From contig NZ_CP097332.1 in the NCBI RefSeq assembly GCF_023516435.1, positions 2,046,001 through 2,110,000 on the forward strand: a stretch of DNA of 64,000 nucleotides. Reading direction: 5' to 3'. Below the pieces are notes generated by a model. That model searched no databases and was not told where the DNA came from. It worked only from the letters and a program-made list of their open reading frames with translations. The stretch is from Jatrophihabitans telluris. Lineage in GTDB: Bacteria; Actinomycetota; Actinomycetes; Mycobacteriales; Jatrophihabitantaceae. Both the position numbers and the translations under genes were made by a program. This document shows, in pieces, positions 1 to 64,000 of the stretch; position 1 is the first letter of the stretch, and each line of letters starts with the position of its first letter.

Positions 1-20
1 TGTGATGATCTAGTAGAGCC

Positions 21-479
21 ATGAGCGACAACGACGACTCCGTGTTCGGCGACTCCGTCTACGAGGGTGGCGTCGAGGACGCCGAGGATTTCGACCCGAT
101 CGAGAATCTCACCGGCGACGACCCGGACGAGAACGAGGAAACCTCCTACTCGCCACCGGACCACCGGCCCTCCAACACCAGGTACGGAACGACCGAGCTC
201 GAACAGTCCGAGGGTGAATCGCTCGACCAGCGGTTGGCCGAGGAGGAACCCGACATCGACCCGGACGCCGAGACGGATGAGGAGTTCTCCAGTCCCGATC
301 CCCGAGCCGGCCGGCTGGTCGCCCCGGACGAAGGCGCCCACTCCGACGAGGAGAAGGACGAGATCGCGTTCGACGCCGGCCCGGCCGGCTACGCCGCCAG
401 CGCTGAGGAGGCCGCGGTACACGTCATCAGCGACGACGAGTACGACGACACCATCGAGTCCGACTCCGTCGACGACTGA
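21..479 (+). CDS. Acidic DUF5709-type protein
   Basis: A 152-residue, highly acidic and hydrophilic protein with many Asp, Glu and Ser residues and no membrane segment. The order of the sequence (a DDSVFGDSVYEGG start, a central DPIENLTGDDPDENEE block, then an RYGTTELEQSEGESLDQRLAEEEPD-like stretch) matches the small actinobacterial family Pfam calls DUF5709, as I remember it. Function is unknown for the family; it is likely cytoplasmic and partly disordered. The ATG at 21 is the first start available in the window. It ends 1 base before the stop of the convergent DUF3037 gene. Family assignment rests on recall of the pattern, not a search. Confidence 0.75.
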   Translation: MSDNDDSVFGDSVYEGGVEDAEDFDPIENLTGDDPDENEETSYSPPDHRPSNTRYGTTELEQSEGESLDQRLAEEEPDIDPDAETDEEFSSPDPRAGRLVAPDEGAHSDEEKDEIAFDAGPAGYAASAEEAAVHVISDDEYDDTIESDSVDD

Positions 480-480
480 C

Positions 481-900
481 TCAACGGACGAGGACCTCGA
501 GCAACCGTTCCAACTGGCGCGCCGGGTCCGAGGTCAGGCCGCCGTGGATCGGGCCCGGCTGCACCACGGTGCTCTTAGGGGCAGCCAGCCATCCGAAGCG
601 CTGCCCGAGCGCCACCAGCCCGGTGGTGGCCAACGGCGAGCTGCCGCAGCACAACGCCTCGATCCCCGCGAGGGAATCCGCGACCGAGGTGAGATCGACG
701 TCCTCGGCCAAGGCCCGCACGCGTTCGGGCACGACATGACTGGCCGAACAGAGAAAATCCGTCGACTGGCAGTACAGCACGACGCCGATGTTGACGAACT
801 CCTCGCGGTCGACCCGCGGAACACACCGCAGCACGACGTACTGGTAGCCGTGACTGGTCTCGGTCGATGCGTCGGCACGGCCCGACGACGGCTGGCTCAT
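481..900 (-). CDS. DUF3037 family protein
   Basis: About 139 residues from the ATG at 900, whose first bases overlap the stop of the upstream HipA-like gene (ATGA), so the two are translationally coupled. The core YQYVVLRCVPRVDREEFVNIGV followed by VLYCQ is typical of DUF3037. The family's role is unknown, but it is repeatedly found next to HipA-like kinase genes, which suggests a partner or substrate relation. An upstream in-frame extension to 1017 exists but lies inside the kinase gene and is unlikely to be used. The stop at 481-483 is 1 base from the convergent DUF5709 stop. Domain call good; function inferred only from pairing. Confidence 0.82.
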   Translation of the reverse strand: MSQPSSGRADASTETSHGYQYVVLRCVPRVDREEFVNIGVVLYCQSTDFLCSASHVVPERVRALAEDVDLTSVADSLAGIEALCCGSSPLATTGLVALGQRFGWLAAPKSTVVQPGPIHGGLTSDPARQLERLLEVLVR

Positions 901-1667
901 GCCGCACTCAGGCGGGGCAGCCACGGGCGATCGCCCAGAACGCGTGCGGACAGGTACTCGACGTAGGCCCTTCGAATTCCGGCGACGTCCTCGATACCGG
1001 GTACCGGTTCGAGCCATTCGTCGGGCACCTGCTCCAGGACGTCGATCAGCATGGCCTCGTCCACCCTCGGCGCGAGCTCGGCGTCCACGTCACGGAGGCG
1101 GCCGGTGTGAGCGGCCATGATGTGGTCGGCGGCGTCATAGGGCTGTGCGGCGAACCGCTGCGGGTCGCCGACCCCCCGACTCCACCCGTGGTGGAAGTAC
1201 AGGGCGGCTCCGTGGTCGATGAGCCACAGCCGCTTGTGCCAGAGCAGCACGTTCGGGTTTCGCCAGCTGCGGTCGACGTTTGCGGTGAAGGCATCCAGCC
1301 ACAGCACCCGCGCGGCCTCGTCGAAGTCGACGACACTGTTCGGGTCCCAGCCGAAGGACCCGGGCAGGAAGTCGACGCCGAGGTTGAGGCCGACGCTGGC
1401 GGTCAGCAGGTCCTGCACTTCCTCGTCGGCCTCGTACTTGGCAATGGCCGCGTCGAGTTCCACCGCCGCCAGGGCCGGTACCCGCAACCCGAGCCGGCGG
1501 GCGAGCTCAGCCACCACCACCTCGGCGACGAGCACCTTCAACCCCTGGCCGGCGCCTCGGAACTTCAGCACGTAGGTGCCGAAATCGTCGGCTTCGACGA
1601 TCCCGGGCAACGAACCGCCTTCCCGAAGCGGGGTCACGTAGCGGGTGGCCACCACTCGGTCAATCAC
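897..1667 (-). CDS. HipA-like kinase-fold protein
   Basis: A 256-residue protein starting at GTG 1667. It resembles the C-terminal kinase half of HipA. FANVDRSWRNPN-type residues give the catalytic loop (Asp132 in TANVDRSWRNPN), and LIDHG gives the metal-binding Asp (Asp151). The N-terminal region VVATRYVTPLREGGSLPG and FGTYVLKFRG fits the glycine-rich, nucleotide-binding lobe. The gene starts 36 bases after the coxG stop and overlaps DUF3037 by 4 bases, so it probably ends the cox transcript. No HipB-type DNA-binding partner is seen, so it need not be a toxin. The substrate is unknown. Family call from motifs, operon role inferred. Confidence 0.8.
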   Translation of the reverse strand: MIDRVVATRYVTPLREGGSLPGIVEADDFGTYVLKFRGAGQGLKVLVAEVVVAELARRLGLRVPALAAVELDAAIAKYEADEEVQDLLTASVGLNLGVDFLPGSFGWDPNSVVDFDEAARVLWLDAFTANVDRSWRNPNVLLWHKRLWLIDHGAALYFHHGWSRGVGDPQRFAAQPYDAADHIMAAHTGRLRDVDAELAPRVDEAMLIDVLEQVPDEWLEPVPGIEDVAGIRRAYVEYLSARVLGDRPWLPRLSAA

Positions 1668-1703
1668 TGTCGATCACGTCGACAGCGTACGGGGAATCGG
1701 TGC

Positions 1704-2411
1704 TCAGCCGCGGTGACGGCGCACGATCCACCAGACCAGCGCCAGGACCGGGATCGCGAGCGGGAGCAGTCGTTTGGCCAGCGCGGGACCGGCTGAGGCG
1801 AGCAGGTCGATCGGGGCCGGCTCGGCCGCGGAATTCCAGGGCGCTGTGGCTACCGGGGTCCTCGCAGGTGGGACCGCCGCCGGCTCCGTCGACGTGGCGG
1901 AGCTCTGCGGTTCCGTCGACGTCGCACCGGGCACCGGCTGTTCGGCGCCACCGTCGGAGGCCGGTCCCGATCCCAGCTTGTCGGCGAGGCAGTCGGCGAA
2001 CTGGCCGATCAGCTTGTTGCCGACGTCGGCCATGACCCCGCGACCGAACTGCGCCGGTTTGCCGGTGATGTTGAGATCGGTGGCTACCGTGACGCGGGTG
2101 CCGCCGCCGTCCTGATCGAGCAACGTCGCAGTCACTGTTGCCGAGGCGGTGCCGTTACCGCGGGCGTCGCGGCCCTGCGCGACGATGACGGCCCGGCGGC
2201 CCCGCTCGTCCTTCTCGGTGAAGGACGCCTTGCCCTTGTACGTCAGCCCGATCGGGCCCAGGCGCACCTTCACCGACCCGGTGAACTCGTCACCGTCGAC
2301 CGACTCGAGTACCGCGCCGGGCATACAGCCGGCCACCCGCTCGATGTCCATCAGGGCCGTCCATGCCTCTGCGGGTGGGACGGGCACGGTGAAGGCATGC
2401 TCAAGCTGCAC
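1704..2411 (-). CDS. coxG: CoxG-like SRPBCC protein
   Basis: A 235-residue protein starting at GTG 2411, with GAGGAG upstream. Residues 1-150 form a START/SRPBCC-type domain (FTVPVPPAEAWTALMDIERVAGCMPGA, then TDLNITGKPAQFGRG), characteristic of CoxG. A Thr/Ser/Pro/Ala linker (about 155-205) leads to a C-terminal hydrophobic segment LPLAIPVLALVWWIVRRHRG that can anchor it to the membrane. CoxG is reported to recruit CO dehydrogenase to the cytoplasmic membrane, and related proteins may bind quinones, so this form probably couples the hydroxylase to the respiratory chain. It follows coxM by 34 bases in the same operon. The start fits the family's usual N-terminus. Confidence 0.88.
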   Translation of the reverse strand: MQLEHAFTVPVPPAEAWTALMDIERVAGCMPGAVLESVDGDEFTGSVKVRLGPIGLTYKGKASFTEKDERGRRAVIVAQGRDARGNGTASATVTATLLDQDGGGTRVTVATDLNITGKPAQFGRGVMADVGNKLIGQFADCLADKLGSGPASDGGAEQPVPGATSTEPQSSATSTEPAAVPPARTPVATAPWNSAAEPAPIDLLASAGPALAKRLLPLAIPVLALVWWIVRRHRG

Positions 2412-2445
2412 GGCTGCTCCTCGCTCGGTCCGGCTCGACGTGAAT

Positions 2446-3294
2446 TCAGGCCGTGGCCTGTACGGCGCGGCGCGTGAGCACGGCCGCGAGGTGCTCGCGG
2501 TAGTCGGCCGCTCCGGCGAGGTCGCTCGGCGCTGCTGTGCCGTGCACCGCGTGCGCGCTGGCCGCCGCGATCTCGCCGTCGGTGCTCGCCCCGACCAGGG
2601 CCTGCTCCACCGCGCGGGCCCGCAACGGCGTGCTGCCCATGTTCGTCAGCCCGATCCGCGCTTCGCTGATCGCACCGCCAGAGCGCCGGACCACGGCCGC
2701 GACGCTGACGATCGACCAGGCCTGCGCTACCCGATTGAACTTCTCGTAGTGGGTGCTCCACTCCGAACCCAGCTTCGGGATCCGGATCGCCGTCAGGATC
2801 TCGTCGGGTCCCAGAGCGGTGGTCAGATAGTCGAGGAAGAAGTCGCTGGCTTCGATCACCCTCTGCCCGGCGGGGCCTTCGACGACGAGTCGGGCGTCGA
2901 GCGTCAGGGCCACCGTCGGCAGGTCCCCGGCCGGATCGGCGTGGGACAGCGATCCGCCGAACGTGCCGAGATGGCGCACCTGCGGATCGGCGACGGTCTT
3001 GGTCGCCTGCGCGAGCAACGGGGCGTGCTGGCGGACCAGCGCGTCGTGCAGGATGTCGTCGTGAGTGGTCATGGACCCGATGACGATGTCGTCGCCGTCC
3101 TCCCGGACGCCGCGCAGGTCGTCGATGCCGCCGAGGTCGACCAGAAGTTCGGGGTAGGCCAGTCGAAGGCGCAGGATCGGCAACAGTGACTGGCCGCCGG
3201 CGAGGAGCTTGGCGTCCTCGCCGCCCTCGGCCAGGACACGGGTGGCCTCACCGATAGTCGTCGGCCGGACGTAGTCGAACGCCGCGGGGATCAC
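2446..3294 (-). CDS. coxM: CoxM-like FAD subunit
   Basis: A 282-residue FAD-binding subunit of a molybdenum hydroxylase. It passes electrons from the iron-sulfur subunit to an acceptor. The N-terminus [25 protein letters not shown], the LLAGGQSLLP loop (about 31-40) and the second FAD motif LGTFGGSLSHADPAGD (about 103-118) are standard for the CoxM/xanthine dehydrogenase FAD family. The CODH FAD-interaction region is followed by the CO_deh_flav_C domain. The start is GTG 3294, overlapping the coxL stop by 4 bases (GTGA). Length is normal. With CoxL and CoxS it should form the usual dimer of heterotrimers in the cytoplasm. Confidence 0.92.
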   Translation of the reverse strand: MIPAAFDYVRPTTIGEATRVLAEGGEDAKLLAGGQSLLPILRLRLAYPELLVDLGGIDDLRGVREDGDDIVIGSMTTHDDILHDALVRQHAPLLAQATKTVADPQVRHLGTFGGSLSHADPAGDLPTVALTLDARLVVEGPAGQRVIEASDFFLDYLTTALGPDEILTAIRIPKLGSEWSTHYEKFNRVAQAWSIVSVAAVVRRSGGAISEARIGLTNMGSTPLRARAVEQALVGASTDGEIAAASAHAVHGTAAPSDLAGAADYREHLAAVLTRRAVQATA

Positions 3295-5756
3295 AGTTGG
3301 TCTCCTTCCGAGCCGTCCGAGCTCGAGGTGGATTCGCCGCCGTAGGCGATGGTGCCGGCGGCCGAGCGGGCCGAGTGCTCCTGTCCGCTACTGAGTGCGC
3401 GCCAGATTCGTTCGGGCGTGCAGGGCATCTGGACGTCATGGACGCCCCACGGCCGCAACGCGTCGACGATCGCGTTGACCACGGCCGGAGTCGAGGCGAT
3501 GGTGCCGGCCTCGCCGACGCCCTTGACCCCGAGCGGATTGGTGGTCGAGGCACTGACGGTCCGGTCGGTGTCGAAGTGGGGCAGGTCGGCCGCCGAGGGC
3601 AGCAGATAGTCGACCAGCGAGCCCGTGGTGAGGTTGCCATCGGCGTCGTAGACAGCCTCTTCGTACAGCGCCTGGGCGATTCCCTGGGCCAGTCCGCCGT
3701 GGACCTGCCCCTCCACGATGAGCGGGTTGATGACCTCGCCGATGTCGTCGACGCACACGTACTTGCGGATGCTCGCCCGCCCGGTTTCGGTGTCCACCTC
3801 GATGGCACACAGGTGCGTCCCGTGCGGGAAGGAGAAGTTCTCCGGGTCATAGGTCGCGTCCGCGTCGAGGCTCGGCTCGATGCCCTCAGGCAGGTCGTGA
3901 GCGGCGAAGGCGGCGAAGGCCACGTCCTGGATCGTCTTTGCGCTGCCGGGGGAGCCCTTGACGCTGAACGTGCCCTCCCGGAATTCGATGTCCCCGGGAT
4001 CGGCTTCCAACATGTGCGCCGCGATCACCTTCGCCTTCTCCACCACCTTCGCGCTGGCCTTGACGATGGCGATGCCGCCGACCACGAGGGAGCGGGATCC
4101 GTAGGTGTCCATCCCCTTCGGCGAGGACTGGGTGTCGCCGTGGATCACCTCGACGTCCTCGAACGGCACGCCCAGCTGGTCGGCGACGATCTGGGACCAG
4201 GCCGTCTCGTGGCCCTGGCCGTGGGCGCTGGACCCGGTTACCACCTCGACCTTTCCGGTGGCCAGGACCCGGATGGCGGCGTTCTCCCAGCCGCCGGCGG
4301 CGTAATCGAGCGCACCGAGCACCCGTGAGGGAGCGAGCCCGCACATCTCGGTGAACGTGGAGATGCCGAGCCCCAGCTGGACCACGTCCTTGCGCTCGCG
4401 CCGCGTCGCCTGCTCGGCTCGTAACGCGTCCCAGCCGAACATCTCCTGCGCTCGCGCGGTGGCGGCCTCGTAGTTGCCACTGTCGTAGGTCAGGCCCGCG
4501 ACGGTCGTGTAGGGGAACTCCTCGTGAGTGATCCAGTTCCTGCGGCGCAGCTGCATCGGGTCCATGCCCAGCTCGTCGGCGAGTTCGTCCATGATCCGCT
4601 CGATGGCGAAGGTCGCCTCGGGACGGCCGGCGCCGCGGTAGGCGTCGGTCGGGGTCTTGTTCGTGAACACCCCGTCGCAGACGAAGCGATAGGCGTCGAA
4701 CTTGTAGATGCTGTTGAACATGAACGCGCCGAGGACCGGCACGCCGGGGGAGACCAGGCGCAGGTAGGCCCCCATGTCGGCGAGCAGGTGGACGTCGAGT
4801 CCGGTGACCCGTCCGTCCCGGGTTGCCGTGATGGTGATGTCCTGCAGCTGGTCGCGGCCGTGGTGGGCGCTCATCAGCGATTCCGAGCGCGACTCGGTGT
4901 ACTTCACCGGCTTGCCCAGGCGGCGAGCCACCAGCGTGCACAGCACTTCCTCCGGTGTCACCTGCAGCTTGCCGCCGAAGCCCCCACCGACGTCCGGCGC
5001 GATCACGCGGATCTTGTGTTCGGCGATTCCGAGGGTGAGGGCGAGCATCGTCCGCAGAATGTGAGGGATCTGCGTGGCCGACCACATGGTGAAACCGTCC
5101 CCGACGGGCTGGACGACGGTGGAGCGAGGTTCCATGAACGCCGGGATGAGTCGCTGCTGGACGAAGCGCCTGCGAACCGTCACCTCGGCCGCGGCCAGGA
5201 CGTCCTCGATCGGTTGCCCGGTGCCGGCCGCACCTGACTCGAAGGTCCACGTGTAGGACTTGTTCGATTCGGTGTGCGCGTGTACCCGGTCGGCACCCTC
5301 GGCCAGCGCCTGCTCCATGTCCAACACCACGGGCAACGGCTCGTAGTCGATCTCGATGGCCTCCAGAGCATCCTGGGCCGAGCTCTTGTCGCGGGCGACC
5401 ACGATGGCGACGGCTTCGCCCACGTGGTTGACCGTGTCGACGGCGATGCTCGGATGGCCCGGGTTGACCATGTCGGGCGTGACCGGCCACGCGCAGGGGA
5501 TCGTGCCTTGGACGTCGGCGAAATCGGCTCCGGAGAAGGCCGCGATCACGCCGGGCCGACCCCGCGCGGCGGAGACGTCGACAGCGCTGATCCGGGCGTG
5601 TGCCATCGGGCTGCGCAGGATGGCCAGGTGCAGCATTCCGGGCAGTGTGAGGTTGTCCGTCCACGTCGTGCGCCCGGTCAACAGGTGGGCATCTTCCTTA
5701 CGGCGCCGGGGATTTCCGATCTCGGAAGTGACCGGACGCTCGCTGAGGGCCGTCAT
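3291..5756 (-). CDS. coxL: CoxL-like Mo subunit, form II
   Basis: The 821-residue molybdopterin catalytic subunit, read from ATG 5756 ([20 protein letters not shown]). That ATG overlaps the coxS stop (ATGA), so I prefer it to a longer frame reaching 6068. It has the N-terminal a/b-hammerhead domain ([16 protein letters not shown]) and the Mo-binding domain (GGGFGGKLQ, and a C-terminal GVGEAGT motif). At residues 372-378 the loop reads AYRGAGR. This is the form II signature; proven CO oxidisers (form I) have AYxCSFR with the copper-binding cysteine. CO oxidation is therefore doubtful, and another aldehyde or N-heterocycle substrate is equally possible. Upstream of coxM, overlapping by 4 bases. 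Confidence 0.93.
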
Positions 5757-6244
5757 GCCGGCGCTGCGCTGGTCAGGCCGGCGGCGGTGGCGGCCGCGGC
5801 TTGGACGGCAGTGACGATGTTCTGGTAGCCCGTGCAGCGGCAGAGGTTGCCCTCCAGGCCCTCGCGCACCTCGGCCTCGGACGGCGCAGGGTTCTCGCGG
5901 AGCAGGTCGCAGGCGGCCAGGATCATTCCCGGCGTACAGAATCCGCACTGCAGCGCGTGCGCTTCGTGAAAGGCCTGCTGGACCGGATGCAGGGTGCCAT
6001 CGGCGGCGGCGAGTCCCTCGATCGTGGTCACAGAACGTCCATCGGCCTGGATCGCCAAAACCGAGCAACTCTTCACACTGCGGCCGTCGAGCAACACGGT
6101 GCAGGCACCGCAGTTGCTGGTGTCGCAGCCGACCACCGTGCCGACCTTGCCGAGCCGTTCTCGCAGGTGGTGCACGAGCAGGGTTCTGGGCTCTACCTCG
6201 TCGCTGTACTCCACTCCGTCGACCGTCACGTTCACCCGTGGCAT
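5753..6244 (-). CDS. coxS: CoxS-like [2Fe-2S] subunit
   Basis: A 163-residue iron-sulfur subunit. The N-terminal plant-ferredoxin-type cluster uses Cys40, Cys45, Cys48 and Cys60 ([16 protein letters not shown]). The C-terminal helical domain binds a second cluster through Cys100/Cys103 (CGFCTPGM) and Cys135/Cys137 ([10 protein letters not shown]). All eight ligands are present. It transfers electrons from the Mo cofactor of CoxL to FAD in CoxM. It is the first gene of the catalytic S-L-M set, in the S-L-M order common for form II clusters. The ATG at 6244 is preceded by AGGAGG in GGTCCTCCTGG read in reverse. An Ala-rich tail of about 20 residues follows the last cluster. Confidence 0.95.
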
Positions 6245-6262
6245 GGGTCCTCCTGGCTCGGC

Positions 6263-6315
6263 GATCTTGTGTTGTGCATCACAGACAACTGCCGATTCCC
6301 GCGCAGCGCAAGATC
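6263..6315. promoter_or_regulatory. Inverted repeats upstream of coxS
   Basis: The 144-base gap 6245-6388 between the xdhC-like gene and coxS holds two nested symmetric elements. GATCTTG at 6263-6269 is inverted as CAAGATC at 6309-6315. TGTG-CAT-CACA lies at 6273-6283, flanked by imperfect TTGT/ACAA. The small TGTGcatCACA element has the form of an operator for a GntR-, TetR- or CRP-type regulator. This gap is the natural place for a second promoter of coxSLM. No confident -35/-10 pair was found. Confidence 0.35.
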
Positions 6316-6388
6316 TTCACAGGACCGGTCGCGAAGCGCCGAGATTCACGGCACGCAGCGAGTACCGCGGATGCGGAGTCCTTCGGGC

Positions 6389-7498
6389 TCAGAGAGCTCG
6401 TTCGCGGTGGATAGGGCCGGAGATGCGCCGCAACTCAGAACCTGTTCCACCCCACTTCTCGGCGATGATCTCAGCAGCGATCGACATCGCGGTCTCCTCG
6501 GGCGTGCGGGCGCCGATGTCGAGTCCTATCGGAGCGTGCAGCCGGGACAGCTCGTCCTCGCTCAGTCCCCGATCACGCAGCTGGGCGAGTCGGTCGTCGT
6601 TCGTGCGCCGCGATCCCATCGCCCCGACGTAGGCCAGGGGCATCCGCAGCGCCAGTTCCAGCAGCGGCACGTCGAACTTCGGGTCGTGGGTGAGCACGCA
6701 GACGACGGTCCGCTCGTCCACCTCGGTATCGGCGAGATAGCGATGCGGCCACGCCACGACGACCTCGTCCGCCTGCGGAAAACGCCGCCCGGTGGCGAAG
6801 ACCGGCCGGGCGTCGCACACCGTGACCCGGTAGCCCAGGAACGATCCCATCCGGGCCACCGCGGCGGCGAAATCGATCGCTCCGAAGACGATCATCCGGG
6901 GACGGGGGGCATAGCAGGCGACGAACACCCCGATCGTGTCCACCCGCCGCTCGCCCTCGGTACCCAGCCGAAGCAGCGACGTCCGGCCCTGATCCAGCAG
7001 CCCGCGCGCATCGTCGCGGACCGCGTCGTCGAGCCGATCCGACCCCAGGCTCCCCGAGACCGAATCTGCTCGCACGATCAAACGCCGTCCACGCAAGGGG
7101 GCCGGCGCGTCGACGATCGTGGCCACGGCGACCGGACGTCCGGAGGCGATGTCCTCGGCGATCTCGGCCAACTCGGGAAAGGCCTGCACGGAGACCTGCT
7201 CCACGAAGATGTCGATCACGCCGCCGCACGTCAGCCCCACCGCGAACGCATCGTCGTCGCTGACGCCGTAGCGCTGCAGCACCGGCTGCCCGCTCTCCCG
7301 GACTTCGGTGCCCAGTTCGTACACGGCGCCCTCTACGCAGCCGCCCGACACGCTGCCGCTCGCGGTGCCCTCGCCGTCGACCAGCATCGACGCCCCGGGC
7401 TGCCGAGGCGCCGAACTCCAGGTCTGAACCACGGTGGCCAACGCGGCCGGGGTTCCGGACTTCCACGCCAGCAACAGCTCGTCCAGTACGTCACGCAT
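6389..7498 (-). CDS. XdhC/CoxI family maturation factor
   Basis: A 369-residue protein starting at ATG 7498. The N-terminal XdhC/CoxI domain shows WSSAPRQPGASMLVDGEG and the conserved VSGGCVEGAVYELG. The C-terminal domain is a Rossmann fold (MIVFGAIDFAAAVARMG, then VCDARPVFA, and YVGAMGSRRT). XdhC proteins bind the Mo cofactor and help sulfurate and insert it into xanthine dehydrogenase-type enzymes, so this gene probably matures the adjacent CoxL. The usual Rossmann GAxxxG-like turn reads VFGAIDFA. Its start overlaps the coxE-like gene by 8 bases, indicating one transcript with coxD and coxE. Confidence 0.9.
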   Translation of the reverse strand: MRDVLDELLLAWKSGTPAALATVVQTWSSAPRQPGASMLVDGEGTASGSVSGGCVEGAVYELGTEVRESGQPVLQRYGVSDDDAFAVGLTCGGVIDIFVEQVSVQAFPELAEIAEDIASGRPVAVATIVDAPAPLRGRRLIVRADSVSGSLGSDRLDDAVRDDARGLLDQGRTSLLRLGTEGERRVDTIGVFVACYAPRPRMIVFGAIDFAAAVARMGSFLGYRVTVCDARPVFATGRRFPQADEVVVAWPHRYLADTEVDERTVVCVLTHDPKFDVPLLELALRMPLAYVGAMGSRRTNDDRLAQLRDRGLSEDELSRLHAPIGLDIGARTPEETAMSIAAEIIAEKWGGTGSELRRISGPIHRERAL

Positions 7499-8621
7499 GG
7501 GCGATCACCTCGACCAGTTCCTCCAACGCTGCGAAGGTGTGTCCGGCGACCAGAACGTCGAGGTGCGGCAGCGCCGCCTGCATGCCTGCCGTCACCGGAG
7601 CGAAGCCGTCCTTGCCCTTGTGGGGGTTCACCCAGACCACGGTATGCGCCAAGCGTTCGAGGCGGGCAAGTTGGCGCTGCAGCTCAGCCGGGTCGCCCCG
7701 TTCCCACCCGTCGGAGCAGAGCACGACGACCGCCCCGCGCGCCATGCCCCGCTGGCCCCAGCGATCCAGAAAGGCTTTGAGCGTGTCGCCCAGACGCGTG
7801 CCGCCACTCCAGTCAGGGACGGTCAGCCCGGCGGCGCGCAGCGCCTCATCGGGGTCGCGGCGGCGCAGCGGCCGGCTGATCCGGGTCAGCCGGGTCCCGA
7901 GGGTGAACACCTCGGTGCTCGCCGGGGCTACCCGGATGGCGGCGTGCCCGAACCGCAGCAGTGGGTCGGCGTAGGGCGTCATCGAACCGCTCACATCGAT
8001 GAGCAGGATCAGGCGGCGAGGGCGGGTGCGATGCCGTCGATGCGCGAGCGGACCCGGCTCGCCTCCGTTGCTCAGTAGCCGTCGCACCGTGGCTGCTCGA
8101 TCAACCCCGCCCCGTGAAGCCGGAGCCTGGCGTCGCGACCGGCGTCGGGCAACCCGTGGCGCGAGCAGGCCGAAGAGGCGGCGCAGTTCCTCCCGTTCCC
8201 CGGGGCTGAGCTCGGCCAGGTCACGGGATCGAAGAACCTCCCGGCGGCTGGCTCTCGAGGCCACGGTGTCGCTCTCGTCGGTGTCGGCGCCGACGGCGGA
8301 GGTGTCCAGCTCGAAGGGCGCCGGCCGACCGACGGTCGCGACCGCGCGCTGCCGCCGGGCACTGCCGGCCTCCCGGTCACCGAAGAACAGGGCGAAGGCC
8401 GCGTCGTAGCGGTCGATGTCATCGGGCCCGCCGCACAAGGTGAGCCGGCCGGCCCAGTAGGTATCGCCCGGATCGAGCACGTCCAGCTCGGACACGGCCC
8501 GGATCATGGCCTGGACCCGCTCCTGGCTCGCCGAAACGCCGGCTGCGCGCAGCGTCCGGGCGAAGGTGAGTAACACCTCCACCACGTCCCTGCGCAGCAC
8601 GAGCGGCGGATCAGGTGTCAT
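7491..8621 (-). CDS. coxE: CoxE-like von Willebrand A protein
   Basis: A 376-residue vWA-domain protein starting at ATG 8621. The N-terminal half is the CoxE-type helical region (LLTFARTLRAAGVSASQERVQAM, then an Arg-rich segment near 150-190). The vWA domain follows with an intact MIDAS motif DVSGSM in RLILLIDVSGSMTPY, and downstream VVVLCSDGWERGD. CoxE acts with the AAA ATPase CoxD to assemble the copper/sulfur-bearing Mo site in form I enzymes; in form II clusters the pair probably serves a general activation role. It starts 5 bases after the coxD stop and overlaps the xdhC-like gene by 8 bases. Confidence 0.9.
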   Translation of the reverse strand: MTPDPPLVLRRDVVEVLLTFARTLRAAGVSASQERVQAMIRAVSELDVLDPGDTYWAGRLTLCGGPDDIDRYDAAFALFFGDREAGSARRQRAVATVGRPAPFELDTSAVGADTDESDTVASRASRREVLRSRDLAELSPGEREELRRLFGLLAPRVARRRSRRQAPASRGGVDRAATVRRLLSNGGEPGPLAHRRHRTRPRRLILLIDVSGSMTPYADPLLRFGHAAIRVAPASTEVFTLGTRLTRISRPLRRRDPDEALRAAGLTVPDWSGGTRLGDTLKAFLDRWGQRGMARGAVVVLCSDGWERGDPAELQRQLARLERLAHTVVWVNPHKGKDGFAPVTAGMQAALPHLDVLVAGHTFAALEELVEVIAHA

Positions 8622-8626
8622 CGGGC

Positions 8627-9511
8627 TCAGCCGGCCAGTTGCGCCAGCACGGTCTCACGGATCCGGCTGGCATCCTCGGCGTACTTCAGGACGGCCCCGA
8701 GCGTGATCGCCGCCCGCTCAGGATCCAGCGTCCGGGCCCCGAGCAGATGCAACGCATGGGTCCAGTCCAGGGACTCGGCGACTCCTGGAGGTTTGAGCAG
8801 ATCCAGCTCACGCATGCGAGCGACCGCCGCCGCCACCTCGCTCGTCAGCTGCTCACTGGCTTCGGGTAGGCGGCGCCGCAGAATCGCCACCTCCTGCTCG
8901 AAACGTGGATGCGCCAGCCAGTGATACAGGCACCGGCGTTTGAGCGCGTCGTGGACCTCCCGGGTCCGGTTCGAGGTCAGCACGACCAGCGGCGGCTCCT
9001 CGGCCACGATCGTGCCGATCTCGGGAATGGTCACCGAGTGCTCGGCCAGTACCTCCAACAGGAACGCCTCGAACTCGTCGTCGGCGCGGTCGATCTCGTC
9101 GATCAGCAGTACGCACCCGGGCTCCTCGATCGCCTGCAGGATCGGGCGCGCGAGCAGGAACCGCCGGTCGTAGAGGGAGCGTTCGAGGTCCTGCGGATCG
9201 CTGATGCCGCCGGCCTCGGCAGCCCGCAGGTGCAGGATCTGGCGCGGGAAGTCCCAGTCGTACAAGGCCTGGGAGACGTCGATGCCCTCATAGCACTGCA
9301 GCCGGATCAGCCGCCGGTTCAGCGTGGCGGCGAGTGCTGCGGCCAGACTCGTCTTGCCCACGCCCGCATCGCCTTCGAGGAACAGCGGCCGATGCATCCG
9401 CAGCGCCAGGTACGCGGCAGTGGCCAGCCCGTCGTCGGCGAGGTAGTCGTGGGCATCGAGCCCGGCACGCAGCGTGGCCGGGTCGATCACCTCAGGCGAC
9501 ACAAGATCCAT
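8627..9511 (-). CDS. coxD: CoxD-like MoxR AAA+ ATPase
   Basis: A 294-residue MoxR-class AAA+ ATPase read from ATG 9511 (MDLVSPEVIDP). Walker A is GDAGVGKT at residues 47-54. Walker B is CVLLIDEIDRAD, and sensor-like LTSNRTREVHDALKRRCLYHWL includes the arginine finger region. CoxD is a chaperone-like ATPase needed to convert apo-CODH to the active enzyme; it works together with the vWA protein CoxE next to it. It is the first gene of the cox transcript. The frame extends upstream to 9577, but that extension would run almost to the start of the divergent acyltransferase and lacks the family pattern. Confidence 0.9.
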   Translation of the reverse strand: MDLVSPEVIDPATLRAGLDAHDYLADDGLATAAYLALRMHRPLFLEGDAGVGKTSLAAALAATLNRRLIRLQCYEGIDVSQALYDWDFPRQILHLRAAEAGGISDPQDLERSLYDRRFLLARPILQAIEEPGCVLLIDEIDRADDEFEAFLLEVLAEHSVTIPEIGTIVAEEPPLVVLTSNRTREVHDALKRRCLYHWLAHPRFEQEVAILRRRLPEASEQLTSEVAAAVARMRELDLLKPPGVAESLDWTHALHLLGARTLDPERAAITLGAVLKYAEDASRIRETVLAQLAG

Positions 9512-9597
9512 CGCATCAGCATGACCGGTGCCTCGGTTGCACGCCACCGACACACGGGGGAGGGCCGCGTCCATCACGAAGCCGTACGGTATGCGCC

Positions 9598-10377
9598 ATG
9601 GAACCGGTCTATTCCTCCGTCGTCAGCATTGCTCGCGCCGTCTTCGCGATCGAGGGCCTGAAGTTCACGATCCACGGCGCCGAGAACGTTCCGAGGAGCG
9701 GCGGTGCGGTCATGGCGATCAACCACACCGGCTACATGGACTTCACCTATGCCGGACTCGCGGCACGTCCCTCGGGACGGCTGGTGCGGTTCATGGCCAA
9801 GGACGAGGTGTTCCGGCACCGGATCTCCGGCCCGCTGATGCGCGGCATGCACCACATCCCCGTGGACCGCAACGCGGGCGCGAGCTCGTTCCGGGAGGCG
9901 GTCACCGTACTCAAGGCCGGGGAGATCGTCGGCGTGTTCCCCGAGGCCACGATCTCCCGCTCGTTCGAGCTCAAGGAGTTCAAGTCCGGAACGGTGCGGA
10001 TGGCGGCGTTGGCCGGCGTGCCGATCCTGCCGACCGTGATCTGGGGATCTCAGCGGGTGTGGACCAAAGACCACCCCAAGCGTCTCGGACGCAGCAACAT
10101 TCCGATCATCCTCAGTGTGGGGGAGCCGATCACGGTCGGCCGTCGCGACGACGCGGAGCTGGCCACCAAGCAGCTGATCACCCGGATGACCGAGCTCCTG
10201 CACGCTGCGCAGGCGGAGTATCCGCCGCTCACGGGCGAGGAGCTGAAGTTCCTGCCGGCCCGACTGGGGGGAACCGCGCCGACTCCTCAGGAGGCCGAGG
10301 TACTCGATGCCGCCGAGGCGGCGGCCCGCGCAGCCCGTAGGGCCGCCCGCGAGAACGGTACGTCCACCGGAGCCTAG
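9598..10377 (+). CDS. PlsC-type lysophospholipid acyltransferase
   Basis: A 259-residue acyltransferase from ATG 9598. The catalytic HX4D box is His43-Asp48 (NHTGYMD), and the substrate box FPEAT with a following SFELKEFKSG region is intact (residues about 115-130). The family transfers acyl groups to the sn-2 position of lysophosphatidate or related lipids at the membrane. A long in-frame extension to 9334 overlaps the divergent coxD gene and is not credible. The Ala-rich tail after residue 225 has no clear role. It lies 101 bases ahead of an acyl-CoA ligase, so both may serve lipid metabolism. Confidence 0.9.
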   Translation: MEPVYSSVVSIARAVFAIEGLKFTIHGAENVPRSGGAVMAINHTGYMDFTYAGLAARPSGRLVRFMAKDEVFRHRISGPLMRGMHHIPVDRNAGASSFREAVTVLKAGEIVGVFPEATISRSFELKEFKSGTVRMAALAGVPILPTVIWGSQRVWTKDHPKRLGRSNIPIILSVGEPITVGRRDDAELATKQLITRMTELLHAAQAEYPPLTGEELKFLPARLGGTAPTPQEAEVLDAAEAAARAARRAARENGTSTGA

Positions 10378-10478
10378 GCCGACGGGGCATCGGCCGGTGG
10401 GATGGTCCTCATCCTTTGCTGGGCGGTTACCGGCGGGTACGGTCGGGCGCAGCCTCGACCACCCTCCGGAGGACCGCG

Positions 10479-12140
10479 TTGACCAGCACCACGACCATCG
10501 CCAGCACGATGCAGGACGACTTCCAGCTGACCATTCCGGCGATCCTGCGGCACGGCTCGACGGTCAACGGCCGCAGCGAGTGCGTGACCTGGCTCGGTAA
10601 CCGCGCCCGGCACACAAGCTACGCCGAGATCGCCCGCAATGCCGAGCGCTTGGCGGCGGCGCTGACGGCCCTCGGGATCGAAACCGGTGATCGGATCGGC
10701 ACGTTCTGCTGGAACAACCAGGAACACCTCGAGGCCTACTACGCGGTGCCCGGTATGGGCGCCGTCCTGCACACGCTCAACATCCGGTTGCCTGTCGCGC
10801 AGGTCGCTCACGTCGTCAACCACGCCGAGGACCGGATGGTCATCGTCGACGGCACGCTGCTCCCGCTGTTCGCCCAGGCGGTGCCCGAACTCACCACGGT
10901 CGAGGCCGTCATCGTGGTCGGCGCGGGCGACGTCTCTGTGCTCGGAGCGATGCGGGTGCTGCATTACGACGAACTGCTCGCCGGACAGGAGCCCGGGTTC
11001 GACTGGCCCAGTGTGGACGAGAAATCACCGGCGCTGATCTGCTACACCTCCGGGACGACCGGCGACCCCAAGGGCGTCGTCTATTCGCACCGATCCACCT
11101 TCCTGCACGCGCTCTCCGGTCAGGCGGCCACGCTGACCGGAGCGACCGACGCCGACCGGATCCTCACTTTCGTGCCGATGTTTCACGTCAACGCCTGGGG
11201 TATCCCGTACGGCGCGTTCATGTCGGGTGCGACCTTGCACATGCCCGGACCTTTCATGACGCCGGAGCCGATCTGCGCCTTCGTGCGGGCCGAACGGTCG
11301 ACCCTGGCCGCCGCGGTCCCGACGATCTGGCAGGGCATCCTGCAGTACGGCCAGCAGCACGACATCGACCTGTCCTCGCTGCGTATGGGCACCTCCGGTG
11401 GTGCGGCCGCCCCGCGATCGTTGCTCGAGACGTTCGAGAATCGCTACGGTCTGCGGATCATCCAGGGCTGGGGCATGACCGAGACCTCTCCGGTCGGCGG
11501 CATGGCTCACCCGCCGGCCGGCGTCGAGCTCGGAACGGCCGAGGAGATGGACTGGCGGACCAAATCCGGCCGGGTCACCGCCGGCGTCGAGATGCGCATC
11601 ACCGACGACAGCGGCGCTGAGCTGCCCTGGGACGGTCGTTCCGTGGGTGAGATCGAGGTGCGCGGCCCATGGATCACCGGGGCCTACCACCGCGACCCGG
11701 CACCGGGAAAGTTCCACGACGGCTGGCTTCGGACCGGGGACATCGGCACCATCGACGATCGCGGTTACTTCCAGATCACCGATCGTTCCAAGGACGTCAT
11801 CAAGTCCGGAGGCGAATGGATCTCCTCGGTGGAACTGGAGAATCTGCTGGCCGGCAGCCCCGACGTCCTCGAAGCCGCCGTCATCGGCATTCCCGACCAG
11901 AAGTGGTCCGAGCGTCCGCTGGCCTGCGTAGTGCTCGCAGAGTCCGCCGTTTCCGACGCGGCGACGATCTCGGCCGCCCTCGCCGAGTACCTCGTAGGCA
12001 AGGTGGCCCGCTGGCAGGTACCGGAGAACTGGGCGTTCATCGGCGAAGTCCCCAAGACGACCGTCGGAAAGTACGACAAGAAGGTACTGCGGGCCAGGTA
12101 CTCAGCCGGCGAGCTGGACGTCCTGCGACTTCGCGACTGA
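10479..12140 (+). CDS. Long-chain acyl-CoA ligase (FadD-like)
   Basis: A 553-residue ANL-superfamily ligase. It activates a fatty acid with ATP to an acyl-adenylate and then the CoA thioester. Motifs are ICYTSGTTGDPKG (P-loop-like A3), GWGMTETSP (A5), GWLRTGDIG (A7) and DRSKDVIKSGGEWIS (A8), with the catalytic lysine in TVGKYDKK near the end. I choose TTG 10479 because GGAGG lies 6 bases before it and the resulting N-terminus (...STMQDDFQLTIPAILRHG) matches family members. The ATG at 10509 (MQDDFQ) is the alternative. Acyl chain preference cannot be read from the sequence. Confidence 0.9.
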   Translation: MTSTTTIASTMQDDFQLTIPAILRHGSTVNGRSECVTWLGNRARHTSYAEIARNAERLAAALTALGIETGDRIGTFCWNNQEHLEAYYAVPGMGAVLHTLNIRLPVAQVAHVVNHAEDRMVIVDGTLLPLFAQAVPELTTVEAVIVVGAGDVSVLGAMRVLHYDELLAGQEPGFDWPSVDEKSPALICYTSGTTGDPKGVVYSHRSTFLHALSGQAATLTGATDADRILTFVPMFHVNAWGIPYGAFMSGATLHMPGPFMTPEPICAFVRAERSTLAAAVPTIWQGILQYGQQHDIDLSSLRMGTSGGAAAPRSLLETFENRYGLRIIQGWGMTETSPVGGMAHPPAGVELGTAEEMDWRTKSGRVTAGVEMRITDDSGAELPWDGRSVGEIEVRGPWITGAYHRDPAPGKFHDGWLRTGDIGTIDDRGYFQITDRSKDVIKSGGEWISSVELENLLAGSPDVLEAAVIGIPDQKWSERPLACVVLAESAVSDAATISAALAEYLVGKVARWQVPENWAFIGEVPKTTVGKYDKKVLRARYSAGELDVLRLRD

Positions 12141-12205
12141 CGCCTCGGCCACATTCTGCCCGGGCCGTCGCGACACGAGTCGTCCGCGCCGGACACAATG
12201 GCCGC

Positions 12206-13150
12206 ATGCCCGATCGCCCGACCTCGTCCGCAGGCCAGACGCCCACCGTGCCGCCCCGCTGGTTCACCGAGGCGATCGCGAAGGCCGCCGAAGTCTGTTC
12301 GATCGAGGTCGACGGCGTGCCCATCAACTACCGCGCCTGGGGACGTCCCGCCGCCGAAGGCGTGCTGCTCATCCACGGTGGTGCCGCCCATGCCCGCTGG
12401 TGGGATCACATCGCGCCACTACTGACCTCCGGGCGCCGCGTACTGGCCGTCGACCTGTCCGGCCATGGCGACAGCGGGCGCCGGGACAGCTACTCGTTGC
12501 CCGCCTGGGCCGACGAGGCGATGGCGGTGGCCCGCGCCGGTGGCATCAGCGCAGCGCCGGTGATCGTGGGTCACAGCATGGGCGGCTTCGTCGCCCTCAC
12601 CGCCGCCCGGCTCTACGGGTCGGCGATCGAAGGAGTCATGACCATCGACTCACCGGTTCGGGAGCTGACGCCTGAGGAGCAGGCTGCGCGAAGGGGCGTG
12701 TTCCGCCGGCTGAAGGTTCATCCGAGCAAGGCCGAGGTCATCGCCCGCTGGCGCCCGGTGCCCGAGCAGGATGTGGTTCTGCCCTACATCGCCGCACATA
12801 TCGCCGAACACTCCGTCCGGCCGCTGGAGGACGGGTGGAGCTGGAAGTTCGACCCGGCGATCTTCACGCGCGGAAGCGGGATGTCTCCGGGGCTGCTGAC
12901 CAGGCTCGAATGCCGGGTCGCGGTCTTCCGCAGCGAGTACGGACTGCTGTCCTCGGCCATGACGGATGTGATGTATGACCGGTTGGGACGGCTGGCGGCC
13001 ACCATCGAGTTCCCGGCCGCTGGACACGCGGTGATGCTCGACCAACCGTTGGCGCTCGTGACCGCGATCCGCACTCTGCTGGCGGACTGGGAACATTCGG
13101 TGTCGTTGTCCGAGGCGGGTCCGGCCCCGGCTGACAGCGCAGGCCGGTGA
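12206..13150 (+). CDS. Alpha/beta hydrolase
   Basis: A 314-residue alpha/beta-fold hydrolase starting at ATG 12206. The oxyanion HG motif is His57 in LLIHGGAAHARWW, the nucleophile elbow is GHSMGG with Ser124, and the catalytic His lies in AAGHAVMLDQP near residue 272. VDLSGHGDSG is the usual strand-loop before the elbow. The substrate is unknown; the pattern fits esterases and epoxide- or haloalkane-type hydrolases alike. It follows the acyl-CoA ligase by 65 bases and overlaps the next small gene (GTGA), so a shared transcript is likely. Confidence 0.88.
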   Translation: MPDRPTSSAGQTPTVPPRWFTEAIAKAAEVCSIEVDGVPINYRAWGRPAAEGVLLIHGGAAHARWWDHIAPLLTSGRRVLAVDLSGHGDSGRRDSYSLPAWADEAMAVARAGGISAAPVIVGHSMGGFVALTAARLYGSAIEGVMTIDSPVRELTPEEQAARRGVFRRLKVHPSKAEVIARWRPVPEQDVVLPYIAAHIAEHSVRPLEDGWSWKFDPAIFTRGSGMSPGLLTRLECRVAVFRSEYGLLSSAMTDVMYDRLGRLAATIEFPAAGHAVMLDQPLALVTAIRTLLADWEHSVSLSEAGPAPADSAGR

Positions 13151-13611
13151 ACAGTTCGCCCCAGCGGATTCTGGCGCGGCTGGCCGAGGCCGTGCGCGCC
13201 GCTCACGATCAGGACGCGACCGCGTTCGCAGCGGCCGTCACCGAGTTGGAATCCCTCGACCTGGAACGGGTTTCCCTGGCTCTGGCCGAGTCGCTGCGGC
13301 AGGCCCTGGAGGAACTGCATCCCGATGGACTGGCCGGCGATGATGTCCGCGAGGCGCTCGAACACTGCGTGCGGTCGGTCTCGGCGTGGTGGCCGCAGCT
13401 CGCCGTCGAAGCGCTCATCGCCACGTACACCGCCGCACTCGGCATGTCCGATCCCGAGTCCGAACAGGCCGGGTCCTCGCGGCTGGTCCTGGTGACGGCG
13501 GGGTTGCTGGCCCTCGCCGACCTGCTCAGCGACCGGGCCGCACTCGCCCCCGGCTATCTGCAGGCGGGCCTGGCCGAGATCGAGCGGGCCGAAACGATGG
13601 AAATGCCCTAG
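13147..13611 (+). CDS. Hypothetical helical protein
   Basis: A 154-residue protein with no family I recognise. The GTG start overlaps the hydrolase stop by 4 bases, which argues for real, coupled translation. It is Ala/Leu/Glu-rich and predicted all-helical, with no signal peptide. The first half (RLAEAVRAAHDQDATAFAAAVTEL) looks amphipathic; the segment LVLVTAGLLALADLLSDRAAL is hydrophobic but probably a buried helix. A paired Trp and Pro (VSAWWPQLAVEALIATY) is the only distinctive block. Function unknown; it may assist the hydrolase. Convergent with the HD gene, whose stop it overlaps by 4 bases. Confidence 0.65.
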   Translation: MNSSPQRILARLAEAVRAAHDQDATAFAAAVTELESLDLERVSLALAESLRQALEELHPDGLAGDDVREALEHCVRSVSAWWPQLAVEALIATYTAALGMSDPESEQAGSSRLVLVTAGLLALADLLSDRAALAPGYLQAGLAEIERAETMEMP

Positions 13612-14249
13612 GGCTGCAGGTCGTCCAGTTCGCGCCGGACGTTGGCGCGAGCGGACTGCTCCCAGCGTCGGAAAGCCACCGGGGTCCGGTACAACCGCTC
13701 ATGAGCGAGCAGTCCCTGCAGGACGGCCGCCCGGCCCTGTCGCCATTGCTGATCGCTCACGTGGGCGTACTCGCGGCGCACCGCCGTCCGGTAGCGCTCG
13801 TAGTCCGGCTCCTCGGCCGCGAGGACGGCCAGGTCGGCGTCCATCAAGATCAACGCGACCGTATCCAGCGGGTCCGGATCGTGATCGGTAGTCGCCAGGA
13901 TGAGGTCACCGACGCGCGCCACCGAGCCGGCACCGACACCGGCGATTCGCAGTGCCGCGCGCGCCCACTCGGCGCTGGCGGCCTCGTCCGCGCCGGGGCG
14001 CCCGTCGTAGACCACGTCGTGCCCGCACGCGGCCAGCACGAGTTCGGCACCGGAGTCGGGCCCGATCCCGGTCTGGTGGGCCAGGTCCAGTACGTCGCGC
14101 AGCACCTGCTCGATGTGCGCGAGTCCGTGATAGTGGCGATCAGCCTCCCGGTACCGGTCGGTCAGCTCGCGCGCCGATCTGGTCGCGACGAGGCGGTCAC
14201 CGTCGAGGGCAACGATGGCGTCCACCCACGCCTGCTCAACAGCCTTCAT
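13608..14249 (-). CDS. HD-superfamily phosphohydrolase-like protein
   Basis: A 213-residue protein read from ATG 14249 (MKAVEQAWVDAIVAL). It has the HD-type metal ligands in RHYHGLAHIEQVL and AACGHDVVYDG, with a later Asp in LILMDADLAVLAAEEPDYERYRTAVRREY. The layout matches the predicted metal-dependent HD phosphohydrolases of COG4339, which are small stand-alone proteins of about 200 residues with unknown substrate. A longer frame to 14378 overlaps the upstream gene and was rejected. It sits between two unrelated genes, and its stop overlaps the convergent hypothetical gene by 4 bases. Confidence 0.82.
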   Translation of the reverse strand: MKAVEQAWVDAIVALDGDRLVATRSARELTDRYREADRHYHGLAHIEQVLRDVLDLAHQTGIGPDSGAELVLAACGHDVVYDGRPGADEAASAEWARAALRIAGVGAGSVARVGDLILATTDHDPDPLDTVALILMDADLAVLAAEEPDYERYRTAVRREYAHVSDQQWRQGRAAVLQGLLAHERLYRTPVAFRRWEQSARANVRRELDDLQP

Positions 14250-14293
14250 GCGGAGATTGTGCCCTGGCTGGTGGCGTGACGAACGGCGCGGGC

Positions 14294-15700
14294 TCAGTCC
14301 TCCTCGGGTCGCCGGTAGCCGAAGAACGAACGCTTCTTGATCAGCGCGGCGACCTCGCCGGGCACCATCGACTCCCACAGCGTGTCACCGGAGGCGATCC
14401 GTTTGAGCACGTCTCGGCTCAAGATCGGCAGGTACTCGGGCTTGTAGTTGTCCAGCGCCACGAAGCTGCCGCGGCCGGAGAGGTAGTCGTAGAGCGGCTG
14501 AAGCTCGGGGCTGACCCGCACGTTGTCGATGTCGACGACGGCTCCTTCGCGCAGCATCGGGTAGACGAAGAGCTTGAGTTCGTTCTTGAACATCCGGCCG
14601 AAGCTCTCCAGGATCCCGCCGGGCAAGCGGGCATGGGTGGACTCGTCGAAGAGATCGAGCAGGCTGGGCACGCCCATGACGATCCCGATCCGTCCATCGG
14701 TGCGCCAGGAGAGGTAGGCGGCGAGCCGGTGGTACTCGACATAGTCCGAGATGAGCACCGTCATGCCGCACGCGGCGAGCAGATCGGCCCGGGCGAGGAA
14801 GTCACGGCGGTCGATGGCGGTGCCGCCGGCGAGCAGGTTGGCCATCGTCAGTTCGGTCAGCATCAGGATGTCTCGCCCGGCGACGGCGGGCTCGGCCTCG
14901 AACTTGGCCAGGGCCGACTCGAGCATGTCCAGGTTGACGACCGTCGGCGGGCGGAAGCTGCCGCGCTCGACCAGAATCGCCTTCTTGCGCAGGACTTCGC
15001 TGGGTTGGAGCACGTCACGATCGGGACTGAACATGGCGGCGCCCGACAGCCCGACCTGCACCAGCTTCAGCGCCATCAGTCGGTTGTCCACGCCGCGAAA
15101 CTCGATTCCCTTCAACTCGATCATGTCGATCTCGATGCGGCCGGTCGTCAGCCGGTCCAGCAGGCTCTCGACGAGAGCGTCGGGTTCGTGGTGCTGGAAG
15201 AACGCGCCGTGGAGCAGGTTCACCCCGACGATCCCGAGCGCTTCCTGCTGCAGGGACGCCTCGTTGTCGAGCATCCGCACGTGCAGGATGATCTGGCTGG
15301 GCTCGTCGTGAACGTGCGACTGAAACTTGACGCCCATCCAGCCGTGGCACTCGTTGCCGCCACGGTAACTTCGCGCGACGACCGTGTCGGCGAAGGCGAA
15401 GAAGGCGTTGCTGTCGCCTCGTTCGGCCTCGAGCCGGTCGAGGTTGAGCTGGAACTCCAGATCGAGCATGGCCTGCAAGCGACCCTTGGAGACGTAGCGG
15501 TCGGACTTGCCGTACACCGCGTCGCTGACTGCCATGTCGTAGGCGGAGATCGATTTGGCCACGGTGCCGGCGGCGCCGCCGGCCCGGAAGAACCACCGAG
15601 CGACTTCCTGCCCGGCGCCGATCTCGGCGATGGTGCCGTACCAGCGAGGGTCCAGGTTGATCCGCAGTGCTTTGGACAGCGTGTCGGTGCCTGGTTCCAT
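14294..15700 (-). CDS. Conserved protein of unknown function, 468 aa
   Basis: A 468-residue cytoplasmic-type protein. The ATG at 15700 has GAGGAGG 7 bases upstream, so the start is firm and an extension to 15823 is not needed. The N-terminus KALRINLDPRWYGTIAEIG followed by GAGQEVARWFF is very well conserved in a bacterial family I recall without a proven role. Other marked blocks are VMGVPSLLDLF, FVALDNYKPEYLPILSRDVLKRI, and SYRGGNECHGWMGVKFQ. There are no membrane segments or obvious catalytic motif. It is 167 bases from a divergent TetR gene that may control it. I cannot name its reaction. Confidence 0.75.
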   Translation of the reverse strand: MEPGTDTLSKALRINLDPRWYGTIAEIGAGQEVARWFFRAGGAAGTVAKSISAYDMAVSDAVYGKSDRYVSKGRLQAMLDLEFQLNLDRLEAERGDSNAFFAFADTVVARSYRGGNECHGWMGVKFQSHVHDEPSQIILHVRMLDNEASLQQEALGIVGVNLLHGAFFQHHEPDALVESLLDRLTTGRIEIDMIELKGIEFRGVDNRLMALKLVQVGLSGAAMFSPDRDVLQPSEVLRKKAILVERGSFRPPTVVNLDMLESALAKFEAEPAVAGRDILMLTELTMANLLAGGTAIDRRDFLARADLLAACGMTVLISDYVEYHRLAAYLSWRTDGRIGIVMGVPSLLDLFDESTHARLPGGILESFGRMFKNELKLFVYPMLREGAVVDIDNVRVSPELQPLYDYLSGRGSFVALDNYKPEYLPILSRDVLKRIASGDTLWESMVPGEVAALIKKRSFFGYRRPEED

Positions 15701-15867
15701 GCCTGGACCTCCTCGCACGATGCCCGTGAGCGGGCCGGGTCGGACCGCAGGCTGCGCCGACAGGCTAAACCGGCTAGGTTTCCAGCGGTAGCCCGCGCAC
15801 CAGATCCGGACCTTTCGGACCACACCGGGCGGTAGGACGAGCCGACGCGGACGGAGGGACAGCCCCG

Positions 15868-16536
15868 ATGAGCCAGACCGTGAACTCTGCCGAGCGCGAG
15901 ACGGTCGACGGTGAACCGGGTCCGGCTGTGGAGCCGATCGGCCCGCGGCGGGTCGACAAGTTCGCCCGCCGCCGAGCTGAGCTGGCCGGCGCCGCTTTGC
16001 AAACCCTGTCCGAGTTGGGCTATGCGCGCACGAGTCTGCGCGAGATCGCCCAGAACTCCGATTTCTCTCACGGTGTCCTGCACTACTACTTCGCCGACAA
16101 GGTCGATCTGATCACCGAAGGTGTCCGGCAGTACAAGGCCGACTGCGTGCAGCGATACGACGCGGTCGTCGCCGGGTCCAGGACCGCGGACGAGCTCCGC
16201 TCGAGGTTCGGCCGCGCGATGGCTGACACCCTTCGCCGCGATGCTCCGATGCACCAGCTCTGGTACGACCTGCGGACCCAGAGCTTTTTCGAGCCTTCCT
16301 TCCGTGCCGACGTCGCCGAGATCGACGCCAGCCTGCTGGCCATGATCTGGCGAATTGTCAGTCGATACTGTGAGCTGATCGAGCGCGCCGCCACGGTTGA
16401 GCCTCCGGTGGCCTACGCCCTGTTCGACGGCCTGTTCCAGCAGGCGTTGCTGCAGCGGGTGATCGGGGAGGAGGAGGTCGCCTCCCGGCTGGAAGGAAAC
16501 GTCAGGGCGCTGCTGGCCTCGCTCGTCGCCGGCTGA
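15868..16536 (+). CDS. TetR family regulator
   Basis: A 222-residue transcriptional regulator. The TetR helix-turn-helix lies at about residues 33-80 (RRRAELAGAALQTLSELGY followed by TSLREIAQNSDFSHGVLHYYFADKVDLI). The first 30 residues are a charged, probably flexible extension. The C-terminal ligand domain is specific to the regulator and the ligand is unknown. ATG 15868 is preceded by ACGGAGGGACAG. It is divergent from the 468-aa conserved gene, the likely target. The shared gap contains three CGGACC repeats (15741, 15807, 15816) and AAACC-N5-GGTTT at 15767-15781, any of which could be an operator. Confidence 0.9.
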   Translation: MSQTVNSAERETVDGEPGPAVEPIGPRRVDKFARRRAELAGAALQTLSELGYARTSLREIAQNSDFSHGVLHYYFADKVDLITEGVRQYKADCVQRYDAVVAGSRTADELRSRFGRAMADTLRRDAPMHQLWYDLRTQSFFEPSFRADVAEIDASLLAMIWRIVSRYCELIERAATVEPPVAYALFDGLFQQALLQRVIGEEEVASRLEGNVRALLASLVAG

Positions 16537-16575
16537 GCCCCTCAGCTGTGCTGCCCTCGTGCCGATCAGGGCGAG

Positions 16576-17595
16576 GTGAGTACCCCGACCCTGGGCGCGT
16601 GCCTCATCGTGGCGGATGAGACGGCCTGCCTCGAGAACGCGCTGAACTCCGTTGCCGATCACGTCGACGAGATCGTGGTCGTCCACACCGGAGTCCGCGC
16701 TGCCACGGTCGAGACGGCCGCTCGCTACGGCGCCACGATCGTCTCCGCACCATGGCAGCAGGATTTCGCCGCGGCGCGAAACCTTGCGCTGAGCTTCTGT
16801 CGTTCGGAGTGGGTGATCAGCCTCGATGCGGATGAAACCGTCGCCGCGCTGGCCGGTGGCCCGTTCGGATTGCGCAGCACGCTGGCGCAGCTCCCCGAGA
16901 CGGTGACCGCGCTCGCCGTGCCGATCGGCAACTCAGGCGGCCCCGACGCCCGTGGGCTGGCCGGCCATCACGAACTGAAACTCTGCCGGCTCGGAGCAGT
17001 CCGGTGGAGCGGGCGCGTGCACGAGCGTCTGGTCACCGAGACCGGGAGCGAGCCGGAGTTTCGGCTGATTCCCGCCGAGGTTCTGGCCCTGGTGCATCAC
17101 GGCTACCCCGACGAAGAAACGGTACGAGCCAAGGCCGCCCGCAACGCCGAACTCGCGCGGTTGCAGCTGGCCGACCTCGAAGCGGCCGGTGCCCCGCCCG
17201 CGGCGTATGCGGCCGCGTTGCTCGATCTCGGACGCAGCCTGCTGGGCAGTGGGCGCACCCCGGCGGCCATCGAGTGTTTCGAAGGCGTGCGGGCCCTGGT
17301 GCGCAACGGAGGGTGCTGGCTGTGGGCGACCGACTTCCTGGCCCGGATCGCGCTGGGCCAACATCGATTGGACGCGGCCGCCGGTTTGATTCGCCAACTG
17401 TCCAGCCGCGGTGCGGACACCGAGTACTGCGACTTCCTGCGCGCTCAAGTACTGGCCGAGCGCGGGGAACTGCAGGCCGCGGCGAGCGTCGCAGCGGGCA
17501 TCTCGCGGCTCACCGACGTCGGAGGCAACGTGCTTGCCTCGCAAGCCTTGGACGCTCTCCGGGCCGAACTTGCCCAGGCGCTGCACGCGGCATAG
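16576..17595 (+). CDS. Family 2 glycosyltransferase with helical tail
   Basis: A 339-residue protein starting at GTG 16576. Residues 1-110 are a GT-A fold of the WaaE-like GT2 type (LGACLIVADETACLENALNSV, ADHVDEIVVVHTG, and the DxD motif in ISLDADETV). The rest is an all-helical, TPR-like region (ARLQLADLEAAGAPPAAYAAALLDLGRSLLGSG and IECFEGVRALVRNGGCW). Such GT2-TPR proteins add sugars to proteins or glycans; the acceptor is unknown. It is cytoplasmic with no membrane segment. It lies 39 bases after the TetR gene on the same strand but looks functionally independent. Confidence 0.82.
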   Translation: MSTPTLGACLIVADETACLENALNSVADHVDEIVVVHTGVRAATVETAARYGATIVSAPWQQDFAAARNLALSFCRSEWVISLDADETVAALAGGPFGLRSTLAQLPETVTALAVPIGNSGGPDARGLAGHHELKLCRLGAVRWSGRVHERLVTETGSEPEFRLIPAEVLALVHHGYPDEETVRAKAARNAELARLQLADLEAAGAPPAAYAAALLDLGRSLLGSGRTPAAIECFEGVRALVRNGGCWLWATDFLARIALGQHRLDAAAGLIRQLSSRGADTEYCDFLRAQVLAERGELQAAASVAAGISRLTDVGGNVLASQALDALRAELAQALHAA

Positions 17596-17745
17596 GAACG
17601 GGCGCGGGAGTCAGTCGGCAGGTCCGTCAGCGGAGGCCACCGACCAAGCCGCACGCGCTCCGGATGCGGGATTGGGCACAAAGTGACAGGCTGATCACGG
17701 ATCGTCAGATTCAGACAAGCGTGACACTTGGTCGGAGGTGCGGTT

Positions 17746-18999
17746 TTGGGCGCCCTTTCCCTCGACACGTCCGAGACATGCGGCGGAGCCGGCGACTCGG
17801 TTCGTCGACCGGACGAGCTGGATGAGCAGATCGAGCGGCTGCTGCACACCGCGCGCGTGCATCTGGACATGGACGTGGCCTGGGTGACGCAGTTCATCGC
17901 GGGCGACCAGATCGTCCGGGTGATCAGCGGCGCGGCCGACTCCCTGCCTGTTCGGCCGGGCAGCGTGGTACCGCTGGAGCACACGTTCTGCGTCCGGGTC
18001 GTGTCCGAGGTACTTCCCAACGCGATTCCGGACGCCCGAACGCACCCGCTCACCCGCGATCTGACCATCACCGGGGCGCAGGCGATCGGTGCCTACATCG
18101 GTGTGCCGTTGCGAGAGGCAAGCGGCGAACCCATGGGGATGCTCTGTTGTCTGGCCGGGACCGCCCGACCGGCCCTGAACCAGGATTCCGTCCACTTTCT
18201 CGAACTCATGGCGCAGTTGATCAGCGGCTTCGTGCACGGTGAGCGCATACCGCGCCATCTGGTCAGCGCGCCGGACGAGGCCGCGGCTGTGCGGGAGATC
18301 GTGCGCAGTCAGGACCTACGGATGGTGTTCCAGCCGGTCGTGCGGCTACGGGACAATCATGCCGTCGCGTTCGAGGCGCTGGCCCGTTTCGACGGTGACC
18401 TTTTCGCAAGCCCTGCCCACGCCTTCGCGGCCGCGCACCGGATCGGTCTCGGATCGGAGCTGGAGCAGTTGGCGATCGATCGCGCGATCTCGGACTGTCA
18501 CGACCTGCCTGAAGACAGCCGGCTCACCGTGAACGTCAGCGCTGAGGCACTGGTTCAGCCGCGGGTGCAGGAGGCCGTGCTCGGCCGGTTGAGTTGCGGG
18601 CTGACCGTCGAACTCACCGAGCACACCGAGATCCACGACTACGATCGGGTACGCGACGCGATCGGGCGTCTGCGGGGCGCGGGGGTGGCCCTTGCCGTCG
18701 ACGACGCAGGCGCCGGGTTCGCGAGCCTGCGCCACATCCTGCAGTTGCGCCCCGACGTGATCAAGCTCGATATCGACATCACGCGTGATGTGGACACCGA
18801 TCCGTACCGCCACTCCCTGACCCGTTCGCTCGCGGGATTCGCCCGTGACATCGGCGCGATGCTGGTCGCCGAAGGCGTGCAGACGCCGGCTGAGCACCGG
18901 TGTCTGATCGAGCTGGAGGTCGAATACGCCCAGGGTTTCTACTACGGACGCCCCGAACCGGCCCAGGCCTGGCGGACCGGCGACCTGCAGCTCATCTAG
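17746..18999 (+). CDS. GAF-EAL c-di-GMP phosphodiesterase
   Basis: About 417 residues. I choose TTG 17746 because GGAGGT (17734-17739) lies 6 bases before it; an in-frame TTG at 17728 has no such site. A GAF domain (about 25-165: VPLEHTFCVRVVSEVLPNAIPDARTHPL, AYIGVPLREASGEPMGMLCCLAG) precedes an EAL domain (about 180-415). Active-site residues are present: EAL in VAFEALARF, Asn in VNVSAEAL, Glu in ELTEH, the DD pair in AVDDAGAGFASL, Lys in VIKLD, and Glu in VAEGV. It should hydrolyse c-di-GMP to pGpG, with the GAF domain sensing an unknown ligand. Cytoplasmic, single gene. Confidence 0.9.
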   Translation: MGALSLDTSETCGGAGDSVRRPDELDEQIERLLHTARVHLDMDVAWVTQFIAGDQIVRVISGAADSLPVRPGSVVPLEHTFCVRVVSEVLPNAIPDARTHPLTRDLTITGAQAIGAYIGVPLREASGEPMGMLCCLAGTARPALNQDSVHFLELMAQLISGFVHGERIPRHLVSAPDEAAAVREIVRSQDLRMVFQPVVRLRDNHAVAFEALARFDGDLFASPAHAFAAAHRIGLGSELEQLAIDRAISDCHDLPEDSRLTVNVSAEALVQPRVQEAVLGRLSCGLTVELTEHTEIHDYDRVRDAIGRLRGAGVALAVDDAGAGFASLRHILQLRPDVIKLDIDITRDVDTDPYRHSLTRSLAGFARDIGAMLVAEGVQTPAEHRCLIELEVEYAQGFYYGRPEPAQAWRTGDLQLI

Positions 19000-19035
19000 C
19001 CCGCCGAACCGCATTCCCGCCCGCGTGGCGCGGTC

Positions 19036-19224
19036 TCAGCCCGAATCGGGGTGGGGCCAGCGCAGTTCGGTCTCGCGGAGCAGAAGGTAGGTCGCAACGT
19101 CCAGCCCCGCGCGGGCGGCGGCGGCGCGTACCGAGGGATGGTGTGTGTCGTAGCGCTCCCGCGCCCGCGCCGGCGCATCATGCGCTGCGCGCCGATTGCG
19201 GTGGATCGAAGTTCTGACACTCAT
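19036..19224 (-). CDS. Small hypothetical protein, 62 aa
   Basis: A 62-residue basic protein. ATG 19224 has GGGAGG about 5 bases upstream, strong support for translation. The C-terminal half (AAAARAGLDVATYLLLRETELRWPHPD) can form an amphipathic helix and resembles small actinobacterial proteins with ribbon-helix-helix-like tails, but I cannot assign it. The N-terminal half is Arg/His-rich. It is convergent with the EAL gene and followed by the VOC gene on the same strand. An overlapping minus-strand frame at 18996-19220 is compositionally worse. Confidence 0.55.
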   Translation of the reverse strand: MSVRTSIHRNRRAAHDAPARARERYDTHHPSVRAAAARAGLDVATYLLLRETELRWPHPDSG

Positions 19225-19299
19225 CGTGGCCTCCCTGGCGTGTCTGGCGTCCCTGGCGTCTCGCTCAGCAGACCACGAGGCTCCGACACTTTTGGCTGG

Positions 19300-19707
19300 T
19301 CAGCGGCCGGCGCGGCTGGGTACCTCCTGCAACATGAAGCTGTTGCCGTCAGGATCGACCAGCGCGGCGAAGGTGCCGAAGTCCGCCCCGCTCGGATCGG
19401 GCCCGGGAACCTGTCCGGCGGCCGTGAAATGGAACGGCTCACCCACGTCGACGCCGCCGCCCTGCAGCGCGGCGCGGGCCGCGGCCATGTCGCTGACGAC
19501 CAGGTGCAGACCGTTGAGCGTCCCGGCGGCGTCTGGATTGTGCATCAGGCTGATCGAGCACGCCGAGCCCGGCGGGGTCAGCTGGACCACCCGGAAATTC
19601 TCGCCGCGATGGTCCACGTCGAGCCGGAAACCGGCCCGCACGTAGAAGTCCTTCGCGACATCCACATCGGACACCGGCAGGACGACGAGCTCGAGTTTGA
19701 AGTCCAT
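19300..19707 (-). CDS. VOC/glyoxalase-fold protein
   Basis: A 135-residue VOC-superfamily protein read from ATG 19707 with AGGAGA upstream. It begins MDFKLELVVLPVSDVDVAKDFY and continues RAGFRLDVDHRG, and ends FAALVDPDGNSFMLQEVP, giving the two paired beta-alpha-beta modules. Metal ligands are not clear, so it may bind a small molecule (resistance or catabolic type) rather than act as glyoxalase I. Its upstream gap of 94 bases leads to the divergent PucR-type gene, which may regulate it. A longer frame to 19752 is possible but lacks a ribosome site. Confidence 0.88.
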   Translation of the reverse strand: MDFKLELVVLPVSDVDVAKDFYVRAGFRLDVDHRGENFRVVQLTPPGSACSISLMHNPDAAGTLNGLHLVVSDMAAARAALQGGGVDVGEPFHFTAAGQVPGPDPSGADFGTFAALVDPDGNSFMLQEVPSRAGR

Positions 19708-19801
19708 CGGGTCTCCTTGTGGTGGGTTGGGGTCGCCAGAGCGTACCGACAAACTCGGTCACGGCGACCGCCGCCGCACCGCGAGCCGGTAGGTTGCTGC
19801 T

Positions 19802-21034
19802 GTGCCAGCGCCCCGTCCTACGCGGTCGCGTCGAACGGTGTCCGCCGAGGTACTGGCTGAGGTCGCCGCCGGCGGCGCCGCCGATGCCGGAGGCGTGGCC
19901 GTGGAGCTGCTGGCCGACTTCCTGCCTGCGCTCGTCGACGCAGTCACCAGCGGAAAGCCGCTCTCCCGTCGGCAGATGACGGCGTATCAGGCGATCGGTG
20001 GCCACGCGGCGCGGCAAGGTGTGGCCCTGCGGGCATTGCTCGATCTGTACCTCTCGGCCGGCTGGCGTCTGTGGCGGCGGCTACCGGCGGTGGTCGACGC
20101 CGCCCGCGACCCTGACGCCGTGGTCGTCGCCGGTGAGGTCATGCTGCACGCGGTTGACGATGCCGTCGCAGCCCTGACCGAGGGCTATCAACTCGCGCGC
20201 CGGACGCTGGTCCGCGTCGAGGAGTCAGCTCGACGCGAATTCATCGACGACCTGCTGACCGGGGGCACCGATGTCGCGGGGTTGCTCGAACGTGCCACGG
20301 GCTACGGGTTGGACCTGACGGGCCCGCACGCCGTGGCCCTGGTCGCGGCCGAGAGGGTCCTGTCCGACGGGCTAAGCCTGATCGGCATCGTGGAGCGCGC
20401 GGTGCTCGGGCGCAAAGGGGACGCCGACACCCTGGTGGCGACGAAGGACGGCCAACTGGTCGTCGTCTTTCCCGCCCCGGACGACGCCGCCGTCGAGCAG
20501 GTCGTGACCGCCGTCTGCGCACGGCTCGGTCCACGCGCGCCCCGCGGGGGCGCGCGAGGGAGCCGGCTCGGTGCCTGGCAGTTGTCGGTCGGCCGATCCG
20601 GGATCGGACCGCATGGCGTTCTGACCTCCTATCAGGAGGCGCGCGAAGCGCTTACCCTGACCGCGCGGCTCGGGATCACCGAGGCCGTCGTGCGAGCACG
20701 GGAGCTGCTCGTCTACCGGGTGTTGTTGCGCGATCGCGAAGCAATCACCGACCTCGTGGTCAGCGTGCTGAGTCCGTTGCGAGCTGCACGTGGCGGCGCC
20801 AGCCCGCTGTTGGACACCGTGATCGCGTATTTCGGCACCGGTTCGAACACGGCCGCTACTGCGCGATCACTGCAGTTGTCCGTCCGGGCCGTGAGCTACC
20901 GGCTCGAACGTGTTCAGAGCCTTACCGGGCTGAATCTGTCGCGTCCGGCGGACCAATTCGCGCTGAACGTCGCCGTGCTCGGGGCCAAGCTGCTCGGCTG
21001 GCCCGAGGACGAGATGGGCACGAGCTTGCCGTAA
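19802..21034 (+). CDS. PucR/CdaR family regulator
   Basis: A 410-residue regulator starting at GTG 19802. Residues 1-150 form an all-helical sensor region. The middle (about 150-290) is a GGDEF-like degenerate domain typical of PucR/CdaR proteins. The C-terminal HTH_30 domain reads YFGTGSNTAATARSLQLSVRAVSYRLERVQSLTG. These proteins respond to metabolites such as purines or sugar acids. It lies divergent from the VOC gene and ahead of the Ter locus, with 183 bases to the Alx/TerC gene, so a role in either is only possible. DNA-binding call is strong; ligand unknown. Confidence 0.87.
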   Translation: MPAPRPTRSRRTVSAEVLAEVAAGGAADAGGVAVELLADFLPALVDAVTSGKPLSRRQMTAYQAIGGHAARQGVALRALLDLYLSAGWRLWRRLPAVVDAARDPDAVVVAGEVMLHAVDDAVAALTEGYQLARRTLVRVEESARREFIDDLLTGGTDVAGLLERATGYGLDLTGPHAVALVAAERVLSDGLSLIGIVERAVLGRKGDADTLVATKDGQLVVVFPAPDDAAVEQVVTAVCARLGPRAPRGGARGSRLGAWQLSVGRSGIGPHGVLTSYQEAREALTLTARLGITEAVVRARELLVYRVLLRDREAITDLVVSVLSPLRAARGGASPLLDTVIAYFGTGSNTAATARSLQLSVRAVSYRLERVQSLTGLNLSRPADQFALNVAVLGAKLLGWPEDEMGTSLP

Positions 21035-21167
21035 GCCGGCAACGGAGTTGGTGCGAACACGTCCCGGTTCGGCTCCGGCGCGTGCGCGGACCGATCGGCA
21101 GTCTGGAGTCAACGGCGTCCGACCGGTCGCCGCCGATCGCACCAGAGCGCCTCAGGGGGGCCGGCTG

Positions 21168-21221
21168 ATGAGCATTCTCAACCACGGTGACCGCACCGAC
21201 CAGGACGCGAGGCTCCGATGA
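21168..21221 (+). CDS. Possible 17-codon leader peptide
   Basis: A short frame starting at ATG 21168, encoding MSILNHGDRTDQDARLR. AGGGGGG at 21154-21160 stands 7 bases before its start, better than most sites in the window. Its stop TGA (21219-21221) overlaps the ATG of the Alx/TerC gene (ATGA), so translation of the leader would deliver ribosomes to that gene. The downstream gene has its own weaker GAGG site inside this frame. It could be a translational coupling device, or chance. Confidence 0.35.
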   Translation: MSILNHGDRTDQDARLR

Positions 21222-22159
21222 CCGTTCCCGTCTGGGCCTGGGCGGTCTTCGCATCCGTCGTCCTGGCCATGCTCGCTCTCGATCTGCTCGCCCACCGCCG
21301 TGCGCACGTCGTCGAGTTCGCCGAGGCGGCCCGCTGGAGTGCGGTCTGGGTGGGAGTCTCGCTGGTGTTCGCCCTGGTCGTGGGTCTGACTCTGGGAAGC
21401 ACCGCCGGGGTGGAATTCACGACCGCCTGGCTGTTGGAGAAGTCGCTGTCGGTGGACAACCTGTTCGTCTTCGCCCTCATCTTCGGCTACTTCAAGGTCC
21501 CTCGGGCCTACCAGCATCGGGTGCTGTTCTTCGGTGTTGTCGGCGCGCTGCTCTTCCGCGGTGTGTTCCTGGCCCTCGGGGTGGCCGTCGTCAGCCGGTT
21601 CACGGCGGTGCTGTTCGGCTTCGCCGCCGTCCTGCTCTACAGCGCGTATTCCCTGTTGAAGGGCGGCGACCAGACCTACGATCCCGGCTCCAGCCTCGCG
21701 GTCCGAGTGTTGGGCAAGCTCGTCCCGGTGGCCGATGACTATCAGGGAACCAGCTTCTTCATCAAGCAAGCGGGTCGTCGGGTCGCGACCCCCTTGTTCG
21801 CGGTCGTCGTGGCCGTCGAGGCCGCTGACCTCGTCTTCGCGGTAGACAGCGTGCCGGCTGTGCTGGCGGTCAGCGACGATGCCTTCATCGTCTACAGCAG
21901 CAACGCCTTCGCCATCCTCGGCCTGCGCGCGTTGTACTTCCTGCTCGCCGGTCTGCTGGAGCGCTTTCACCAGCTGTCGCGGGGCCTGGCCGTGATCCTC
22001 GGCTTCATCGGGGTGAAGCTCACCCTGCAGGCCGGGCACAAGGTGATACACCCAGCCATCCCCGAGATCGGTTCGGTGATCAGCCTCGCCGTGATCGTCG
22101 CGGTGCTGGCCGGCGCTGTCGGGCTGAGCCTGCTGCGCCCTGCGACCGGGCGGGCATGA
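21218..22159 (+). CDS. TerC/Alx family membrane protein
   Basis: A 313-residue integral membrane protein with about nine hydrophobic segments. It carries the TerC-family signature LEKSLSVDNLFVFALIFGYFKVP and the second acidic half AVEAADLVFAVDSVPAVLAVSDDAFIVYSSNAFAILGLRALYF. The conserved Asp/Glu pairs within membrane helices are typical of TerC/Alx proteins, which are linked to manganese or calcium handling and to metallation of exported proteins. ATG 21218 has GAGG 5 bases upstream. It is the first gene of the Ter locus and overlaps the ATP-grasp gene if that starts at 22156. Confidence 0.93.
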   Translation: MTVPVWAWAVFASVVLAMLALDLLAHRRAHVVEFAEAARWSAVWVGVSLVFALVVGLTLGSTAGVEFTTAWLLEKSLSVDNLFVFALIFGYFKVPRAYQHRVLFFGVVGALLFRGVFLALGVAVVSRFTAVLFGFAAVLLYSAYSLLKGGDQTYDPGSSLAVRVLGKLVPVADDYQGTSFFIKQAGRRVATPLFAVVVAVEAADLVFAVDSVPAVLAVSDDAFIVYSSNAFAILGLRALYFLLAGLLERFHQLSRGLAVILGFIGVKLTLQAGHKVIHPAIPEIGSVISLAVIVAVLAGAVGLSLLRPATGRA

Positions 22160-22191
22160 TGGGCAGTTCACGAGCGGGGGAGCAGCGACCG

Positions 22192-23271
22192 ATGCTGAGC
22201 ATCTATTTCAACCGGACGTACGCCACCGCAACCCATGTGTTCGATCTCCTCCGCGACAATCCGGACCGCAGGCAGGTCCGAATCCTGGCCAGTCACGTGG
22301 ACCCGGACTCGCCGGTGCTGGCCCGCGCCGACCTCGCCTTCGCCGAGCCGGACCTCACGGGCGAGCACTACATCGAGTGGGCCCTGGACTTCACCGCCCG
22401 CCACGGCGTCGACATTTTCGTCCCTCGAGTGGAACAGGCGGTCATCGCGGCCGCGCGGGATCGTTTCGCCGCGGCCGGTGTGGCGGTGTTGGCGCCCTCA
22501 GCTCAGGCCATCGCGCACTTCGAGGACAAGGCGGCCACCTACCATGATGCGCAGGCCCGGGGCGTGCCCGTGCCGCCGTTCCACGTGGTGCGCACGGGTC
22601 AATCGCTGATCGAGGCCTACGGACGGCTGCGAACGGCTGCGGACCGGGTGATCATGAAGCCGGTCAGTGGTGTCGGGGCCGCCGGGTTTCGTGTGCTGAC
22701 CGACGAGCCGCTGCTGCTCGGCGACGTGATCGGCCCGTTGGAACCACTCGTCGGCCTCGGTCCGGTGGTGAACGCACTGGACCGTGCCCACGAAGCCGGA
22801 ACCTCGGTGCCGCCGCTCCTGCTCATGCCGTTGCTTCCCGGGCCGGAGGTGAGCGTGGACGCCCTCTCCGACGACGGCGGCAGGACGGTCGGCAGCGTCG
22901 CGCGCAGCAAGGACGGACGCCGGCGGATGATCGTCGAGGACGAGCGGGCCACCGCGATCGCGACAACCTTGATCGGAGCCCACCGGCTCTCGACCCTGTC
23001 GAACACGCAGGTCCGATATTGGCAGGCGCCGGGCGACACCGAGCCGCGGCCGTACCTGCTCGAGGTGAACACCCGGATCTCGGGTGGGCTGTTCCAGACC
23101 AAGCTGGCGGGGGTGAACCTCGCCTGGTCGGCGGTCCGGATGGCCCTCGGTCTGGAACCCCAGCTCGGGGTGCCGAACACCGGCATCGGCTACACCACGG
23201 GCTCTTCGGTGCTGTCCTCCGGCACGGTGTCTGCTGAGAAAGCTCTCCGGTCCGAACACCCGGTGCCCTAG
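22192..23271 (+). CDS. Ter-associated ATP-grasp enzyme
   Basis: An ATP-grasp ligase of about 359 residues from ATG 22192 ([21 protein letters not shown]). The earlier ATG 22156 overlaps the TerC stop and would add 12 residues. The N-terminal pre-ATP domain is followed by [17 protein letters not shown] (glycine loop and Lys), [22 protein letters not shown], and the metal-binding [12 protein letters not shown]. The family condenses a carboxylate with an amine or thiol using ATP. In Ter-linked clusters such enzymes are predicted to join in making a nucleoside-like metabolite with the PRTase, CitE-like and HAD genes found at 31716-36336. Substrate unknown. Confidence 0.88.
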
Positions 23272-23307
23272 CATCGAGGTGTCCTTCGCACGGTGAACGC
23301 ATCACCC

Positions 23308-23330
23308 GGCGCCCGCAACCGGCGGGCGCC
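23308..23330. terminator. Hairpin between ATP-grasp gene and terD
   Basis: GGCGCCCGC at 23308-23316 and GCGGGCGCC at 23322-23330 form a perfect 9-bp stem with a 5-base loop. It lies 37 bases after the ATP-grasp stop and 21 bases before the terD start. There is no T-run after it, so it may be an attenuator or an mRNA-stabilising stem rather than a simple terminator. Confidence 0.5.
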
Positions 23331-23351
23331 CTCATGAAACGGGAGAATCTC

Positions 23352-23927
23352 GTGGCAGTCAGCCTCACCAAGGGTGGAAACGTCTCACTCACCAAGGAAG
23401 CACCAGGTCTGACCGCGGTGACCGTGGGTCTCGGGTGGGACGCGCGTACCACCGACGGCCAGCCCTTCGATCTGGACGCCTCGGCCATCGGTTGCGACGC
23501 CAACGGCAAGGTCCTGTCCGACAGCTACTTCGTGTTCTTCAACAACCTCAAGAGCCCCGACGGCGCGATCGAGCACACCGGAGACAACATCACCGGAGAA
23601 GGCGAGGGCGACGACGAGCAGCTCAAGGTCAACCTGGTCGCCGTCCCGGCCGGGGTGGACAAGGTCGTGTTCATCGTCTCGATCTACGACGCGGAGAACC
23701 GTCGCCAGTCCTTCGGACAGGTACGAAATGCCTTCATCCGCGTCGTCAATCAGGCCGGCGGCGCCGAGATCACTCGCTACGACCTGTCCGAGGACGCTTC
23801 CACCGAAACCGCGATGATCTTCGCCGAGCTGTACCGCAGCGGTGCCGAGTGGAAGTTCCGCGCGATCGGGCAGGGCTACGCTTCCGGCCTGTCGGGCATC
23901 GCCCGGGACTACGGCGTCAACGTCTGA
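23352..23927 (+). CDS. terD: TerD family protein
   Basis: A 191-residue TerD-domain protein from GTG 23352, with GGGAGA upstream. It shows the full family pattern: [14 protein letters not shown] start, [49 protein letters not shown], and [21 protein letters not shown]. The acidic DLDAS, GDN and GDDEQ blocks are the calcium-binding sites known from TerD. Cytoplasmic TerD proteins confer tellurite and other stress resistance through a mechanism not yet settled. Close paralogue of the next gene; the pair arose by duplication. Confidence 0.95.
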
Positions 23928-24038
23928 GCCCGGGCCGTCACCGGCAGGCTCGACGCCGGCGCTCACCGACTCCAAGGAACGGGACGGCCGCGCCCGTCGT
24001 TCGGGCTCTAGACAGTCACATAACGGAGGTAATCCAGC

Positions 24039-24617
24039 ATGTCCGTCAGCCTCGCCAAGGGTGGCAACGTCTCTCTGACCAAACAGGCGCCGAACCTGCG
24101 CGCCGTCCTGGTCGGTCTCGGGTGGGACGAGCGCACGACGAGCGGGGCGGCCTTCGACCTGGACGCGAGCGCGTTGATGGTCAACGAAGCCGGCCGGATC
24201 CTGTCCGATGCGCACTTCGTGTTCTTCAACAACCTCAAGAGCCCGGACGGATCGGTCCAGCACACCGGCGACAACCTCACCGGTAGCGGAGAGGGCGACG
24301 ACGAGCAGATTCTGGTCGATCTCTCGGTGGTGCCTGCCGACTGCGCCCGGATCGTCTTCCCGGTCTCCATCTATGACGCCGAGACCCGCCGGCAATCCTT
24401 CGGCCAGGTGCGCAACGCCTTCATCCGGGTCGTCAACCAGGACGACGGGGCCGAGTTGACGCGCTACGACCTGACCGAGGACGCCTCGGCCGAAACCGCG
24501 ATGATCTTCGGCGAACTGTACCGCCACGGTGGCGAGTGGAAGTTCCGAGCCGTCGGCCAGGGCTATGCCTCGGGGCTGGCCGGAATCGCCCGGGACTTCG
24601 GAGTCAACGTTGGCTGA
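24039..24617 (+). CDS. terD: TerD family protein
   Basis: A 192-residue TerD-domain protein starting at ATG 24039 with an excellent GGAGGT site. It matches its upstream neighbour through most of its length ([73 protein letters not shown]). All calcium-binding acidic blocks are intact. It differs mainly in the [12 protein letters not shown] region and the last residues. It probably assembles with the other TerD-family proteins near the membrane. A CATAAC-GGAG arrangement precedes both this gene and the DUF475 gene. Confidence 0.95.
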
Positions 24618-24686
24618 CACGACGCTGCAGCCCCCCACCAACACCGTTGAGTGGGCTGCGTGGCATAACAGGAGTCGAGGAATTCG

Positions 24687-25793
24687 ATGTTGCTGAAAAC
24701 CTTCGGCGGCGCCTTCGCGGTGACCCTCGTCGGGCTCGTGCTCGCCTTCATCTACGGCGGCACCACCGGCTTGACCGTCGCGGCGATCCTCGGCGTGCTG
24801 GAGATCTCGGTCTCCTTCGACAACGCGGTCGTCAACGCCAAGTACCTCGGGCGTCTCAACGCCTTCTGGCAGCGGATGTTCCTCACGGTCGGGGTACTGA
24901 TCGCCGTGTTCGGCATGCGCCTGCTCTTCCCGGTCGTGATCGTGTGCCTGACGGCGCACATCAGTCCGGCGAAGGCCTACCACCTGGCGATGAACGGCGG
25001 CAGCGTTCACACCCCCGGCACGTACGCCCACCTGCTGCACGACGCGCACCCGGCGATCGCGGCCTTCGGTGGGATCTTCCTGCTGACGTTGTTCCTCGAC
25101 TTCATCTTCGAGGAACGCGAGATCACCTGGCTCAGCTGGCTCGAACTCCCGCTCGCCCGAATCGGCAAGCTCGACCAGATCTCGGTCGTGGTCTCCGGCG
25201 TCGTGCTCGTGCTCGCAGCGAACTTCATCGCGCCGGCGAGCAAGACGTCCAGCGTGCTGGTCGCCGGCATCTTCGGCCTGATCGTGTACCTGGTGGTCAA
25301 CGGCATCGGCGGCTTGTTCGAAGACGACGACGAGGAGGACCCCGACGAGGCGCCCGAAGCGTCGGCCCGGCGTCGGGTCGCTGCCGCCGCCGGTATGGCC
25401 GGTCGGGCTGCCTTCGGCGTGTTCCTGTTCCTGGAAGTCCTGGACGCGACGTTCAGCTTCGACGGGGTCATCGGCGCCTTCGCGATCACCTCCGACCCGA
25501 TCATCATCGCGATCGGTCTGGGCATCGGCGCGATGTACATCCGGTCCCTGACGGTGTTCCTGGTCCGAAAAGGCACCCTGAGCGAGTTCGTCTACCTCGA
25601 GCACGGCGCCCACTGGGCAATCGGCTCGCTGGCCGTTCTCTTGCTGTTCACCATTAAGTACGAGGTTCCCGAAGTGGTCACCGGCTTGATCGGTGTCGGA
25701 TTCATCGGCTTGGCCCTGCTCTCCTCCGTCCTGCGGAATCGACGCAACCGCAGCGACGTATCCGATCTCGAGATCGAATCGGTCCCTGTGTGA
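24687..25793 (+). CDS. DUF475 (TerC-superfamily) membrane protein
   Basis: A 368-residue polytopic protein of the DUF475 family, related to TerC. Two symmetric halves carry the intramembrane acidic motifs LEISVSFDNAVVNAKYL and FLEVLDATFSFDGVIGAFAIT. A cytoplasmic acidic loop EDDDEEDPDEAPEA (about 212-225) separates them. Such proteins are thought to move or sense divalent metals alongside TerD proteins. ATG 24687 has CAGGAG 11 bases upstream. Its paralogue at 21218 belongs to the Alx branch, so this locus has both TerC types. Confidence 0.93.
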   Translation: MLLKTFGGAFAVTLVGLVLAFIYGGTTGLTVAAILGVLEISVSFDNAVVNAKYLGRLNAFWQRMFLTVGVLIAVFGMRLLFPVVIVCLTAHISPAKAYHLAMNGGSVHTPGTYAHLLHDAHPAIAAFGGIFLLTLFLDFIFEEREITWLSWLELPLARIGKLDQISVVVSGVVLVLAANFIAPASKTSSVLVAGIFGLIVYLVVNGIGGLFEDDDEEDPDEAPEASARRRVAAAAGMAGRAAFGVFLFLEVLDATFSFDGVIGAFAITSDPIIIAIGLGIGAMYIRSLTVFLVRKGTLSEFVYLEHGAHWAIGSLAVLLLFTIKYEVPEVVTGLIGVGFIGLALLSSVLRNRRNRSDVSDLEIESVPV

Positions 25794-25825
25794 GCCGGTG
25801 ATTGAAGCCGGCGGAAAGGCATCTC

Positions 25826-26557
25826 ATGGCCATCGACTACACCAAGCGACCCGCGGCCCCCTCCGGCATGCCCGTGTCCGACCCGGCAAGCGCGTCAGCC
25901 GCAGCTAGCGCTTCCGACACTCCGAGTGCTCCGCCCGTCTCGTTGTCGAAGGTGACCCTGACGAAGGCGGCGCCGACTGTTTCACTGACCAAGCACCAGG
26001 GCTCCGGCGGGATCATGCGGGTGAACCTGAACTGGAACGCCCGGTCCGGCTCGGTGGCCAGTGGCCTGTTCAAGCGCAGCGCGCCGGCCATCGACCTCGA
26101 CCTGGGGTGTCTGTTCGAGTTCACCGACGGATCCAAGGGCGTGGTGCAGGCGCTGGGGCGTGCGTTCAGCGCCAGCCCACGAGGAGTCAGCGAGCCGGTC
26201 ATCCGGCTGGACGGCGATGACCGTTCCGGAGCGAACAGCGGTGGTGAGAACCTGTTCGTCAACCTCGCCTACGCGGCCCAGATCCGTCGCGTGCTCATCT
26301 TCGCCCTGATCTACGAAGGCGCCCCGAACTGGGCCGACGCGGCGGGTGTGGTGACCCTTTATCCGGCCGCGGGGCCGGAGATCGAGGTTCGGCTGGACGA
26401 GACCCGCAACGGCGTCCGCAGCTGCGCGATCGCGATGCTGGAATCCAACGGTGCCGAAGTGTCCGTGCACCGCCTCGTCAACTACGTCGACGGTGCCCAG
26501 TCCGCGCTTGATCGCGCCTACGGGTGGGGGATGAACTGGTCGCCCGGCCGCAAGTAG
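25826..26557 (+). CDS. TerA-like protein with TerD-type domain
   Basis: A 243-residue protein from ATG 25826, with GGAAAGG upstream. The first 40 residues are a Ser/Ala/Pro-rich disordered tail. Two SLTK-like pieces (VSLSKVTLTKAAPTVSLTK) then lead into a divergent TerD fold: IMRVNLNWNAR, AIDLDLGCLFEFTDGSKGVVQALG, IRLDGDDRSGANSGGENLFVNL, and a C-terminal HRLVNYVDGAQSALDRAYGWGMNW. The DLDLGC and GDDRSG blocks correspond to the metal-binding loops. The order of blocks matches TerA-type members of the TerD superfamily. Role in the locus is probably structural or membrane-linked. Confidence 0.85.
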   Translation: MAIDYTKRPAAPSGMPVSDPASASAAASASDTPSAPPVSLSKVTLTKAAPTVSLTKHQGSGGIMRVNLNWNARSGSVASGLFKRSAPAIDLDLGCLFEFTDGSKGVVQALGRAFSASPRGVSEPVIRLDGDDRSGANSGGENLFVNLAYAAQIRRVLIFALIYEGAPNWADAAGVVTLYPAAGPEIEVRLDETRNGVRSCAIAMLESNGAEVSVHRLVNYVDGAQSALDRAYGWGMNWSPGRK

Positions 26558-26602
26558 GCCTTCGCCGCAGCGAGCCGACGGCCGGCTGCTACCTGCGGTC
26601 CG

Positions 26603-26624
26603 CGGCGACCGGCGCCGGTCGCCG
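26603..26624. terminator. Perfect 22-bp palindrome between ter genes
   Basis: A 22-bp perfect palindrome centred on GGCGCC. It lies 46 bases after the TerA-like stop and 36 bases before the next terD-type start. As RNA it can form a GC-only stem with little or no loop, or an intermolecular duplex; as DNA it could be an operator. No T-run follows, so it is more likely an attenuator or binding site than a plain terminator. Confidence 0.4.
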
Positions 26625-26659
26625 ACCACAATGACCGAGACGAGAAGAGGGCACGACCG

Positions 26660-27238
26660 ATGAGTGTGAGCCTGACCAAGGGCCAGAAGGTATCGCTGAC
26701 CAAGAACAACGGCGGCAGCCTGAGCAAGGTGCGGATGGGCCTGGGCTGGGACGCGGTGCGCAAGCGCGGACTGTTCGGATCCCGCGCGCAAAGCATCGAC
26801 CTGGACGCCTCGGCGTTGCTGTTCGACAGTTCGGGATCCCTCGTCGACCAGGTCTGGTTTCGCCAGCTGCGCTCGACCGACGGTTCGGTGCAACACACCG
26901 GGGACAACCGCACGGGTGCCGGCGAGGGCGATGACGAGTCGATCCGAGTCGACCTGACCCAGGTGCCCCCGAGGGTGAGCACCCTGGTGTTCACCGTCAA
27001 CTCCTTCACCGGCCAGGACTTCTCCCAGATCGAGAACGCCTTCTGCCGGCTGATCGACGAGACCTCTGGCGACGCCGAGATCGCCCGTTACGACCTGAGC
27101 GGTTCCGGCTCGCACACCGCCCAGATCATGGCCAAGCTGTCGCGCGACGGCACCGGCTGGACCATGACCGCACTCGGGATCCCGGCCTCGGGCCGGACTT
27201 TCCACGACCTGCTGCCGGCGCTGGCCGGACAGCTCTGA
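26660..27238 (+). CDS. TerD family protein (divergent)
   Basis: A 192-residue TerD-domain protein from ATG 26660. It starts MSVSLTKGQKVSLTKNNGGSLSKVRMGLGWD and carries [29 protein letters not shown] and GEGDDESIRVDL, so the calcium-binding residues are preserved. Its C-terminus differs from the classic members (YDLSGSGSHTAQIMAKLSRDGTGW, then GRTFHDLLPALAGQL) and resembles TerZ/TerF-like or actinobacterial variants. It is preceded by the 22-bp palindrome and followed by a 173-base gap before telA, which has its own ribosome site. Confidence 0.92.
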   Translation: MSVSLTKGQKVSLTKNNGGSLSKVRMGLGWDAVRKRGLFGSRAQSIDLDASALLFDSSGSLVDQVWFRQLRSTDGSVQHTGDNRTGAGEGDDESIRVDLTQVPPRVSTLVFTVNSFTGQDFSQIENAFCRLIDETSGDAEIARYDLSGSGSHTAQIMAKLSRDGTGWTMTALGIPASGRTFHDLLPALAGQL

Positions 27239-27411
27239 AGGCGGTCGGCCCAGGCGCTGACGTGGCGGTGTCAGCTGCCGGAATTCGCCGCCCCACCCGC
27301 CGTCGGTGTTCGCTGTCGGCGGGGCCGCGTGCAATTCGCGGCGCTCGCGCAGGAGAATGGCTAACGTAGCGACCGGGTCGCCGTCGTCGCCGCGAAGGAG
27401 AAGGAACGCAC

Positions 27412-28644
27412 ATGTCGGAACTCGATCTCGGATCTACGCCTACCGCTGCCCCCACGGCCACTGCGGGTACCAACCCGGGTGCGTTGGTGCTTGCGCCACC
27501 GGCGCCGGTAGTCGTGGTGGAGAAGGAACAGGCCCTCGGCGCGATCCCGCTCGATGAGACCAAGAAGAGCGAGCTGCAGACCAAGGCCGCGCAGTTCGTC
27601 GAAGGACTGGCCGCCCTGGACCCGCACTCCCCGGAGTTCGCCACGAAGGTCACCCAGATCACGACGATGGGCGACAACGACATGCGCGCCGCCGCGGCGA
27701 TGTCCAACCGGATGCTCGAGCGACCGGCAGCGGCAATGGGCAAGGGCAAGGGCGGCGGTGACGCGCAGGTCCGGGTGTCCAACACGCTCGTCGATCTGCG
27801 GCACACCGTCACCGACCTCGATCCCAACCGGGCCGACCTGTCCGGTGTGAAGAAGGTGATGAAGTGGCTGCCCGGCGGCGACAAGGTGGATCGGTACTTC
27901 GACAAGTACCGCTCGGCCCAGTCCCACCTCGACGCGATCATCAAGGCGCTGGCCTCGGGCCAGGACGAGCTCCGCAAGGACAACGCCGCGATCGAGACCG
28001 AGAAGGCCAACATGTGGACGACCATGGGCAAGATCAGCGAGTACAACGAACTCGCCGGTGCCCTGGACTCGGCCGTGGAGAACAAGGTGGCGCAGCTCGA
28101 GGCGTCGGGCAAGGTCGAGGACGCGAACATCATGCGGTCTGATGCGCTGTTCCCGATCCGCCAACGCCGGCAGGACCTCATGACGCAGATGGCGGTCAAC
28201 GTGCAGGGCTACCTGGCCCTCGATCTCATCCGCAAGAACAACATCGAACTGATCAAGGGCGTCGACCGCGCCCAGACGACCACGATCGCGGCGCTGCGCA
28301 TCGCGGTCATCGTTTCCCAGGCGTTGTCGCGGCAGAAGCTGGTGCTGGACCAGATCAACGCCCTCAACACCGTCACGTCCAACCTGATCGAGTCGACCTC
28401 CGAACAGCTCAAGCTGCAGGGTGCGGCCATCAACCAGCAGGCCGCGTCGTCGACGATCGAGGTGGCGAAGCTGCAGGCGGCCTTCGACAACGTCTTCGCC
28501 ACGATGGACGCGATCGATACCTTCCGGGCACAGGCGGTGGAGTCGATGGGTCAGACCGTGACCGCCCTGGAGGGCCAGATCGAACGGGCCAAGCCGTACC
28601 TGGAGCGCACCCGCCGCGGCGAGGTCTCCGGCTCCGGCCAGTAA
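27412..28644 (+). CDS. telA: TelA-like toxic anion resistance protein
   Basis: A 410-residue soluble, mainly alpha-helical TelA-family protein starting at ATG 27412 after AAGGAGAAGGAA. The first 45 residues are an Ala/Pro/Thr-rich tail. The core shows GDNDMRAAAAMSNRMLERPAAAM, LPGGDKVDRYFDKYRSAQSHLDAIIKAL and the well-conserved DLIRKNNIELIKGVDRAQTTTIAALR. The C-terminal third is long coiled-coil helix with a few short breaks. TelA proteins protect against tellurite and cell-envelope stress in an undefined way and are often encoded next to a small partner, here the 167-aa gene 14 bases downstream. Confidence 0.93.
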   Translation: MSELDLGSTPTAAPTATAGTNPGALVLAPPAPVVVVEKEQALGAIPLDETKKSELQTKAAQFVEGLAALDPHSPEFATKVTQITTMGDNDMRAAAAMSNRMLERPAAAMGKGKGGGDAQVRVSNTLVDLRHTVTDLDPNRADLSGVKKVMKWLPGGDKVDRYFDKYRSAQSHLDAIIKALASGQDELRKDNAAIETEKANMWTTMGKISEYNELAGALDSAVENKVAQLEASGKVEDANIMRSDALFPIRQRRQDLMTQMAVNVQGYLALDLIRKNNIELIKGVDRAQTTTIAALRIAVIVSQALSRQKLVLDQINALNTVTSNLIESTSEQLKLQGAAINQQAASSTIEVAKLQAAFDNVFATMDAIDTFRAQAVESMGQTVTALEGQIERAKPYLERTRRGEVSGSGQ

Positions 28645-28658
28645 CGGACCGGTCTTCG

Positions 28659-29162
28659 TTGACCTGGTTTCGTCGGGGCACCGACGGCAATTCCGCCAGC
28701 GCCAGTGCCGCCGCCGCGCAGGCAGCCGACAGTGCGGCCGACAGCCCAGCCACCCTTCGTGCCGAGCTGTTCCGGGTGGTGCGCTTCGTGAACCAGAACT
28801 CCGGCCGGCTGCCGCCCGCGGCGGTGGTCGATGCTCGCCGCGTGACCGACACCCTGCGCGAGATCATCGACACCTCCGAGGTGCGGCCGTTGGACGTCTA
28901 CGCGATCGTGAGCCTGCGGGGGGCTCTGGAGGACTACCTGCCGACGACGCTGCGCAGTTACCTCGCCGTAGAACCGAATCTCATCGACACCGCGAGGATC
29001 TCGGGTCTGACACCGCGTCAGTCCCTGCTGGAGCAGCTGGCGTCCCTGCAGACCGCCGCGTCGGCCGTCCTGCTGGCAGCGCAGAATCAGGACGTGGACG
29101 CGCTGATGACCCAAGGCAACTTCCTCCGGACGAAATTCTCCGGATCGGACCTCGATCTCTGA
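28659..29162 (+). CDS. Unrecognised TelA-adjacent protein, 167 aa
   Basis: A 167-residue protein from TTG 28659, the only usable start in the frame; its ribosome site is weak. It lies 14 bases after telA, and its stop overlaps the next terD start by 1 base (TGATG), so it is translated as part of the operon. Residues 10-30 are Ala/Ser-rich; the rest is helical with RVVRFVNQNSGRLPPAAVVDARRVTDTLREI and LRGALEDYLPTTLRSYLAV. The YLPTTL stretch recalls XpaC-type proteins that pair with TelA in Firmicutes, but this is only a resemblance. Function unknown; a TelA partner is the best guess. Confidence 0.7.
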   Translation: MTWFRRGTDGNSASASAAAAQAADSAADSPATLRAELFRVVRFVNQNSGRLPPAAVVDARRVTDTLREIIDTSEVRPLDVYAIVSLRGALEDYLPTTLRSYLAVEPNLIDTARISGLTPRQSLLEQLASLQTAASAVLLAAQNQDVDALMTQGNFLRTKFSGSDLDL

Positions 29163-29725
29163 TGGCCGAAATGCGCCGCGGGTCCAACGTCGAGTTGACC
29201 CGGGAGATCCCCGACCTGGCGAAGGTCATCCTCGGAGTGCGCTTCAACGCCGGGTCCGAGCACGTGCTGGCGGACAATCTCGTGGTCGCGACGCTGCTCA
29301 CCGACCGGTCCAGCCGCATCCTGTCCGATGAGCATTTCGTGTTCTTCAATCAGCTGAGCTCGCCGGAGGAATCGGTCAGCCAGCGAGAGGCCGCCCTGGG
29401 CGGAGACGACGAGCAGGTCGAGGTCGACCTCGCCGCCGTGCCCGCCGCCGTCGAGCGGGTCGTCGTCGTCCTGTACCTCAACGAGGGCATCGCGCAGCGA
29501 CGCTCACTCGGTCAGCTGCGTGAGTGTGTCATCCGGGTGGTCGATGCCGGGAACAACAGCGAACTCGTGCGCTCGGAGAATCTGGCTCCGGCCTTGAGCG
29601 CCGAGACGGCGATTGCGCTCGGTGAGCTGTACCGGCACTCCGGCGGCTGGAAGTTCAAGGTGATCGGGGACGGCTACACCAAAGGGATCGCCGGAATCGC
29701 GGCCGACTACGGGATCGCCCTGTGA
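29162..29725 (+). CDS. TerD family protein (divergent)
   Basis: A 187-residue TerD-domain protein from ATG 29162, overlapping the previous stop by 1 base. It keeps the general layout (MAEMRRGSNVELTREIPDLAKVILGVRF, SSRILSDEHFVFFNQLSSPEESV, GGDDEQVEVDLAAV, GELYRHSGGWKFKVIGDGYTKGIAGIAADYGI). However, the usual FDLDAS block is replaced by NLVVATLLT and the HTGDN loop is altered to QREAALGGDDEQ. One of the calcium sites is therefore probably lost. It may act as an adaptor within TerD complexes. Confidence 0.9.
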   Translation: MAEMRRGSNVELTREIPDLAKVILGVRFNAGSEHVLADNLVVATLLTDRSSRILSDEHFVFFNQLSSPEESVSQREAALGGDDEQVEVDLAAVPAAVERVVVVLYLNEGIAQRRSLGQLRECVIRVVDAGNNSELVRSENLAPALSAETAIALGELYRHSGGWKFKVIGDGYTKGIAGIAADYGIAL

Positions 29726-29744
29726 TCACCGCGGCGGTCGGCCG

Positions 29745-30809
29745 GTGAGCCCACGAGATCCGGCCACCGCACCGCCGCGGCCCGATCTGGCGTACCTCAA
29801 GCACCGATCGCGCCCGCGACGTCCCGGCGGAGATGCGGCGACGCCGGCCCGGGCGGTCGCGGACTTCATCCACTCCAGTGGCGCCCATCCCACCCATCGG
29901 CCGACAGTCGAGGACCGCACCGCCACGGTGCAACCACCGCGTCCTGTGCAACCACCGTCGCCTGTTCACCCGCCCGCGCCTGTGGAACCGCCCGCCGCAG
30001 GGGCCTCGCGCGTAGCGGCAGCCGAGGAGAACCTGCTCGATCTGTCGCCGTCGTCGGACACTGCCACTTCGGGTGCTGCCCGACCTCGCTCCTCTGCGAG
30101 CCAACCCTCTGCGAGCCAACCCCCTGCGAGCCAACCCCCTGCGAGCCAACCACCCGCCCCGCCCGCGGACCGGTCTGCGGGAGCCGAGCGGACCACTTCG
30201 CCGCTGAGGACCTCGACCGCCTCCGGTCTGACGTACTCGGTGCGTCGACTCACCCGAGCCGCACCGACGATCCTCACGCCGAAGGCGCCCGCAGTGACGC
30301 TGAGCCGATTGCAATCCGGGATAGGAGTGCTGGTGTTCACGGCCGCCTGCTCCCCGGCGGTGGGGGATCTGCGCCTGGGGTGTGCCTACGAACTGGCCTC
30401 CGGCCAGTCCTCGATCGTGCAGTACGTCAGCGGGGTCACCACCGGGCCGCCGACCGGCAACCGGCCGCTACTAGTGGCGGCCCGTCACGAGTTCGAGCAG
30501 ATCACCGTCGACCTGGCGCAGTCGCGCAACCTCGTGCGCCTGATCGTCTATGCCTTCTCCGAGTCCGGGCGGGTGCTGAACTGGGGCGGGACGCTGGTGG
30601 CCAGCACTTACGGCGGTGACCGCGTCGAACTGCCGTTGGACCGGCCGCCCTCGAATGAGACGGGCGTGCTGCTCTCGCTCTACAACGTCGACGGGGAATT
30701 GACCCTTCGTGCCGAGATGGAGGAGTTCCGCGGAACGGTGCGCGACGCGGTCAACGCCTACGGCTTCGACCGGATCACCTGGCTCGACGGCCGCAGTCCC
30801 CTCACCTAG
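29745..30809 (+). CDS. TerA-like protein with long repeat linker
   Basis: A 354-residue protein from GTG 29745. Residues 1-150 are disordered and Pro/Ala/Arg-rich, with [18 protein letters not shown] and four SQPPA-type units encoded by a 15-bp repeat (30091-30150). The C-terminal 200 residues form a TerA-like TerD-superfamily domain: [60 protein letters not shown], and [19 protein letters not shown]. It resembles the 25826 gene, which has a shorter tail. Its stop overlaps the convergent TerD gene by 8 bases. Linker length may vary between strains. Confidence 0.83.
30091..30150 (+). repeat. 4 x 15-bp in-frame tandem repeat
   Basis: Four copies of a 15-base unit with core CTGCGAGCCAAC, the first two beginning CCT and the last two CCC. 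They are head to tail in the TerA-like gene and encode the Ser-Gln-Pro linker. The multiple of three keeps the frame if copy number changes. Confidence 0.9.
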
Positions 30810-31554
30810 GCGGCCAGGGGGTCACCGGCGAGTGCGGCGGCGGCGAGCCGGGTGTCGGTTGTTGCGGCTGCGGCGGAGGGGGCGGCGGCCAACTCGGGTG
30901 CGCTGAGGATCCGAAGGACCCGGTGGCGGGCGCGGCGACCGGCGTGCTGGCTCCCCACGGTGCCGGAGTCGCTGCCGGGGCTGGCGCCGGGGCTGGCACC
31001 CGAGCAGAGGCAGGCACGGGGATCGGGGCCGGATGGGTATCGGTCTCGACGGTGATCCCGAAATCACCGGCCAACCCCGCCAGGCCGGAGGCGTAGCCCT
31101 GCCCGACGGCCCGGAACTTCCACTGCCCGGCCCGGCGGTACAACTCACCGGCCAGAAAGGCGGTCTCGGTTGAGGCGCTCATGTCGAAACGGGCAACCTC
31201 GGCCCCGGTACCGGCCTCGCGCACGAGCAAGAACAGGCCGGGGACCTGACCGAAACTGCCGCCATCGGCAGAGCTGGCCAGCACGATCCGTTCGATGCCG
31301 GGCTCGACTGCCTGCAGGTCGATCTCGAGCGCGTCGGTGTCGCCCCCTTTGCCCAGGTGCCGCACGGCCCCGCTACGGTGTCGCGGCTGGTTGTAGAAGA
31401 CGAAGTCCTCGTCGTTGCGGACGCGACCGCTCTCGGTGAGCAGCAGCGCCGAGAAATCCACGTCCGGCACGCCCGGACCGGGAGCCCAGTGCAGCTCCGC
31501 CCGGACAACGGCTGCGGGGACGGCGCAGTTGGCGCCGGGAGTCAAGGACGTCAT
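30802..31554 (-). CDS. TerD family protein with Pro-rich tail
   Basis: A 250-residue protein, the only ter gene on the minus strand in this locus. ATG 31554 opens the frame. Residues 1-175 form a compact TerD domain ([94 protein letters not shown]). Residues 176-250 are Pro/Ala-rich and end in [17 protein letters not shown]. The tail could bind SH3- or WW-like domains or span the cell-wall zone if anchored. The stop overlaps the end of the TerA-like gene by 8 bases, an unusual convergent overlap. Confidence 0.87.
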
Positions 31555-31715
31555 GCTCCGATCGTGCCAGAGCGATCGCCCACCTGGGCGTGTCGCGCAG
31601 GGGCCGGAGTCGGTGACGGGAGTCAGCGACCGAAGACAGCGACCGACAGCGTTTACTCCGGTCGGTTACCGTATGGAACTCATGGCGGCGACCGGATCGG
31701 TGAAAGGAGCGGATT

Positions 31716-32876
31716 GTGCGACATTTCGACTTCCTCTCCGCCGACGACCGTGACCGCCTGTTCTTGCATCCGCCTCAGGAGTTCGGCCTGGATGATCCGC
31801 CGAGCGTGCTGGCGGTAGCGCTCGGCGCGACGCTCTACATTCCGGCGACCCGTCCGCACCTGGCCGAAAGCATCGCCAAGCGGGCGGCGCAGGGCGTGCT
31901 GAGCGCGGTGGTGTGCCTCGAGGACGCCATCGCCGATGCCGACCTGCCCGCGGCCGAACGCAACGCCGTAGCTCAACTGCGTAGCTACGCCCGAACCGAC
32001 GCGCCGAAGCCGCTGGTCTTCGTCCGGGTGCGGGCAGCGGAGCAGATTCCGATGGTGGTGGCCGAACTCGGCGAACAGGTCGGCGTGCTCGCCGGCTTCG
32101 TCCTGCCGAAGTTCACCGAGGCCAGCGGTCTGGCCTACCTGGAGGCCGTCACCGCGGCCGGTGAATCGGCGGGGCGCCGCATGCTGGCGATGCCGGTGCT
32201 GGAGACTCGGGAAATCAGCTACGCCGAGCAGCGGCTGAACGAATTGTTGGCCGTCCGCGAACTGCTGGAGAAGTACCGGCCCAACGTGCTGGCCGTCCGG
32301 CTCGGGGCAACCGACCTGTCTGCGACCTACGGGTTGCGACGACCGCGGGAGCTGACGATCTATGACGTGCGGCTCGTCGCGGATGTGATCAGCGACGTGG
32401 TCAACGTCCTGGCTCGCGCCGATGGCAGCGGGTGGGTGGTCACCGGTCCGGTCTGGGAGTACTTCTCCGGGACCGAGCGGCTGTTCAAACCGCAGTTGCG
32501 GGAGTCGCCGTTCATCGAGCACGAGGAACGCTCGTTGCGGGCCGAGCTCATCGCTCGCGACCTCGACGGCCTGATCCGGGAGGTGTTGCTGGATCGGGCG
32601 AACGGCCTGCTCGGAAAGACGGTTATTCACCCGACCCATGTCGCCGCGGTTCACGCGCTTTCGGTCGTGACCCACGAGGAATTCTCCGACGCCACCGACG
32701 TTCTGGGCACGCAGGCGGGGGGCGGGGTGGCGGCGTCCAGTTACCGGAACAAGATGAACGAGTCCAAGCCGCATTCGGCGTGGGCGCGCCGGATCATGCA
32801 GCGGGCGCACGCGTTCGGCGTCGCGCACGAGTCGACCTCCTTCGTCGACCTGCTCGGAGCGGGGCTGCACCAGTGA
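31716..32876 (+). CDS. CitE-like (HpcH/HpaI) aldolase/lyase
   Basis: A 386-residue TIM-barrel enzyme of the HpcH/HpaI-CitE superfamily. GTG 31716 has AAAGGAG 8 bases upstream. GATLYIPATRPHLAESIAKRAAQG, AVVCLEDAI (metal-binding Glu/Asp), FVRVRAAEQIPMV, MPVLETREI and LLGKTVIHPTHVAAVHAL follow the family order. CitE-like enzymes cleave or form carbon-carbon bonds on acyl-CoA or 2-keto acids. This variant is the type found with ter genes, where it is predicted to supply a carbon unit for a nucleoside-like product. It overlaps the PRTase fusion gene by 4 bases (GTGA). Confidence 0.9.
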   Translation: MRHFDFLSADDRDRLFLHPPQEFGLDDPPSVLAVALGATLYIPATRPHLAESIAKRAAQGVLSAVVCLEDAIADADLPAAERNAVAQLRSYARTDAPKPLVFVRVRAAEQIPMVVAELGEQVGVLAGFVLPKFTEASGLAYLEAVTAAGESAGRRMLAMPVLETREISYAEQRLNELLAVRELLEKYRPNVLAVRLGATDLSATYGLRRPRELTIYDVRLVADVISDVVNVLARADGSGWVVTGPVWEYFSGTERLFKPQLRESPFIEHEERSLRAELIARDLDGLIREVLLDRANGLLGKTVIHPTHVAAVHALSVVTHEEFSDATDVLGTQAGGGVAASSYRNKMNESKPHSAWARRIMQRAHAFGVAHESTSFVDLLGAGLHQ

Positions 32877-35533
32877 CAACGCCGGCCTCCGGCGGGTGGG
32901 TGCGTGAGCACTTGGGTATCGAGCTCACCGACACGCCCGGACGGACGGGTCTGACCGTGACCGAGCTAGCGGGAATCGCCCTGCGGCGCAACCGGAAACG
33001 AGCCCAGCTGCTGGTCTCCTCCGTCCTCGGCAAGCACTGCCCGACCGACCCTCGAATCGTCTATGGCGCCGGTCTGTTGCTCGGGGAGCTGGTCACCGGT
33101 TGCCTCGCGACGGGCGAGGAAGCAACGAGGGCAACCTCAACGATGCGGGGCGAGCAACATGGGCAACGTCAACGCGAGGGCGGCGAACTGTTGAGACGCG
33201 GGTTGGCCGGTGACGCGCAAGCGGCCCAGCAGTTGCTCGACCGCTGCTCGCCGGCCAGTGTCGGAGGCAGCCACCCAGGGGTGCTGGTCCTGGGTTACGC
33301 CGAGACCGCAACCGGTCTCGGGCACGCCGTGGCCGACGCACTGGGCTGCACCTACCTGCACTCGACCCGCCGGCACGTTCCCGGAAGCCCGCCGACCGGT
33401 GGGTTCAGCGAAGAACACTCCCACGCTACCGAGCACCTGCTCGTGCCCGAAGACGTCCGGATGGTCGAGGCCGCCGCGACCATCGTGTTGGTCGACGACG
33501 AACTCTCGACCGGTCGGACGGTTCGCAATACGATCGCGGCCCTGCAGGCCACCGCGCCGCGCGCTCGCTACGTCATCGCCAGCCTCATCGACCTGCGGCC
33601 ACCGGCAGAGCAGGAGGAACTGCAGCGGTTCGCACGCGAGCAGAACACCCAGATCCAGGCCGTCGCGCTGGCCGGCGGCCGGATCGAGCTGCCCGGTGGC
33701 CTGGACGAATCCGCCGCGACGGTCATCAGCGCGCTCGATGACCGAACGACCCCCGTGCCTGATCCAGGCGCCCCGGCCGGTTCGAGCTCGACCCCGAGCG
33801 TCGCCGGCACGCTCGACCGCGTCCTGTCCGAGGCGTGGCCGGCCGGCGTACGGGAAGGAGGCCGGCACGGTTTCGATCCGGGCGATCGACCGGCCCTGCT
33901 CGCTGCGGCCGAACGCTGCGCCCGGGCCCTGGTAGGTGACGGGCCGGCTGATCGGGTGCTCGTGCTGGGCACCGAGGAACTGATGTACGCCCCGATGCAG
34001 ATCGCCCTTGCCCTGCAGCGGATCTGCCCGCAATCGACGGTCCGGTACTCGACGACGACGCGGTCACCGGTGCTCGCGGTCGACGATGCGCGCTACCCGA
34101 TCCGCACGGCTATCAGCTTTCCCGCCTTCGACCGTCCCGTCGAAGGACCGGCTGCCCGGTTCGCCTACAACGTCGCGGCCGGACAGGATCGCGCTGACCG
34201 TTTCGACCGCGTGATCCTGGTGACCGACGACGAGACCGATTCCGTTCTGCTCGCGGCGCCGGGCGGCCTGCTGGACCAGCTGCGCCACTGCGTCGGACGG
34301 GTGAGTCCGGTGCGGATTCCCGCGCACCGCCCGCGTCGCAGCCCGCTGCGTGGACCACGGTTCGGCAGCTATCCCGCTGAGGAGGTGGCCTGGCTGCTGC
34401 AGGATCTGTCGGCGGTGGACCTGGAGGCGCCGACGGAGGAACGCGAAGAGGCCATCCAGGGCGGGGGAGCCCACTACGCCGAGTCCTTGCCGATCGAGTA
34501 TCAGCCGAGTCCGGAATACCAACGGCTCTACGAGCAGGCGGTCAGCGCCTCGTCCCTGCGGGTGGCGCACGCGGTGGGCATCGTGACCGAGCGCGTGCTC
34601 GCCGCCCGGGGTCCCCACGCGGTGTTGGTATCGCTCGCGCGCGCCGGTACGCCGGTAGGAGTGCTCATGCGGCGCTGGGCCCGGTGGCGTCACGGACTCG
34701 AGCTGGACCACTACGCCGTGAGCATCGTCCGCGGCCGCGGAATCGACGCCAGCGCACTGGCCTTCCTCGCCCGCCATCACGATCCTCGCTCGGTCATGTT
34801 CGTCGACGGCTGGACGGGCAAGGGTGCGATCGCGAGGGAACTGGCCGCGGCCGTCGCCCGAGCCAACGATCCGTCTGGACCTGTGGGGCTCGGGGATTCA
34901 CCGGCCGTTCGTTTCGAGGGTTTCTCCGGTGAGCTCGCCGTGCTGGCCGACACTGGATCGTGCGTGCGCATCTTCGGTACCCGCGACGATTTCCTGATTC
35001 CGTCGGCCTGCCTGAACTCGACGGTGTCGGGTTTGGTCTCGCGCACGGTGCTCAACGACGAGCTGATCGGCTCGGGCGAACTGCACGGGGCGAAGTTCTA
35101 TCGCGAACTGGCGCCCGTGGACGTCTCCGGTCACTTCGTCGATGCGGTGTCGGCTCGCTTTGCCGAAGTCGGCGCCGGCGTCGACCGCGAGGTGTGCGAT
35201 CAGCTGGCCGGCCGGGTGGACACCGAACCGACCTGGGCCGGCTGGCGCGCGGTCGAGGCCCTGTCCGAGGAATACGGCATCCACCAGGTGAATCTGGTCA
35301 AGCCGGGTGTCGGGGAGACCACCAGAGTGCTGTTGCGCAGGGTTCCCTGGCGGATCCTGGTCCGGCCGTCGGCGCTGACCGAACTCGCCCACGTGCTGTT
35401 GCTGGCCGAACAGCGGGGGGTGCCGATCGAGGAGCGAGCCGACCTTCCCTACAGCTGCGTCGGCCTGATCCACCCGCGCTACACCCGAAGCGCGGTCGGC
35501 GCCGACGGCGTCTCGGCGGGAGCTCCCGCATGA
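32873..35533 (+). CDS. PRTase-TRSP-StiP-PELOTA fusion protein
   Basis: An 886-residue multidomain protein from GTG 32873. (1) About 130-310: a phosphoribosyltransferase domain with the PRPP loop IVLVDDELSTGRT at 204-216. (2) About 345-480: a TRSP domain named for its TRSP motif, here at residues 396-399 (YSTTTRSPVLAVDDA). (3) About 540-750: a StiP/PRTase-like domain with FVDGWTGKGAI at 643-653 and the conserved Cys in PSACLNSTVSGLV. (4) About 801-875: a PELOTA-type RNA-binding domain (YGIHQVNLVKPGVGETTRVLLRRVPWRILV). These modules are the predicted core of the Ter-linked nucleoside-like pathway; in some other genomes they are separate proteins. Confidence 0.85.
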   Translation: MTTPASGGWVREHLGIELTDTPGRTGLTVTELAGIALRRNRKRAQLLVSSVLGKHCPTDPRIVYGAGLLLGELVTGCLATGEEATRATSTMRGEQHGQRQREGGELLRRGLAGDAQAAQQLLDRCSPASVGGSHPGVLVLGYAETATGLGHAVADALGCTYLHSTRRHVPGSPPTGGFSEEHSHATEHLLVPEDVRMVEAAATIVLVDDELSTGRTVRNTIAALQATAPRARYVIASLIDLRPPAEQEELQRFAREQNTQIQAVALAGGRIELPGGLDESAATVISALDDRTTPVPDPGAPAGSSSTPSVAGTLDRVLSEAWPAGVREGGRHGFDPGDRPALLAAAERCARALVGDGPADRVLVLGTEELMYAPMQIALALQRICPQSTVRYSTTTRSPVLAVDDARYPIRTAISFPAFDRPVEGPAARFAYNVAAGQDRADRFDRVILVTDDETDSVLLAAPGGLLDQLRHCVGRVSPVRIPAHRPRRSPLRGPRFGSYPAEEVAWLLQDLSAVDLEAPTEEREEAIQGGGAHYAESLPIEYQPSPEYQRLYEQAVSASSLRVAHAVGIVTERVLAARGPHAVLVSLARAGTPVGVLMRRWARWRHGLELDHYAVSIVRGRGIDASALAFLARHHDPRSVMFVDGWTGKGAIARELAAAVARANDPSGPVGLGDSPAVRFEGFSGELAVLADTGSCVRIFGTRDDFLIPSACLNSTVSGLVSRTVLNDELIGSGELHGAKFYRELAPVDVSGHFVDAVSARFAEVGAGVDREVCDQLAGRVDTEPTWAGWRAVEALSEEYGIHQVNLVKPGVGETTRVLLRRVPWRILVRPSALTELAHVLLLAEQRGVPIEERADLPYSCVGLIHPRYTRSAVGADGVSAGAPA

Positions 35534-36336
35534 CTGTGCTGGTGGCCTCGGACCTGGACCGGACGCTGATCTACTCCAAGGGTGCGCTGGCCTTGTCCAG
35601 TAAGAAACACGCCACGTTGGTCTGCGTGGAACGGGACAACGGCGTCGAGGCAGCCTTCATGACCGCGGCCGCCGCGACGGCCCTGCAGCAGCTGACCCGA
35701 ACCGCGGTGCTGATGCCGGTGACGACTCGCATTCCCAAGCAGTTGGACCGGGTGGTGCTACCGGGCGGCAGGCCGAGGTTCGCCGTCGCGGCCAACGGCG
35801 GCTTCCTCTTCGTCGACGGCGCACTGGATCGAACCTGGAGCCGCACGGTGTCGGCTTCGCTGGCCCAGGTCGCGTCCTTGCACGAAGTGTGGACGCACGT
35901 CGCCGCGGCCTGCGATGCGGACTGGACCGTGAAACTGCGCAACGCCGACGGCATGTTCTGTTATGCCGTGGTTCATCGGGCGGCGATGCCTGCCGGGTTC
36001 CTGGCCGAGATCAGCGCCTGGGCCGACAGCCGCGGCTGGTCGACGTCTCTACAGGGCCGCAAGCTGTACTGGGTACCCAAGACCCTGACCAAAGCCGCCG
36101 CCACGCTCGAGGTTGCTCGCCGGATCGACGCCGAAACCGTTCTGGCGGCAGGGGATTCGCTGCTCGACATCGATCTGCTGGAAGCCGCCGACCGCGGTAT
36201 CCGTCCGGCTCACGGGGAATTGTTCGACGCGGGTTGGAGTGCGCCGCACGTCGTGGGGACCGAGTCGGCCGGGGTACGGGCGGGCGAGGAGATCTGCCGG
36301 TGGTTCGCCGAGCAGGTCGCGGCCTCTGCGTCCTGA
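35530..36336 (+). CDS. HAD phosphatase (Ter-linked)
   Basis: A 268-residue HAD-superfamily hydrolase from ATG 35530, overlapping the fusion gene by 4 bases (ATGA). The catalytic motif I is ASDLDRTLIYS (nucleophile Asp8, acid/base Asp10), motif II is PVTTR, Lys lies in VPKTLTKAAATL, and motif IV is AAGDSLLDIDLLEA. The cap is of the Cof/SPP-like type between motifs II and III. It probably removes a phosphate from the nucleotide-like intermediate made by the PRTase and ATP-grasp steps. It closes the plus-strand operon; the convergent GH26 gene ends 35 bases away. Confidence 0.9.
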   Translation: MTVLVASDLDRTLIYSKGALALSSKKHATLVCVERDNGVEAAFMTAAAATALQQLTRTAVLMPVTTRIPKQLDRVVLPGGRPRFAVAANGGFLFVDGALDRTWSRTVSASLAQVASLHEVWTHVAAACDADWTVKLRNADGMFCYAVVHRAAMPAGFLAEISAWADSRGWSTSLQGRKLYWVPKTLTKAAATLEVARRIDAETVLAAGDSLLDIDLLEAADRGIRPAHGELFDAGWSAPHVVGTESAGVRAGEEICRWFAEQVAASAS

Positions 36337-36371
36337 ACTCGGCGGCCGTGCCGGTGCCCGGAGGTCGCGGG

Positions 36372-37538
36372 TCAGCAGCGTTGACCGGCGGCAGCACCCG
36401 TGACCGCCGCACCCGTGACCGCCGCACCCCCTCCGATCCCGAGGCCCGACAGCGAGGTGCGTAAGGCCTGGACCGAGGCCGGGTTCTTGTCGATGCGGTA
36501 GTAACCGGTGGCGCCGGTGGTTTCCGGGGTGGTGTCGTAGTACACGAAGCCCCGGATGCGTGGATTCGCCGCCATGAACGGTCCGAGCTGCGCCAACCAC
36601 GACGCCTGCTCGCTGCCCTCGACGCCGATCTCGGCGAGCAACAACGGCCGCGTGGACAGATGTTGCAGGGCGGCCACGGTGGGGCAGTAGGTCGACGCGA
36701 CCGAGTCACCGTGGCTGTAGCCGCTGAGCCCGACCAGATCGACGTAGTCGTCACCGGGGTACAGCCCGGCCAACCTGGGCGCTCCCTTGGGTGTGCCGGC
36801 GAAGATGTTCGGCGCCCAGACCCAGGAGGTGCGCTGACCGAGGATCGGCGCGATCAGATCGTGGACATGACGCCAGGCCGCGATGTACTGCCCGGCCTGG
36901 TTACCGTTGACCGCCTGGGCCCACGGGTACCAGGCACCGTTCATCTCGTGCGCGAAACGCAGGTACAGGGGACGCTGGGCCGCGGCCAGCTCGGAGCCCA
37001 CCGCGCGAAGCTGGGCGTCGAACGTGCCCGAGCTCAATGCGGCCAGCGTGTAGCGGGATTGCTGCGCATCTCCCCAGCGGCTGTGCTGTGACCACGGTTC
37101 GAGGCTGACCATGGGCGTTACGCCGGCCGGGACGGCGGCCAAAGCGGCGGTGATGCCAGGCGAATCAAGCTTGATGAACACCGAGCTGACAGTCGGCGGG
37201 GTGCCGACCGACTTCGCGAACTCGGTGAAGGCGGCCGCCGAGCCGTTGGGTACATCCAACCCGTAGAAGCGGGGTATCGGGGTCGCCGGCTTCGGTCTCA
37301 TCGCGTTCACCGCGAACCCGGCCACAACCAGCAGAGACAGCACCGCTGCGACGAGGGCGCACCACGCCGGCCATCGTCGCCCACCGCCCGACCGGTCAAT
37401 TGCGGAGCTGCCGGAACCCCTGCGGCCGGAACCCCTGCGGCCGGAACCCCTGCGGCCAGAACCCCTGCTGCCCGGCCCTGTCGTGAGCTGCTCGCGGCCG
37501 ACCGACGTGCCGACGTCCGGGTGCGCGGTAGCGGTCAC
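36372..37538 (-). CDS. Membrane-anchored GH26-like glycosidase
   Basis: A 388-residue protein from GTG 37538, overlapping the glycosyltransferase stop by 4 bases. Residues 1-45 are cytoplasmic and contain GSGRR units from a 15-bp repeat; WPAWCALVAAVLSLLVVAGF is a single membrane anchor. The outer domain is GH26-like (mannanase/beta-glucanase clan A): LYLRFAHEMNGAWYPW gives the acid/base Glu and LLLAEIGVEG the nucleophile Glu, with YPGDDYVDLVGLSGY between. The C-terminal AVTGAAVTGAA comes from another short repeat. It probably trims or releases the polysaccharide made by the adjacent synthase. Confidence 0.87.
   Translation of the reverse strand: MTATAHPDVGTSVGREQLTTGPGSRGSGRRGSGRRGSGRRGSGSSAIDRSGGGRRWPAWCALVAAVLSLLVVAGFAVNAMRPKPATPIPRFYGLDVPNGSAAAFTEFAKSVGTPPTVSSVFIKLDSPGITAALAAVPAGVTPMVSLEPWSQHSRWGDAQQSRYTLAALSSGTFDAQLRAVGSELAAAQRPLYLRFAHEMNGAWYPWAQAVNGNQAGQYIAAWRHVHDLIAPILGQRTSWVWAPNIFAGTPKGAPRLAGLYPGDDYVDLVGLSGYSHGDSVASTYCPTVAALQHLSTRPLLLAEIGVEGSEQASWLAQLGPFMAANPRIRGFVYYDTTPETTGATGYYRIDKNPASVQALRTSLSGLGIGGGAAVTGAAVTGAAAGQRC
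36395..36424 (-). repeat. 2 x 15-bp repeat at GH26 3' end
   Basis: Two identical copies of CACCCGTGACCGCCG (36395-36409 and 36410-36424). They encode the Ala-Val-Thr-Gly-Ala tail of the GH26-like protein and preserve its frame. Confidence 0.8.
37411..37470 (-). repeat. 4 x 15-bp in-frame tandem repeat
   Basis: Three exact copies of CCGGAACCCCTGCGG (37411-37455) and a fourth differing at two bases (37456-37470). Read on the minus strand they encode Gly-Ser-Gly-Arg-Arg units in the cytoplasmic segment before the membrane anchor. Confidence 0.9.
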
Positions 37539-39238
37539 CGTCGCGCCAATGCGGGATCGGCGGCCGTCGATGCGGCAACCGACACCGACACCGGGCGCGG
37601 AGCCGACACCCGGCGGGGCGGGCGGTACGCCGCAACGGTCGGGACGCGAACGGCGTCGCCGCGCTCGGTGCCGGCGGCCTTCTTCGCCTTCGCGGGGCGG
37701 GCCGATGCGCGCATGAACAACATCGGAATCTGCAGGTAGGCCGACACCAGCGCGAAGCAGAGCATCGCCCAGGTGTGTCCGATGCCGTACTCGAGCGTGG
37801 CGCGCGTGATCGCGGTCCAGAGCAACGCCTGGGTGATGAACACCGTCACCCTCATGACGCGGGAAATGGTCAGTGCCAGCGGGGTCTTCTTGGTGTTCGC
37901 GGTTCCGGTCGCGACCCATTCCTTGGTCCGGCCGGTGAGGATGTGGACGATCGCGACGGCGTGCGCGAAGGAGTACAGCTGCTGGACCCGCAACACGTCC
38001 AGACGCCAGTTGCTCTTCATCATTGTAGGCAGGATGAAGTACCACAGGGCGATCGCGCCGAGCAGCCATACCGTGTTGTGCGGGAAGATGTGCTGGGGGA
38101 AGAAGAACAGCATGATCAGACCTGGTAAAGGCGCGACGAAGATGTTCACCGCAGTGCTGATGTAGTACATGAATCCCGACCAGAAGCACAGCCGCTGACG
38201 GACGGAGAAGATCGGATTCTTGTGGAAGCTGCGGTCGGCCAGCAGCGACATCGATCCGGTGCACCAGCGGTACTGCTGGTTGAGGAAACCGAGCAGCGAA
38301 TCCGGGCACAACCCTTTGCTCACCAGGATGGGGACGTAGCGCAGATGGAAGCCGGCCTTCATGAGCTTGACCCCGGTGTGGACGTCCTCACTGTGACCGA
38401 TCTGGGCGAAGCCTCCGGCCTGTTGCAGGGCCGAACGCCGGTAGATCGCGCACGTGCCGACACAGATCGCGGCCTTCGAGCGATCCCGGGAGGGCTGGAT
38501 GAAGCGGTAGAAGAGCTCCTGCGTCGCACCGGCGCAGCGCTGTAGCCAGTTCATCCGCCTGTCGGTGTCGAAGAACTGGGGGGTCTGGACGATGCCCACG
38601 GTCGGGTCACCGAAGTAGGGCACGGTTTCGTGGAGGTAGTCGAAACGCGGAACGAAGTCGGCGTCGAAGATGCAGATCAGGTCGCCGGAGGATCGTTCGT
38701 ACATGTACTTCAACGCCCCGGCCTTCTTGAGCTCACCCCGGTTCGGGCGCACGAGATAGTCGAAGCCGTAGGCCTGCGCCAGCTCTCGCACTTCCTCGCG
38801 CGCGGCATCGTCGTGCACGATGACCCGCACTGTGGTGTACCAGTCGAGGTCGGCGACGTAGCGATAGGTGTTGTCGAGAACCTCCAACGGCTCACCGGCC
38901 GTCGGGAGGAAGACGTCGACCGTCGGCGCATCGGTGCCGTCGTACTCGAGCACCCGTAACTCGTGGTCGAGGCGAGAGGTGCGCTTCTTCCGCCCGCTGG
39001 ACAGCAGCGACATCACGGATGTGCCGGTGTACAGGGTCGCCGGCGCCAGGAAGAACCACAGGGCCGGCCGGGTCAGGGCGAAGCGGCTGATGCTGAACAC
39101 GACGAGCCCGAGGGCCAGGGCCTGGACGAGGAGCAGCCAGCGGTGCTGGCGTCCCATGTACCAGTACTTCTCCTCGTCGGTGGGCGGACTGGGCAGGCTG
39201 AGGTCAGGACCGGATTTGCGCAGCGACATCAGAGTCAT
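37535..39238 (-). CDS. BcsA-like processive glycosyltransferase
   Basis: A 567-residue family 2 polysaccharide synthase with membrane segments at about 33-75 and at least four more after residue 340. The catalytic signature is complete: VDVFLPTAGEP, substrate DAD in ICIFDADFVPR, catalytic Asp in GHSEDVHTG, and QxxRW in NQQYRWCTG. The gating-loop region and C-terminal tail resemble cellulose synthase-like proteins, but no PilZ domain is seen, so it is probably not directly switched by c-di-GMP. ATG 39238 lies 6 bases after the preceding GH26 stop. The glucan or mannan product is unknown. Confidence 0.92.
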   Translation of the reverse strand: MTLMSLRKSGPDLSLPSPPTDEEKYWYMGRQHRWLLLVQALALGLVVFSISRFALTRPALWFFLAPATLYTGTSVMSLLSSGRKKRTSRLDHELRVLEYDGTDAPTVDVFLPTAGEPLEVLDNTYRYVADLDWYTTVRVIVHDDAAREEVRELAQAYGFDYLVRPNRGELKKAGALKYMYERSSGDLICIFDADFVPRFDYLHETVPYFGDPTVGIVQTPQFFDTDRRMNWLQRCAGATQELFYRFIQPSRDRSKAAICVGTCAIYRRSALQQAGGFAQIGHSEDVHTGVKLMKAGFHLRYVPILVSKGLCPDSLLGFLNQQYRWCTGSMSLLADRSFHKNPIFSVRQRLCFWSGFMYYISTAVNIFVAPLPGLIMLFFFPQHIFPHNTVWLLGAIALWYFILPTMMKSNWRLDVLRVQQLYSFAHAVAIVHILTGRTKEWVATGTANTKKTPLALTISRVMRVTVFITQALLWTAITRATLEYGIGHTWAMLCFALVSAYLQIPMLFMRASARPAKAKKAAGTERGDAVRVPTVAAYRPPRRVSAPRPVSVSVAASTAADPALARR

Positions 39239-39244
39239 TGGCGA

Positions 39245-40918
39245 TCACCCACGTGAGGAGGGGGTTGCGGACGGACGTGCGGACGGAACTGGTACCGACT
39301 GAGCTGTGGTGAACGATGTGAGGACTGCGGCCGGGGCCACGTGGTTCGACGTGGTCGGACTCGCGCCACGGGTTGAACTCGGACTCGCGCCACCGGTTGA
39401 ACTCGGACTCGCGCCACCGGTCGTGCTCGGGCTTGCGCTGCTGGTGGTCGTGGGACTCGCGCTGGGAACGGTGGTGACCAGGATGGGCTTTTTGCCGTGG
39501 TCACGGCCGAACCCGGTGGCATACAGACCGGTCCGGAAGGCCTTCGTGACGTCGCTGCTGGACTGGATTCGCCAGTCGTTGGTGGTGCCGGAGGCTGTGA
39601 CGGCGTAGTTGAACCAGACGAATCCGATCACGTCCGGATTCGCCTGGAGCCCGCTGAAGAAGGTGCTGACCCACGCCAGCTTGTGCCCTCCGGACTCGGT
39701 CGCCCCGGCCTCGGCGATGAGGATCGGCTTGCTGGGGGCGACGCGACGCAGTTCGGCCAGAGTGGCGTTGTAGGTGGACGCGAAGGTGGGGCTGGAGTCG
39801 CCGGGCCGGTAGTAGCCGGTCATGCCCACCCAGTCGACGTAATCGTCGCCGGGGTAGTAGTTGTCGATGGAGGCGTATCGGCGGATGTTGTCGATCCGGT
39901 TCGGGGCCCAGTCCCAGACCACCAGGTTGTTGGCGCCCTCGGCCTGGAAGATGTCATGCACATGGCGCCAGGCGGCGATGAACGAGCCCTTCGGATTGTT
40001 GAACGTCGCGTTGGATTCCGCCCAGCGGTACCAGTTGCCGTTCATTTCCTGATCGAAGCGGATCACCAGCGGAAGACCGTTGGCGACGATGTCGTCGGCG
40101 TAGGCCTTCAGATACGTGTCGAAGCCGCCCGCAACGATGTTGGGCAAGGAGTAGTCGGTGCTGGTCACTGCGTCGTTGAGCGGCCGGGATTCCCAGGTCA
40201 GGAAGGGAATCTCGCCGGCCGCCCAGGCCGAGTTGACCGCCTCGGCGCGAAAGTCGCTGTCAAAGCCCTGGAAGTAACCGTGCATGGTGGTGTCTCGGGC
40301 CAGGGTCGACTCGACGTTGTTGTACTCCTCCTGGGTTCCCGCGTAGAGGCCGAAGTGCTGGCGGGAGGCGAGGATGGTGGCCTTGCTCGGGGCGGTCGGT
40401 TTGGTCGGGCCGGACGGGATCGGCGGCGCGGTGCTGGGCGCGCTCGGCTCTTGGGACGCCGCCTGCGAGTTCTGCGCGACAACGGTCGCGGCCGCGGGCG
40501 TGACGTAGGCGGTGGCGTTGGTAGAGACCGTAACGGTGGGCCGTGGCTTTCCGCTCGGGTGGGCGTTCGACTTCAGCTGTTCGCACACCACGCCGTTGTG
40601 GTTGCCGTCCCAGGAGGGGTACGTCGTCCGGTGAGCATTCCAGAACTGCTGCGCGGCCTGCTGGTTCGGAAACGCGCTGCAGTCCTTGTGACTGCTGTTA
40701 CTGACCGTGATAGACGTTGCCGATGAGGTAGGTGCCGCGGACGGGCTGGCGTGCTGGGACAGCTGCTGGGCGAGCTGGCTGTTCTCCGACTGCAGCTGGG
40801 CGATCCGATGATCCGGGCCGAATCGAATATCCAGCGTTCGATAGGTGAAAGCACCCACCACGGTGAGGGCCACGAGCGCGGTCGCGTAGCGTTCGGGGCG
40901 CTTGCTGAGGTCGGGCAT
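39245..40918 (-). CDS. GH26-like protein with excalibur-type domain
   Basis: A 557-residue protein from ATG 40918 (MPDLSKRPERYATALV). One membrane segment (about 12-27) is followed by a short coiled coil (RIAQLQSENSQLAQQLSQ). An excalibur-like calcium-binding motif comes next (DCSAF...WDGNHNGVVCEQL). After a Pro/Ser/Thr linker comes a GH26 domain with RFDQEMNGNWYRW (acid/base) and ILIAEAGATE (nucleophile). The C-terminal SPSSTGGASP-type repeats may be glycosylated. It is probably extracytoplasmic and acts on the operon's polysaccharide. An alternative start at 40957 would add 13 residues. Confidence 0.86.
   Translation of the reverse strand: MPDLSKRPERYATALVALTVVGAFTYRTLDIRFGPDHRIAQLQSENSQLAQQLSQHASPSAAPTSSATSITVSNSSHKDCSAFPNQQAAQQFWNAHRTTYPSWDGNHNGVVCEQLKSNAHPSGKPRPTVTVSTNATAYVTPAAATVVAQNSQAASQEPSAPSTAPPIPSGPTKPTAPSKATILASRQHFGLYAGTQEEYNNVESTLARDTTMHGYFQGFDSDFRAEAVNSAWAAGEIPFLTWESRPLNDAVTSTDYSLPNIVAGGFDTYLKAYADDIVANGLPLVIRFDQEMNGNWYRWAESNATFNNPKGSFIAAWRHVHDIFQAEGANNLVVWDWAPNRIDNIRRYASIDNYYPGDDYVDWVGMTGYYRPGDSSPTFASTYNATLAELRRVAPSKPILIAEAGATESGGHKLAWVSTFFSGLQANPDVIGFVWFNYAVTASGTTNDWRIQSSSDVTKAFRTGLYATGFGRDHGKKPILVTTVPSASPTTTSSASPSTTGGASPSSTGGASPSSTRGASPTTSNHVAPAAVLTSFTTAQSVPVPSARPSATPSSRG
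39357..39428 (-). repeat. 3 x 24-bp in-frame tandem repeat
   Basis: Three head-to-tail copies of a 24-base unit containing GGACTCGCGCCAC (39357, 39381, 39405). On the minus strand they encode Ser/Gly/Ala/Pro/Thr units in the C-terminal tail of the GH26-like protein. Frame is kept whatever the copy number. Confidence 0.85.
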
Positions 40919-40988
40919 ATGCGGGGTGCTCCAAGCCGGTGCGGAGAGTGGCAACAAGAATTCGTCACTGAGCGTGGCAGGAGTCTAT

Positions 40989-41017
40989 TAACTCTGTGTG
41001 ACTAGATGTACACAGAG
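40989..41017. promoter_or_regulatory. BldD-box-like palindrome upstream of EPS operon
   Basis: The 13 bases at 40989-41001 (TAACTCTGTGTGA) match every fixed position of the Streptomyces BldD consensus TnACnC(A/T)GnGTnA. An overlapping larger inverted repeat pairs CTCTGTGT (40992-40999) with ACACAGAG (41010-41017) around a 10-base loop. It lies 71 bases upstream of the GH26-GT2-GH26 operon start, in an AT-richer island, where an operator is expected. BldD binds DNA as a dimer when loaded with c-di-GMP. No BldD gene is in the window, so this is a candidate. Confidence 0.5.
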
Positions 41018-41140
41018 AGTTGCCAGAGGAGCGACCATCTCGTGCTGATTTGGACACTCTCGGCCGGATTTGGACGCACGTGTTTCTTCTCTCGCCGCGA
41101 AAACCTCAGGTTCCGCTGCGCCGTGCCGAGACGATCAAGA

Positions 41141-41944
41141 TCACGGCCACACCAAAACCAGTAGGACGAGCAGGGACAGTGCGAGGTAGACCCCGACCGC
41201 CCAGCGGACGATGAGCAGCTGCCGCGCGGCCGGCAGCGGCCGACGGGCGAGCAACCAAGCCAGCCCCGCGAGGACGAGAACAGCGTGCAACGTGATCGCA
41301 TGGAACCACTTCAGAAAGCCCGCCTGGTCGTAGGCGAGCTGGCGATGCCCGGTTTTGATGAGGTATTCACCGCGAACGATCATCGCCGCGCCGGACGCCA
41401 GCCCGGCTAGCAGCAGGCCGAATCCGGCCCGCAGCGCGAGGCGTAGTGGGGGTGGCCCGTCGACCCGGCCCCGCACAGCTACGACCGCCGCGGCGCCCAG
41501 TACGACAACCAGCGCGGCGCCACCCGCCGCGAGGGCATAGGCCACCGCCGTATCGAAGCCCGATTCGGTGTCGAAGTGCGACGGGACGTGGCGCCAGGCC
41601 TGCACGGTGATACCGGCGACCTCGATGAGGCAATCGAGCGTGAATACCGTCAGTGCCACGTCGCGCAGCCTGGTGCCCACCTGCAGTGGTCGGCTCAACC
41701 ACGTGAGTGCGAGCAGGCTCGTTCCGAAGGACAGTCCGAACGTGACTGGTTTGCGCCAGGACAGCGGACCGTCCCATGGCCGCGGATAGCGCACTGCGAC
41801 CAGCAGGTGGAGCAGGCCCGAGGCGATGAGCAGACAGCCGATGACGACGGCGACCCGCTCGGCGCGCCGGCTCTGCGCCCAGAGCTGGCGCGGCGTGGCC
41901 AGCCGCCGCGACCATGTGGTCTCGGCCGCAGCTCGTTGCGACAT
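41141..41944 (-). CDS. Polytopic membrane protein
   Basis: A 267-residue integral membrane protein with about seven hydrophobic segments (first VAVVIGCLLIASGLLHLLVAV, last WAVGVYLALSLLVLLVLVWP). It has polar signatures YPRPWDGPLSWRKPVTFGLSFG and MIVRGEYLIKTGHRQLAYDQAGFLKWFHAITLHA. His and Glu residues in the loops could bind a ligand, but I recognise no family. It starts at ATG 41944, 46 bases from a divergent MarR-type gene, and shares a palindromic operator with it, so MarR control is likely. Transport or membrane-protection roles are possible. Confidence 0.82.
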   Translation of the reverse strand: MSQRAAAETTWSRRLATPRQLWAQSRRAERVAVVIGCLLIASGLLHLLVAVRYPRPWDGPLSWRKPVTFGLSFGTSLLALTWLSRPLQVGTRLRDVALTVFTLDCLIEVAGITVQAWRHVPSHFDTESGFDTAVAYALAAGGAALVVVLGAAAVVAVRGRVDGPPPLRLALRAGFGLLLAGLASGAAMIVRGEYLIKTGHRQLAYDQAGFLKWFHAITLHAVLVLAGLAWLLARRPLPAARQLLIVRWAVGVYLALSLLVLLVLVWP

Positions 41945-41945
41945 G

Positions 41946-41970
41946 TAATCGTTCTAGCACAGAATGATTA
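41946..41970. promoter_or_regulatory. Palindromic operator between MarR and membrane gene
   Basis: TAATCGTTCT (41946-41955), spacer AGCAC, then AGAATGATTA (41961-41970). The arms pair at 9 of 10 positions. It fills the 46-base gap between two divergent genes and is AT-rich against GC-rich surroundings, as MarR operators often are. Its size and position fit a single MarR dimer site repressing both genes. Confidence 0.6.
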
Positions 41971-41990
41971 TCCAGCGATAGGGTGTCGGA

Positions 41991-42464
41991 GTGTCCGCCG
42001 ACCACCCGCCCGTCAGTGGCGGCATCGCCTTCCTGCTGGCCCAGCTCGGCGCGCACGCCGGCGACCTGTTCGCGACCGCGCTGATGGAGCACGACCTGAC
42101 GCCACCGCTGGCGGGGTTGTTGCGCCTGGTCCGAAGCGAACCCGGGCTGAGCCAGCAGGACCTGGCCGCCCGGCTGGGTTTGGCACCGAGCCGCCTCGTC
42201 GCTCATGTGGACGACCTCGAACAGCGGGGTTGGCTCGAGCGGGTGCGTGACGCCAACGATCGCAGGGTCAACGCGCTGCGTCTGACCGACGCCGGACGCG
42301 AGGCCTTCGGCGCACTGGCGGTGATCGCGCGGCGGCATGAACGGGCAGTGACGGCGGGGCTGGATGAGTCCCAGCGTGCGACGCTGTCAGCGCTGCTGCA
42401 GCACGTGGCCGAAACGCAGGGGCTCACCCCGGGCGTGCATCCGGGCTTTCGGCGGCTTCGGTAG
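41991..42464 (+). CDS. MarR family regulator
   Basis: A 157-residue winged-helix regulator from GTG 41991. The HTH is LSQQDLAARLGLAPSRLVAHVDDLEQRGWLERVRDANDRRVNALRLTDAG, giving the recognition helix and the wing with the conserved DxRxN-type motif (DRRVNAL). N- and C-terminal helices form the dimer interface. It probably represses the divergent membrane-protein gene and itself through the palindrome at 41946-41970. MarR proteins usually lose DNA binding on contact with phenolic ligands or oxidants. No cysteine typical of OhrR is present. Confidence 0.92.
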   Translation: MSADHPPVSGGIAFLLAQLGAHAGDLFATALMEHDLTPPLAGLLRLVRSEPGLSQQDLAARLGLAPSRLVAHVDDLEQRGWLERVRDANDRRVNALRLTDAGREAFGALAVIARRHERAVTAGLDESQRATLSALLQHVAETQGLTPGVHPGFRRLR

Positions 42465-42509
42465 GCCGCTGCCAGCGAGCACGGCTCAGACTTTCCCGAT
42501 CAGCGCCGC

Positions 42510-43388
42510 CTAAGCGGGGAGGATCACCGACCGGGTTAGATGACGAGGGCGATCGGCATCGAGACCGAGTTGCGTGGCCCGGCGCGCGGCCAGCAACTGC
42601 GCAGTGACCAGGTCGGCGACGGGGTCGAGCGTGGAGGTGCGCAGGCTCGCGCCGGTGGCAAGGATGTCCTCGCGCAGACCCGGCATCGGCTCGCCGTAGA
42701 CCCAGACCGCCCGGCCTGGCTCGGCGATCGAGATGGGGCCGTGCCGGTATTCCATTTGCGGGTAGGCCTCGGTCCACAGTTGAGCGGCTTCCCGCATCTT
42801 CAGCGCGGCCTCTCTGGCGATCCCGTGGGCCCACCCTTGACCCAGGAAGCTGTACTGAGCGGCCGAGCCGAGCTCAGCCGGTATGGCCGGGTCGGCGAGC
42901 ACCGCGCTGGCCTGGTCGATGACCGGGCTCAGATCCTGACCGAGCTGTGCACGCAGCAGCATGAGGGTCGTGGTCGCGAACAGGGTCTGCACGACCGATC
43001 GTTCGTCAGCGAAGTCGAGCACGATCGTGTCGCCGGCGGCGGAGATGATCGGGGTGCTGCCGTCCGCGGTGATAGCGGTGACCGGGCAGCTCAGCTCATC
43101 GATGAGTTGGAGGATCTCCGTCGTGGTTCCGGACCGGCTTATCGCGACGACGCGGTCGTACCGTCGGCCCCGGGGAAAGTGGGTGGCGGTGAAGAAATCT
43201 GTTTCGCCGGCACCGGCGCTCTCCCGCAGCAGCGCGTACGCCTCGGCCATGAACCACGACGTCCCGCAGCCGACCACGGCCACGCGTTCGCCGGATCGGG
43301 GAAGCATCGCGCTGACGTGTGGCGCCAGTTCGGCGGCGCGTTGCCAGGCCGCGGGCTGCTGGTGGATCTCGCTTTCGACAAAGCTCAT
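42510..43388 (-). CDS. SIS-domain sugar isomerase-like protein
   Basis: A 292-residue protein from ATG 43388, overlapping the PfkB stop by 4 bases (ATGA). It has two SIS domains: VAVVGCGTSWFMAEAYALL and VAISRSGTTTEILQLIDEL in the first, GQGWAHGIAREAALKMREAAQLWTEAYPQMEYRHGPISI in the second. The arrangement is that of the isomerase half of GlmS or AgaS-type amino-sugar enzymes, without the glutaminase domain. It probably isomerises or deaminates a phosphorylated (amino) sugar that the PfkB kinase and GH4 enzyme produce or use. The exact sugar is unknown. Confidence 0.87.
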   Translation of the reverse strand: MSFVESEIHQQPAAWQRAAELAPHVSAMLPRSGERVAVVGCGTSWFMAEAYALLRESAGAGETDFFTATHFPRGRRYDRVVAISRSGTTTEILQLIDELSCPVTAITADGSTPIISAAGDTIVLDFADERSVVQTLFATTTLMLLRAQLGQDLSPVIDQASAVLADPAIPAELGSAAQYSFLGQGWAHGIAREAALKMREAAQLWTEAYPQMEYRHGPISIAEPGRAVWVYGEPMPGLREDILATGASLRTSTLDPVADLVTAQLLAARRATQLGLDADRPRHLTRSVILPA

Positions 43389-44380
43389 CGGACGTCCTCG
43401 GTCAGGGCGCGGTCGCGCAGTTGGTCGGAATCGGGTTGCCCGGCGGTGCCGCCGAGCGCCAGGGTGGACAGTGCGCCCGCAAGGCTGGCGCGCCGCAGAC
43501 GTAGTTCGGGCGGCAGCGCGGCGAGCAGGCCGTCGAGGTAGGCGGCGTTGAAGGTGTCCCCGGCGCCGGTGGTGTCCAGCGGCACGACCGGATACGCCGC
43601 CTGCCGACGAAGAGAGCATTCGGCCGCCGCTCGTGCTGGTGATGAACCGGGGGAGAACTCGCACGTGCCGTTCGCCCCGTCCTTGATGACCACGTTCGGT
43701 CCGCGGGCGGCCAGGATCTGCCCGGCACGAACGAGGTCATCGACCGGACCCCCGGTGAGCGTCGCCGCCAGTGCGCGCGCCTCGACGGCATTGGGCAACA
43801 GGTAATCCAGCTGTGCCAGCAGCGCCGGATCGAAATGCCAGCGGTGGGACGGATCGAAGTTCGTATCCAGCGACGTGGTCATGCCCAGCTCTCGCGCGCC
43901 GGCCAAGACCGTGGCGAGTTCGGCGGCCAGAGGCTGCAGCAGGAAGTAGGCACACACGTGGACGTGCCGTGCGCCATCGGCATGCGCCCGTTCGATCGCC
44001 GCGCGGACGTCCGCGCTGGTTAGGCTGGCGATGGCGCCGAGGTAGGTCAGGATCGCCCGTTCGGCCGCCGCGAGCACCATGGTCAACCCGGTACCGATGT
44101 CGTCGCGGCGCAGCACAGCAGACGTGTCCACACCCCGCGCCGCGAGTTGCTGCAGGACTCGGTCGCCGAACGGATCGGTTCCGACCGCGGCACATAGACG
44201 AACCCGGCGGCCCAGCACGGCCAGACCGTGCGCGGTGATTCCGGCCGAACCGCCGATCAGCAGTTGCGCCGAGTCCAGCAGCTGTTCGGCTTGTCCGAAG
44301 CGGGGAACTACGTCACCGGTGACGAGCAGATCAGGGTTCAGGTCGCCGACGACCAGAACGTCCACTGCTGCCACGGTCAC
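43385..44380 (-). CDS. PfkB family sugar kinase
   Basis: About 331 residues from GTG 44380 (VTVAAVDVLVVGDLNPDLLVTGDVVP); GTG 44374 is nearly as good. A frame to ATG 44467 would come within 10 bases of the divergent GH4 gene and use up the promoter region. Signatures are IGGSAGITAHGLAVLG near the N-terminus and PLDTTGAGDTFNAAYLDGLL, with the catalytic Asp in the GAGD motif. PfkB kinases phosphorylate fructose, tagatose, ribose or nucleosides. Context suggests a sugar released by the GH4 glycosidase. Divergent from GH4, co-transcribed with the SIS gene. Confidence 0.9.
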   Translation of the reverse strand: MTVAAVDVLVVGDLNPDLLVTGDVVPRFGQAEQLLDSAQLLIGGSAGITAHGLAVLGRRVRLCAAVGTDPFGDRVLQQLAARGVDTSAVLRRDDIGTGLTMVLAAAERAILTYLGAIASLTSADVRAAIERAHADGARHVHVCAYFLLQPLAAELATVLAGARELGMTTSLDTNFDPSHRWHFDPALLAQLDYLLPNAVEARALAATLTGGPVDDLVRAGQILAARGPNVVIKDGANGTCEFSPGSSPARAAAECSLRRQAAYPVVPLDTTGAGDTFNAAYLDGLLAALPPELRLRRASLAGALSTLALGGTAGQPDSDQLRDRALTEDVR

Positions 44381-44476
44381 CGCGCCAGTCTGCCCAAGCC
44401 ATCGGCGAATGTCCAACACTGAACACAAATTCTGCTCGACCTTGCTCGGTTTACGCACAAGTGCCATGCTGGCGCG

Positions 44477-45796
44477 GTGACCATCGTGACGTTCGTCGGC
44501 GCCGGATCAGCAGAGTTCACCCGGCAGTTGTTGAGAGATCTGCTCAATTTCCCGGAGCTGGTCGACACCGACGGGGGACTGGAGCTGGTCCTGCACGACG
44601 TCGACCCCGAGCGACTGGAACTGGCCGAGGCCATCGCGAGGATCACCGTCGCCCACCACGCGAGCGCCGCGCGTGTGCGGGCCGAAGCGGACCTGCGTGC
44701 GGCCCTGTCCGGCGCGGACTTCGTGATCAACACGGTCAACATCGGCGGACATGCCGCGACGGTGGCCGACTTCGACATTCCCGAGCGTTTCGGAGTTCGC
44801 CAGACCATCGCCGACACCCTTGGCGTCGGCGGGGTCTTCCGTGGCCTGCGGACCTTCGGATTCCTGCATCGGTTGGCGAGTGCCATGGCGGAACTCTGCC
44901 CGCAGGCCTACCTGCTCAACTACACGAATCCGATGGCCATGAACATCGGCTATCTCAGCACCACCTTTCCGGATCTGAAGGTTCTCGGCCTGTGCCACTC
45001 GGTGTACTGGACCGTCGTCGATCTGAGCGAGCTGGTCGGAGCCCCCTTCGCCGAGGTCGAGTTCCACAGCGCGGGAGTGAACCACCAGGCCTGGCTGCTG
45101 CGCTGGGAACACCGGGGGCAGGACCTGTACCCGCGGCTGGACGAACTCATCGAGCGCGATCCGGAGTTGCGCCGCCGCGTGCGGGTCGACATGTACCGCC
45201 GCCTCGGTTTCTACCCGACCGAGACCAGCGAGCACTCGTCGGAATACGTCCCGTGGTATCTCCACGACGATCGCGAGATCGAGCGACTGCGCATTCCGCT
45301 TCGCGACTACGTCGGCATCTCGGCCGCCAATGTCGCCGAGACCCGGCAACTCATGGTCCAGGCCGCGGCGGGGGAGTACCACGAGCCCGAGGAGGAGGCG
45401 GCCGAGTACGCCCCGCAGGTGATCCACAGTCTGCTCACCGGCGCGGTTCGCACCATCCAGGCCAATGTCGCCAACAACGGTCTGATCGACAACCTGCCCT
45501 TCGGTGCGCCGGTCGAGGTCCCGTGCCGCATCGACGCGGCCGGTGCGCATCCACTGGCGGTCGGCCAGCTACCGCCGCAGTGTGCCGCGCTGAACCGGAC
45601 GTTCCTGTCGGTGGCAGACCTGACCGTCCGCGCGATGATCGAGCGCGATCGTGCGCATCTACGGCACGCGCTGATGATCGATCCCAACACGGCGGCGTCC
45701 ATCCGCCTGGAATCGATCGACGACCTCGTCGGTCAGCTGCTGAGCGCCCACTCGTCCTTCCTCCCGGTGGAGTTGGGCGGTAGCGGCACGTTCTGA
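44477..45796 (+). CDS. GH4 glycosidase (MelA-like)
   Basis: A 439-residue NAD- and Mn-dependent family 4 glycosidase from GTG 44477. The N-terminal Rossmann motif is FVGAGSAEFTRQLLRDLL, then FVINTVNIGG and LNYTNPMAMNIGYLS. Metal ligands Cys and His lie in LGLCHSVYW and GVNHQAWLL. This matches alpha-galactosidase/alpha-glucuronidase-type members (MelA, LplD); phospho-glycosidases usually differ around the CHS region. It oxidises C3 and eliminates the aglycone. With the ABC importer downstream it probably cleaves imported oligosaccharides. Sugar specificity is an inference. Confidence 0.9.
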   Translation: MTIVTFVGAGSAEFTRQLLRDLLNFPELVDTDGGLELVLHDVDPERLELAEAIARITVAHHASAARVRAEADLRAALSGADFVINTVNIGGHAATVADFDIPERFGVRQTIADTLGVGGVFRGLRTFGFLHRLASAMAELCPQAYLLNYTNPMAMNIGYLSTTFPDLKVLGLCHSVYWTVVDLSELVGAPFAEVEFHSAGVNHQAWLLRWEHRGQDLYPRLDELIERDPELRRRVRVDMYRRLGFYPTETSEHSSEYVPWYLHDDREIERLRIPLRDYVGISAANVAETRQLMVQAAAGEYHEPEEEAAEYAPQVIHSLLTGAVRTIQANVANNGLIDNLPFGAPVEVPCRIDAAGAHPLAVGQLPPQCAALNRTFLSVADLTVRAMIERDRAHLRHALMIDPNTAASIRLESIDDLVGQLLSAHSSFLPVELGGSGTF

Positions 45797-46564
45797 TCAG
45801 GTCACGGCCTGGTAGACCTGCAGGCCGGATCGACGGAGTGCCTCGATGTCGGCGGGGTCCGCGCCGTCGTCGGTGATCAGTTCGGTCACGGCGGACAGAT
45901 CGCTGATGCGGGCGAAGCCGCGGCGACCCAGCTTGGACGAATCGGCCACCACGATCACCCGCTCGGCCGACTTGAGCAGTGCCCGGTTGGTCTGCGCCTC
46001 GACCTCGTGATGCGTGGTCAGGCCCGCAGTGACACTGACGCCGTCGACACCGATGATGGCCACGTCGATATTGATGTTGGCCAGGGTCAGTTCGGCCAGC
46101 GGACCGACGAGTTCGTAGGACTCGGCGCGCGCGCTGCCACCACAGACGACCAGGTCGATGTTGGAACGCACCGCCAGGTCCGAGGCGATGTTCAGGGCGT
46201 TGGTGACCACCCGCAGGGACGAGCGGTTGACCAGGGCCCGTGCGACCTCGGTCGTGGTGGAGCCGCCGTTGAGACCAACCGAACCGACGTCACTGCCGAG
46301 CCGTTCGACCGCGACCTTCGCGATGGCTCGCTTGGCCTGCTGGTGGCGGCCCCCGCGATAGCGCATCGGCAGCTCGTACAGCACTCCCGAGGCGACCGCC
46401 CCACCGTGGGTTCGGGTCAGCAGTTGCTGTTCCTGCAGCAGTTGCAGGTCTCGGCGGATCGAGGCCTGGGAAACCCCGAGCCGGTCGGCCAGCTCCGGCA
46501 CACCGACCGACGATTGGGTGTTGAGGTTCTCAAGGATGAGGCCTAGTCGATCTTGCTGGCGCAT
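45797..46564 (-). CDS. DeoR family repressor
   Basis: A 255-residue DeoR-type regulator from ATG 46564 (MRQQDRLGLILENLN). The N-terminal HTH is VGVPELADRLGVSQASIRRDLQLLQEQQLLTRTHGGA, and the sugar-phosphate-binding domain carries SVGLNGGSTTTEVAR and VVADSSKLGRRGFARISDLS. It is convergent with GH4 (adjacent stops) and divergent from the ABC importer operon, so it most likely represses the importer and the GH4/PfkB-SIS pair. A phosphorylated sugar made by PfkB would be a fitting inducer. A longer frame to 46612 lacks support. Confidence 0.93.
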   Translation of the reverse strand: MRQQDRLGLILENLNTQSSVGVPELADRLGVSQASIRRDLQLLQEQQLLTRTHGGAVASGVLYELPMRYRGGRHQQAKRAIAKVAVERLGSDVGSVGLNGGSTTTEVARALVNRSSLRVVTNALNIASDLAVRSNIDLVVCGGSARAESYELVGPLAELTLANINIDVAIIGVDGVSVTAGLTTHHEVEAQTNRALLKSAERVIVVADSSKLGRRGFARISDLSAVTELITDDGADPADIEALRRSGLQVYQAVT

Positions 46565-46715
46565 GTTCTGCACGTTACGCGCACGACGGTGTTCATTTCC
46601 AGAGCTAGCCACGCGAAGATCGAAGGGTCGCCCGATCCGCCGACGATGCGGCCCCTATGGTTTTTCATCAACGTTGCGGGGGATGTCTACGGACACAGAT
46701 AGGGTTGTGACGGCC

Positions 46716-46741
46716 GTTTAACACTGGTTCAACTCTTGACG
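46716..46741 (+). promoter_or_regulatory. GTTNAAC pair and -35-like site before ABC operon
   Basis: GTTTAAC (46716-46722) and GTTCAAC (46727-46733) are 11 bases apart, one helical turn, so they face the same side of DNA. TTGACG at 46736-46741 follows at once and looks like a -35 element; a clear -10 is lacking. The remaining gap 46565-46855 (291 bases) holds the DeoR and importer promoters and no gene I can support. This is a candidate DeoR operator. Confidence 0.4.
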
Positions 46742-46855
46742 CCCGTCGAGAAAACGTGCAATTCTGAGCAGTAGAATCGATCGAATATGCGCGGACAGCC
46801 CTGTCATCCGGCGGACCGTATCGTCCGCGGTCCGGCCCCAGCCGAAGGAGCTCGC

Positions 46856-48163
46856 ATGAGGACCACGCCCAGCCGGTTGTCCAGAAGCCGCCGAGTGCTT
46901 GCGGTCGGCCTCGCCTGCGCCCTCGCGCTGTCGGTGACCGCCTGCTCGAAGTCCAAGGACAGCAAGGCCCAGACCGGCCCGGTGACGATCACCGTCTCAC
47001 ACGGCTACACCGACAACGAAGCGAAGGAGCTGACCGTCCAGGTCGGCCAGTGGAACGCCAAGAATCCGACGTCGAAGGTCGCTCTCGTCTTCAACGGCGG
47101 AAACGACGGCGCGTTGCAGAAGACGGTGGCCGGGTTCACCGCGGGCAATTACCCCGATGTCGCCTACGAGTTCGGCTCCTCCGCCGCGCAGCTGTCCCGT
47201 CAGCCCAAGCTCGTAGACCTCACCAGCACGGTGAAGGCGGCGGCGTTCAACTGGAACGACTTCTATCCCTCAGAGCGTGACGCCGCGACCGTCGGGGGCA
47301 AGGTCGTGGGTATACCGGCGCTGGTCGACAACCTCAGCCTTGTCTACAACAAGAAGCTATTCGCCGCGGCCGGCATCGCCGCGCCGACCAACAGTTGGAC
47401 CTGGCCGCAATTTCGTGCGGCGGCGGCCAAGCTCACCGATTCGGCCACCCACACCTACGGCTGGTCCTACATCAACGACGGCAGCGAGGACACCGTCTGG
47501 CGCTACCTCGCGATGCTCTGGCAAGCCGGCGGTGACCTGCTCAGCTCGGACAACAGCAAGCCTGTCTTCGACTCGCCGGCAGGCCTGGCGGCCCTCACGC
47601 AGCTGCGCGACATGGCAGTGACGGACAAATCCGTTTACCTCGACAGTGGCAACGGAAACTACGCCAACCTCTTCAACAGCGGCAAGATCGCGATGCTCTG
47701 GACCGGCCCGTGGGATCTGTCCAGCATCAACGCCGACATCGACTACGGGGTGGCCTATCTGCCGGGCTACAACGGCAATCACGAAACGATCTCCGGTCCG
47801 GACCTGTACCTGGCCTTCGACCATTCCAGCCACCGTGCCGACGTGGCGGTGCAGTTCATCCAGTGGTTGACCTCCGCGCCGGTGCACCTGGAGTTCGCCA
47901 TCGCCACGGGCGACCTGCCGCTGCGCAAGTCCGAGACGAGCCTGCCGGACTACAGCAAGTTCCTCACCAAGTTCCCGGGCGACAAGGTCTTCGTCGACAA
48001 TCTCGACAACGTCAAGCATGTCCGTCCCAACATTGCCGCCTACGCCGAGGTGTCCACCGCGATCGCCCAGATGGTTCAGTCGGTGCTGCTCGGACAGAAG
48101 CCGCCCCAGCAGGCCCTCGACGCGGCGCGGGATCAGGTGACGAGCGCGCTGGCCGGCCAGTGA
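46856..48163 (+). CDS. Sugar ABC transporter substrate-binding lipoprotein
   Basis: A 435-residue extracellular solute-binding protein (SBP_bac_1 type) from ATG 46856 with AAGGAG upstream. A signal peptide RRVLAVGLACALALSVTAC ends in the lipobox VTAC, so it is a lipid-anchored receptor. The mature part shows AGNYPDVAYEFGSSAAQLSRQ, GIPALVDNLSLVYNKKLFAAAG and IAMLWTGPWDLSSIN, typical for oligosaccharide binding. It starts the importer operon and overlaps the first permease gene by 4 bases (GTGA). The bound sugar is unknown but likely fits GH4. Confidence 0.93.
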   Translation: MRTTPSRLSRSRRVLAVGLACALALSVTACSKSKDSKAQTGPVTITVSHGYTDNEAKELTVQVGQWNAKNPTSKVALVFNGGNDGALQKTVAGFTAGNYPDVAYEFGSSAAQLSRQPKLVDLTSTVKAAAFNWNDFYPSERDAATVGGKVVGIPALVDNLSLVYNKKLFAAAGIAAPTNSWTWPQFRAAAAKLTDSATHTYGWSYINDGSEDTVWRYLAMLWQAGGDLLSSDNSKPVFDSPAGLAALTQLRDMAVTDKSVYLDSGNGNYANLFNSGKIAMLWTGPWDLSSINADIDYGVAYLPGYNGNHETISGPDLYLAFDHSSHRADVAVQFIQWLTSAPVHLEFAIATGDLPLRKSETSLPDYSKFLTKFPGDKVFVDNLDNVKHVRPNIAAYAEVSTAIAQMVQSVLLGQKPPQQALDAARDQVTSALAGQ

Positions 48164-49158
48164 CCGATGCCGAACCGGCGGTCGCGGCCAAGCCGGTGAT
48201 CCCAACCGTGCGACGCGGTTCGTCTCGTTCGATGAGGCTGTTCCCGGGTTCGGAACGCGACCCCCGCCGACAGAACCGAGTGCGGCGAGGCGACCAGGTC
48301 ACGGCGTGGCTGATGGTGACCCCGAGCGTGCTGCTGATCGGGCTCTTCGGGATCGTGCCGGTGGGGTGGTCCTTCCTGCTCTCCTTCCAGCGCAACGACC
48401 TGCAGACGCCGGCTCAATGGGTCGGACTGCGCAACTATCGTCAGCTGGCCCACGATCCGGTGTTCACCGACTCCGTCCGGCACACCGTGGTCTACACGGT
48501 GTTGTTCGTGCCCCTCACCCTGCTGCTGTCCCTGCTGGTTGCGGCCGCACTGAACCGGCGCGTTCGCGGCATGAGCGTCTACCGGCTGGCGGTCTTCGTG
48601 CCGGTCGTGACCTCGACCGTAGCCACGGGCGTCATCTTCAGCTGGCTGCTCGACCCCGAGTTCGGCCTGGTCAACGCGGTATTGGGCAAGCTGGGACTGC
48701 CCACCTTCGGCTTCTTCTCCTCACCGCACGGAGCACTGTTCGCGGTCGTGGCGATGACGGTGTGGGGCTGGGTGGGCTTCGGCGCGCTGATCTTCCTCGC
48801 CGGGCTGCAGTCAGTGCCCGGCGACCTGCTCGAGGCGGCCGCGATCGACGGCTGCACACGACTGGGCGCGTTCTGGCGGATCCAGGTGCCGCTGCTCCGG
48901 CCGGTGTCGGCATTCCTACTTGTGTGGTTGACCATCAACTCGCTCCAGCTGTTCGACGAGGTCTACGTGACCACCAAGGGTGGCCCCCTGCACTCGACGA
49001 CGGTCGTCGTCTACTACCTCTACCAGCAGGCGTTCACCTTCTTCCACGCCGGTTACGCAGCGGCGATCGCTTGCGTGCTGTTCGTCGTGATCGCCATCGT
49101 CACGGCGATCCAGCTGCGGCTTACCCGGGACGCCAACCCGACCGGAGCAGGGCGATGA
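48160..49158 (+). CDS. Sugar ABC transporter permease (MalF-like)
   Basis: A 332-residue inner-membrane permease from GTG 48160. About 40 basic residues precede six membrane segments beginning AWLMVTPSVLLIGLFGIVPVGW. The EAA loop that contacts the ATPase reads EAAAIDGCTRLGAFWRIQVPLLRP. It pairs with the next gene to make the channel of a carbohydrate importer (CUT1 class). The GTG overlaps the binding-protein stop and the gene's end overlaps the second permease by 4 bases. Confidence 0.93.
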   Translation: MTDAEPAVAAKPVIPTVRRGSSRSMRLFPGSERDPRRQNRVRRGDQVTAWLMVTPSVLLIGLFGIVPVGWSFLLSFQRNDLQTPAQWVGLRNYRQLAHDPVFTDSVRHTVVYTVLFVPLTLLLSLLVAAALNRRVRGMSVYRLAVFVPVVTSTVATGVIFSWLLDPEFGLVNAVLGKLGLPTFGFFSSPHGALFAVVAMTVWGWVGFGALIFLAGLQSVPGDLLEAAAIDGCTRLGAFWRIQVPLLRPVSAFLLVWLTINSLQLFDEVYVTTKGGPLHSTTVVVYYLYQQAFTFFHAGYAAAIACVLFVVIAIVTAIQLRLTRDANPTGAGR

Positions 49159-50027
49159 CCGCCGGCGACACCACCCCGGCACGCCGCGCCGGCCGCCCCC
49201 GGACCGGAGCGGGCGTCCGGTCGCGCCGACCGTCCGGCTGGCATCTGCTGCTGGTGCCACTCGCGCTGGTCATGCTGGTGCCGCTCATCTGGATGCTGCT
49301 CACGAGCTTGTCCACCCTCGAGGAGACGCGTCGCTTCCCGCCGGGACTGCCGTCCTCGTTGCACTGGGGCAACTACCGCCAGGCGTGGGCGGAATCGCCG
49401 TTCGCGCACTGGCTGCTCAACAGCGCCATCGTCTCGCTGACCTGCGTGATCAGCAATCTCGTGCTGTGCAGCATGGCCGGCTACGCCTTCGCCCGGATCC
49501 GGTTCGCGGGAAGTCGCCTGGTCTTCGCGGCGATTCTGGCTACGTTGATGGTTCCGTTCCAGGTGGTGATGATCCCCACGCTGCTCATCGTCAAACACCT
49601 GGGTCTGGTCGACTCGTTGCCGGCTCTGATCGCTCCGAACCTGGTCACCCCGTTCGGCATCTACCTGCTGCGCCAGTTCTTCCTGAGCCTGCCGGTCGAA
49701 CTGGAGGAGGCCGCACTGATCGACGGGGCAAGCCGCTGGCGGCTGCTCAGCCGGATCCTGCTGCCGCTGATGGGCCCGCCGTTGAGCACAGTCGCGGTGC
49801 TGACGTTCCTGTCGGTGTGGAACGACTTTCTCTGGCCGCTGGTGGTGACCTCGTCGCCGTCGACCATGACCGTTCAGATCGGACTGGCCACCTTCCAGAG
49901 CGCGCACTTCACCAACTGGCCGGTGCTGATGGCGGGCACCCTGTTGAGCCAATTGCCGGTGCTGGCGCTGTTCCTGGCCGGGCAGCGCTACTTCGTCAGT
50001 TCGATCGCCAACACCGGGATCAAGTAG
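49155..50027 (+). CDS. Sugar ABC transporter permease (MalG-like)
   Basis: A 290-residue permease from ATG 49155 (ATGA overlap). It has six membrane segments starting LLLVPLALVMLVPLIWMLLTSL and the MalG-type EAA loop EEAALIDGASRWRLLSRILLPLMGP, then the final GQRYFVSSIANTGIK tail typical of MalG proteins. With the MalF-like protein it forms the translocation pore. No ATP-binding subunit is encoded nearby; actinobacteria often use one shared MsiK-type ATPase for such importers. Confidence 0.94.
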   Translation: MTAGDTTPARRAGRPRTGAGVRSRRPSGWHLLLVPLALVMLVPLIWMLLTSLSTLEETRRFPPGLPSSLHWGNYRQAWAESPFAHWLLNSAIVSLTCVISNLVLCSMAGYAFARIRFAGSRLVFAAILATLMVPFQVVMIPTLLIVKHLGLVDSLPALIAPNLVTPFGIYLLRQFFLSLPVELEEAALIDGASRWRLLSRILLPLMGPPLSTVAVLTFLSVWNDFLWPLVVTSSPSTMTVQIGLATFQSAHFTNWPVLMAGTLLSQLPVLALFLAGQRYFVSSIANTGIK

Positions 50028-50067
50028 TCCCGGATACGGTGGCCCTGCTCCGTCCCGCCCACAGCCC

Positions 50068-50109
50068 GTCCGGGCCCGTCTACCGCTCGTCCGGGCCCGT
50101 CCGCCGCTC
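50068..50109. repeat. 2 x 21-bp repeat between convergent genes
   Basis: Two 21-base copies (50068-50088 and 50089-50109) differing at two positions, each containing the palindrome CGGGCCCG. They fill most of the gap between the convergent permease and EAL-PAS genes. The GC stems could help end transcription from both sides; no T-run is seen. Confidence 0.7.
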
Positions 50110-50110
50110 G

Positions 50111-51757
50111 TTACCGCGGCTGGATGTGGGCGACGATATAGGCCAGACCGGACTCGTCGTCGGTGACGATCGAGGCGAGCACGCGGACCGGTAACGCGGA
50201 TCCGTCTGCGTGCAGGTAACGCTTGTCGACCGACACCCGCCGCACGGTCCCGTCGAGGAGATCCTGGGTGTTGGCGACATCGGCGCCACGATCGTCCGGG
50301 TGGGTGAGCTCGGAGACCCGCGAGCCGAGGATCTGGCTGCGGGTGTACCCCAGCAACTCGGCCAGTGCGTGGTTGACGTCGAGGAAGGTCCCGTCGAGCC
50401 GGTTGATCGCCATGCCGATCGGCGCACCGTCGAAGGCCTCACGGAACTTCGCCTCGCTCTCGGTCACCGCACGTTGTGCCTCCACCGCGGCCGTGACGTC
50501 GCGGGCGATCAGCAGGATGTCGCCGCCGTCCCGGCTGACCGACTGTGCCTTGGAATCGAGCCAACGGTGGGAGCCGTCCTTGTGGCGCAGCTTGTACTGG
50601 CCGTTGCCGAGTTCGCCCGGCGCAGCGCTGCCCGGCCCGGCGCTGCCCGGCGCTGGTTGGCTCAGCTGCGAGGACTCCAGAAAATCGGCCACCGACTGAC
50701 CGATCGCCTCACTCGGCGCGTAGCCGAGCATCGCCTTGGCCGAGGCCGAGATGTAGCGGATCGTGTAGTCGGACGTGGCGACGATGATCAGCTCCTCGGT
50801 ACCGCCGAGGACGAGCTTGGGTTCGATCGACTCGTCGACGCGCACCTGCCCGAGGCGGTTGCCCAGTCGCGCGAGCAGCGCGTGCGAGGCTGGTTCCGGC
50901 TTTCCGAACAACCAGCCCTGGGCACTGTCGGCGCCCATCGCGATCAGCTGCCGGGCTTGCTCCTCGTCCTCGACCCCTTCGGCGCACACGCGCAGGCCCA
51001 GGCTGTGGGCGGTGTCGATGATGAGGCGTACGAGCACCGCGTCCAGCGCGTCGGCGGTGATCCGGTCGACGAAGGAGCGGTCGATCTTGACGATGTCGAA
51101 AGGCAACCGGCGCAGCATCGTGATGGACGAATGCCCGGTGCCGTAGTCGTCGAGTGCGAGCCGAACCCCGAGAGCCTTGAGGCCCTTCAGCCGCTGCGCG
51201 CACTGTTCGAGGTTCGCGATCGCGGCGGTCTCGGTCACCTCCAGGCAGAGCCGATCCGGTCGCAGACCTGACACCGCGAGAGCGTGCCGGACGTCCTCGA
51301 CGACGGTGGCGTCATCCAACTGAACGGCCGAGAGGTTCACTGTGACGGTAGGGAGTCTGCCGTCGACATCGGCGAGCCAGCCGGTGGCTTCCAGGCAGGC
51401 CCGCAGCATGACCCAGCGCCCCAGCCGACCGATCAGCCCCTCCGCCTCGGCCACGGCGATGAACTCATCAGGAGGCACGATGCCGAGCTCGGCGTCGGTC
51501 CAGCGGGCCAGGGCTTCGGCACCGATGACGCGGGTGGACGGAAGCTCGACCAGAGGCTGGTAACTGACGGTCAGCTCGTCGCAGTCCAGAGCTCTGCGCA
51601 GCCGCGCCGCCATGACGTCGCGGGCGGAGGGCAGGGCGAAGCGGTTGAAGCCGATCGCCGGGGCCGCTGGACCTGGTGGCCACGGCGACTCCTCACCCGC
51701 GGGTCCTGGCAAGGCCGAGCGTTCGGGCTCAGGCCTGGCTGTTGCTGGATTTGACAC
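50111..51757 (-). CDS. EAL-PAS-PAS c-di-GMP phosphodiesterase
   Basis: A 548-residue cytoplasmic protein. I use GTG 51757 because AAAGG lies 7 bases before it; TTG 51763 is too close to that site. The EAL domain (about 45-300) has intact residues: EAL in IGAEALARW, Asn in VNLSAVQL, Glu in LEVTETAAI, DD in ALDDYGTGHSSI, Lys in IVKIDRSF, Glu in CAEGVEDEEQ. Two PAS domains follow (TIRYISASAKAMLGY and FREAFDGAPIGMAINRLDGTFLDVN). EAL ahead of PAS is less common than the reverse. It probably degrades c-di-GMP in response to a PAS signal. It follows the GGDEF gene by 15 bases. Confidence 0.92.
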   Translation of the reverse strand: MSNPATARPEPERSALPGPAGEESPWPPGPAAPAIGFNRFALPSARDVMAARLRRALDCDELTVSYQPLVELPSTRVIGAEALARWTDAELGIVPPDEFIAVAEAEGLIGRLGRWVMLRACLEATGWLADVDGRLPTVTVNLSAVQLDDATVVEDVRHALAVSGLRPDRLCLEVTETAAIANLEQCAQRLKGLKALGVRLALDDYGTGHSSITMLRRLPFDIVKIDRSFVDRITADALDAVLVRLIIDTAHSLGLRVCAEGVEDEEQARQLIAMGADSAQGWLFGKPEPASHALLARLGNRLGQVRVDESIEPKLVLGGTEELIIVATSDYTIRYISASAKAMLGYAPSEAIGQSVADFLESSQLSQPAPGSAGPGSAAPGELGNGQYKLRHKDGSHRWLDSKAQSVSRDGGDILLIARDVTAAVEAQRAVTESEAKFREAFDGAPIGMAINRLDGTFLDVNHALAELLGYTRSQILGSRVSELTHPDDRGADVANTQDLLDGTVRRVSVDKRYLHADGSALPVRVLASIVTDDESGLAYIVAHIQPR

Positions 51758-51772
51758 CGACAAACCTTTCGA

Positions 51773-53518
51773 TCACCGCTTCGGATCGGCAGGTTCAGAA
51801 GCTTCCTGAATCTCTGGACGTTCATTCAACCATCCAGCGGGCGCAATGGCCGGACGCGCGGTCTCGGAGGCGATCTGGTTGCGGCCGGAATCCTTCGCCC
51901 GGTACAGCTGGCGATCCGCGGCGTAGACAGCCTCGGTGTAGGTGTCGTGGACGTCGGGGCTGAGCCCGATGCTCACCGTCACGGTCAGCCCCGGCGCAAT
52001 CGTCGACCACTCCTCGTCCTGCACGCGGCGTCGAAGTCGCTCGCAGATCCGCCACGCGGTGTCGGTGTCGACGTCGAGCATCGCCACCAGGAACTCCTCG
52101 CCGCCGTAGCGGGCGATCAGGTCATCGGGACGGCACACCGCGCGCAGCAGCTCGGCGATACGCACCAGGACCCGGTCGCCGGAGGGGTGCCCGAGCGAAT
52201 CGTTGACCTGCTTGAAGTGATCGAGATCCAGCAGCGCGATCCAGAGCGAACTCTTCTGTGAATGTGCCTGCTGGTGCATGGCGGGCAGCGCCAGGTCCAG
52301 GTAGCGGCGGTTGGCCAGCCCGGTGAGCGCGTCGGTCTGAGCGTGGCGCTCCAAGGTCGCCGTCTGCTCCAGCAAGGCCTGCTTGTCCTGCAGCAGCCGC
52401 TCGTTTCGGGCGAGCGCGTCGGCGGCCTCGTTGCGGGCCTGTTCGAGCTGGGCCTGGTGGGCCAACAGCCGTGCCCGGGTCGAAGCGCGACCGTGACGAA
52501 GCTGTTTCTCGGCGTCGTGAAAGGAACGAAAGCACGCCAGCGCCTTGCGTAGTTCACCGTTGCGCTCGTAGAGGGCGGCGAGTTCCTCGAGGACGTCGAC
52601 CTGTACCAGCAACTCGCCGAGTTCGACCGACTCGGCCAGCACGTCGGTGAGCAGTTCGATGGCGTCGTCCAACCGCCCCTGGTCCAGCAGCGCGGCGGGC
52701 ATGTGCTGACGCGCCGACATCTGTAAGGGCCGGTAGTCGTGCTTGACCGCGAGTTCGTGGGACTTCTCCAGCGTCGCCAGGGCTTGCTCGGCGGCCCCGG
52801 ACAGCTGCTGGATCGCGCCGAGATTGCCCAGGCTCAGGCACAGCTCGTAGCAGCGGTCCTGGATCTCGCAGTAGGTCACGGCCTCGGCGGCGTGCTCCAG
52901 CGACTCGGCCAGGACACCGGCGGCTTCGTCCTCGCGCCCCGCACCGCGAAGTTCGGGTACCAGCGACATCGCGTTGTTGACCAGGTTGGTGAGAATCGAC
53001 CACCGGCCCTGCTTGTCGACCGCGTCGGAAAACGACAGTGCGTATTTCAACAGATCACGGGCCGACTCGTGCTCACCGAATGAGTCGTAGGCGAACCCGG
53101 TGCGGTTGTGTACCCAGAACAACAGTTCGCGATGGCGCAGGGCCTGGGCGATCGTGCGCGCCGAAGTGAGCAGCTCCATGGCTTCCTCACCCAGGCCCAG
53201 CCCGGTCAGCGCGAAAGCCTGAGCGATGGCCAGCTCGCACCAGATTTCATCGGCATCGTGTTCGCGCAAAAGCTCTCGGCCGTCCTCGCAGGCGGCAATG
53301 GCTTGTTCGAGGTCGCCGGACCAGGTGAGCAGGCGAGCACGTTCGCGCAGCACTCTGGCCTGACCAACGGCGTCACCGGCTGCCGCGGCGCGAGGTTCGG
53401 CGAGGTCGCACAGACTCAGGCCGGAACGGAAGTCGCCGCGACCGGCCGCTTCGTGGATCTCCGACATCAGCGTCGCCAGATCCGCGCCAAAGAGTGGCTG
53501 GTCCCCGACCGCTGCCAT
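51773..53518 (-). CDS. TPR-GGDEF diguanylate cyclase
   Basis: A 581-residue protein from ATG 53518; GGGAGG lies 8 bases upstream, better than the GTG at 53524. Residues 15-330 form a helical TPR array (ALACFRSFHDAEKQLRHG at its end), then a coiled coil (LARNERLLQDKQALLEQTATLERHAQ) as linker. The GGDEF domain has the active site RYGGEEF and, five residues upstream, RPDD, a feedback-inhibition I-site. It should make c-di-GMP and be limited by product. It shares a transcript with the EAL-PAS gene, so synthesis and degradation are encoded together. Confidence 0.92.
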   Translation of the reverse strand: MAAVGDQPLFGADLATLMSEIHEAAGRGDFRSGLSLCDLAEPRAAAAGDAVGQARVLRERARLLTWSGDLEQAIAACEDGRELLREHDADEIWCELAIAQAFALTGLGLGEEAMELLTSARTIAQALRHRELLFWVHNRTGFAYDSFGEHESARDLLKYALSFSDAVDKQGRWSILTNLVNNAMSLVPELRGAGREDEAAGVLAESLEHAAEAVTYCEIQDRCYELCLSLGNLGAIQQLSGAAEQALATLEKSHELAVKHDYRPLQMSARQHMPAALLDQGRLDDAIELLTDVLAESVELGELLVQVDVLEELAALYERNGELRKALACFRSFHDAEKQLRHGRASTRARLLAHQAQLEQARNEAADALARNERLLQDKQALLEQTATLERHAQTDALTGLANRRYLDLALPAMHQQAHSQKSSLWIALLDLDHFKQVNDSLGHPSGDRVLVRIAELLRAVCRPDDLIARYGGEEFLVAMLDVDTDTAWRICERLRRRVQDEEWSTIAPGLTVTVSIGLSPDVHDTYTEAVYAADRQLYRAKDSGRNQIASETARPAIAPAGWLNERPEIQEASEPADPKR

Positions 53519-53692
53519 TCGCACATCCTCCCGTTTCGTCAGTTATCGGCGGCCGAGCCTACGAGCTGAGCCATTTCTCAGGCCTGCTGGCGTGAGTATG
53601 CAGCCTCACGGCTCCTTGCCGCTCGCCGGGCTCACAGCAAACGGGCAGGAAACCTTCAGCCAGTCCGGAGTGTCACCGTCTTTTCTGTAGCA

Positions 53693-54865
53693 ATGGAAAC
53701 ACTGGCGCCCGCCCCCGCGCAGGCCGATTGGACAACTGCTTTCGCAGACGCCGTCGGCGGCCGAGCTGAGGCTGCGACGGACCGGGGCGATGCCGGCCTC
53801 ATCGGTGAAACCGCCGCCGGGCCGGGCCGACGCCATGCCGCGCACTGGCGCTGGACCGCGGCTCGGCGCCGAGCGCCGGCCTGGCTCACGCCGTTGGCCG
53901 CCGTGCTACTCGGCCTGTCCGCCCTGATCAGTGTGCGGGCCGCCGACCCGGACGGCGGCAGCGACCTGTGGGCACTCCTGCAGAGCGCCGGCTCACACCT
54001 GCTCCGGTGGCGCTGGCAGTTCACCGCTGTGGTGGCGGCCCTGGCGGCACTGCACTACGCAGCCACCGCTGTCGCGGCCCGTGCCGCGGCGGGTCTGCGG
54101 TTGCCGCTGGCCGAGACGATGTTGGTGCAGCTGGCGGCATCGGCCGCCAACCGCATCAGCGCGGCGGGGCTGGGCGGCTCGGCGACCAATGCTCGCTACT
54201 TCAGCCGCCGGGGCCTTCCGGCCGCCGGGGCCCTCGGCGCCGTCGCTGCCCTCGGCGTGCTGGGCGCCGTCGCCGACATCGCTGTGCTGGGCCTGCTCGT
54301 GCTCGTCGGACCATCGCTCGGGCTGGCGGGCGCCGCCAACGAGATCGGCGTCCTGGCCGCCACCGCGTCGGGCGCGATCAGCCCGCTGCACTCGCGCTGG
54401 ACATGGCTCGTCGTTGCCGCGATCGCTGGGGGTGCGGTGCTCACCCGGGCCGTGTGGGGACCTCGGATTGCCGGCGTCGCCCGGCGGTCATGGTCGCCGG
54501 TCAGCGATCTGTTGCACTCGCCCGCGCGCTTGAGCCTGTTGCTGGCGGCATCAGGGGCAACCACGCTCATTTTGGCCTTCGCCTTCGCGGCCAGCGTGGC
54601 GATGATTCCGGGTTCCTCGTCCACAGCGGGGCTCGGGGCGCTGTTGGTCGGCTTCATGTTCGGGGCGGCCGCCGGCAACGCGGTGCCCCTCCCGGCCGGC
54701 GTCGGCTCTACCGAAGCCGCTCTGGTCGCGGTGCTGATGACTGCCGGCAGCCCCGCCGGGCCAGCCGTCCAGGTGGTCATCGCCTATCGGATCCTGACGT
54801 TCTGGCTGCCGCCCGCGGCAGGCTTGCTCGCTCTGCGCCGGCTGCGTCGCCGCGGCGCGCTGTAG
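53693..54865 (+). CDS. Flippase-like membrane protein (LPG synthase TM family)
   Basis: A 390-residue membrane protein from ATG 53693. The first 60 residues are cytoplasmic and charged; then about eight hydrophobic segments follow (LTPLAAVLLGLSALISVRA, and LLVGFMFGAAAGNAVPLPAG). The family pattern SAANRISAAGLGGSATNARYFSRRGL and LPAGVGSTEAALVAVLMTAG matches the UPF0104/LPG_synthase_TM group, which includes the flippase half of MprF. No lysyltransferase domain is attached. It may move a lipid or polyprenol-linked glycan. It lies 64 bases ahead of a two-component system. Confidence 0.85.
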   Translation: METLAPAPAQADWTTAFADAVGGRAEAATDRGDAGLIGETAAGPGRRHAAHWRWTAARRRAPAWLTPLAAVLLGLSALISVRAADPDGGSDLWALLQSAGSHLLRWRWQFTAVVAALAALHYAATAVAARAAAGLRLPLAETMLVQLAASAANRISAAGLGGSATNARYFSRRGLPAAGALGAVAALGVLGAVADIAVLGLLVLVGPSLGLAGAANEIGVLAATASGAISPLHSRWTWLVVAAIAGGAVLTRAVWGPRIAGVARRSWSPVSDLLHSPARLSLLLAASGATTLILAFAFAASVAMIPGSSSTAGLGALLVGFMFGAAAGNAVPLPAGVGSTEAALVAVLMTAGSPAGPAVQVVIAYRILTFWLPPAAGLLALRRLRRRGAL

Positions 54866-54929
54866 CCGATCACCGATGGCCGGGCGTGGTTCAAACCGAA
54901 TTCTTGCCCGCTTGCGCGACGATGCTGCT

Positions 54930-55619
54930 ATGACCGACCGGGTGCTGGTAGCCGAGGACGACCGAGCGATTCGCGAGTCCATCACCCGAGCCCTGCGTCT
55001 GGAGGGTTACGAGGTGGACGCGGTGGCCGACGGGGCGGCCGCCCTGGTCCGCGCGGCGGAGGCGGATCTGCTCCTGCTCGATGTCATGATGCCCGGCGTC
55101 GACGGGCTGACGGTGTGCAAGGTCCTGCGCGGACAAGGCAACGACGTCCCGATCTTGATCGTGACGGCGCGCACCGAGACCGCCGACCGGGTCTCCGGCC
55201 TCGACGCCGGCGCCGACGACTATGTGCTCAAGCCGTTCGAGCTCGTGGAGTTGCTCGCCCGGATGCGCGCGCTGCTGCGCCGCAGTGCCTCCTCGCGCGC
55301 CGCGTTGGCGGCTCCGGGCACCGAACTCGCGGTGGCCGACCTGCGGTTGGATCTGGCCTCACGCCGGGCCTGGCGTGGGTCGCGGGAGATCGGCTTGTCG
55401 CGCACGGAGTTCGATCTGCTCGAGCTGCTGATGCGCAACGAGGGCGTCGTGCTCGCCCACGCCACCATCTACGAACGCATCTGGAGCTATGACTTCGGGC
55501 CGGAATCGAAGAACCTGACGGTCTACATCAGTTACCTGCGGCGCAAGGTCGACGCGGAGGAATCGGTGAAGCTGATCCATACCGTTCGTGGCGTCGGCTA
55601 CACGGTGCGTGTGCCGTGA
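54930..55619 (+). CDS. OmpR family response regulator
   Basis: A 229-residue regulator from ATG 54930 (MTDRVLVAEDDRAIRESI). The receiver has the acidic pocket Asp10/Asp11, phospho-acceptor Asp51 in LLLLDVMMPGVDG, and Lys in DYVLKPFE. The winged-helix DNA-binding domain ends LTVYISYLRRKVDAEESVKLIHTVRGVGYTVRVP. It is close to MprA/TcrA-type regulators of actinobacteria. Its stop overlaps the kinase start by 4 bases (GTGA), so the two are a matched pair. Its likely target is the downstream secreted-protein gene at 57044 or the flippase. Confidence 0.95.
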   Translation: MTDRVLVAEDDRAIRESITRALRLEGYEVDAVADGAAALVRAAEADLLLLDVMMPGVDGLTVCKVLRGQGNDVPILIVTARTETADRVSGLDAGADDYVLKPFELVELLARMRALLRRSASSRAALAAPGTELAVADLRLDLASRRAWRGSREIGLSRTEFDLLELLMRNEGVVLAHATIYERIWSYDFGPESKNLTVYISYLRRKVDAEESVKLIHTVRGVGYTVRVP

Positions 55620-56962
55620 CCCTGCGGACCAAGGTCACCGTTGCCCTGATCGTGTTGTCGGCGCTGGCAACGGCCGCGATCGGGACACTGTCCTACCTCT
55701 CGACGGCCGACCGGCTGCGTAGCGAGATCGACACGTCCCTGCGCGACGTCGCGTCCTACGCCGTGGCCCAGACCGGTGGTGGAGGTCATGACCGTGCGCC
55801 CGACGGGCATGCCGCGGTGCAGTTGCAGACCGTCCTCGTCCAGCAGATCAGCGCCGACGGCTCGGTCCTGAGCGCGCCGGGCGGACTGGCGGTGCCGGTG
55901 ACCGCGACCGATACAGCGGTGGCGTCAGGGCGTACCGGTGATGTCTACCGCGATGTGACGATCGCCGGACGTCCGTACCGGATGCTCACGGTGCCCGGCG
56001 AGCACGGTGCGGTGCAGGTGCTCAGACCGCTGGCCGAAAGCCGCGGGGTGCTCTCGGCGCTGCGACTGCGCATCCTCATAGCCGCAGTGGCAGTCATCCT
56101 CGGGGCGGCGATCTGCGGGTGGCTGGTCTCTCGCCAGATCACCCGTCGTCTGCGCGAGCTCGCGGCCGCGGCCGGGCTCGTCGGACAGACCGGCAACCTC
56201 GACGTCACCATCGAGGCGGGCGGAAACGATGAGACCGGCCAGGTCGCTCGGGCATTCAACCGGATGCTGGCTGCCCTTGACCGGTCGCAACTGGCTCAAC
56301 GGCGGTTGGTGCAGGACGCCGGTCACGAACTGCGGACCCCGCTGACGAGTCTGCGGACCAACCTGGATGTCCTGGCCCGCCATCCCGGCCTGGACGCCGA
56401 CCAGCAACGCTCGATCGTCTCGGATCTGCAAGGGGAAACTCGCGAGTTGACATCCCTGGTCAACGAGCTGGTCGAGCTCAGCCTCGGCGGTGCCGGGCAG
56501 GCGAAGCCGCAGTACCTGACGGTGGCGGAGGTGGTCGGGCCGGTCATCGAACGCGCCCGCCGCCGCAGTGGACGCGCGATCACCGTGCGGGCCGACGAGT
56601 CCGTGGTCTTCGCGGTACCCGGCCAGCTGGAACGTGCGCTGGCGAACCTGCTCGACAACGCGATCAAGTTCAGCCCCGACGGGTCGGCGGTCGAGGTGAG
56701 CGTGGACCGGGGGCGCATCTCCGTACGCGACCACGGACCCGGTCTCGACGTCGCCGACGTGCCCAGGGTGTTCGACCGGTTCTATCGCTCGGACCGCGCT
56801 CGTCAACTGCCCGGGTCCGGACTCGGCCTGTCGATGGTTCTGGACCTGGCCCAGCGGGCGGGAGGAAGCGTGTTCGCCGCCAACCATCCCGATGGTGGCG
56901 CCGACGTCGGGCTGTGGCTGCCGCCGGCGCCCACACTCCAACCCGGCTTTAACCCTTCCTGA
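55616..56962 (+). CDS. Sensor histidine kinase
   Basis: A 448-residue membrane kinase from GTG 55616. TM1 is about residues 8-28, followed by an extracytoplasmic sensor (about 30-145), TM2 (RLRILIAAVAVILGAAICGWLV), and HAMP (SRQITRRLRELAAAAG). The H-box is DAGHELRTPLTSLRTNL with phospho-acceptor His237. N box LANLLDNAIKFSPDG, DHGPGLDV (G1), and GSGLGLSMV (G2) complete the ATPase. It phosphorylates the adjacent OmpR-type regulator. The sensor part is His/Gly-rich at GGGGHDRAPDGHA, so a metal ligand is possible. Confidence 0.95.
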   Translation: MTLRTKVTVALIVLSALATAAIGTLSYLSTADRLRSEIDTSLRDVASYAVAQTGGGGHDRAPDGHAAVQLQTVLVQQISADGSVLSAPGGLAVPVTATDTAVASGRTGDVYRDVTIAGRPYRMLTVPGEHGAVQVLRPLAESRGVLSALRLRILIAAVAVILGAAICGWLVSRQITRRLRELAAAAGLVGQTGNLDVTIEAGGNDETGQVARAFNRMLAALDRSQLAQRRLVQDAGHELRTPLTSLRTNLDVLARHPGLDADQQRSIVSDLQGETRELTSLVNELVELSLGGAGQAKPQYLTVAEVVGPVIERARRRSGRAITVRADESVVFAVPGQLERALANLLDNAIKFSPDGSAVEVSVDRGRISVRDHGPGLDVADVPRVFDRFYRSDRARQLPGSGLGLSMVLDLAQRAGGSVFAANHPDGGADVGLWLPPAPTLQPGFNPS

Positions 56963-56996
56963 ACCGAGGCCTTGTCTGCCTGCCGCACTCTGGTCA

Positions 56997-57024
56997 TTGA
57001 CCGGGTCGCAGCCGCGGCTAACCG
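56997..57024 (+). promoter_or_regulatory. Promoter-like pair before secreted-protein gene
   Basis: TTGACC at 56997-57002 and TAACCG at 57019-57024 are 16 bases apart, 20 bases before the ATG at 57044. The -10 is a poor match, so this is tentative. It would give the secreted-protein gene its own promoter after the kinase gene. Confidence 0.3.
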
Positions 57025-57043
57025 GCACGAACAAGGAGTGTTG

Positions 57044-57553
57044 ATGAACCCCGAATGGACCCCGCCGCCGGCACCGTCGTCGGCGTACCCGCAGACGCCG
57101 CGCCGCAAGCGCGGCCTGATCGCCGCAGCCGGCCTGGTCGGTGTGGGAGCCGTGGCCGGCGCCATCATCGGCGCGACCGCGCTGTCGAACGCCGCAACGC
57201 CGAGCACCAGCCCCTCGTCCTCCAGCTCGTCCAGCTCGTCCTCCGGTTCGACGTCGAGCACCAGCGAGGCCACCGAGCATCACGGCGGCGGACTGGACCT
57301 GTCCGGCACCGTAACCGCCGTCGGCTCGTCCTCGGTCACGATCAAGACCTCGACCGGGACCGTGCAGTACGCGGTCTCCTCGAGCAGTGACATCGACAAG
57401 AACGGCGAGTCGAGCCTGAGCAAGCTCGTGGTCGGTGACGCGGTGACCTTCAGCGTGGACACCGTGAACAACGTCAAGACGATCGACAAGCTGCACAGCG
57501 GCACCGAGAGTCTGAACCGTCCGACCGGCGGCAAGGACAACGCCGGCGGCTGA
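57044..57553 (+). CDS. Anchored DUF5666-like secreted protein
   Basis: A 169-residue protein from ATG 57044 with AAGGAG upstream. A Pro-rich N-terminal tail precedes one membrane helix (GLIAAAGLVGVGAVAGAIIGATAL), then a Ser-rich linker of about 30 residues (SSSSSSSSSS). The C-terminal domain LSGTVTAVGSSSVTIKTSTG, followed by VVGDAVTFSVDTVNNVKTI, is a small beta barrel like DUF5666 proteins. It is probably displayed outside the membrane. The HH and Gly-rich linker next to it may bind metal. It follows the histidine kinase by 81 bases and may be controlled by that system. Confidence 0.8.
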   Translation: MNPEWTPPPAPSSAYPQTPRRKRGLIAAAGLVGVGAVAGAIIGATALSNAATPSTSPSSSSSSSSSSGSTSSTSEATEHHGGGLDLSGTVTAVGSSSVTIKTSTGTVQYAVSSSSDIDKNGESSLSKLVVGDAVTFSVDTVNNVKTIDKLHSGTESLNRPTGGKDNAGG

Positions 57554-57571
57554 TCGTTCGATCGCTCCCTG

Positions 57572-57611
57572 ACAGTGGCCTCCACCGCGAGTGTGCGGTG
57601 GAGGCCACTGT
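57572..57611. terminator. Strong bidirectional terminator hairpin
   Basis: A perfect 17-bp inverted repeat. The arms (57572-57588 and 57595-57611) contain GTGGCCTCCACC and its complement, and the loop is GAGTGT. It lies between two convergent genes (stops at 57553 and 57654), the expected place for a terminator shared by both strands. It lacks a T-run, as usual in GC-rich actinobacteria. Confidence 0.8.
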
Positions 57612-57653
57612 GATGTGCGTCGGCGGCACGTCTGATGTGCGGCGGCGGCGCGC

Positions 57654-59297
57654 CTACGCCGAGGGGGCCCTCACCTCGGCGAGGGGGAGTTCGATCAGAA
57701 AGCACGCGCCGTGGTCACTGCGCACCGAAACCGTCCCGCCGTGCCCGGCCACGAGTGCTGCCACGATCGACAGCCCGAGACCGGTTCCCCCGTCGTTGCG
57801 GGAGCGCGACCGGTCGGTGCGATAGAACCGCTCGAAGATGTGCGCGGCGTCGTGCTCGCTCAGCCCTGGTCCGTCGTCGGCGACGGCGAGGATCACCCTT
57901 GCGCCAGCGGGCATATCGCCGTCGGCATCGGGGCTGGCGGCGGCGGTGGCCGGTACCGTGGACAAGGAAACCGTGATCGCCGTTCCGGCTGGAGTGTGCT
58001 GAACGGCGTTGCCCAACAGGTTGGCCAGGATCTGCCGCAATCGGGGCTCGTCGCCGGTGACGATCGGCGGCGGGTCGGTAGCGCCGAGCTCGAGCCGGAC
58101 GATATGAGCGGGGTTGACCGCCTGGGCGTCGTGCACGGCGTCGGCGGCAAGCGCCAGCAGGTCGACCGGCGTGCGGGCCAGCGGACGCTGCTGGTCCAGC
58201 CTCGCCAGCATGAGCAGGTCCTCCACGAGCAGACCCATCCGTTTGGCCTCGTCCTCGATGCGCCCCATCAGCCGCTGCACCTCGGGCGGCGACGGTGCGG
58301 CGCCCTGCCGGTACAGCTCGGCGAAGCCCCGGATGGACGTCAGGGGAGTGCGCAGCTCGTGGCTTGCGTCGGCGACAAACCTCCGCATCCGCTGCTCGGA
58401 TTCGCGCGCCGCTGCCTCCGAGGCGCGCATCTGCTGCTCGGAACGCCGGGCCGAGGCGGCCGAGGCCTCGCGTGCGGCGAACGCCGTCTCGATTTCCGTG
58501 AGCATGGTGTTCAGGGCCGCAGACAACTGGCCGACCTCGGTCGCCGGGTGAGCCGTCGGCACGCGCCGGGCCAGATCACCCGCGGCGATCGCAGCGGCGG
58601 TGTGTTCGACCTGGCGCAACGGCCGCAGGCTCGCCCGCACGATCAGGTACCCGACGCCGGCCACGATCACGACCGCCACGGCACCGATCATGGCCAGCAG
58701 GACCGACAACCGGTCGATCGTCTGCTGCACGTCACCGAGGCTTTGCGCCACGAGCAACGTGCCCTGGCTGCCGTCGGTGAGAGTGACGGGCCGAATCAGA
58801 ACCTGCCACTGCCCGCTGCCGGTGACGGCTCCGGTGGAGAAGGTCTGGCTACCACGCGCGGCACTGTGGGCACCGGTCAGCCGGGGCAGTTCGGGCAGCG
58901 GTTCGCTCGGGTCGATCAGATCGCTGGTCGGGCCGTAGGTGATCGCCCCTTTGCTGTCGGTCACTTCGAGCACGAACGCGCTGGGCAGTCGATGATGATC
59001 GCCGCCGGAGTCGTTGCCGTTCTGCTGGGACGCGCTCGTGCCGGCGGCCGAGCCCGCTATCGGCAGGTCCGCCGATGGGTGCTGGGCCACGGCCCGCAGT
59101 TGGGAGTCGACGCGTCCGAGCAGGTAGGACCGCATCGTGGTCACACCAACCGCACCGGAACCCACCAACGTCAGCGTCACCAGGAGCAACACCGTCGCGA
59201 TCAGCTTGACCCGCAAGGGCATCCGGGCGAGCGCACCGGGGACGGGCGTTCGCCGCGGGAGGCCGGCTTCGGGGGCGGCGACCCGGGTCGGTGTCAC
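57654..59297 (-). CDS. Sensor histidine kinase
   Basis: A 547-residue membrane kinase from GTG 59297, sharing one base with the stop of the regulator gene (TAGTG). TM1 is about 30-52 (VKLIATVLLLVTLTLVGSGAVG), an extracytoplasmic sensor of about 140 residues follows, then TM2 LLAMIGAVAVVIVAGVGYLIV and HAMP. A charged coiled coil (REASAASARRSEQQMRASEAAARESEQRM) links to DASHELRTPLTSIRGF. N, G1 and G2 boxes are LLGNAVQHTP, DDGPGLSE and GTGLGLSIV. It pairs with the OmpR regulator upstream and resembles the TcrY/PhoR group. Confidence 0.95.
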   Translation of the reverse strand: MTPTRVAAPEAGLPRRTPVPGALARMPLRVKLIATVLLLVTLTLVGSGAVGVTTMRSYLLGRVDSQLRAVAQHPSADLPIAGSAAGTSASQQNGNDSGGDHHRLPSAFVLEVTDSKGAITYGPTSDLIDPSEPLPELPRLTGAHSAARGSQTFSTGAVTGSGQWQVLIRPVTLTDGSQGTLLVAQSLGDVQQTIDRLSVLLAMIGAVAVVIVAGVGYLIVRASLRPLRQVEHTAAAIAAGDLARRVPTAHPATEVGQLSAALNTMLTEIETAFAAREASAASARRSEQQMRASEAAARESEQRMRRFVADASHELRTPLTSIRGFAELYRQGAAPSPPEVQRLMGRIEDEAKRMGLLVEDLLMLARLDQQRPLARTPVDLLALAADAVHDAQAVNPAHIVRLELGATDPPPIVTGDEPRLRQILANLLGNAVQHTPAGTAITVSLSTVPATAAASPDADGDMPAGARVILAVADDGPGLSEHDAAHIFERFYRTDRSRSRNDGGTGLGLSIVAALVAGHGGTVSVRSDHGACFLIELPLAEVRAPSA

Positions 59298-60013
59298 TAC
59301 CGGGGGACTCGCAGGACATAGCCCACCCCGCGAAGGGTCTGCAGCAGCCTGGGTTCGCTCGTGTCGACCTTGCGCCGAAGGTAGGACACGTAGGACTCGA
59401 CGACGTTCGCCTCACCACCGAAGTCGTAGTTCCAGACGTGGTCGAGAATCTGGGCCTTGCTCAACACGCGGCCGGGGTTCTCCATGAAATACCGCAGCAG
59501 ATTGAACTCGGTCGGGGACAAGCTGACGTGATCGCCGTCCTTGAAGACCTCGTGGGTCTCGTCGTCGAGTTCGATGTCGGCAAAGCACAGCCGTGCCGAG
59601 GGCTGATTCGCGGTCCCGATCGCGCTGCGACGCAGGATCACCCGGATGCGGGCGAGTACTTCATCGAGGCTGAATGGTTTGGTGACGTAGTCGTCGCCGC
59701 CGATGGTCAGGCCGGTCACCTTGTCCTCGGTGGAATCGCGCGCGGTCAGGAAGAGGACCGGGCAGCGCAGACCTTCTGAGCCCATCCGGCGGACGACCTC
59801 GAAGCCGTCGAGCCCCGGGATCATGACGTCGAGAATCACCACGTCCGGACGTTGTTCCCGGGCCAGGCGAAGGGCTTGGAAGCCGTCGGTCGCCGTCGAC
59901 ACCTCGAAGCCGGCAAAGCGCAGGCTCGCCGAGAGGAGCTCCACGATATTCGCGTCGTCCTCTACGACCAGCAGTCGCGCCTCCGGAGGCCGTTCGGTGC
60001 TCGAGTTGCTCAC
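59297..60013 (-). CDS. OmpR family response regulator
   Basis: A 238-residue regulator from GTG 60013 (MSNSSTERPPEARLLVVEDDA). Phospho-acceptor Asp62 lies in VVILDVMIPGLDG, and Lys in DYVTKPFS. The DNA-binding domain ends VVESYVSYLRRKVDTSEPRLLQTLRGVGYVLRVPR. It is PhoP/TcrX-like. It is co-transcribed with the downstream histidine kinase. A frame running to 60325 crosses the divergent small-protein gene and is not used. The gap 60014-60241 has an inverted pair GTTTCCTG (60114) / CAGGAAAC (60184). Confidence 0.94.
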   Translation of the reverse strand: MSNSSTERPPEARLLVVEDDANIVELLSASLRFAGFEVSTATDGFQALRLAREQRPDVVILDVMIPGLDGFEVVRRMGSEGLRCPVLFLTARDSTEDKVTGLTIGGDDYVTKPFSLDEVLARIRVILRRSAIGTANQPSARLCFADIELDDETHEVFKDGDHVSLSPTEFNLLRYFMENPGRVLSKAQILDHVWNYDFGGEANVVESYVSYLRRKVDTSEPRLLQTLRGVGYVLRVPR

Positions 60014-60241
60014 CGGGGCGCTCCGGAGCCTGGGTATCTGCCGCAACGGCACACTGTGTCCACCCGGCCAGTGTCCTGCACGGCGGACTCGGACACCTGA
60101 ACGTGGCCTGGGAGTTTCCTGTACAGCCCACCGACCGCCACCGACTGGCGGCGGGTCCCGAAACCGCCGGCCGGGGCCGCTGGCAGGAAACATGCAGGCA
60201 GACGGCAGCGACGTCCCAGGTCCGGACGGGACAACGGATGG

Positions 60242-60502
60242 ATGAGCACGTCGAGAACGCTTCCCGGTCCACCTGCTCACCAGCAGCCAGCTCACCCGCA
60301 GCCCGGTCGCCCGAGTGCCGCGCACGCTGCCCGGCGCCGGCGCGCCCCGAGCAGGGTTCTCCTGCCGTTGCTGGCGGGTCTGACCGCGTTGTGGCTGGGA
60401 CTGACCGCACCGGCCACGTCTCCGGTCGCCCCGGCGCAGCCGGTGGTGGCGCCCTCCGTGCTACCGGCCGCACCGCCTGCCACCATCCTCGGTGGACGGT
60501 GA
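60242..60502 (+). CDS. Small secreted or membrane protein, 86 aa
   Basis: An 86-residue protein from ATG 60242. A Pro/His/Arg-rich N-terminus precedes a hydrophobic segment (VLLPLLAGLTALWLGLTAPA), then a Pro/Ala/Val-rich tail. It may be a small membrane protein with an outside tail. It lies 6 bases before the flavocytochrome gene, so a role as accessory subunit is possible; in related loci an FMN-binding protein often fills this place, but no such domain is visible here. Coding status is moderately supported. Confidence 0.55.
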   Translation: MSTSRTLPGPPAHQQPAHPQPGRPSAAHAARRRRAPSRVLLPLLAGLTALWLGLTAPATSPVAPAQPVVAPSVLPAAPPATILGGR

Positions 60503-60508
60503 GTCGCC

Positions 60509-61957
60509 ATGACCGACCTGCTGCCTGACCTCGGCCGACGTCCCGTGCCCCTGCCGGCCGCGCAGTCGGCCGGGCAGTCGAGCGCCCAGTCGCCCGCGCA
60601 GTCAACCGCCCAAACGACTGGCATGCCTGCCGGGCGGCCGACGCTGTCACCGCGGCGGACGGGTGTGCGCCCGGACGACCTGCTCACCGTCCTGGCCGCC
60701 GGTGCGGCGGCCGTCACGGGCTGGCCGATCTGGCTGGCCCTGCGCGGGCCGCAACCAGTGCAGGCGATGGTCGTGCTTGCTCACGTCTGCGGGATGCTGG
60801 CCGGCTACGGAGTGGTCGTCCTGGTCGGCCTGATGTCGCGGACGCCCGCCCTGGAGCGCGGCGTCGGCGCCGATCGCCTCGCACGCTGGCACAGCCGCGC
60901 GGGCCGCGGTGTCGTGCTGGCCATCCTCGTGCACGCGTGGGCGGCCGTGATGGTCTGGCGTAACTCACGCGCCGAGAGTTTCTGGCCGGCCGCCTGGCAT
61001 GTGCTCAGGCTGCCGGGCCTGATCGCCGCCACGGTCGCGACCGCGTTGTTCCTTCTGGTTGCCGTTCTGTCCGTGCGGGCCGCCCGCCGCCGCGTCTCCC
61101 ACGAGGCCTGGCACACCGTTCACCTGCTTGTGTATGTCGCGGTGGCGCTGGGGTTTCTGCACCAACTGGGAGGCCCGGACCTGGCCGGTCACCGCATCCT
61201 GCAGGTGGCCTGGGCGCTGCTCTACACCTCGGTGTTCACGCTTGTCGCTCAACACCGCCTGTTGACGCCCCTGCGTAACGCGACCCGGCACCGGCTGCGG
61301 GTGCAGTCGGTCGTTCAGCAAGCGCCGGGGGTGGTCTCCGTAGTCGTCGAAGGCGTGGACCTGCAGCTGTTGCAGGCGGAGTCCGGGCAGTTTTTCCGCT
61401 GGCGCTTTCTCACCCCGGACCTGTGGAAGACAGCGCACCCGTTCTCCCTGTCGGCCGCGCCGACCTCGACCCAGCTGCGGTTGACGGTCAAGGCGCTCGG
61501 GGATGGCAGTACGGCGCTTCAGCGCCTGGAGCCGGGGACCTGGGTGCTGGCCGAAGGACCGTACGGTGCGATCACCGCCGCGCGCCGGACGAGGCGCCAC
61601 GTGCTGCTGCTGGCTGCCGGCGTCGGGATCACGCCGATGCGGGCCCTCTTCGAAACGATGCCCCTGGCGCCCGGACAGGACCTGCTGCTGCTCTATCGCG
61701 CCCGTAGCCGGGCCGAGGTGATCTTCGGTCCGGAGCTGGAGGCCCTCGCGGCGCGATCGGGCGCGCGGGTCCATTACCTGCTCGGGGACCAGATCGGTCC
61801 GCTGTCGGCGGAGCTGTTCGGTCACCTCGTCCCTGACCTGCCCGAGCGGGACGTCTACCTGTGCGGGCCACCGGGCTTTTCGGCCACTGTGAGGCGCTCG
61901 CTCAAGGCGGCCGGACTGCCGGCGGATCAGCTGCACGAGGAACGGTTCGACTTCTGA
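60509..61957 (+). CDS. Ferric-reductase-like flavocytochrome
   Basis: A 482-residue protein from ATG 60509. A Gln/Ser-rich tail of 40 residues precedes a ferric-reductase-type membrane domain with six helices; His pairs for two hemes are seen in ARWHSRAGRGVVLAILVHAW and HEAWHTVHLLVYVAVALGFLHQL. The C-terminal FAD/NAD domain has AHPFSLSAAPTSTQLRLTVKALGDGS, AEGPYGAI, LLAAGVGITPMRAL and VYLCGPPGF. It moves electrons from NAD(P)H through FAD and heme across the membrane. It is flanked by two-component genes, suggesting redox- or metal-regulated expression. Confidence 0.9.
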   Translation: MTDLLPDLGRRPVPLPAAQSAGQSSAQSPAQSTAQTTGMPAGRPTLSPRRTGVRPDDLLTVLAAGAAAVTGWPIWLALRGPQPVQAMVVLAHVCGMLAGYGVVVLVGLMSRTPALERGVGADRLARWHSRAGRGVVLAILVHAWAAVMVWRNSRAESFWPAAWHVLRLPGLIAATVATALFLLVAVLSVRAARRRVSHEAWHTVHLLVYVAVALGFLHQLGGPDLAGHRILQVAWALLYTSVFTLVAQHRLLTPLRNATRHRLRVQSVVQQAPGVVSVVVEGVDLQLLQAESGQFFRWRFLTPDLWKTAHPFSLSAAPTSTQLRLTVKALGDGSTALQRLEPGTWVLAEGPYGAITAARRTRRHVLLLAAGVGITPMRALFETMPLAPGQDLLLLYRARSRAEVIFGPELEALAARSGARVHYLLGDQIGPLSAELFGHLVPDLPERDVYLCGPPGFSATVRRSLKAAGLPADQLHEERFDF

Positions 61958-62064
61958 GCGACTCTCCCGGCTCGGCCGACCCGTCCGGGCGAGGTTGATT
62001 GCCCGGCCCGCACGCTCGGGACGGACATGGCGTCCACATGTTCGACACGGCAGCATGGTCTGCG

Positions 62065-62757
62065 ATGACGGAGATCCTGCTGGTCGAGGACGACGAGGTG
62101 ATCGGCCGGGCGGTGCACGGTGCCCTGGTCGCGCAGGGCTATGAGGTCTGCTGGGTGACCGATGGCGCTTCAGCCCTGCGCTCAGCCGAGCAGGAACCGG
62201 ACCTGGTGCTGCTCGACCTGGGGCTGCCGGATCTCGACGGTGTTGCGGTGTGCCGGCACGTCCGGGACCGCTGCCCGAGCGCGGTGATCGTCATCGTCAC
62301 CGCCCGTGATGCGGAGATCGACGTCGTACTCGGCTTGGAGGCCGGTGCCGACGACTATCTGCTCAAGCCCGTCCGGCTGGCCGAGCTACTGGCCCGGGTC
62401 CGTGCTCATCTTCGCCGTTCCACTCCGGCCCCGTCGCACTCGACGGTGCGTCGGGTCGGCGGCTTGCGGGTGGACGTCGACGCGCGCCGAGCGTGGATCG
62501 CCGATCGCGAACTGTCCCTGCGCGCAAAGGAGTTCGACCTGCTTGCCCGGCTCGCTGCCGATCCTGGTCAGGTGGTGTCGCGGGAGACTCTGATGGCAGA
62601 GGTGTGGGACGAGAACTGGTTCGGTTCGACGAAGACGTTGGATGTCCACATCGCGGCGCTGCGCCGGCATCTGGCCGGCTGTTCGGCTGACGCGCCCACC
62701 GTAGTCACGTTGCGTGGCCGCGGTTATCGACTGCAGAGCGAGCCGGAGCAGGCCTGA
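62065..62757 (+). CDS. OmpR family response regulator (orphan)
   Basis: A 230-residue regulator from ATG 62065 (MTEILLVEDDEVIGRAVHGALVAQG). Phospho-acceptor Asp51 is in LVLLDLGLPDLDGV, Lys in DYLLKPVRL. The C-terminal winged helix reads RVGGLRVDVDARRAWIADRELSLRAKEFDLLARLAA and ends LDVHIAALRRHLAGCSADAPTVVTLRGRGYRL. No histidine kinase is adjacent: the flavocytochrome precedes it and an FtsX-type permease follows on the other strand. It may be served by one of the two kinases nearby or by one outside the window. Confidence 0.93.
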   Translation: MTEILLVEDDEVIGRAVHGALVAQGYEVCWVTDGASALRSAEQEPDLVLLDLGLPDLDGVAVCRHVRDRCPSAVIVIVTARDAEIDVVLGLEAGADDYLLKPVRLAELLARVRAHLRRSTPAPSHSTVRRVGGLRVDVDARRAWIADRELSLRAKEFDLLARLAADPGQVVSRETLMAEVWDENWFGSTKTLDVHIAALRRHLAGCSADAPTVVTLRGRGYRLQSEPEQA

Positions 62758-62776
62758 GCACCCGAGGCATTCCGCC

Positions 62777-64000
62777 TCAGAGCCGTCGAAGCTGGGCGAC
62801 TGCTGGTCGTCGACTCATCCGGCTGCTGACGCCGGTGACCACGACGAGGGCAGCGAGGGTGAGCAGCCCGGTGGTGACCAGGTAGGTCCACGGCACCGCC
62901 AGCACCGAGGGCGGCGGATCGAACACGCCGGTCAGCACCGTGACCAGCATGTGGGACAACACCCATCCGGTGACGACGCTGCCCAGTGTCCCGACGACGA
63001 CGAGCACCAACGCCTCACTGGCGATGAAGGAACGCAGCTGGCGTGGCCGCGCGCCCAGCGCACTGAGGATGGCCAGATTGCGCCGGCGTTCAGCGATGCT
63101 CAGGCCTAGCACGAGTCCGGCGGCGGCGACCGCGATGGTCAGCGCGAAGCCCAGTTCTACGCGGCTCAGCCCCGCCAGGTCCACCGAGGTGAGGCTCGAC
63201 CCCACCTGCTTGCGCACCGTGGTGATGTCGGTGACGGTGGCTGAGGTGCCCAGGCTCTGCTGTACGCGCTTGGCGACCGCGTGCTGGTTGTGACCACCGG
63301 TGTCGAGCAGGAAGGTGCCCGTCGCGTTGCTTGCGGTCTTGGCCGCGACGTATTGCGCGTTCGCCACGAAGAAGCTGTCCTTCGGTGCGGTCGGGAATTC
63401 GGACACGACGCCCACGTAGTGGAAGGCAACGGCGATACGTTGCTGCGTCCGGCTGTCGATGAGACGCAGGTTCACCGTGTCACCCAGGGCGAGCTGGTAA
63501 TCCTTGACCGTTTCGGCCGAGACCAGGATCGAATCCGGCCGTGTGGCCAGCGTGTTCATCAGGGCGGCGGCGGTCCCGCCGCTGAAGTAGGAGTCCTGCA
63601 GGGCGGTTGCCTGGCGGATGCTGGCGGGGTTGACTCCGTACAGATCCTGCAGGTCGGTCCCGACATAGGCGAAGCGGTGCTGAACCGCCTCGACGTGCCG
63701 TACCCCGGCAATCGCCGCCAGGGACGTCGCCGCCTGCGGTCCGCCGGCGCTGCCCGGCGGTTCGGTCACGGTCACGTCGGCCCCGTTGGTCAGCTGCGCA
63801 TCGGCTTCGGCCTGCGCGCGATACGTCTGGTTGAACGTGGCCGTCGACACCGCGAACGTCAAGGCCAGCGCGAGCACGACCCCGCCGCGGATGAGCGGTC
63901 GGCGTTGCCGGGACATGCCGGCGGCCACAGCCGGCGCGACCGACCCGGCCAGCGGGCGCAGGACCCGCGACAGCAACCGGCGCCCGCGTCCGAGCGCGAG
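62777..64000 (-). CDS. FtsX-type ABC permease, partial
   Basis: The C-terminal part of an FtsX/MacB-like permease; the frame stays open to the window edge, so the start is missing. About 400 residues are visible, including a helix RRPLIRGGVVLALALTFAVSTATF, a large extracytoplasmic domain, and three C-terminal helices (FALTIAVAAAGLVLGLSIAERRRNLAILSALGA, EALVLVVVGTLGSVVTGWVLS, TYLVTTGLLTLAALVVVTG). The LGARPRQLRSF segment is the usual loop after the first C-terminal helix. Such permeases export lipids, peptides or lipoproteins with an ATPase. Full length is probably near 800 residues, by comparison with the family. Confidence 0.87.
   Translation of the reverse strand, partial: LALGRGRRLLSRVLRPLAGSVAPAVAAGMSRQRRPLIRGGVVLALALTFAVSTATFNQTYRAQAEADAQLTNGADVTVTEPPGSAGGPQAATSLAAIAGVRHVEAVQHRFAYVGTDLQDLYGVNPASIRQATALQDSYFSGGTAAALMNTLATRPDSILVSAETVKDYQLALGDTVNLRLIDSRTQQRIAVAFHYVGVVSEFPTAPKDSFFVANAQYVAAKTASNATGTFLLDTGGHNQHAVAKRVQQSLGTSATVTDITTVRKQVGSSLTSVDLAGLSRVELGFALTIAVAAAGLVLGLSIAERRRNLAILSALGARPRQLRSFIASEALVLVVVGTLGSVVTGWVLSHMLVTVLTGVFDPPPSVLAVPWTYLVTTGLLTLAALVVVTGVSSRMSRRPAVAQLRRL

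Follow-up and report, generated by a model that had tools for sequence, protein, structure and literature searches.

What reaction could be served by a single protein chain in which PRTase_2, TRSP, StiP and PELOTA domains are joined? The question is raised by a gene of Jatrophihabitans telluris found in the analysed window (the whole stretch of 64,000 nucleotides, to which all coordinates refer). We propose, with a probability of about 0.7, that it encodes a fused phosphoribosylating enzyme of the Ter cluster, which makes a nucleoside-like metabolite together with the neighbouring enzymes. The role of the Ter cluster is the response to tellurite and other chemical stress and to phages.

The fusion gene and its Ter neighbourhood

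The reading frame and the Pfam assignments confirmed the initial annotation of four domains in one chain of 886 amino acids. All four Pfam scores were well over the cut-off. The following features were assigned:

32873..35533, + strand: four-domain fusion protein PRTase_2-TRSP-StiP-PELOTA, 886 aa, GTG start
32966..33679, + strand: PRTase_2 domain, aa 32-269, with the fold of a canonical type I phosphoribosyltransferase (Pfam 6.4e-60)
33482..33520, + strand: PRPP-binding loop IVLVDDELSTGRT, aa 204-216 (sequence)
33854..34273, + strand: TRSP domain, aa 328-467 (Pfam 5.9e-33)
34058..34069, + strand: TRSP motif T396-R397-S398-P399 (sequence), paired by the profile alignment with STRR/STRH-P of PRTase_2
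34364..35149, + strand: StiP domain, aa 498-759, PRTase fold (Pfam 1.6e-100)
34622..34660, + strand: StiP phosphate/hood loop VLVSLARAGTPVG, aa 584-596, R590-A-G-x-P-x-G invariant
34793..34831, + strand: StiP PRPP-type loop VMFVDGWTGKGAI, aa 641-653, D645/W647/G651 invariant
35234..35473, + strand: PELOTA_1 domain, aa 788-867, L7Ae/eL30-like (Pfam 3.2e-35)

The gene overlaps the upstream lyase gene by GTGA and the downstream HAD gene by ATGA. According to Pfam, it is flanked within the window by a complete ter cluster and thus linked to TerD, TerC and TelA:

21218..22159, + strand: TerC membrane protein (Pfam 2.7e-48)
22156..23271, + strand: ATPgrasp_Ter ligase of the Ter biosynthetic pathway (Pfam 2.2e-28)
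23334..24617, + strand: two TerD proteins, 23334-23927 and 24039-24617 (Pfam 1e-83, 5e-86)
24687..25793, + strand: TerC-family DUF475 membrane protein (Pfam 3.9e-126)
26660..27238, + strand: TerD protein (Pfam 3.7e-48)
27412..28644, + strand: TelA (Pfam 1.9e-85)
29162..29725, + strand: TerD protein (Pfam 2.5e-48)
30802..31554, - strand: TerD protein ending in a proline-rich tail, oriented divergently from the lyase-fusion-HAD operon (Pfam 1.8e-43)
31716..32876, + strand: C-C bond lyase, TIM barrel, HpcH/HpaI-like, operon mate of the fusion (Pfam 8.3e-120)
35530..36336, + strand: HAD phosphatase, operon mate of the fusion (Pfam Hydrolase_3 2.8e-4)

The partners of the Ter module, C-C bond lyase, HAD phosphatase and ATPgrasp_Ter, are all present here, and both lyase and HAD were retained in all loci with full flanks (64/64). 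PRTase_2, TRSP, StiP and PELOTA are parts of the Ter stress/defence biosynthetic module. The published module likewise contains PRTase_2-TRSP, StiP-PELOTA, C-C lyase, HAD and ATP-grasp near TerD/TerC/TelA, and its PRTases and HAD were proposed as makers of a nucleotide-like signal (PMC7824862). In contrast to this module, two genes form one chain in our strain, as they do in Streptomyces and in several further actinobacteria. Neither PADLOC nor PHROGs returned a useful match.

Predicted phosphoribosyltransferase-related modules

In the first domain the PRPP loop was detected at the residues previously assigned to it, with the pattern hhhhDDxxSTGxT. Its residues D208, D209, E210, S212, T213, G214 and T216 are invariant across 35 fused relatives. 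The PRTase_2 model matched OPRT, APRT, UPRT and PyrR with Z about 9-10 (about 10 for the first three), as for a type I PRTase fold. With loop and fold both retained, the PRPP site is not missing, and PRTase_2 is predicted from fold and motif to be a canonical PRPP-dependent phosphoribosyltransferase.

The TRSP motif was likewise present at residues 396-399. Comparison of PRTase_2 with TRSP by hhalign resulted in P=0.0012, and none of 300 shuffles was equally good. By the profile alignment, the first beta-alpha-beta unit of PRTase_2 recurs in TRSP. Judged from sequence, TRSP is probably a degenerate PRTase half, a repeat of the PRTase core that lost the PRPP loop.

For StiP the PRTase-like loop at residues 643-653 (FVDGWTGKGAI) was recovered as annotated, but not the conserved cysteine placed within it; the cysteines conserved locally are C697 and C713, neither of them family-wide. 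StiP lacks a canonical PRPP loop, in which two residues are acidic: VDGWTGKG has one Asp and is two residues shorter, therefore StiP is a divergent member of the PRTases at most. The Pfam StiP profile matched PyrR (E=9e-5), and the matched PyrR adjoins a pyrB-like gene. Confidence in the predicted models was moderate (mean pLDDT 65 and 69; below 50 for StiP residues 692-744). VIA-align 2 was chosen for their structural comparison in place of Foldseek, which yielded mostly poor long alignments with TM about 0.2 and ranked PyrR 39, yet with the highest probability. The best structural match of StiP was CriT (Z 8.9), besides PyrR (Z 7.3-7.9) and HGPRT (Z 6.5-6.9), and Z values of 7-9 are little higher than those from unrelated matches. 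With Z 6.5-8.9 and the PyrR profile match, the moderate-confidence StiP model shows the PRTase fold.

No match was obtained with the single StiP sequence against PDB chains, and a profile matched only L7Ae there, for the PELOTA part. A divergent StiP as query led to chance matches only. Since the direct hhalign comparison of PRTase_2 with StiP was no better than shuffles, the kinship of these two domains rests on the fold and on PyrR. The StiP homologue of phage ME3 is annotated as phosphoribosyl transferase, with an adjoining HAD gene. Among 18 diverse StiP-PELOTA proteins 22 residues are invariant, including R590AGxPxG, D625, D645-x-W, D693 and D706, and none of the 22 is a cysteine.

PyrR, a uracil PRTase and RNA-binding attenuator, has the type I PRTase fold in common with StiP, but differs by the absence of a PELOTA tail, the full DD..TG PRPP loop and its role in the pyr operon. 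A PRPP-using PRTase-like transferase with a HAD phosphatase, as proposed here, also occurs as CriT and CrpP of Bcs3 (Hib capsule) and in the gPRT and PRP ribofuranosyltransferases. In contrast, these have a glycan acceptor and are found without PRTase_2, TRSP or PELOTA and without Ter context. For CriT and its HAD partner the use of PRPP was demonstrated in Hib capsule synthesis (PMC10299916), and the pairing of PRTase-like and HAD enzymes starting from PRPP was also demonstrated for gPRT and PRP (PMC11127046). No literature on the biochemistry of StiP and the other fusion domains was found. Profile, fold and absent cysteines support StiP as a PRTase fold with putative transferase activity, and not as a protease.

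Proposed pathway and alternatives

In the proposed pathway PRTase_2 would act as PRPP-dependent phosphoribosyltransferase. TRSP might pack on it, completing PRTase_2 or binding a second phosphate ligand. StiP would be a second, divergent transferase of PRTase fold, using PRPP as PyrR or CriT does, and might move ribose-5-phosphate onto a non-nucleobase acceptor. This acceptor may be built or ligated by the ATP-grasp and C-C lyase enzymes, and the 5-phosphate would then be taken off by the neighbouring HAD enzyme. The output would be a nucleoside-like Ter signal or metabolite, as predicted in the literature. Such a metabolite was reportedly predicted from the Ter biosynthetic module by Anantharaman, Iyer and Aravind in 2012. 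The PELOTA tail, a predicted RNA-binding domain of L7Ae type, probably serves to regulate or localise the enzyme. By joining two genes that are adjacent elsewhere, the fusion would hold both parts at a 1:1 ratio within an operon coupled at translation.

A further-reaching version, which we consider possible but doubtful, assumes three PRTase-derived modules in tandem: an active PRTase_2, a degenerate TRSP and a divergent StiP. StiP would be a ribose-phosphate transferase of the CriT/gPRT type, dependent on PRPP, with a non-nucleobase acceptor possibly held on RNA via PELOTA. If true, a new class of ribosylated stress metabolites would thereby be established.

The PELOTA fold of the C-terminus was verified by structure prediction, the region resembling eL30, L7Ae and Pelota structures (Z 4.3-5.3 to eL30/L7Ae), and its profile matched L7Ae of the PDB (E=5e-4). 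The domain begins at about residue 788 according to Pfam, and not at about 801 as initially annotated. Besides the L7Ae-like fold the tail has the E-x-T-[KR] motif and shares K-x-G-x-x-E-x-[TS]-[KR] with the L7Ae, eL30 and Pelota RNA-binding proteins. In contrast, the kink-turn-contacting Asn of L7Ae is replaced by Gly or Ala.

StiP-PELOTA might be a pseudo-enzyme, a PyrR-like RNA-binding regulator that senses PRPP or the metabolite on a PRTase scaffold and controls expression. Such a function would fit the shortened PRPP loop, the retained ExxR motif of PELOTA and the finding that PyrR, an RNA-binding PRTase, is one of the best matches by structure and by profile. We regard it as improbable: the invariant polar residues D625, D645, D693, D706, R590 and R724 agree with a functional active site, and no conserved leader RNA was detected. 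The Rfam scan of the cluster gave no significant structured RNA, and neither Rfam nor inspection revealed a kink-turn-like leader; the region 5' of the lyase, judged by inspection only, contains a block that looks like a promoter and not like a kink-turn.

Very unlikely is a true cysteine protease that processes a Ter protein, with the metabolite made by PRTase_2 alone. "Cysteine protease StiP" is the family name in Pfam and in the NCBI annotation, C713 and C697 are conserved to about 97% in a mostly Streptomyces set, likewise H534, H613 and H738, and the surroundings of C713 were modelled with low confidence. However, among the 18 diverse members no cysteine column is conserved and no catalytic cysteine is shared family-wide. 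C713 is exchanged for Met, Ile or Leu and C697 for Arg, Ile, Leu, Val or Ser, mainly in other phyla and phages, while the invariant motifs named above persist where the cysteines vary, and fold and profile matches favour PRTases. Given its conservation within actinobacteria, Cys713 may have a lineage-specific role.

The eukaryotic Rit1 ribosylates initiator tRNA with PRPP as donor, so that phosphoribosylation of RNA would not be the wholly new chemistry initially suggested. RNA as target of the fusion enzyme is hardly credible in spite of this precedent and of an RNA-binding fold joined to StiP in almost every member seen: the regular partners, C-C lyase, HAD and ATP-grasp, are small-molecule enzymes fitting a soluble metabolite, the kink-turn Asn is replaced, and direct evidence for attachment of product or substrate to RNA was not found.

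Distribution and relevance of the fusion

Regarding two nucleotide-handling steps and an RNA-binding step acting in sequence, the two PRTase-type modules, the RNA-binding-type tail and the neighbouring enzymes were substantiated, the sequential hand-over was not. Passage of substrate between sites is unsupported, because many lineages have the two halves as separate genes. In essence, the supported reading of two PRTase-type modules with an RNA-binding-type tail repeats what was already predicted for Ter (PMC7824862). Our additions are StiP as PRTase fold and TRSP as probable degenerate PRTase half.

Thousands of plasmids and many Streptomyces genomes harbour Ter clusters; StiP was present in 2567 plasmid records. 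The label "cysteine protease" misdirects experimenters. StiP as second PRPP-using enzyme with a HAD partner would allow a direct assay with PRPP and a candidate acceptor, followed by phosphate release, and the actinobacterial form, being a single chain, would be convenient for it.

The same fusion is kept in other actinobacteria. It was found in 30 of the 51 Actinomycetes loci examined, with the halves as separate adjoining genes in the other 21, and the tree implies several fusion or fission events. Unfused neighbouring genes for the same proteins occur in Mycolicibacterium, Rhizobium, Raoultella and on Pseudomonas plasmids. The four-domain fusion is not new, and its supposed unusual character was not borne out; it is largely ordinary, because it is common in Streptomyces. 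Two loci, L099 and L103, appear split within the N-terminal half, possibly by a frameshift or an assembly error.

Domain make-up and occurrence of the fusion

The ORF at 32873-35533 (+) is real and encodes 886 aa from a GTG start codon; a GTGA overlap joins it to the preceding gene and an ATGA overlap to the following one. The initial annotation of four domains in this single frame was sound, with Pfam matches far over the curated cut-offs:

aa 32-269, PRTase_2
aa 328-467, TRSP
aa 498-759, StiP
aa 788-867, PELOTA_1

The quoted motifs were found in place, except that the StiP loop at 643-653 lacks the Cys ascribed to it and that PELOTA starts some 13 residues further towards the N-terminus.

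A sample of 247 genomes from across Actinomycetes contained 55 with StiP over the family cut-off. Among 51 loci of this class (31 + 20) examined for the fusion, all four domains were in one frame in 30, and PRTase_2-TRSP and StiP-PELOTA were separate adjacent genes in 21. Fused loci comprised all examined members of the Streptomyces family as well as some of several other families, including that of the window. Fusion in one ORF was also found in 77/80 named relatives (nearly all Streptomyces); other actinobacteria do keep the fusion, and the architecture is already known and widespread. On the StiP-PELOTA tree the fused/split label changes five times, at least three of these forced by well-supported branches, and the nearest neighbour of the window, Sanguibacter, has split genes. 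Mycolicibacterium alvei shows the same order (lyase, PRTase_2-TRSP, StiP-PELOTA, HAD-like) as separate genes with 4-bp overlaps. Thus, from the separate adjacent genes and the repeated label changes, the fusion is a repeated, unremarkable joining (or splitting).

Identity of StiP and TRSP

The database name of StiP, cysteine protease, is probably wrong, as no Cys is invariant in 18 diverse members and PRTase profile and fold matches were obtained instead. From four lines of sequence and model evidence StiP looks like a PRTase, within the limits of moderate model confidence, unmodelled residues 692-744 and a shortened PRPP loop. The 2012 Ter paper probably implied this already; the present claim is therefore a test, not a discovery. 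In a phylum-wide search with the StiP profile a PyrR adjoining a pyrB-like gene was a weak match (Pfam StiP, E=9e-5). StiP-PELOTA was modelled with AlphaFold2 from 36 sequences (mean pLDDT 65, pTM 0.74), and the model aligned best with Bcs3 residues 636-995 (Z 8.9), followed by ten PyrR entries (Z 7.3-7.9) and HGPRT/GPRT (Z 6.5-6.9). CriT (Bcs3 632-1036) reportedly transfers ribofuranose-5-phosphate from PRPP, then a HAD phosphatase removes the phosphate (PMC10299916). Across 18 StiP proteins of actinobacterial, proteobacterial, plasmid and phage origin, 22 positions do not vary, among them R590-A-G-x-P-x-G and D645-x-W of the two PRPP-type loops; Cys occupies 0/22, and C697 and C713 vary. The jumbo-phage ME3 copy is annotated as phosphoribosyl transferase.

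PRTase_2 and TRSP have in common a beta-alpha-beta unit with the same terminal motif (Raoultella protein: PVLFIGMAETAVGLGAGV...VYLTSTRHP vs RILVLGTGEFVWEPFLLAERLEAAGAQALYGSTTRSP). Profile-profile comparison gave P=0.0012 (score 26.6; best of 300 column shuffles, 20.6), with an hhalign probability of only 20%. Secondary-structure elements predicted for TRSP (strand 361, helix 372 and strand 389, and further on strand 446, helix 466 and strand 476) follow the same order as those of PRTase_2 (137, 144, 160, then 203, 215, 232). TRSP has no PRPP loop. Sequence and prediction are suggestive of a degenerate PRTase-like half. A triple-PRTase make-up (PRTase_2, TRSP, StiP) is possible, and this together with the case against the protease name is the worthwhile yield.

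Two divergent PRTase_2/StiP pairs from Actinobacteria outside the class (L115, L116) have the loop VDGWTSGGG and only a weak PELOTA match (7e-4), and a HAD-like gene adjoins that of L116; they are a distinct sub-system. On a fecal phage-labelled contig (L139, MT836648.1) StiP is 39% identical to that of the window, somewhat closer than proteobacterial plasmid forms (33-35%); this contig is probably a bacterial fragment or mobile ter cluster.

PELOTA tail

The abstract of the founding 2012 Ter paper is said to predict RNA contact of one PRTase via a Pelota/L7Ae-like domain. The PELOTA-like C-terminus was borne out by structure prediction, this part of the model matching eL30, L7Ae, 15.5K and Pelota (Z 4.3-5.3). 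Searched against the PDB, the StiP-PELOTA profile matched archaeal L7Ae (5e-4), with KPGxGETTR aligned against KKGANEVTK. E815, R818 and R823 are invariant in 18 diverse members, but the Asn contacting the kink-turn in L7Ae is mostly Gly or Ala in StiP proteins. An Rfam scan of the ter cluster detected no structured RNA, and the suggested attachment of product or substrate to RNA is unsupported.

Ter cluster and proposed reaction

A full ter cluster surrounds the fusion gene:

21218, TerC
22156, ATPgrasp_Ter
23334 and 24039, TerD
24687, DUF475
26660, TerD
27412, TelA
29162, TerD
30802 (-), divergent TerD
31716, C-C bond lyase, directly before the fusion
35530, HAD phosphatase, directly after the fusion

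Lyase and HAD genes occur in 64/64 relatives with complete flanks, likewise TerD, a TerA-like gene and DUF475. In the literature (PMC7824862) the Ter gene set is described as a module whose PRTases and HAD enzymes would produce a nucleoside/nucleotide-like signal. Beside the established domain make-up, predicted folds, conserved loops and operon partners, a reaction sequence can be proposed: PRTase_2 and StiP would each use PRPP, the HAD enzyme would then take off the 5-phosphate, the acceptor would be prepared or ligated by ATP-grasp and lyase, and PELOTA may serve regulation or localisation. Experimental precedent for a PRPP transferase with HAD phosphatase and a non-nucleobase acceptor is given by CriT with CrpP and gPRT with PRP (PMC10299916, PMC11127046).

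About 30-100 bases 5' of the lyase start, GGAAC-N14-19-CGTAY was detected in 67/82 upstream regions (L032-L111, nearly all Streptomyces; reversed control 1/82), as was TACTATTACCGGCCA in 67 of the 82. By its sequence the block looks like an ECF-sigma promoter of the lyase-fusion-HAD operon; the window has none upstream of its lyase. In the TelA-TerD gap, 28659-29162 (+) encodes a 167-aa protein with no Pfam match and no match in the scanned Streptomyces flanks, which may end before that position. A plasmid-borne ter operon of Pseudomonas paraeruginosa has, between ATP-grasp and PRTase_2, a TerD-like domain (4.6e-8) fused to a trypsin-like peptidase (Trypsin_2, 1.9e-27; L142:1780-2919). Adjoining the ter cluster of the window, a cellulose-synthase-like GT2 gene (37535-39238) is flanked by two GH26-like (mannanase-type) proteins (36372-38309 (-) and 39245-40957 (-)), possibly an exopolysaccharide locus.

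Follow-up and report, generated by a model that had tools for sequence, protein, structure and literature searches.

The segment at 40965-41022 of the window (the whole 64-kb stretch of DNA that was analysed) is probably a BldD operator, through which BldD-(c-di-GMP) would repress a GH26-GT2-GH26 operon. BldD binding, its dependence on c-di-GMP, the promoter elements and repression rather than activation were all inferred from sequence, and the product of the operon is presumably an exopolysaccharide.

The box and its surroundings

The genes of the operon and the sites around its promoter are listed below by window coordinates. Features without orientation are given as unstranded.

36372-37343, minus strand: second GH26 gene, start uncertain
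37535-39238, minus strand: GT2 gene, cellulose-synthase-like, QQYRW motif seen by eye
39245-40918, minus strand: GH26 gene, first of the operon, N-terminal hydrophobic stretch seen by eye
40698-40710, unstranded: perfect TNAC(N)5GTNA inside the first GH26 gene, rank 2 in the window with the full matrix
40965-40977, unstranded: third box-like site, TCACTGAGCGTGG, one mismatch, 24 bp to the gene side of the main box
40985-40990, minus strand: putative -10 element TAATAG, assigned by eye, overlapping the main box by two bases
40989-41001, unstranded: main BldD box, TAACTCTGTGTGA (operon strand TCACACAGAGTTA), a pattern match and the top matrix site, half-sites kept in the orthologous locus L008
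40990-41021, unstranded: larger inverted repeat, from a repeat search
41007-41012, minus strand: possible -35 element TGTACA (TTGCCA in L008), assigned by eye, with a 16-nt spacer and a weak match to the consensus
41010-41022, minus strand: degenerate second box, CAACTCTCTGTGT, two mismatches to TNAC(N)5GTNA, 21 bp upstream of the main box

The main box fits TNACNCNGNGTNA, which we take to be a stricter form of the BldD consensus. It also matches the consensus that PMC4151990 gives, TNAC(N)5GTNA. The initial annotation had described a site fitting the BldD consensus within a larger inverted repeat ahead of the operon; the fit was confirmed at 40989-41001, as was the repeat, and the box lies 70 bp upstream of the first GH26 ATG at 40918. 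The arms of the repeat (40990-41000 and 41011-41021) are 91% complementary over 11 nt, with a perfect core of 8 bp (40992-40999 and 41010-41017). The repeat is probably the main box plus the degenerate second box, 21 bp apart, and not a separate operator. An RNA hairpin or terminator was also considered and was rejected, although folding of the repeat beats shuffles (z about -2.5), because the repeat lies upstream of the likely transcription start, no terminator-like site was found by scan, and the window gave no match to an Rfam family.

The first GH26 protein gave a weak Excalibur match (19.5 bits against a cut-off of 22). Near the operon, at 32900-35533, a StiP / PRTase_2 / TRSP / PELOTA fusion protein is encoded.

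Frequency of box matches

The window contains two matches to the strict pattern where 0.74 are expected, and 17 of 100 shuffles reach at least two. A single strict match is within chance for 64 kb, so the case for a BldD operator rests on further tests. Genome-wide, 15 strict matches were obtained against 9 for the reversed control, and 211 loose matches against 151, a modest excess. Strict boxes were not significantly enriched between genes (6 of 15 versus 2 of 9 control sites, Fisher P = 0.33), and in the window and nine control loci, loose boxes and controls were intergenic equally often (six each). Gene calls for these counts were made with our own codon-usage script and no published gene finder. 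In one sample, 11 of the 20 stretches had been chosen for listed box sites, and these were kept out of the rates. Among the first 100 of the 211 loose sites there were five adjacent pairs at most 75 bp apart (0.37 expected); the first 100 of the 151 control sites held one adjacent pair, 10 bp apart.

A matrix from bldD promoters

In this genus, bldD promoters contain two box-like sites, 52 bp apart in five of eight genomes (G000, G010, G011, G013 and G008), and these stand out as conserved blocks, e.g. CTGTTACGCTGTGTGGTCTAA. Both sites have one mismatch in G000, the genome of the window. A symmetric matrix was built from 20 sites in 14 of 20 bldD-like loci, hand-picked at no more than one mismatch, with none contributed by the polysaccharide locus. 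Left out were further one-mismatch matches in the same promoters, the loci L088-L090, L092 and L094 (no perfect box), and L091, which the script could not read.

The matrix puts 40989 first of all positions in the 64 kb, with a score of 15.4 versus 12.7 for the next, a ranking that is not fully independent because the sites were selected with the same consensus. In 100 shuffles of the window, five had a site scoring as well, an expectation of 0.05 per window. Position 40989 was still first when the matrix was restricted to genus sites or to non-genus sites, and when the sites of G000 and G008 were removed. Three of the top four matrix sites (40989, 40698 and 40965) fall within 300 bp, for which P is about 3e-4 under uniform placement; the site at 40965, ranked fourth, has no counterpart at this place in L008.

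The regulator

Absence of bldD from the genome would have counted against the initial annotation, and a gene of the BldD family whose product has the c-di-GMP signature was found. The genome is a single contig of 4.19 Mb. The BldD-family protein that it encodes is, over residues 3-154, 66% identical to the query sequence taken as S. coelicolor BldD, and its two halves match the solved chains 2ewt (E = 3.6e-30, residues 35-103) and 4oaz (E = 7e-24), which we take to be structures of BldD. In the DNA-binding domain, KAVVVGSYERGDRAV is identical to 2ewt. The c-di-GMP signature RXD-X8-RXXD appears as RGD-X8-RGED in RGDYGNKVLSIRGED. The neighbouring genes, named by eye from their translations, are efp, nusB and pyrR, presumably the same order as around bldD in Streptomyces. 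Local synteny is kept by bldD orthologs (PMC4255298), and the neighbours here agree with this. The NCBIfam equivalog NF050110 scored 236.8 bits (E = 8.9e-71), 13 bits below its cut-off of 250, and for this reason the protein is called a BldD-family member and a probable ortholog of BldD. A BldD match was obtained in 19 of 24 genomes of the family.

Conservation of the operon promoter

GT2 orthologs were sought in the 24 family genomes at E<=1e-80, with at most three candidates scored per genome, and two genomes had one: the window's own and G008, on the same contig as L008. L008 is a contig of a same-genus MAG, 'Frankiales bacterium isolate RYN_134', on which the gene order is GH26-GT2-UDP-glucose-dehydrogenase-like-GH26 (dehydrogenase named by eye). 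The gene upstream of the L008 operon, LysR-like by eye, differs from that in the window.

A single block of 46 bp around the box, CCTCTGGCAACT...GTCACACAGAGTTAATAGA, is common to the two promoters, and none of 2000 shuffles reached its local score. In L008 the main box, TCACGCTCAGTTA at 3189-3201, fits TNAC(N)5GTNA and misses the stricter consensus at one place. The second box, TAACTTTCAGTTG, has one mismatch there against two in the window and lies at the same 21-bp offset. Further perfect boxes were found at 3257 and at 3050; the second of these is still within the preceding gene, right at its end. Given how often boxes occur between genes in the genome of the window, the two perfect boxes in the 198 bp before the L008 operon have P = 0.0013. 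When the 11.7 kb of L008 were scanned with the matrix, the top site was elsewhere (11441), and all four next-ranked sites were at the operon promoter.

The initial annotation had suggested a search for the same box before homologous operons. Within the genus it was conserved at the one orthologous promoter of one (L008), and outside the genus a perfect box preceded an operon gene in 3 of 15 GT2 loci (L050, L056 and L058, among L009-L011 and L050-L061, the GT2/GH26 loci examined). The genomes of these three loci all have a BldD homolog, as do 10 of the 12 genomes of L050-L061, with L009-L011 outside this count. As proof of an old link, the box at other GT2/GH26 clusters was not convincing, 3 of 15 being about chance level. 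A 55-bp promoter block was not shared at the other loci (25-28 of 55 positions identical).

GT2, GH26 and UDP-glucose-dehydrogenase-like genes recur together across families of the order (L008, L050-L052 and L054-L056), hinting at a polysaccharide that contains uronic acid. The window operon has no UDP-glucose-dehydrogenase-like gene between GT2 and the second GH26 gene.

Conservation of the block may in part be conservation of a promoter, since the block also holds the likely -10 element. That the block is the core promoter of the operon and nothing more, perhaps for another sigma factor, with the box assembled from promoter letters and chance, is nevertheless unlikely. Such a promoter would explain why the -10 candidate is kept in both sequences (GTTAATAGA) and why AAC-N16-GTC, ECF-type-like by eye, is conserved as well, and the match in one genome is within chance; but 40989 has the highest score in 64 kb with the matrix of bldD-promoter sites, the left half-site TCAC is conserved though it lies outside the -10, and extra box-like sites cluster in the promoters of both the window and L008.

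Predicted direction of control

The main BldD box probably overlaps the -10 element of the operon promoter, and the second box would overlap the likely -35; a scan for sigma-70-type promoters found none and did not report the putative -10 of the operon. High c-di-GMP would dimerise BldD, and the dimer would occupy the main box at 40989-41001, aided by the weaker sites 21 bp upstream and 24 bp downstream. Bound in this way, BldD would cover the -10 and probably the -35 region, so that RNA polymerase would be blocked and the operon repressed. When c-di-GMP falls, BldD would leave, allowing synthesis of both GH26 proteins and of the cellulose-synthase-like GT2. With the main box over the probable -10, repression by BldD-(c-di-GMP) is predicted, and hence polysaccharide at low c-di-GMP.

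The opposite arrangement, in which BldD binds here and activates, and c-di-GMP raises polysaccharide as in most bacteria, seems quite unlikely to us. It would follow the usual c-di-GMP logic, whereas a main box over the likely -10 and a second box over the likely -35 favour occlusion. Streptomyces BldD targets are repressed at high c-di-GMP (PMC4151990, PMC8325347), and repression is what PMC4151990 and PMC4255298 describe for the known developmental targets, which argues against activation here. BldD overexpression also raises some genes in S. clavuligerus (PMC13102240), which argues for it, and repression is therefore not certain.

It is improbable that a different dimeric repressor, of the MarR or TetR type and independent of c-di-GMP, uses the inverted repeat as its operator: perfect 8-bp arms with a 10-bp gap are an ordinary operator shape, but in L008 the long repeat is not conserved and TAACT/AGTTA alone is left, so that the short box half-sites are kept where the repeat is lost, and no regulator gene adjoins the operon among the genes scanned.

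c-di-GMP genes

The three c-di-GMP enzymes that had been reported were all recovered.

17746-18999, plus strand: GAF-EAL gene
50111-51613, minus strand: EAL-PAS gene
51773-53518, minus strand: TPR-GGDEF gene

With 33 GGDEF and 27 EAL matches in 4.19 Mb, the genome of the window is rich in c-di-GMP genes for an actinobacterium, and because of this number three such enzymes in 64 kb mean little. The claim that c-di-GMP switches the operon at transcription stands on the likely BldD operator, as indicated by the regulator, the matrix rank, the half-sites in L008 and the clusters of boxes, and draws no evidence from the nearby c-di-GMP enzymes. The GT2 protein has no PilZ domain at E<=0.001, which agrees with the description of a synthase without one. 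As an argument for a transcriptional switch this is weak, as the search covered the GT2 protein itself.

Two box-like sites, at 17695-17707 and 17722-17734 (27 bp apart), lie just before the GAF-EAL phosphodiesterase gene. Elsewhere, a pair of perfect BldD boxes, 22 bp apart, stands ahead of a GGDEF-EAL gene (L066:4118-4152). Within the stretches examined, these were the only two c-di-GMP genes with a close upstream box, and no enrichment of such genes among those with boxes is claimed. Genes for secreted or wall-anchored proteins are also among those with close upstream boxes; at L109:2651-2684, two perfect boxes 21 bp apart lie 16 bp before the gene of a secreted CAP-domain protein.

A box at the flgB promoter

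A box at L071:4344-4356 (G000:C1:3662343-3662355) lies 85 bp before flgB-flgC-fliE-fliF and overlaps the -35 of a sigma-28-like promoter. The flagellar-type promoter is given as TAAA / GCCGATAA in PMC8325347. In the window's genome the flgB promoter looks sigma-28-like and the polysaccharide promoter does not. The sample of flgB promoters comprised 14 loci (L115-L128), in which one genus promoter was cut by a contig end and three non-genus promoters were not read by the script. Among the seven readable genus promoters, the box was perfect in four, had one mismatch in two and two mismatches in one; the three promoters read outside the genus had no site with one mismatch or fewer. The flgB box is a lead and not a result, as TTAACTC may be conserved for the sigma factor.

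It is doubtful, though conceivable, that BldD-(c-di-GMP) acts as a lifestyle switch of the genus that represses the polysaccharide and flgB-flgC-fliE-fliF operons together. If it did, low c-di-GMP would open polysaccharide and motility at the same time, against their textbook opposition.

Relation to known systems

Post-translational control by c-di-GMP through a PilZ domain is the case for the cellulose synthase BcsA. The GT2 of the window is related to cellulose synthase; it differs in that no PilZ domain was found, and control is proposed at transcription. A likeness to the Streptomyces BldD-(c-di-GMP) regulon (den Hengst 2010, as cited in PMC4151990 and PMC4255298) is seen in the box TNAC(N)5GTNA and in a BldD-family protein with RXD-X8-RXXD (PMC4151990, PMC4255298), and also in the box-like sites of the bldD promoter and the boxes before some c-di-GMP enzyme genes. 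Unlike in that regulon, the proposed target here is a polysaccharide operon of the order GH26-GT2-GH26, and the genome that carries it is not from Streptomyces and has a flagellar operon. The RsiG-(c-di-GMP)-WhiG switch (PMC8325347) is alike in that c-di-GMP acts on transcription in actinobacteria, and unlike in that a sigma/anti-sigma pair is used there and an operator here.

Among the papers listed in our searches, none dealt with flagella or a polysaccharide operon under the control of BldD. The GH26-GT2-GH26 operon is likely a new target of a known regulator and not a new kind of system.

In Streptomyces, BldD is a brake on sporulation. If the GH26-GT2-GH26 operon is under BldD, direct control of transcription by c-di-GMP would extend to a surface polysaccharide, and this in an actinobacterium that has many c-di-GMP genes. 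The prediction, polysaccharide made when c-di-GMP is low, would be the reverse of the usual rule.
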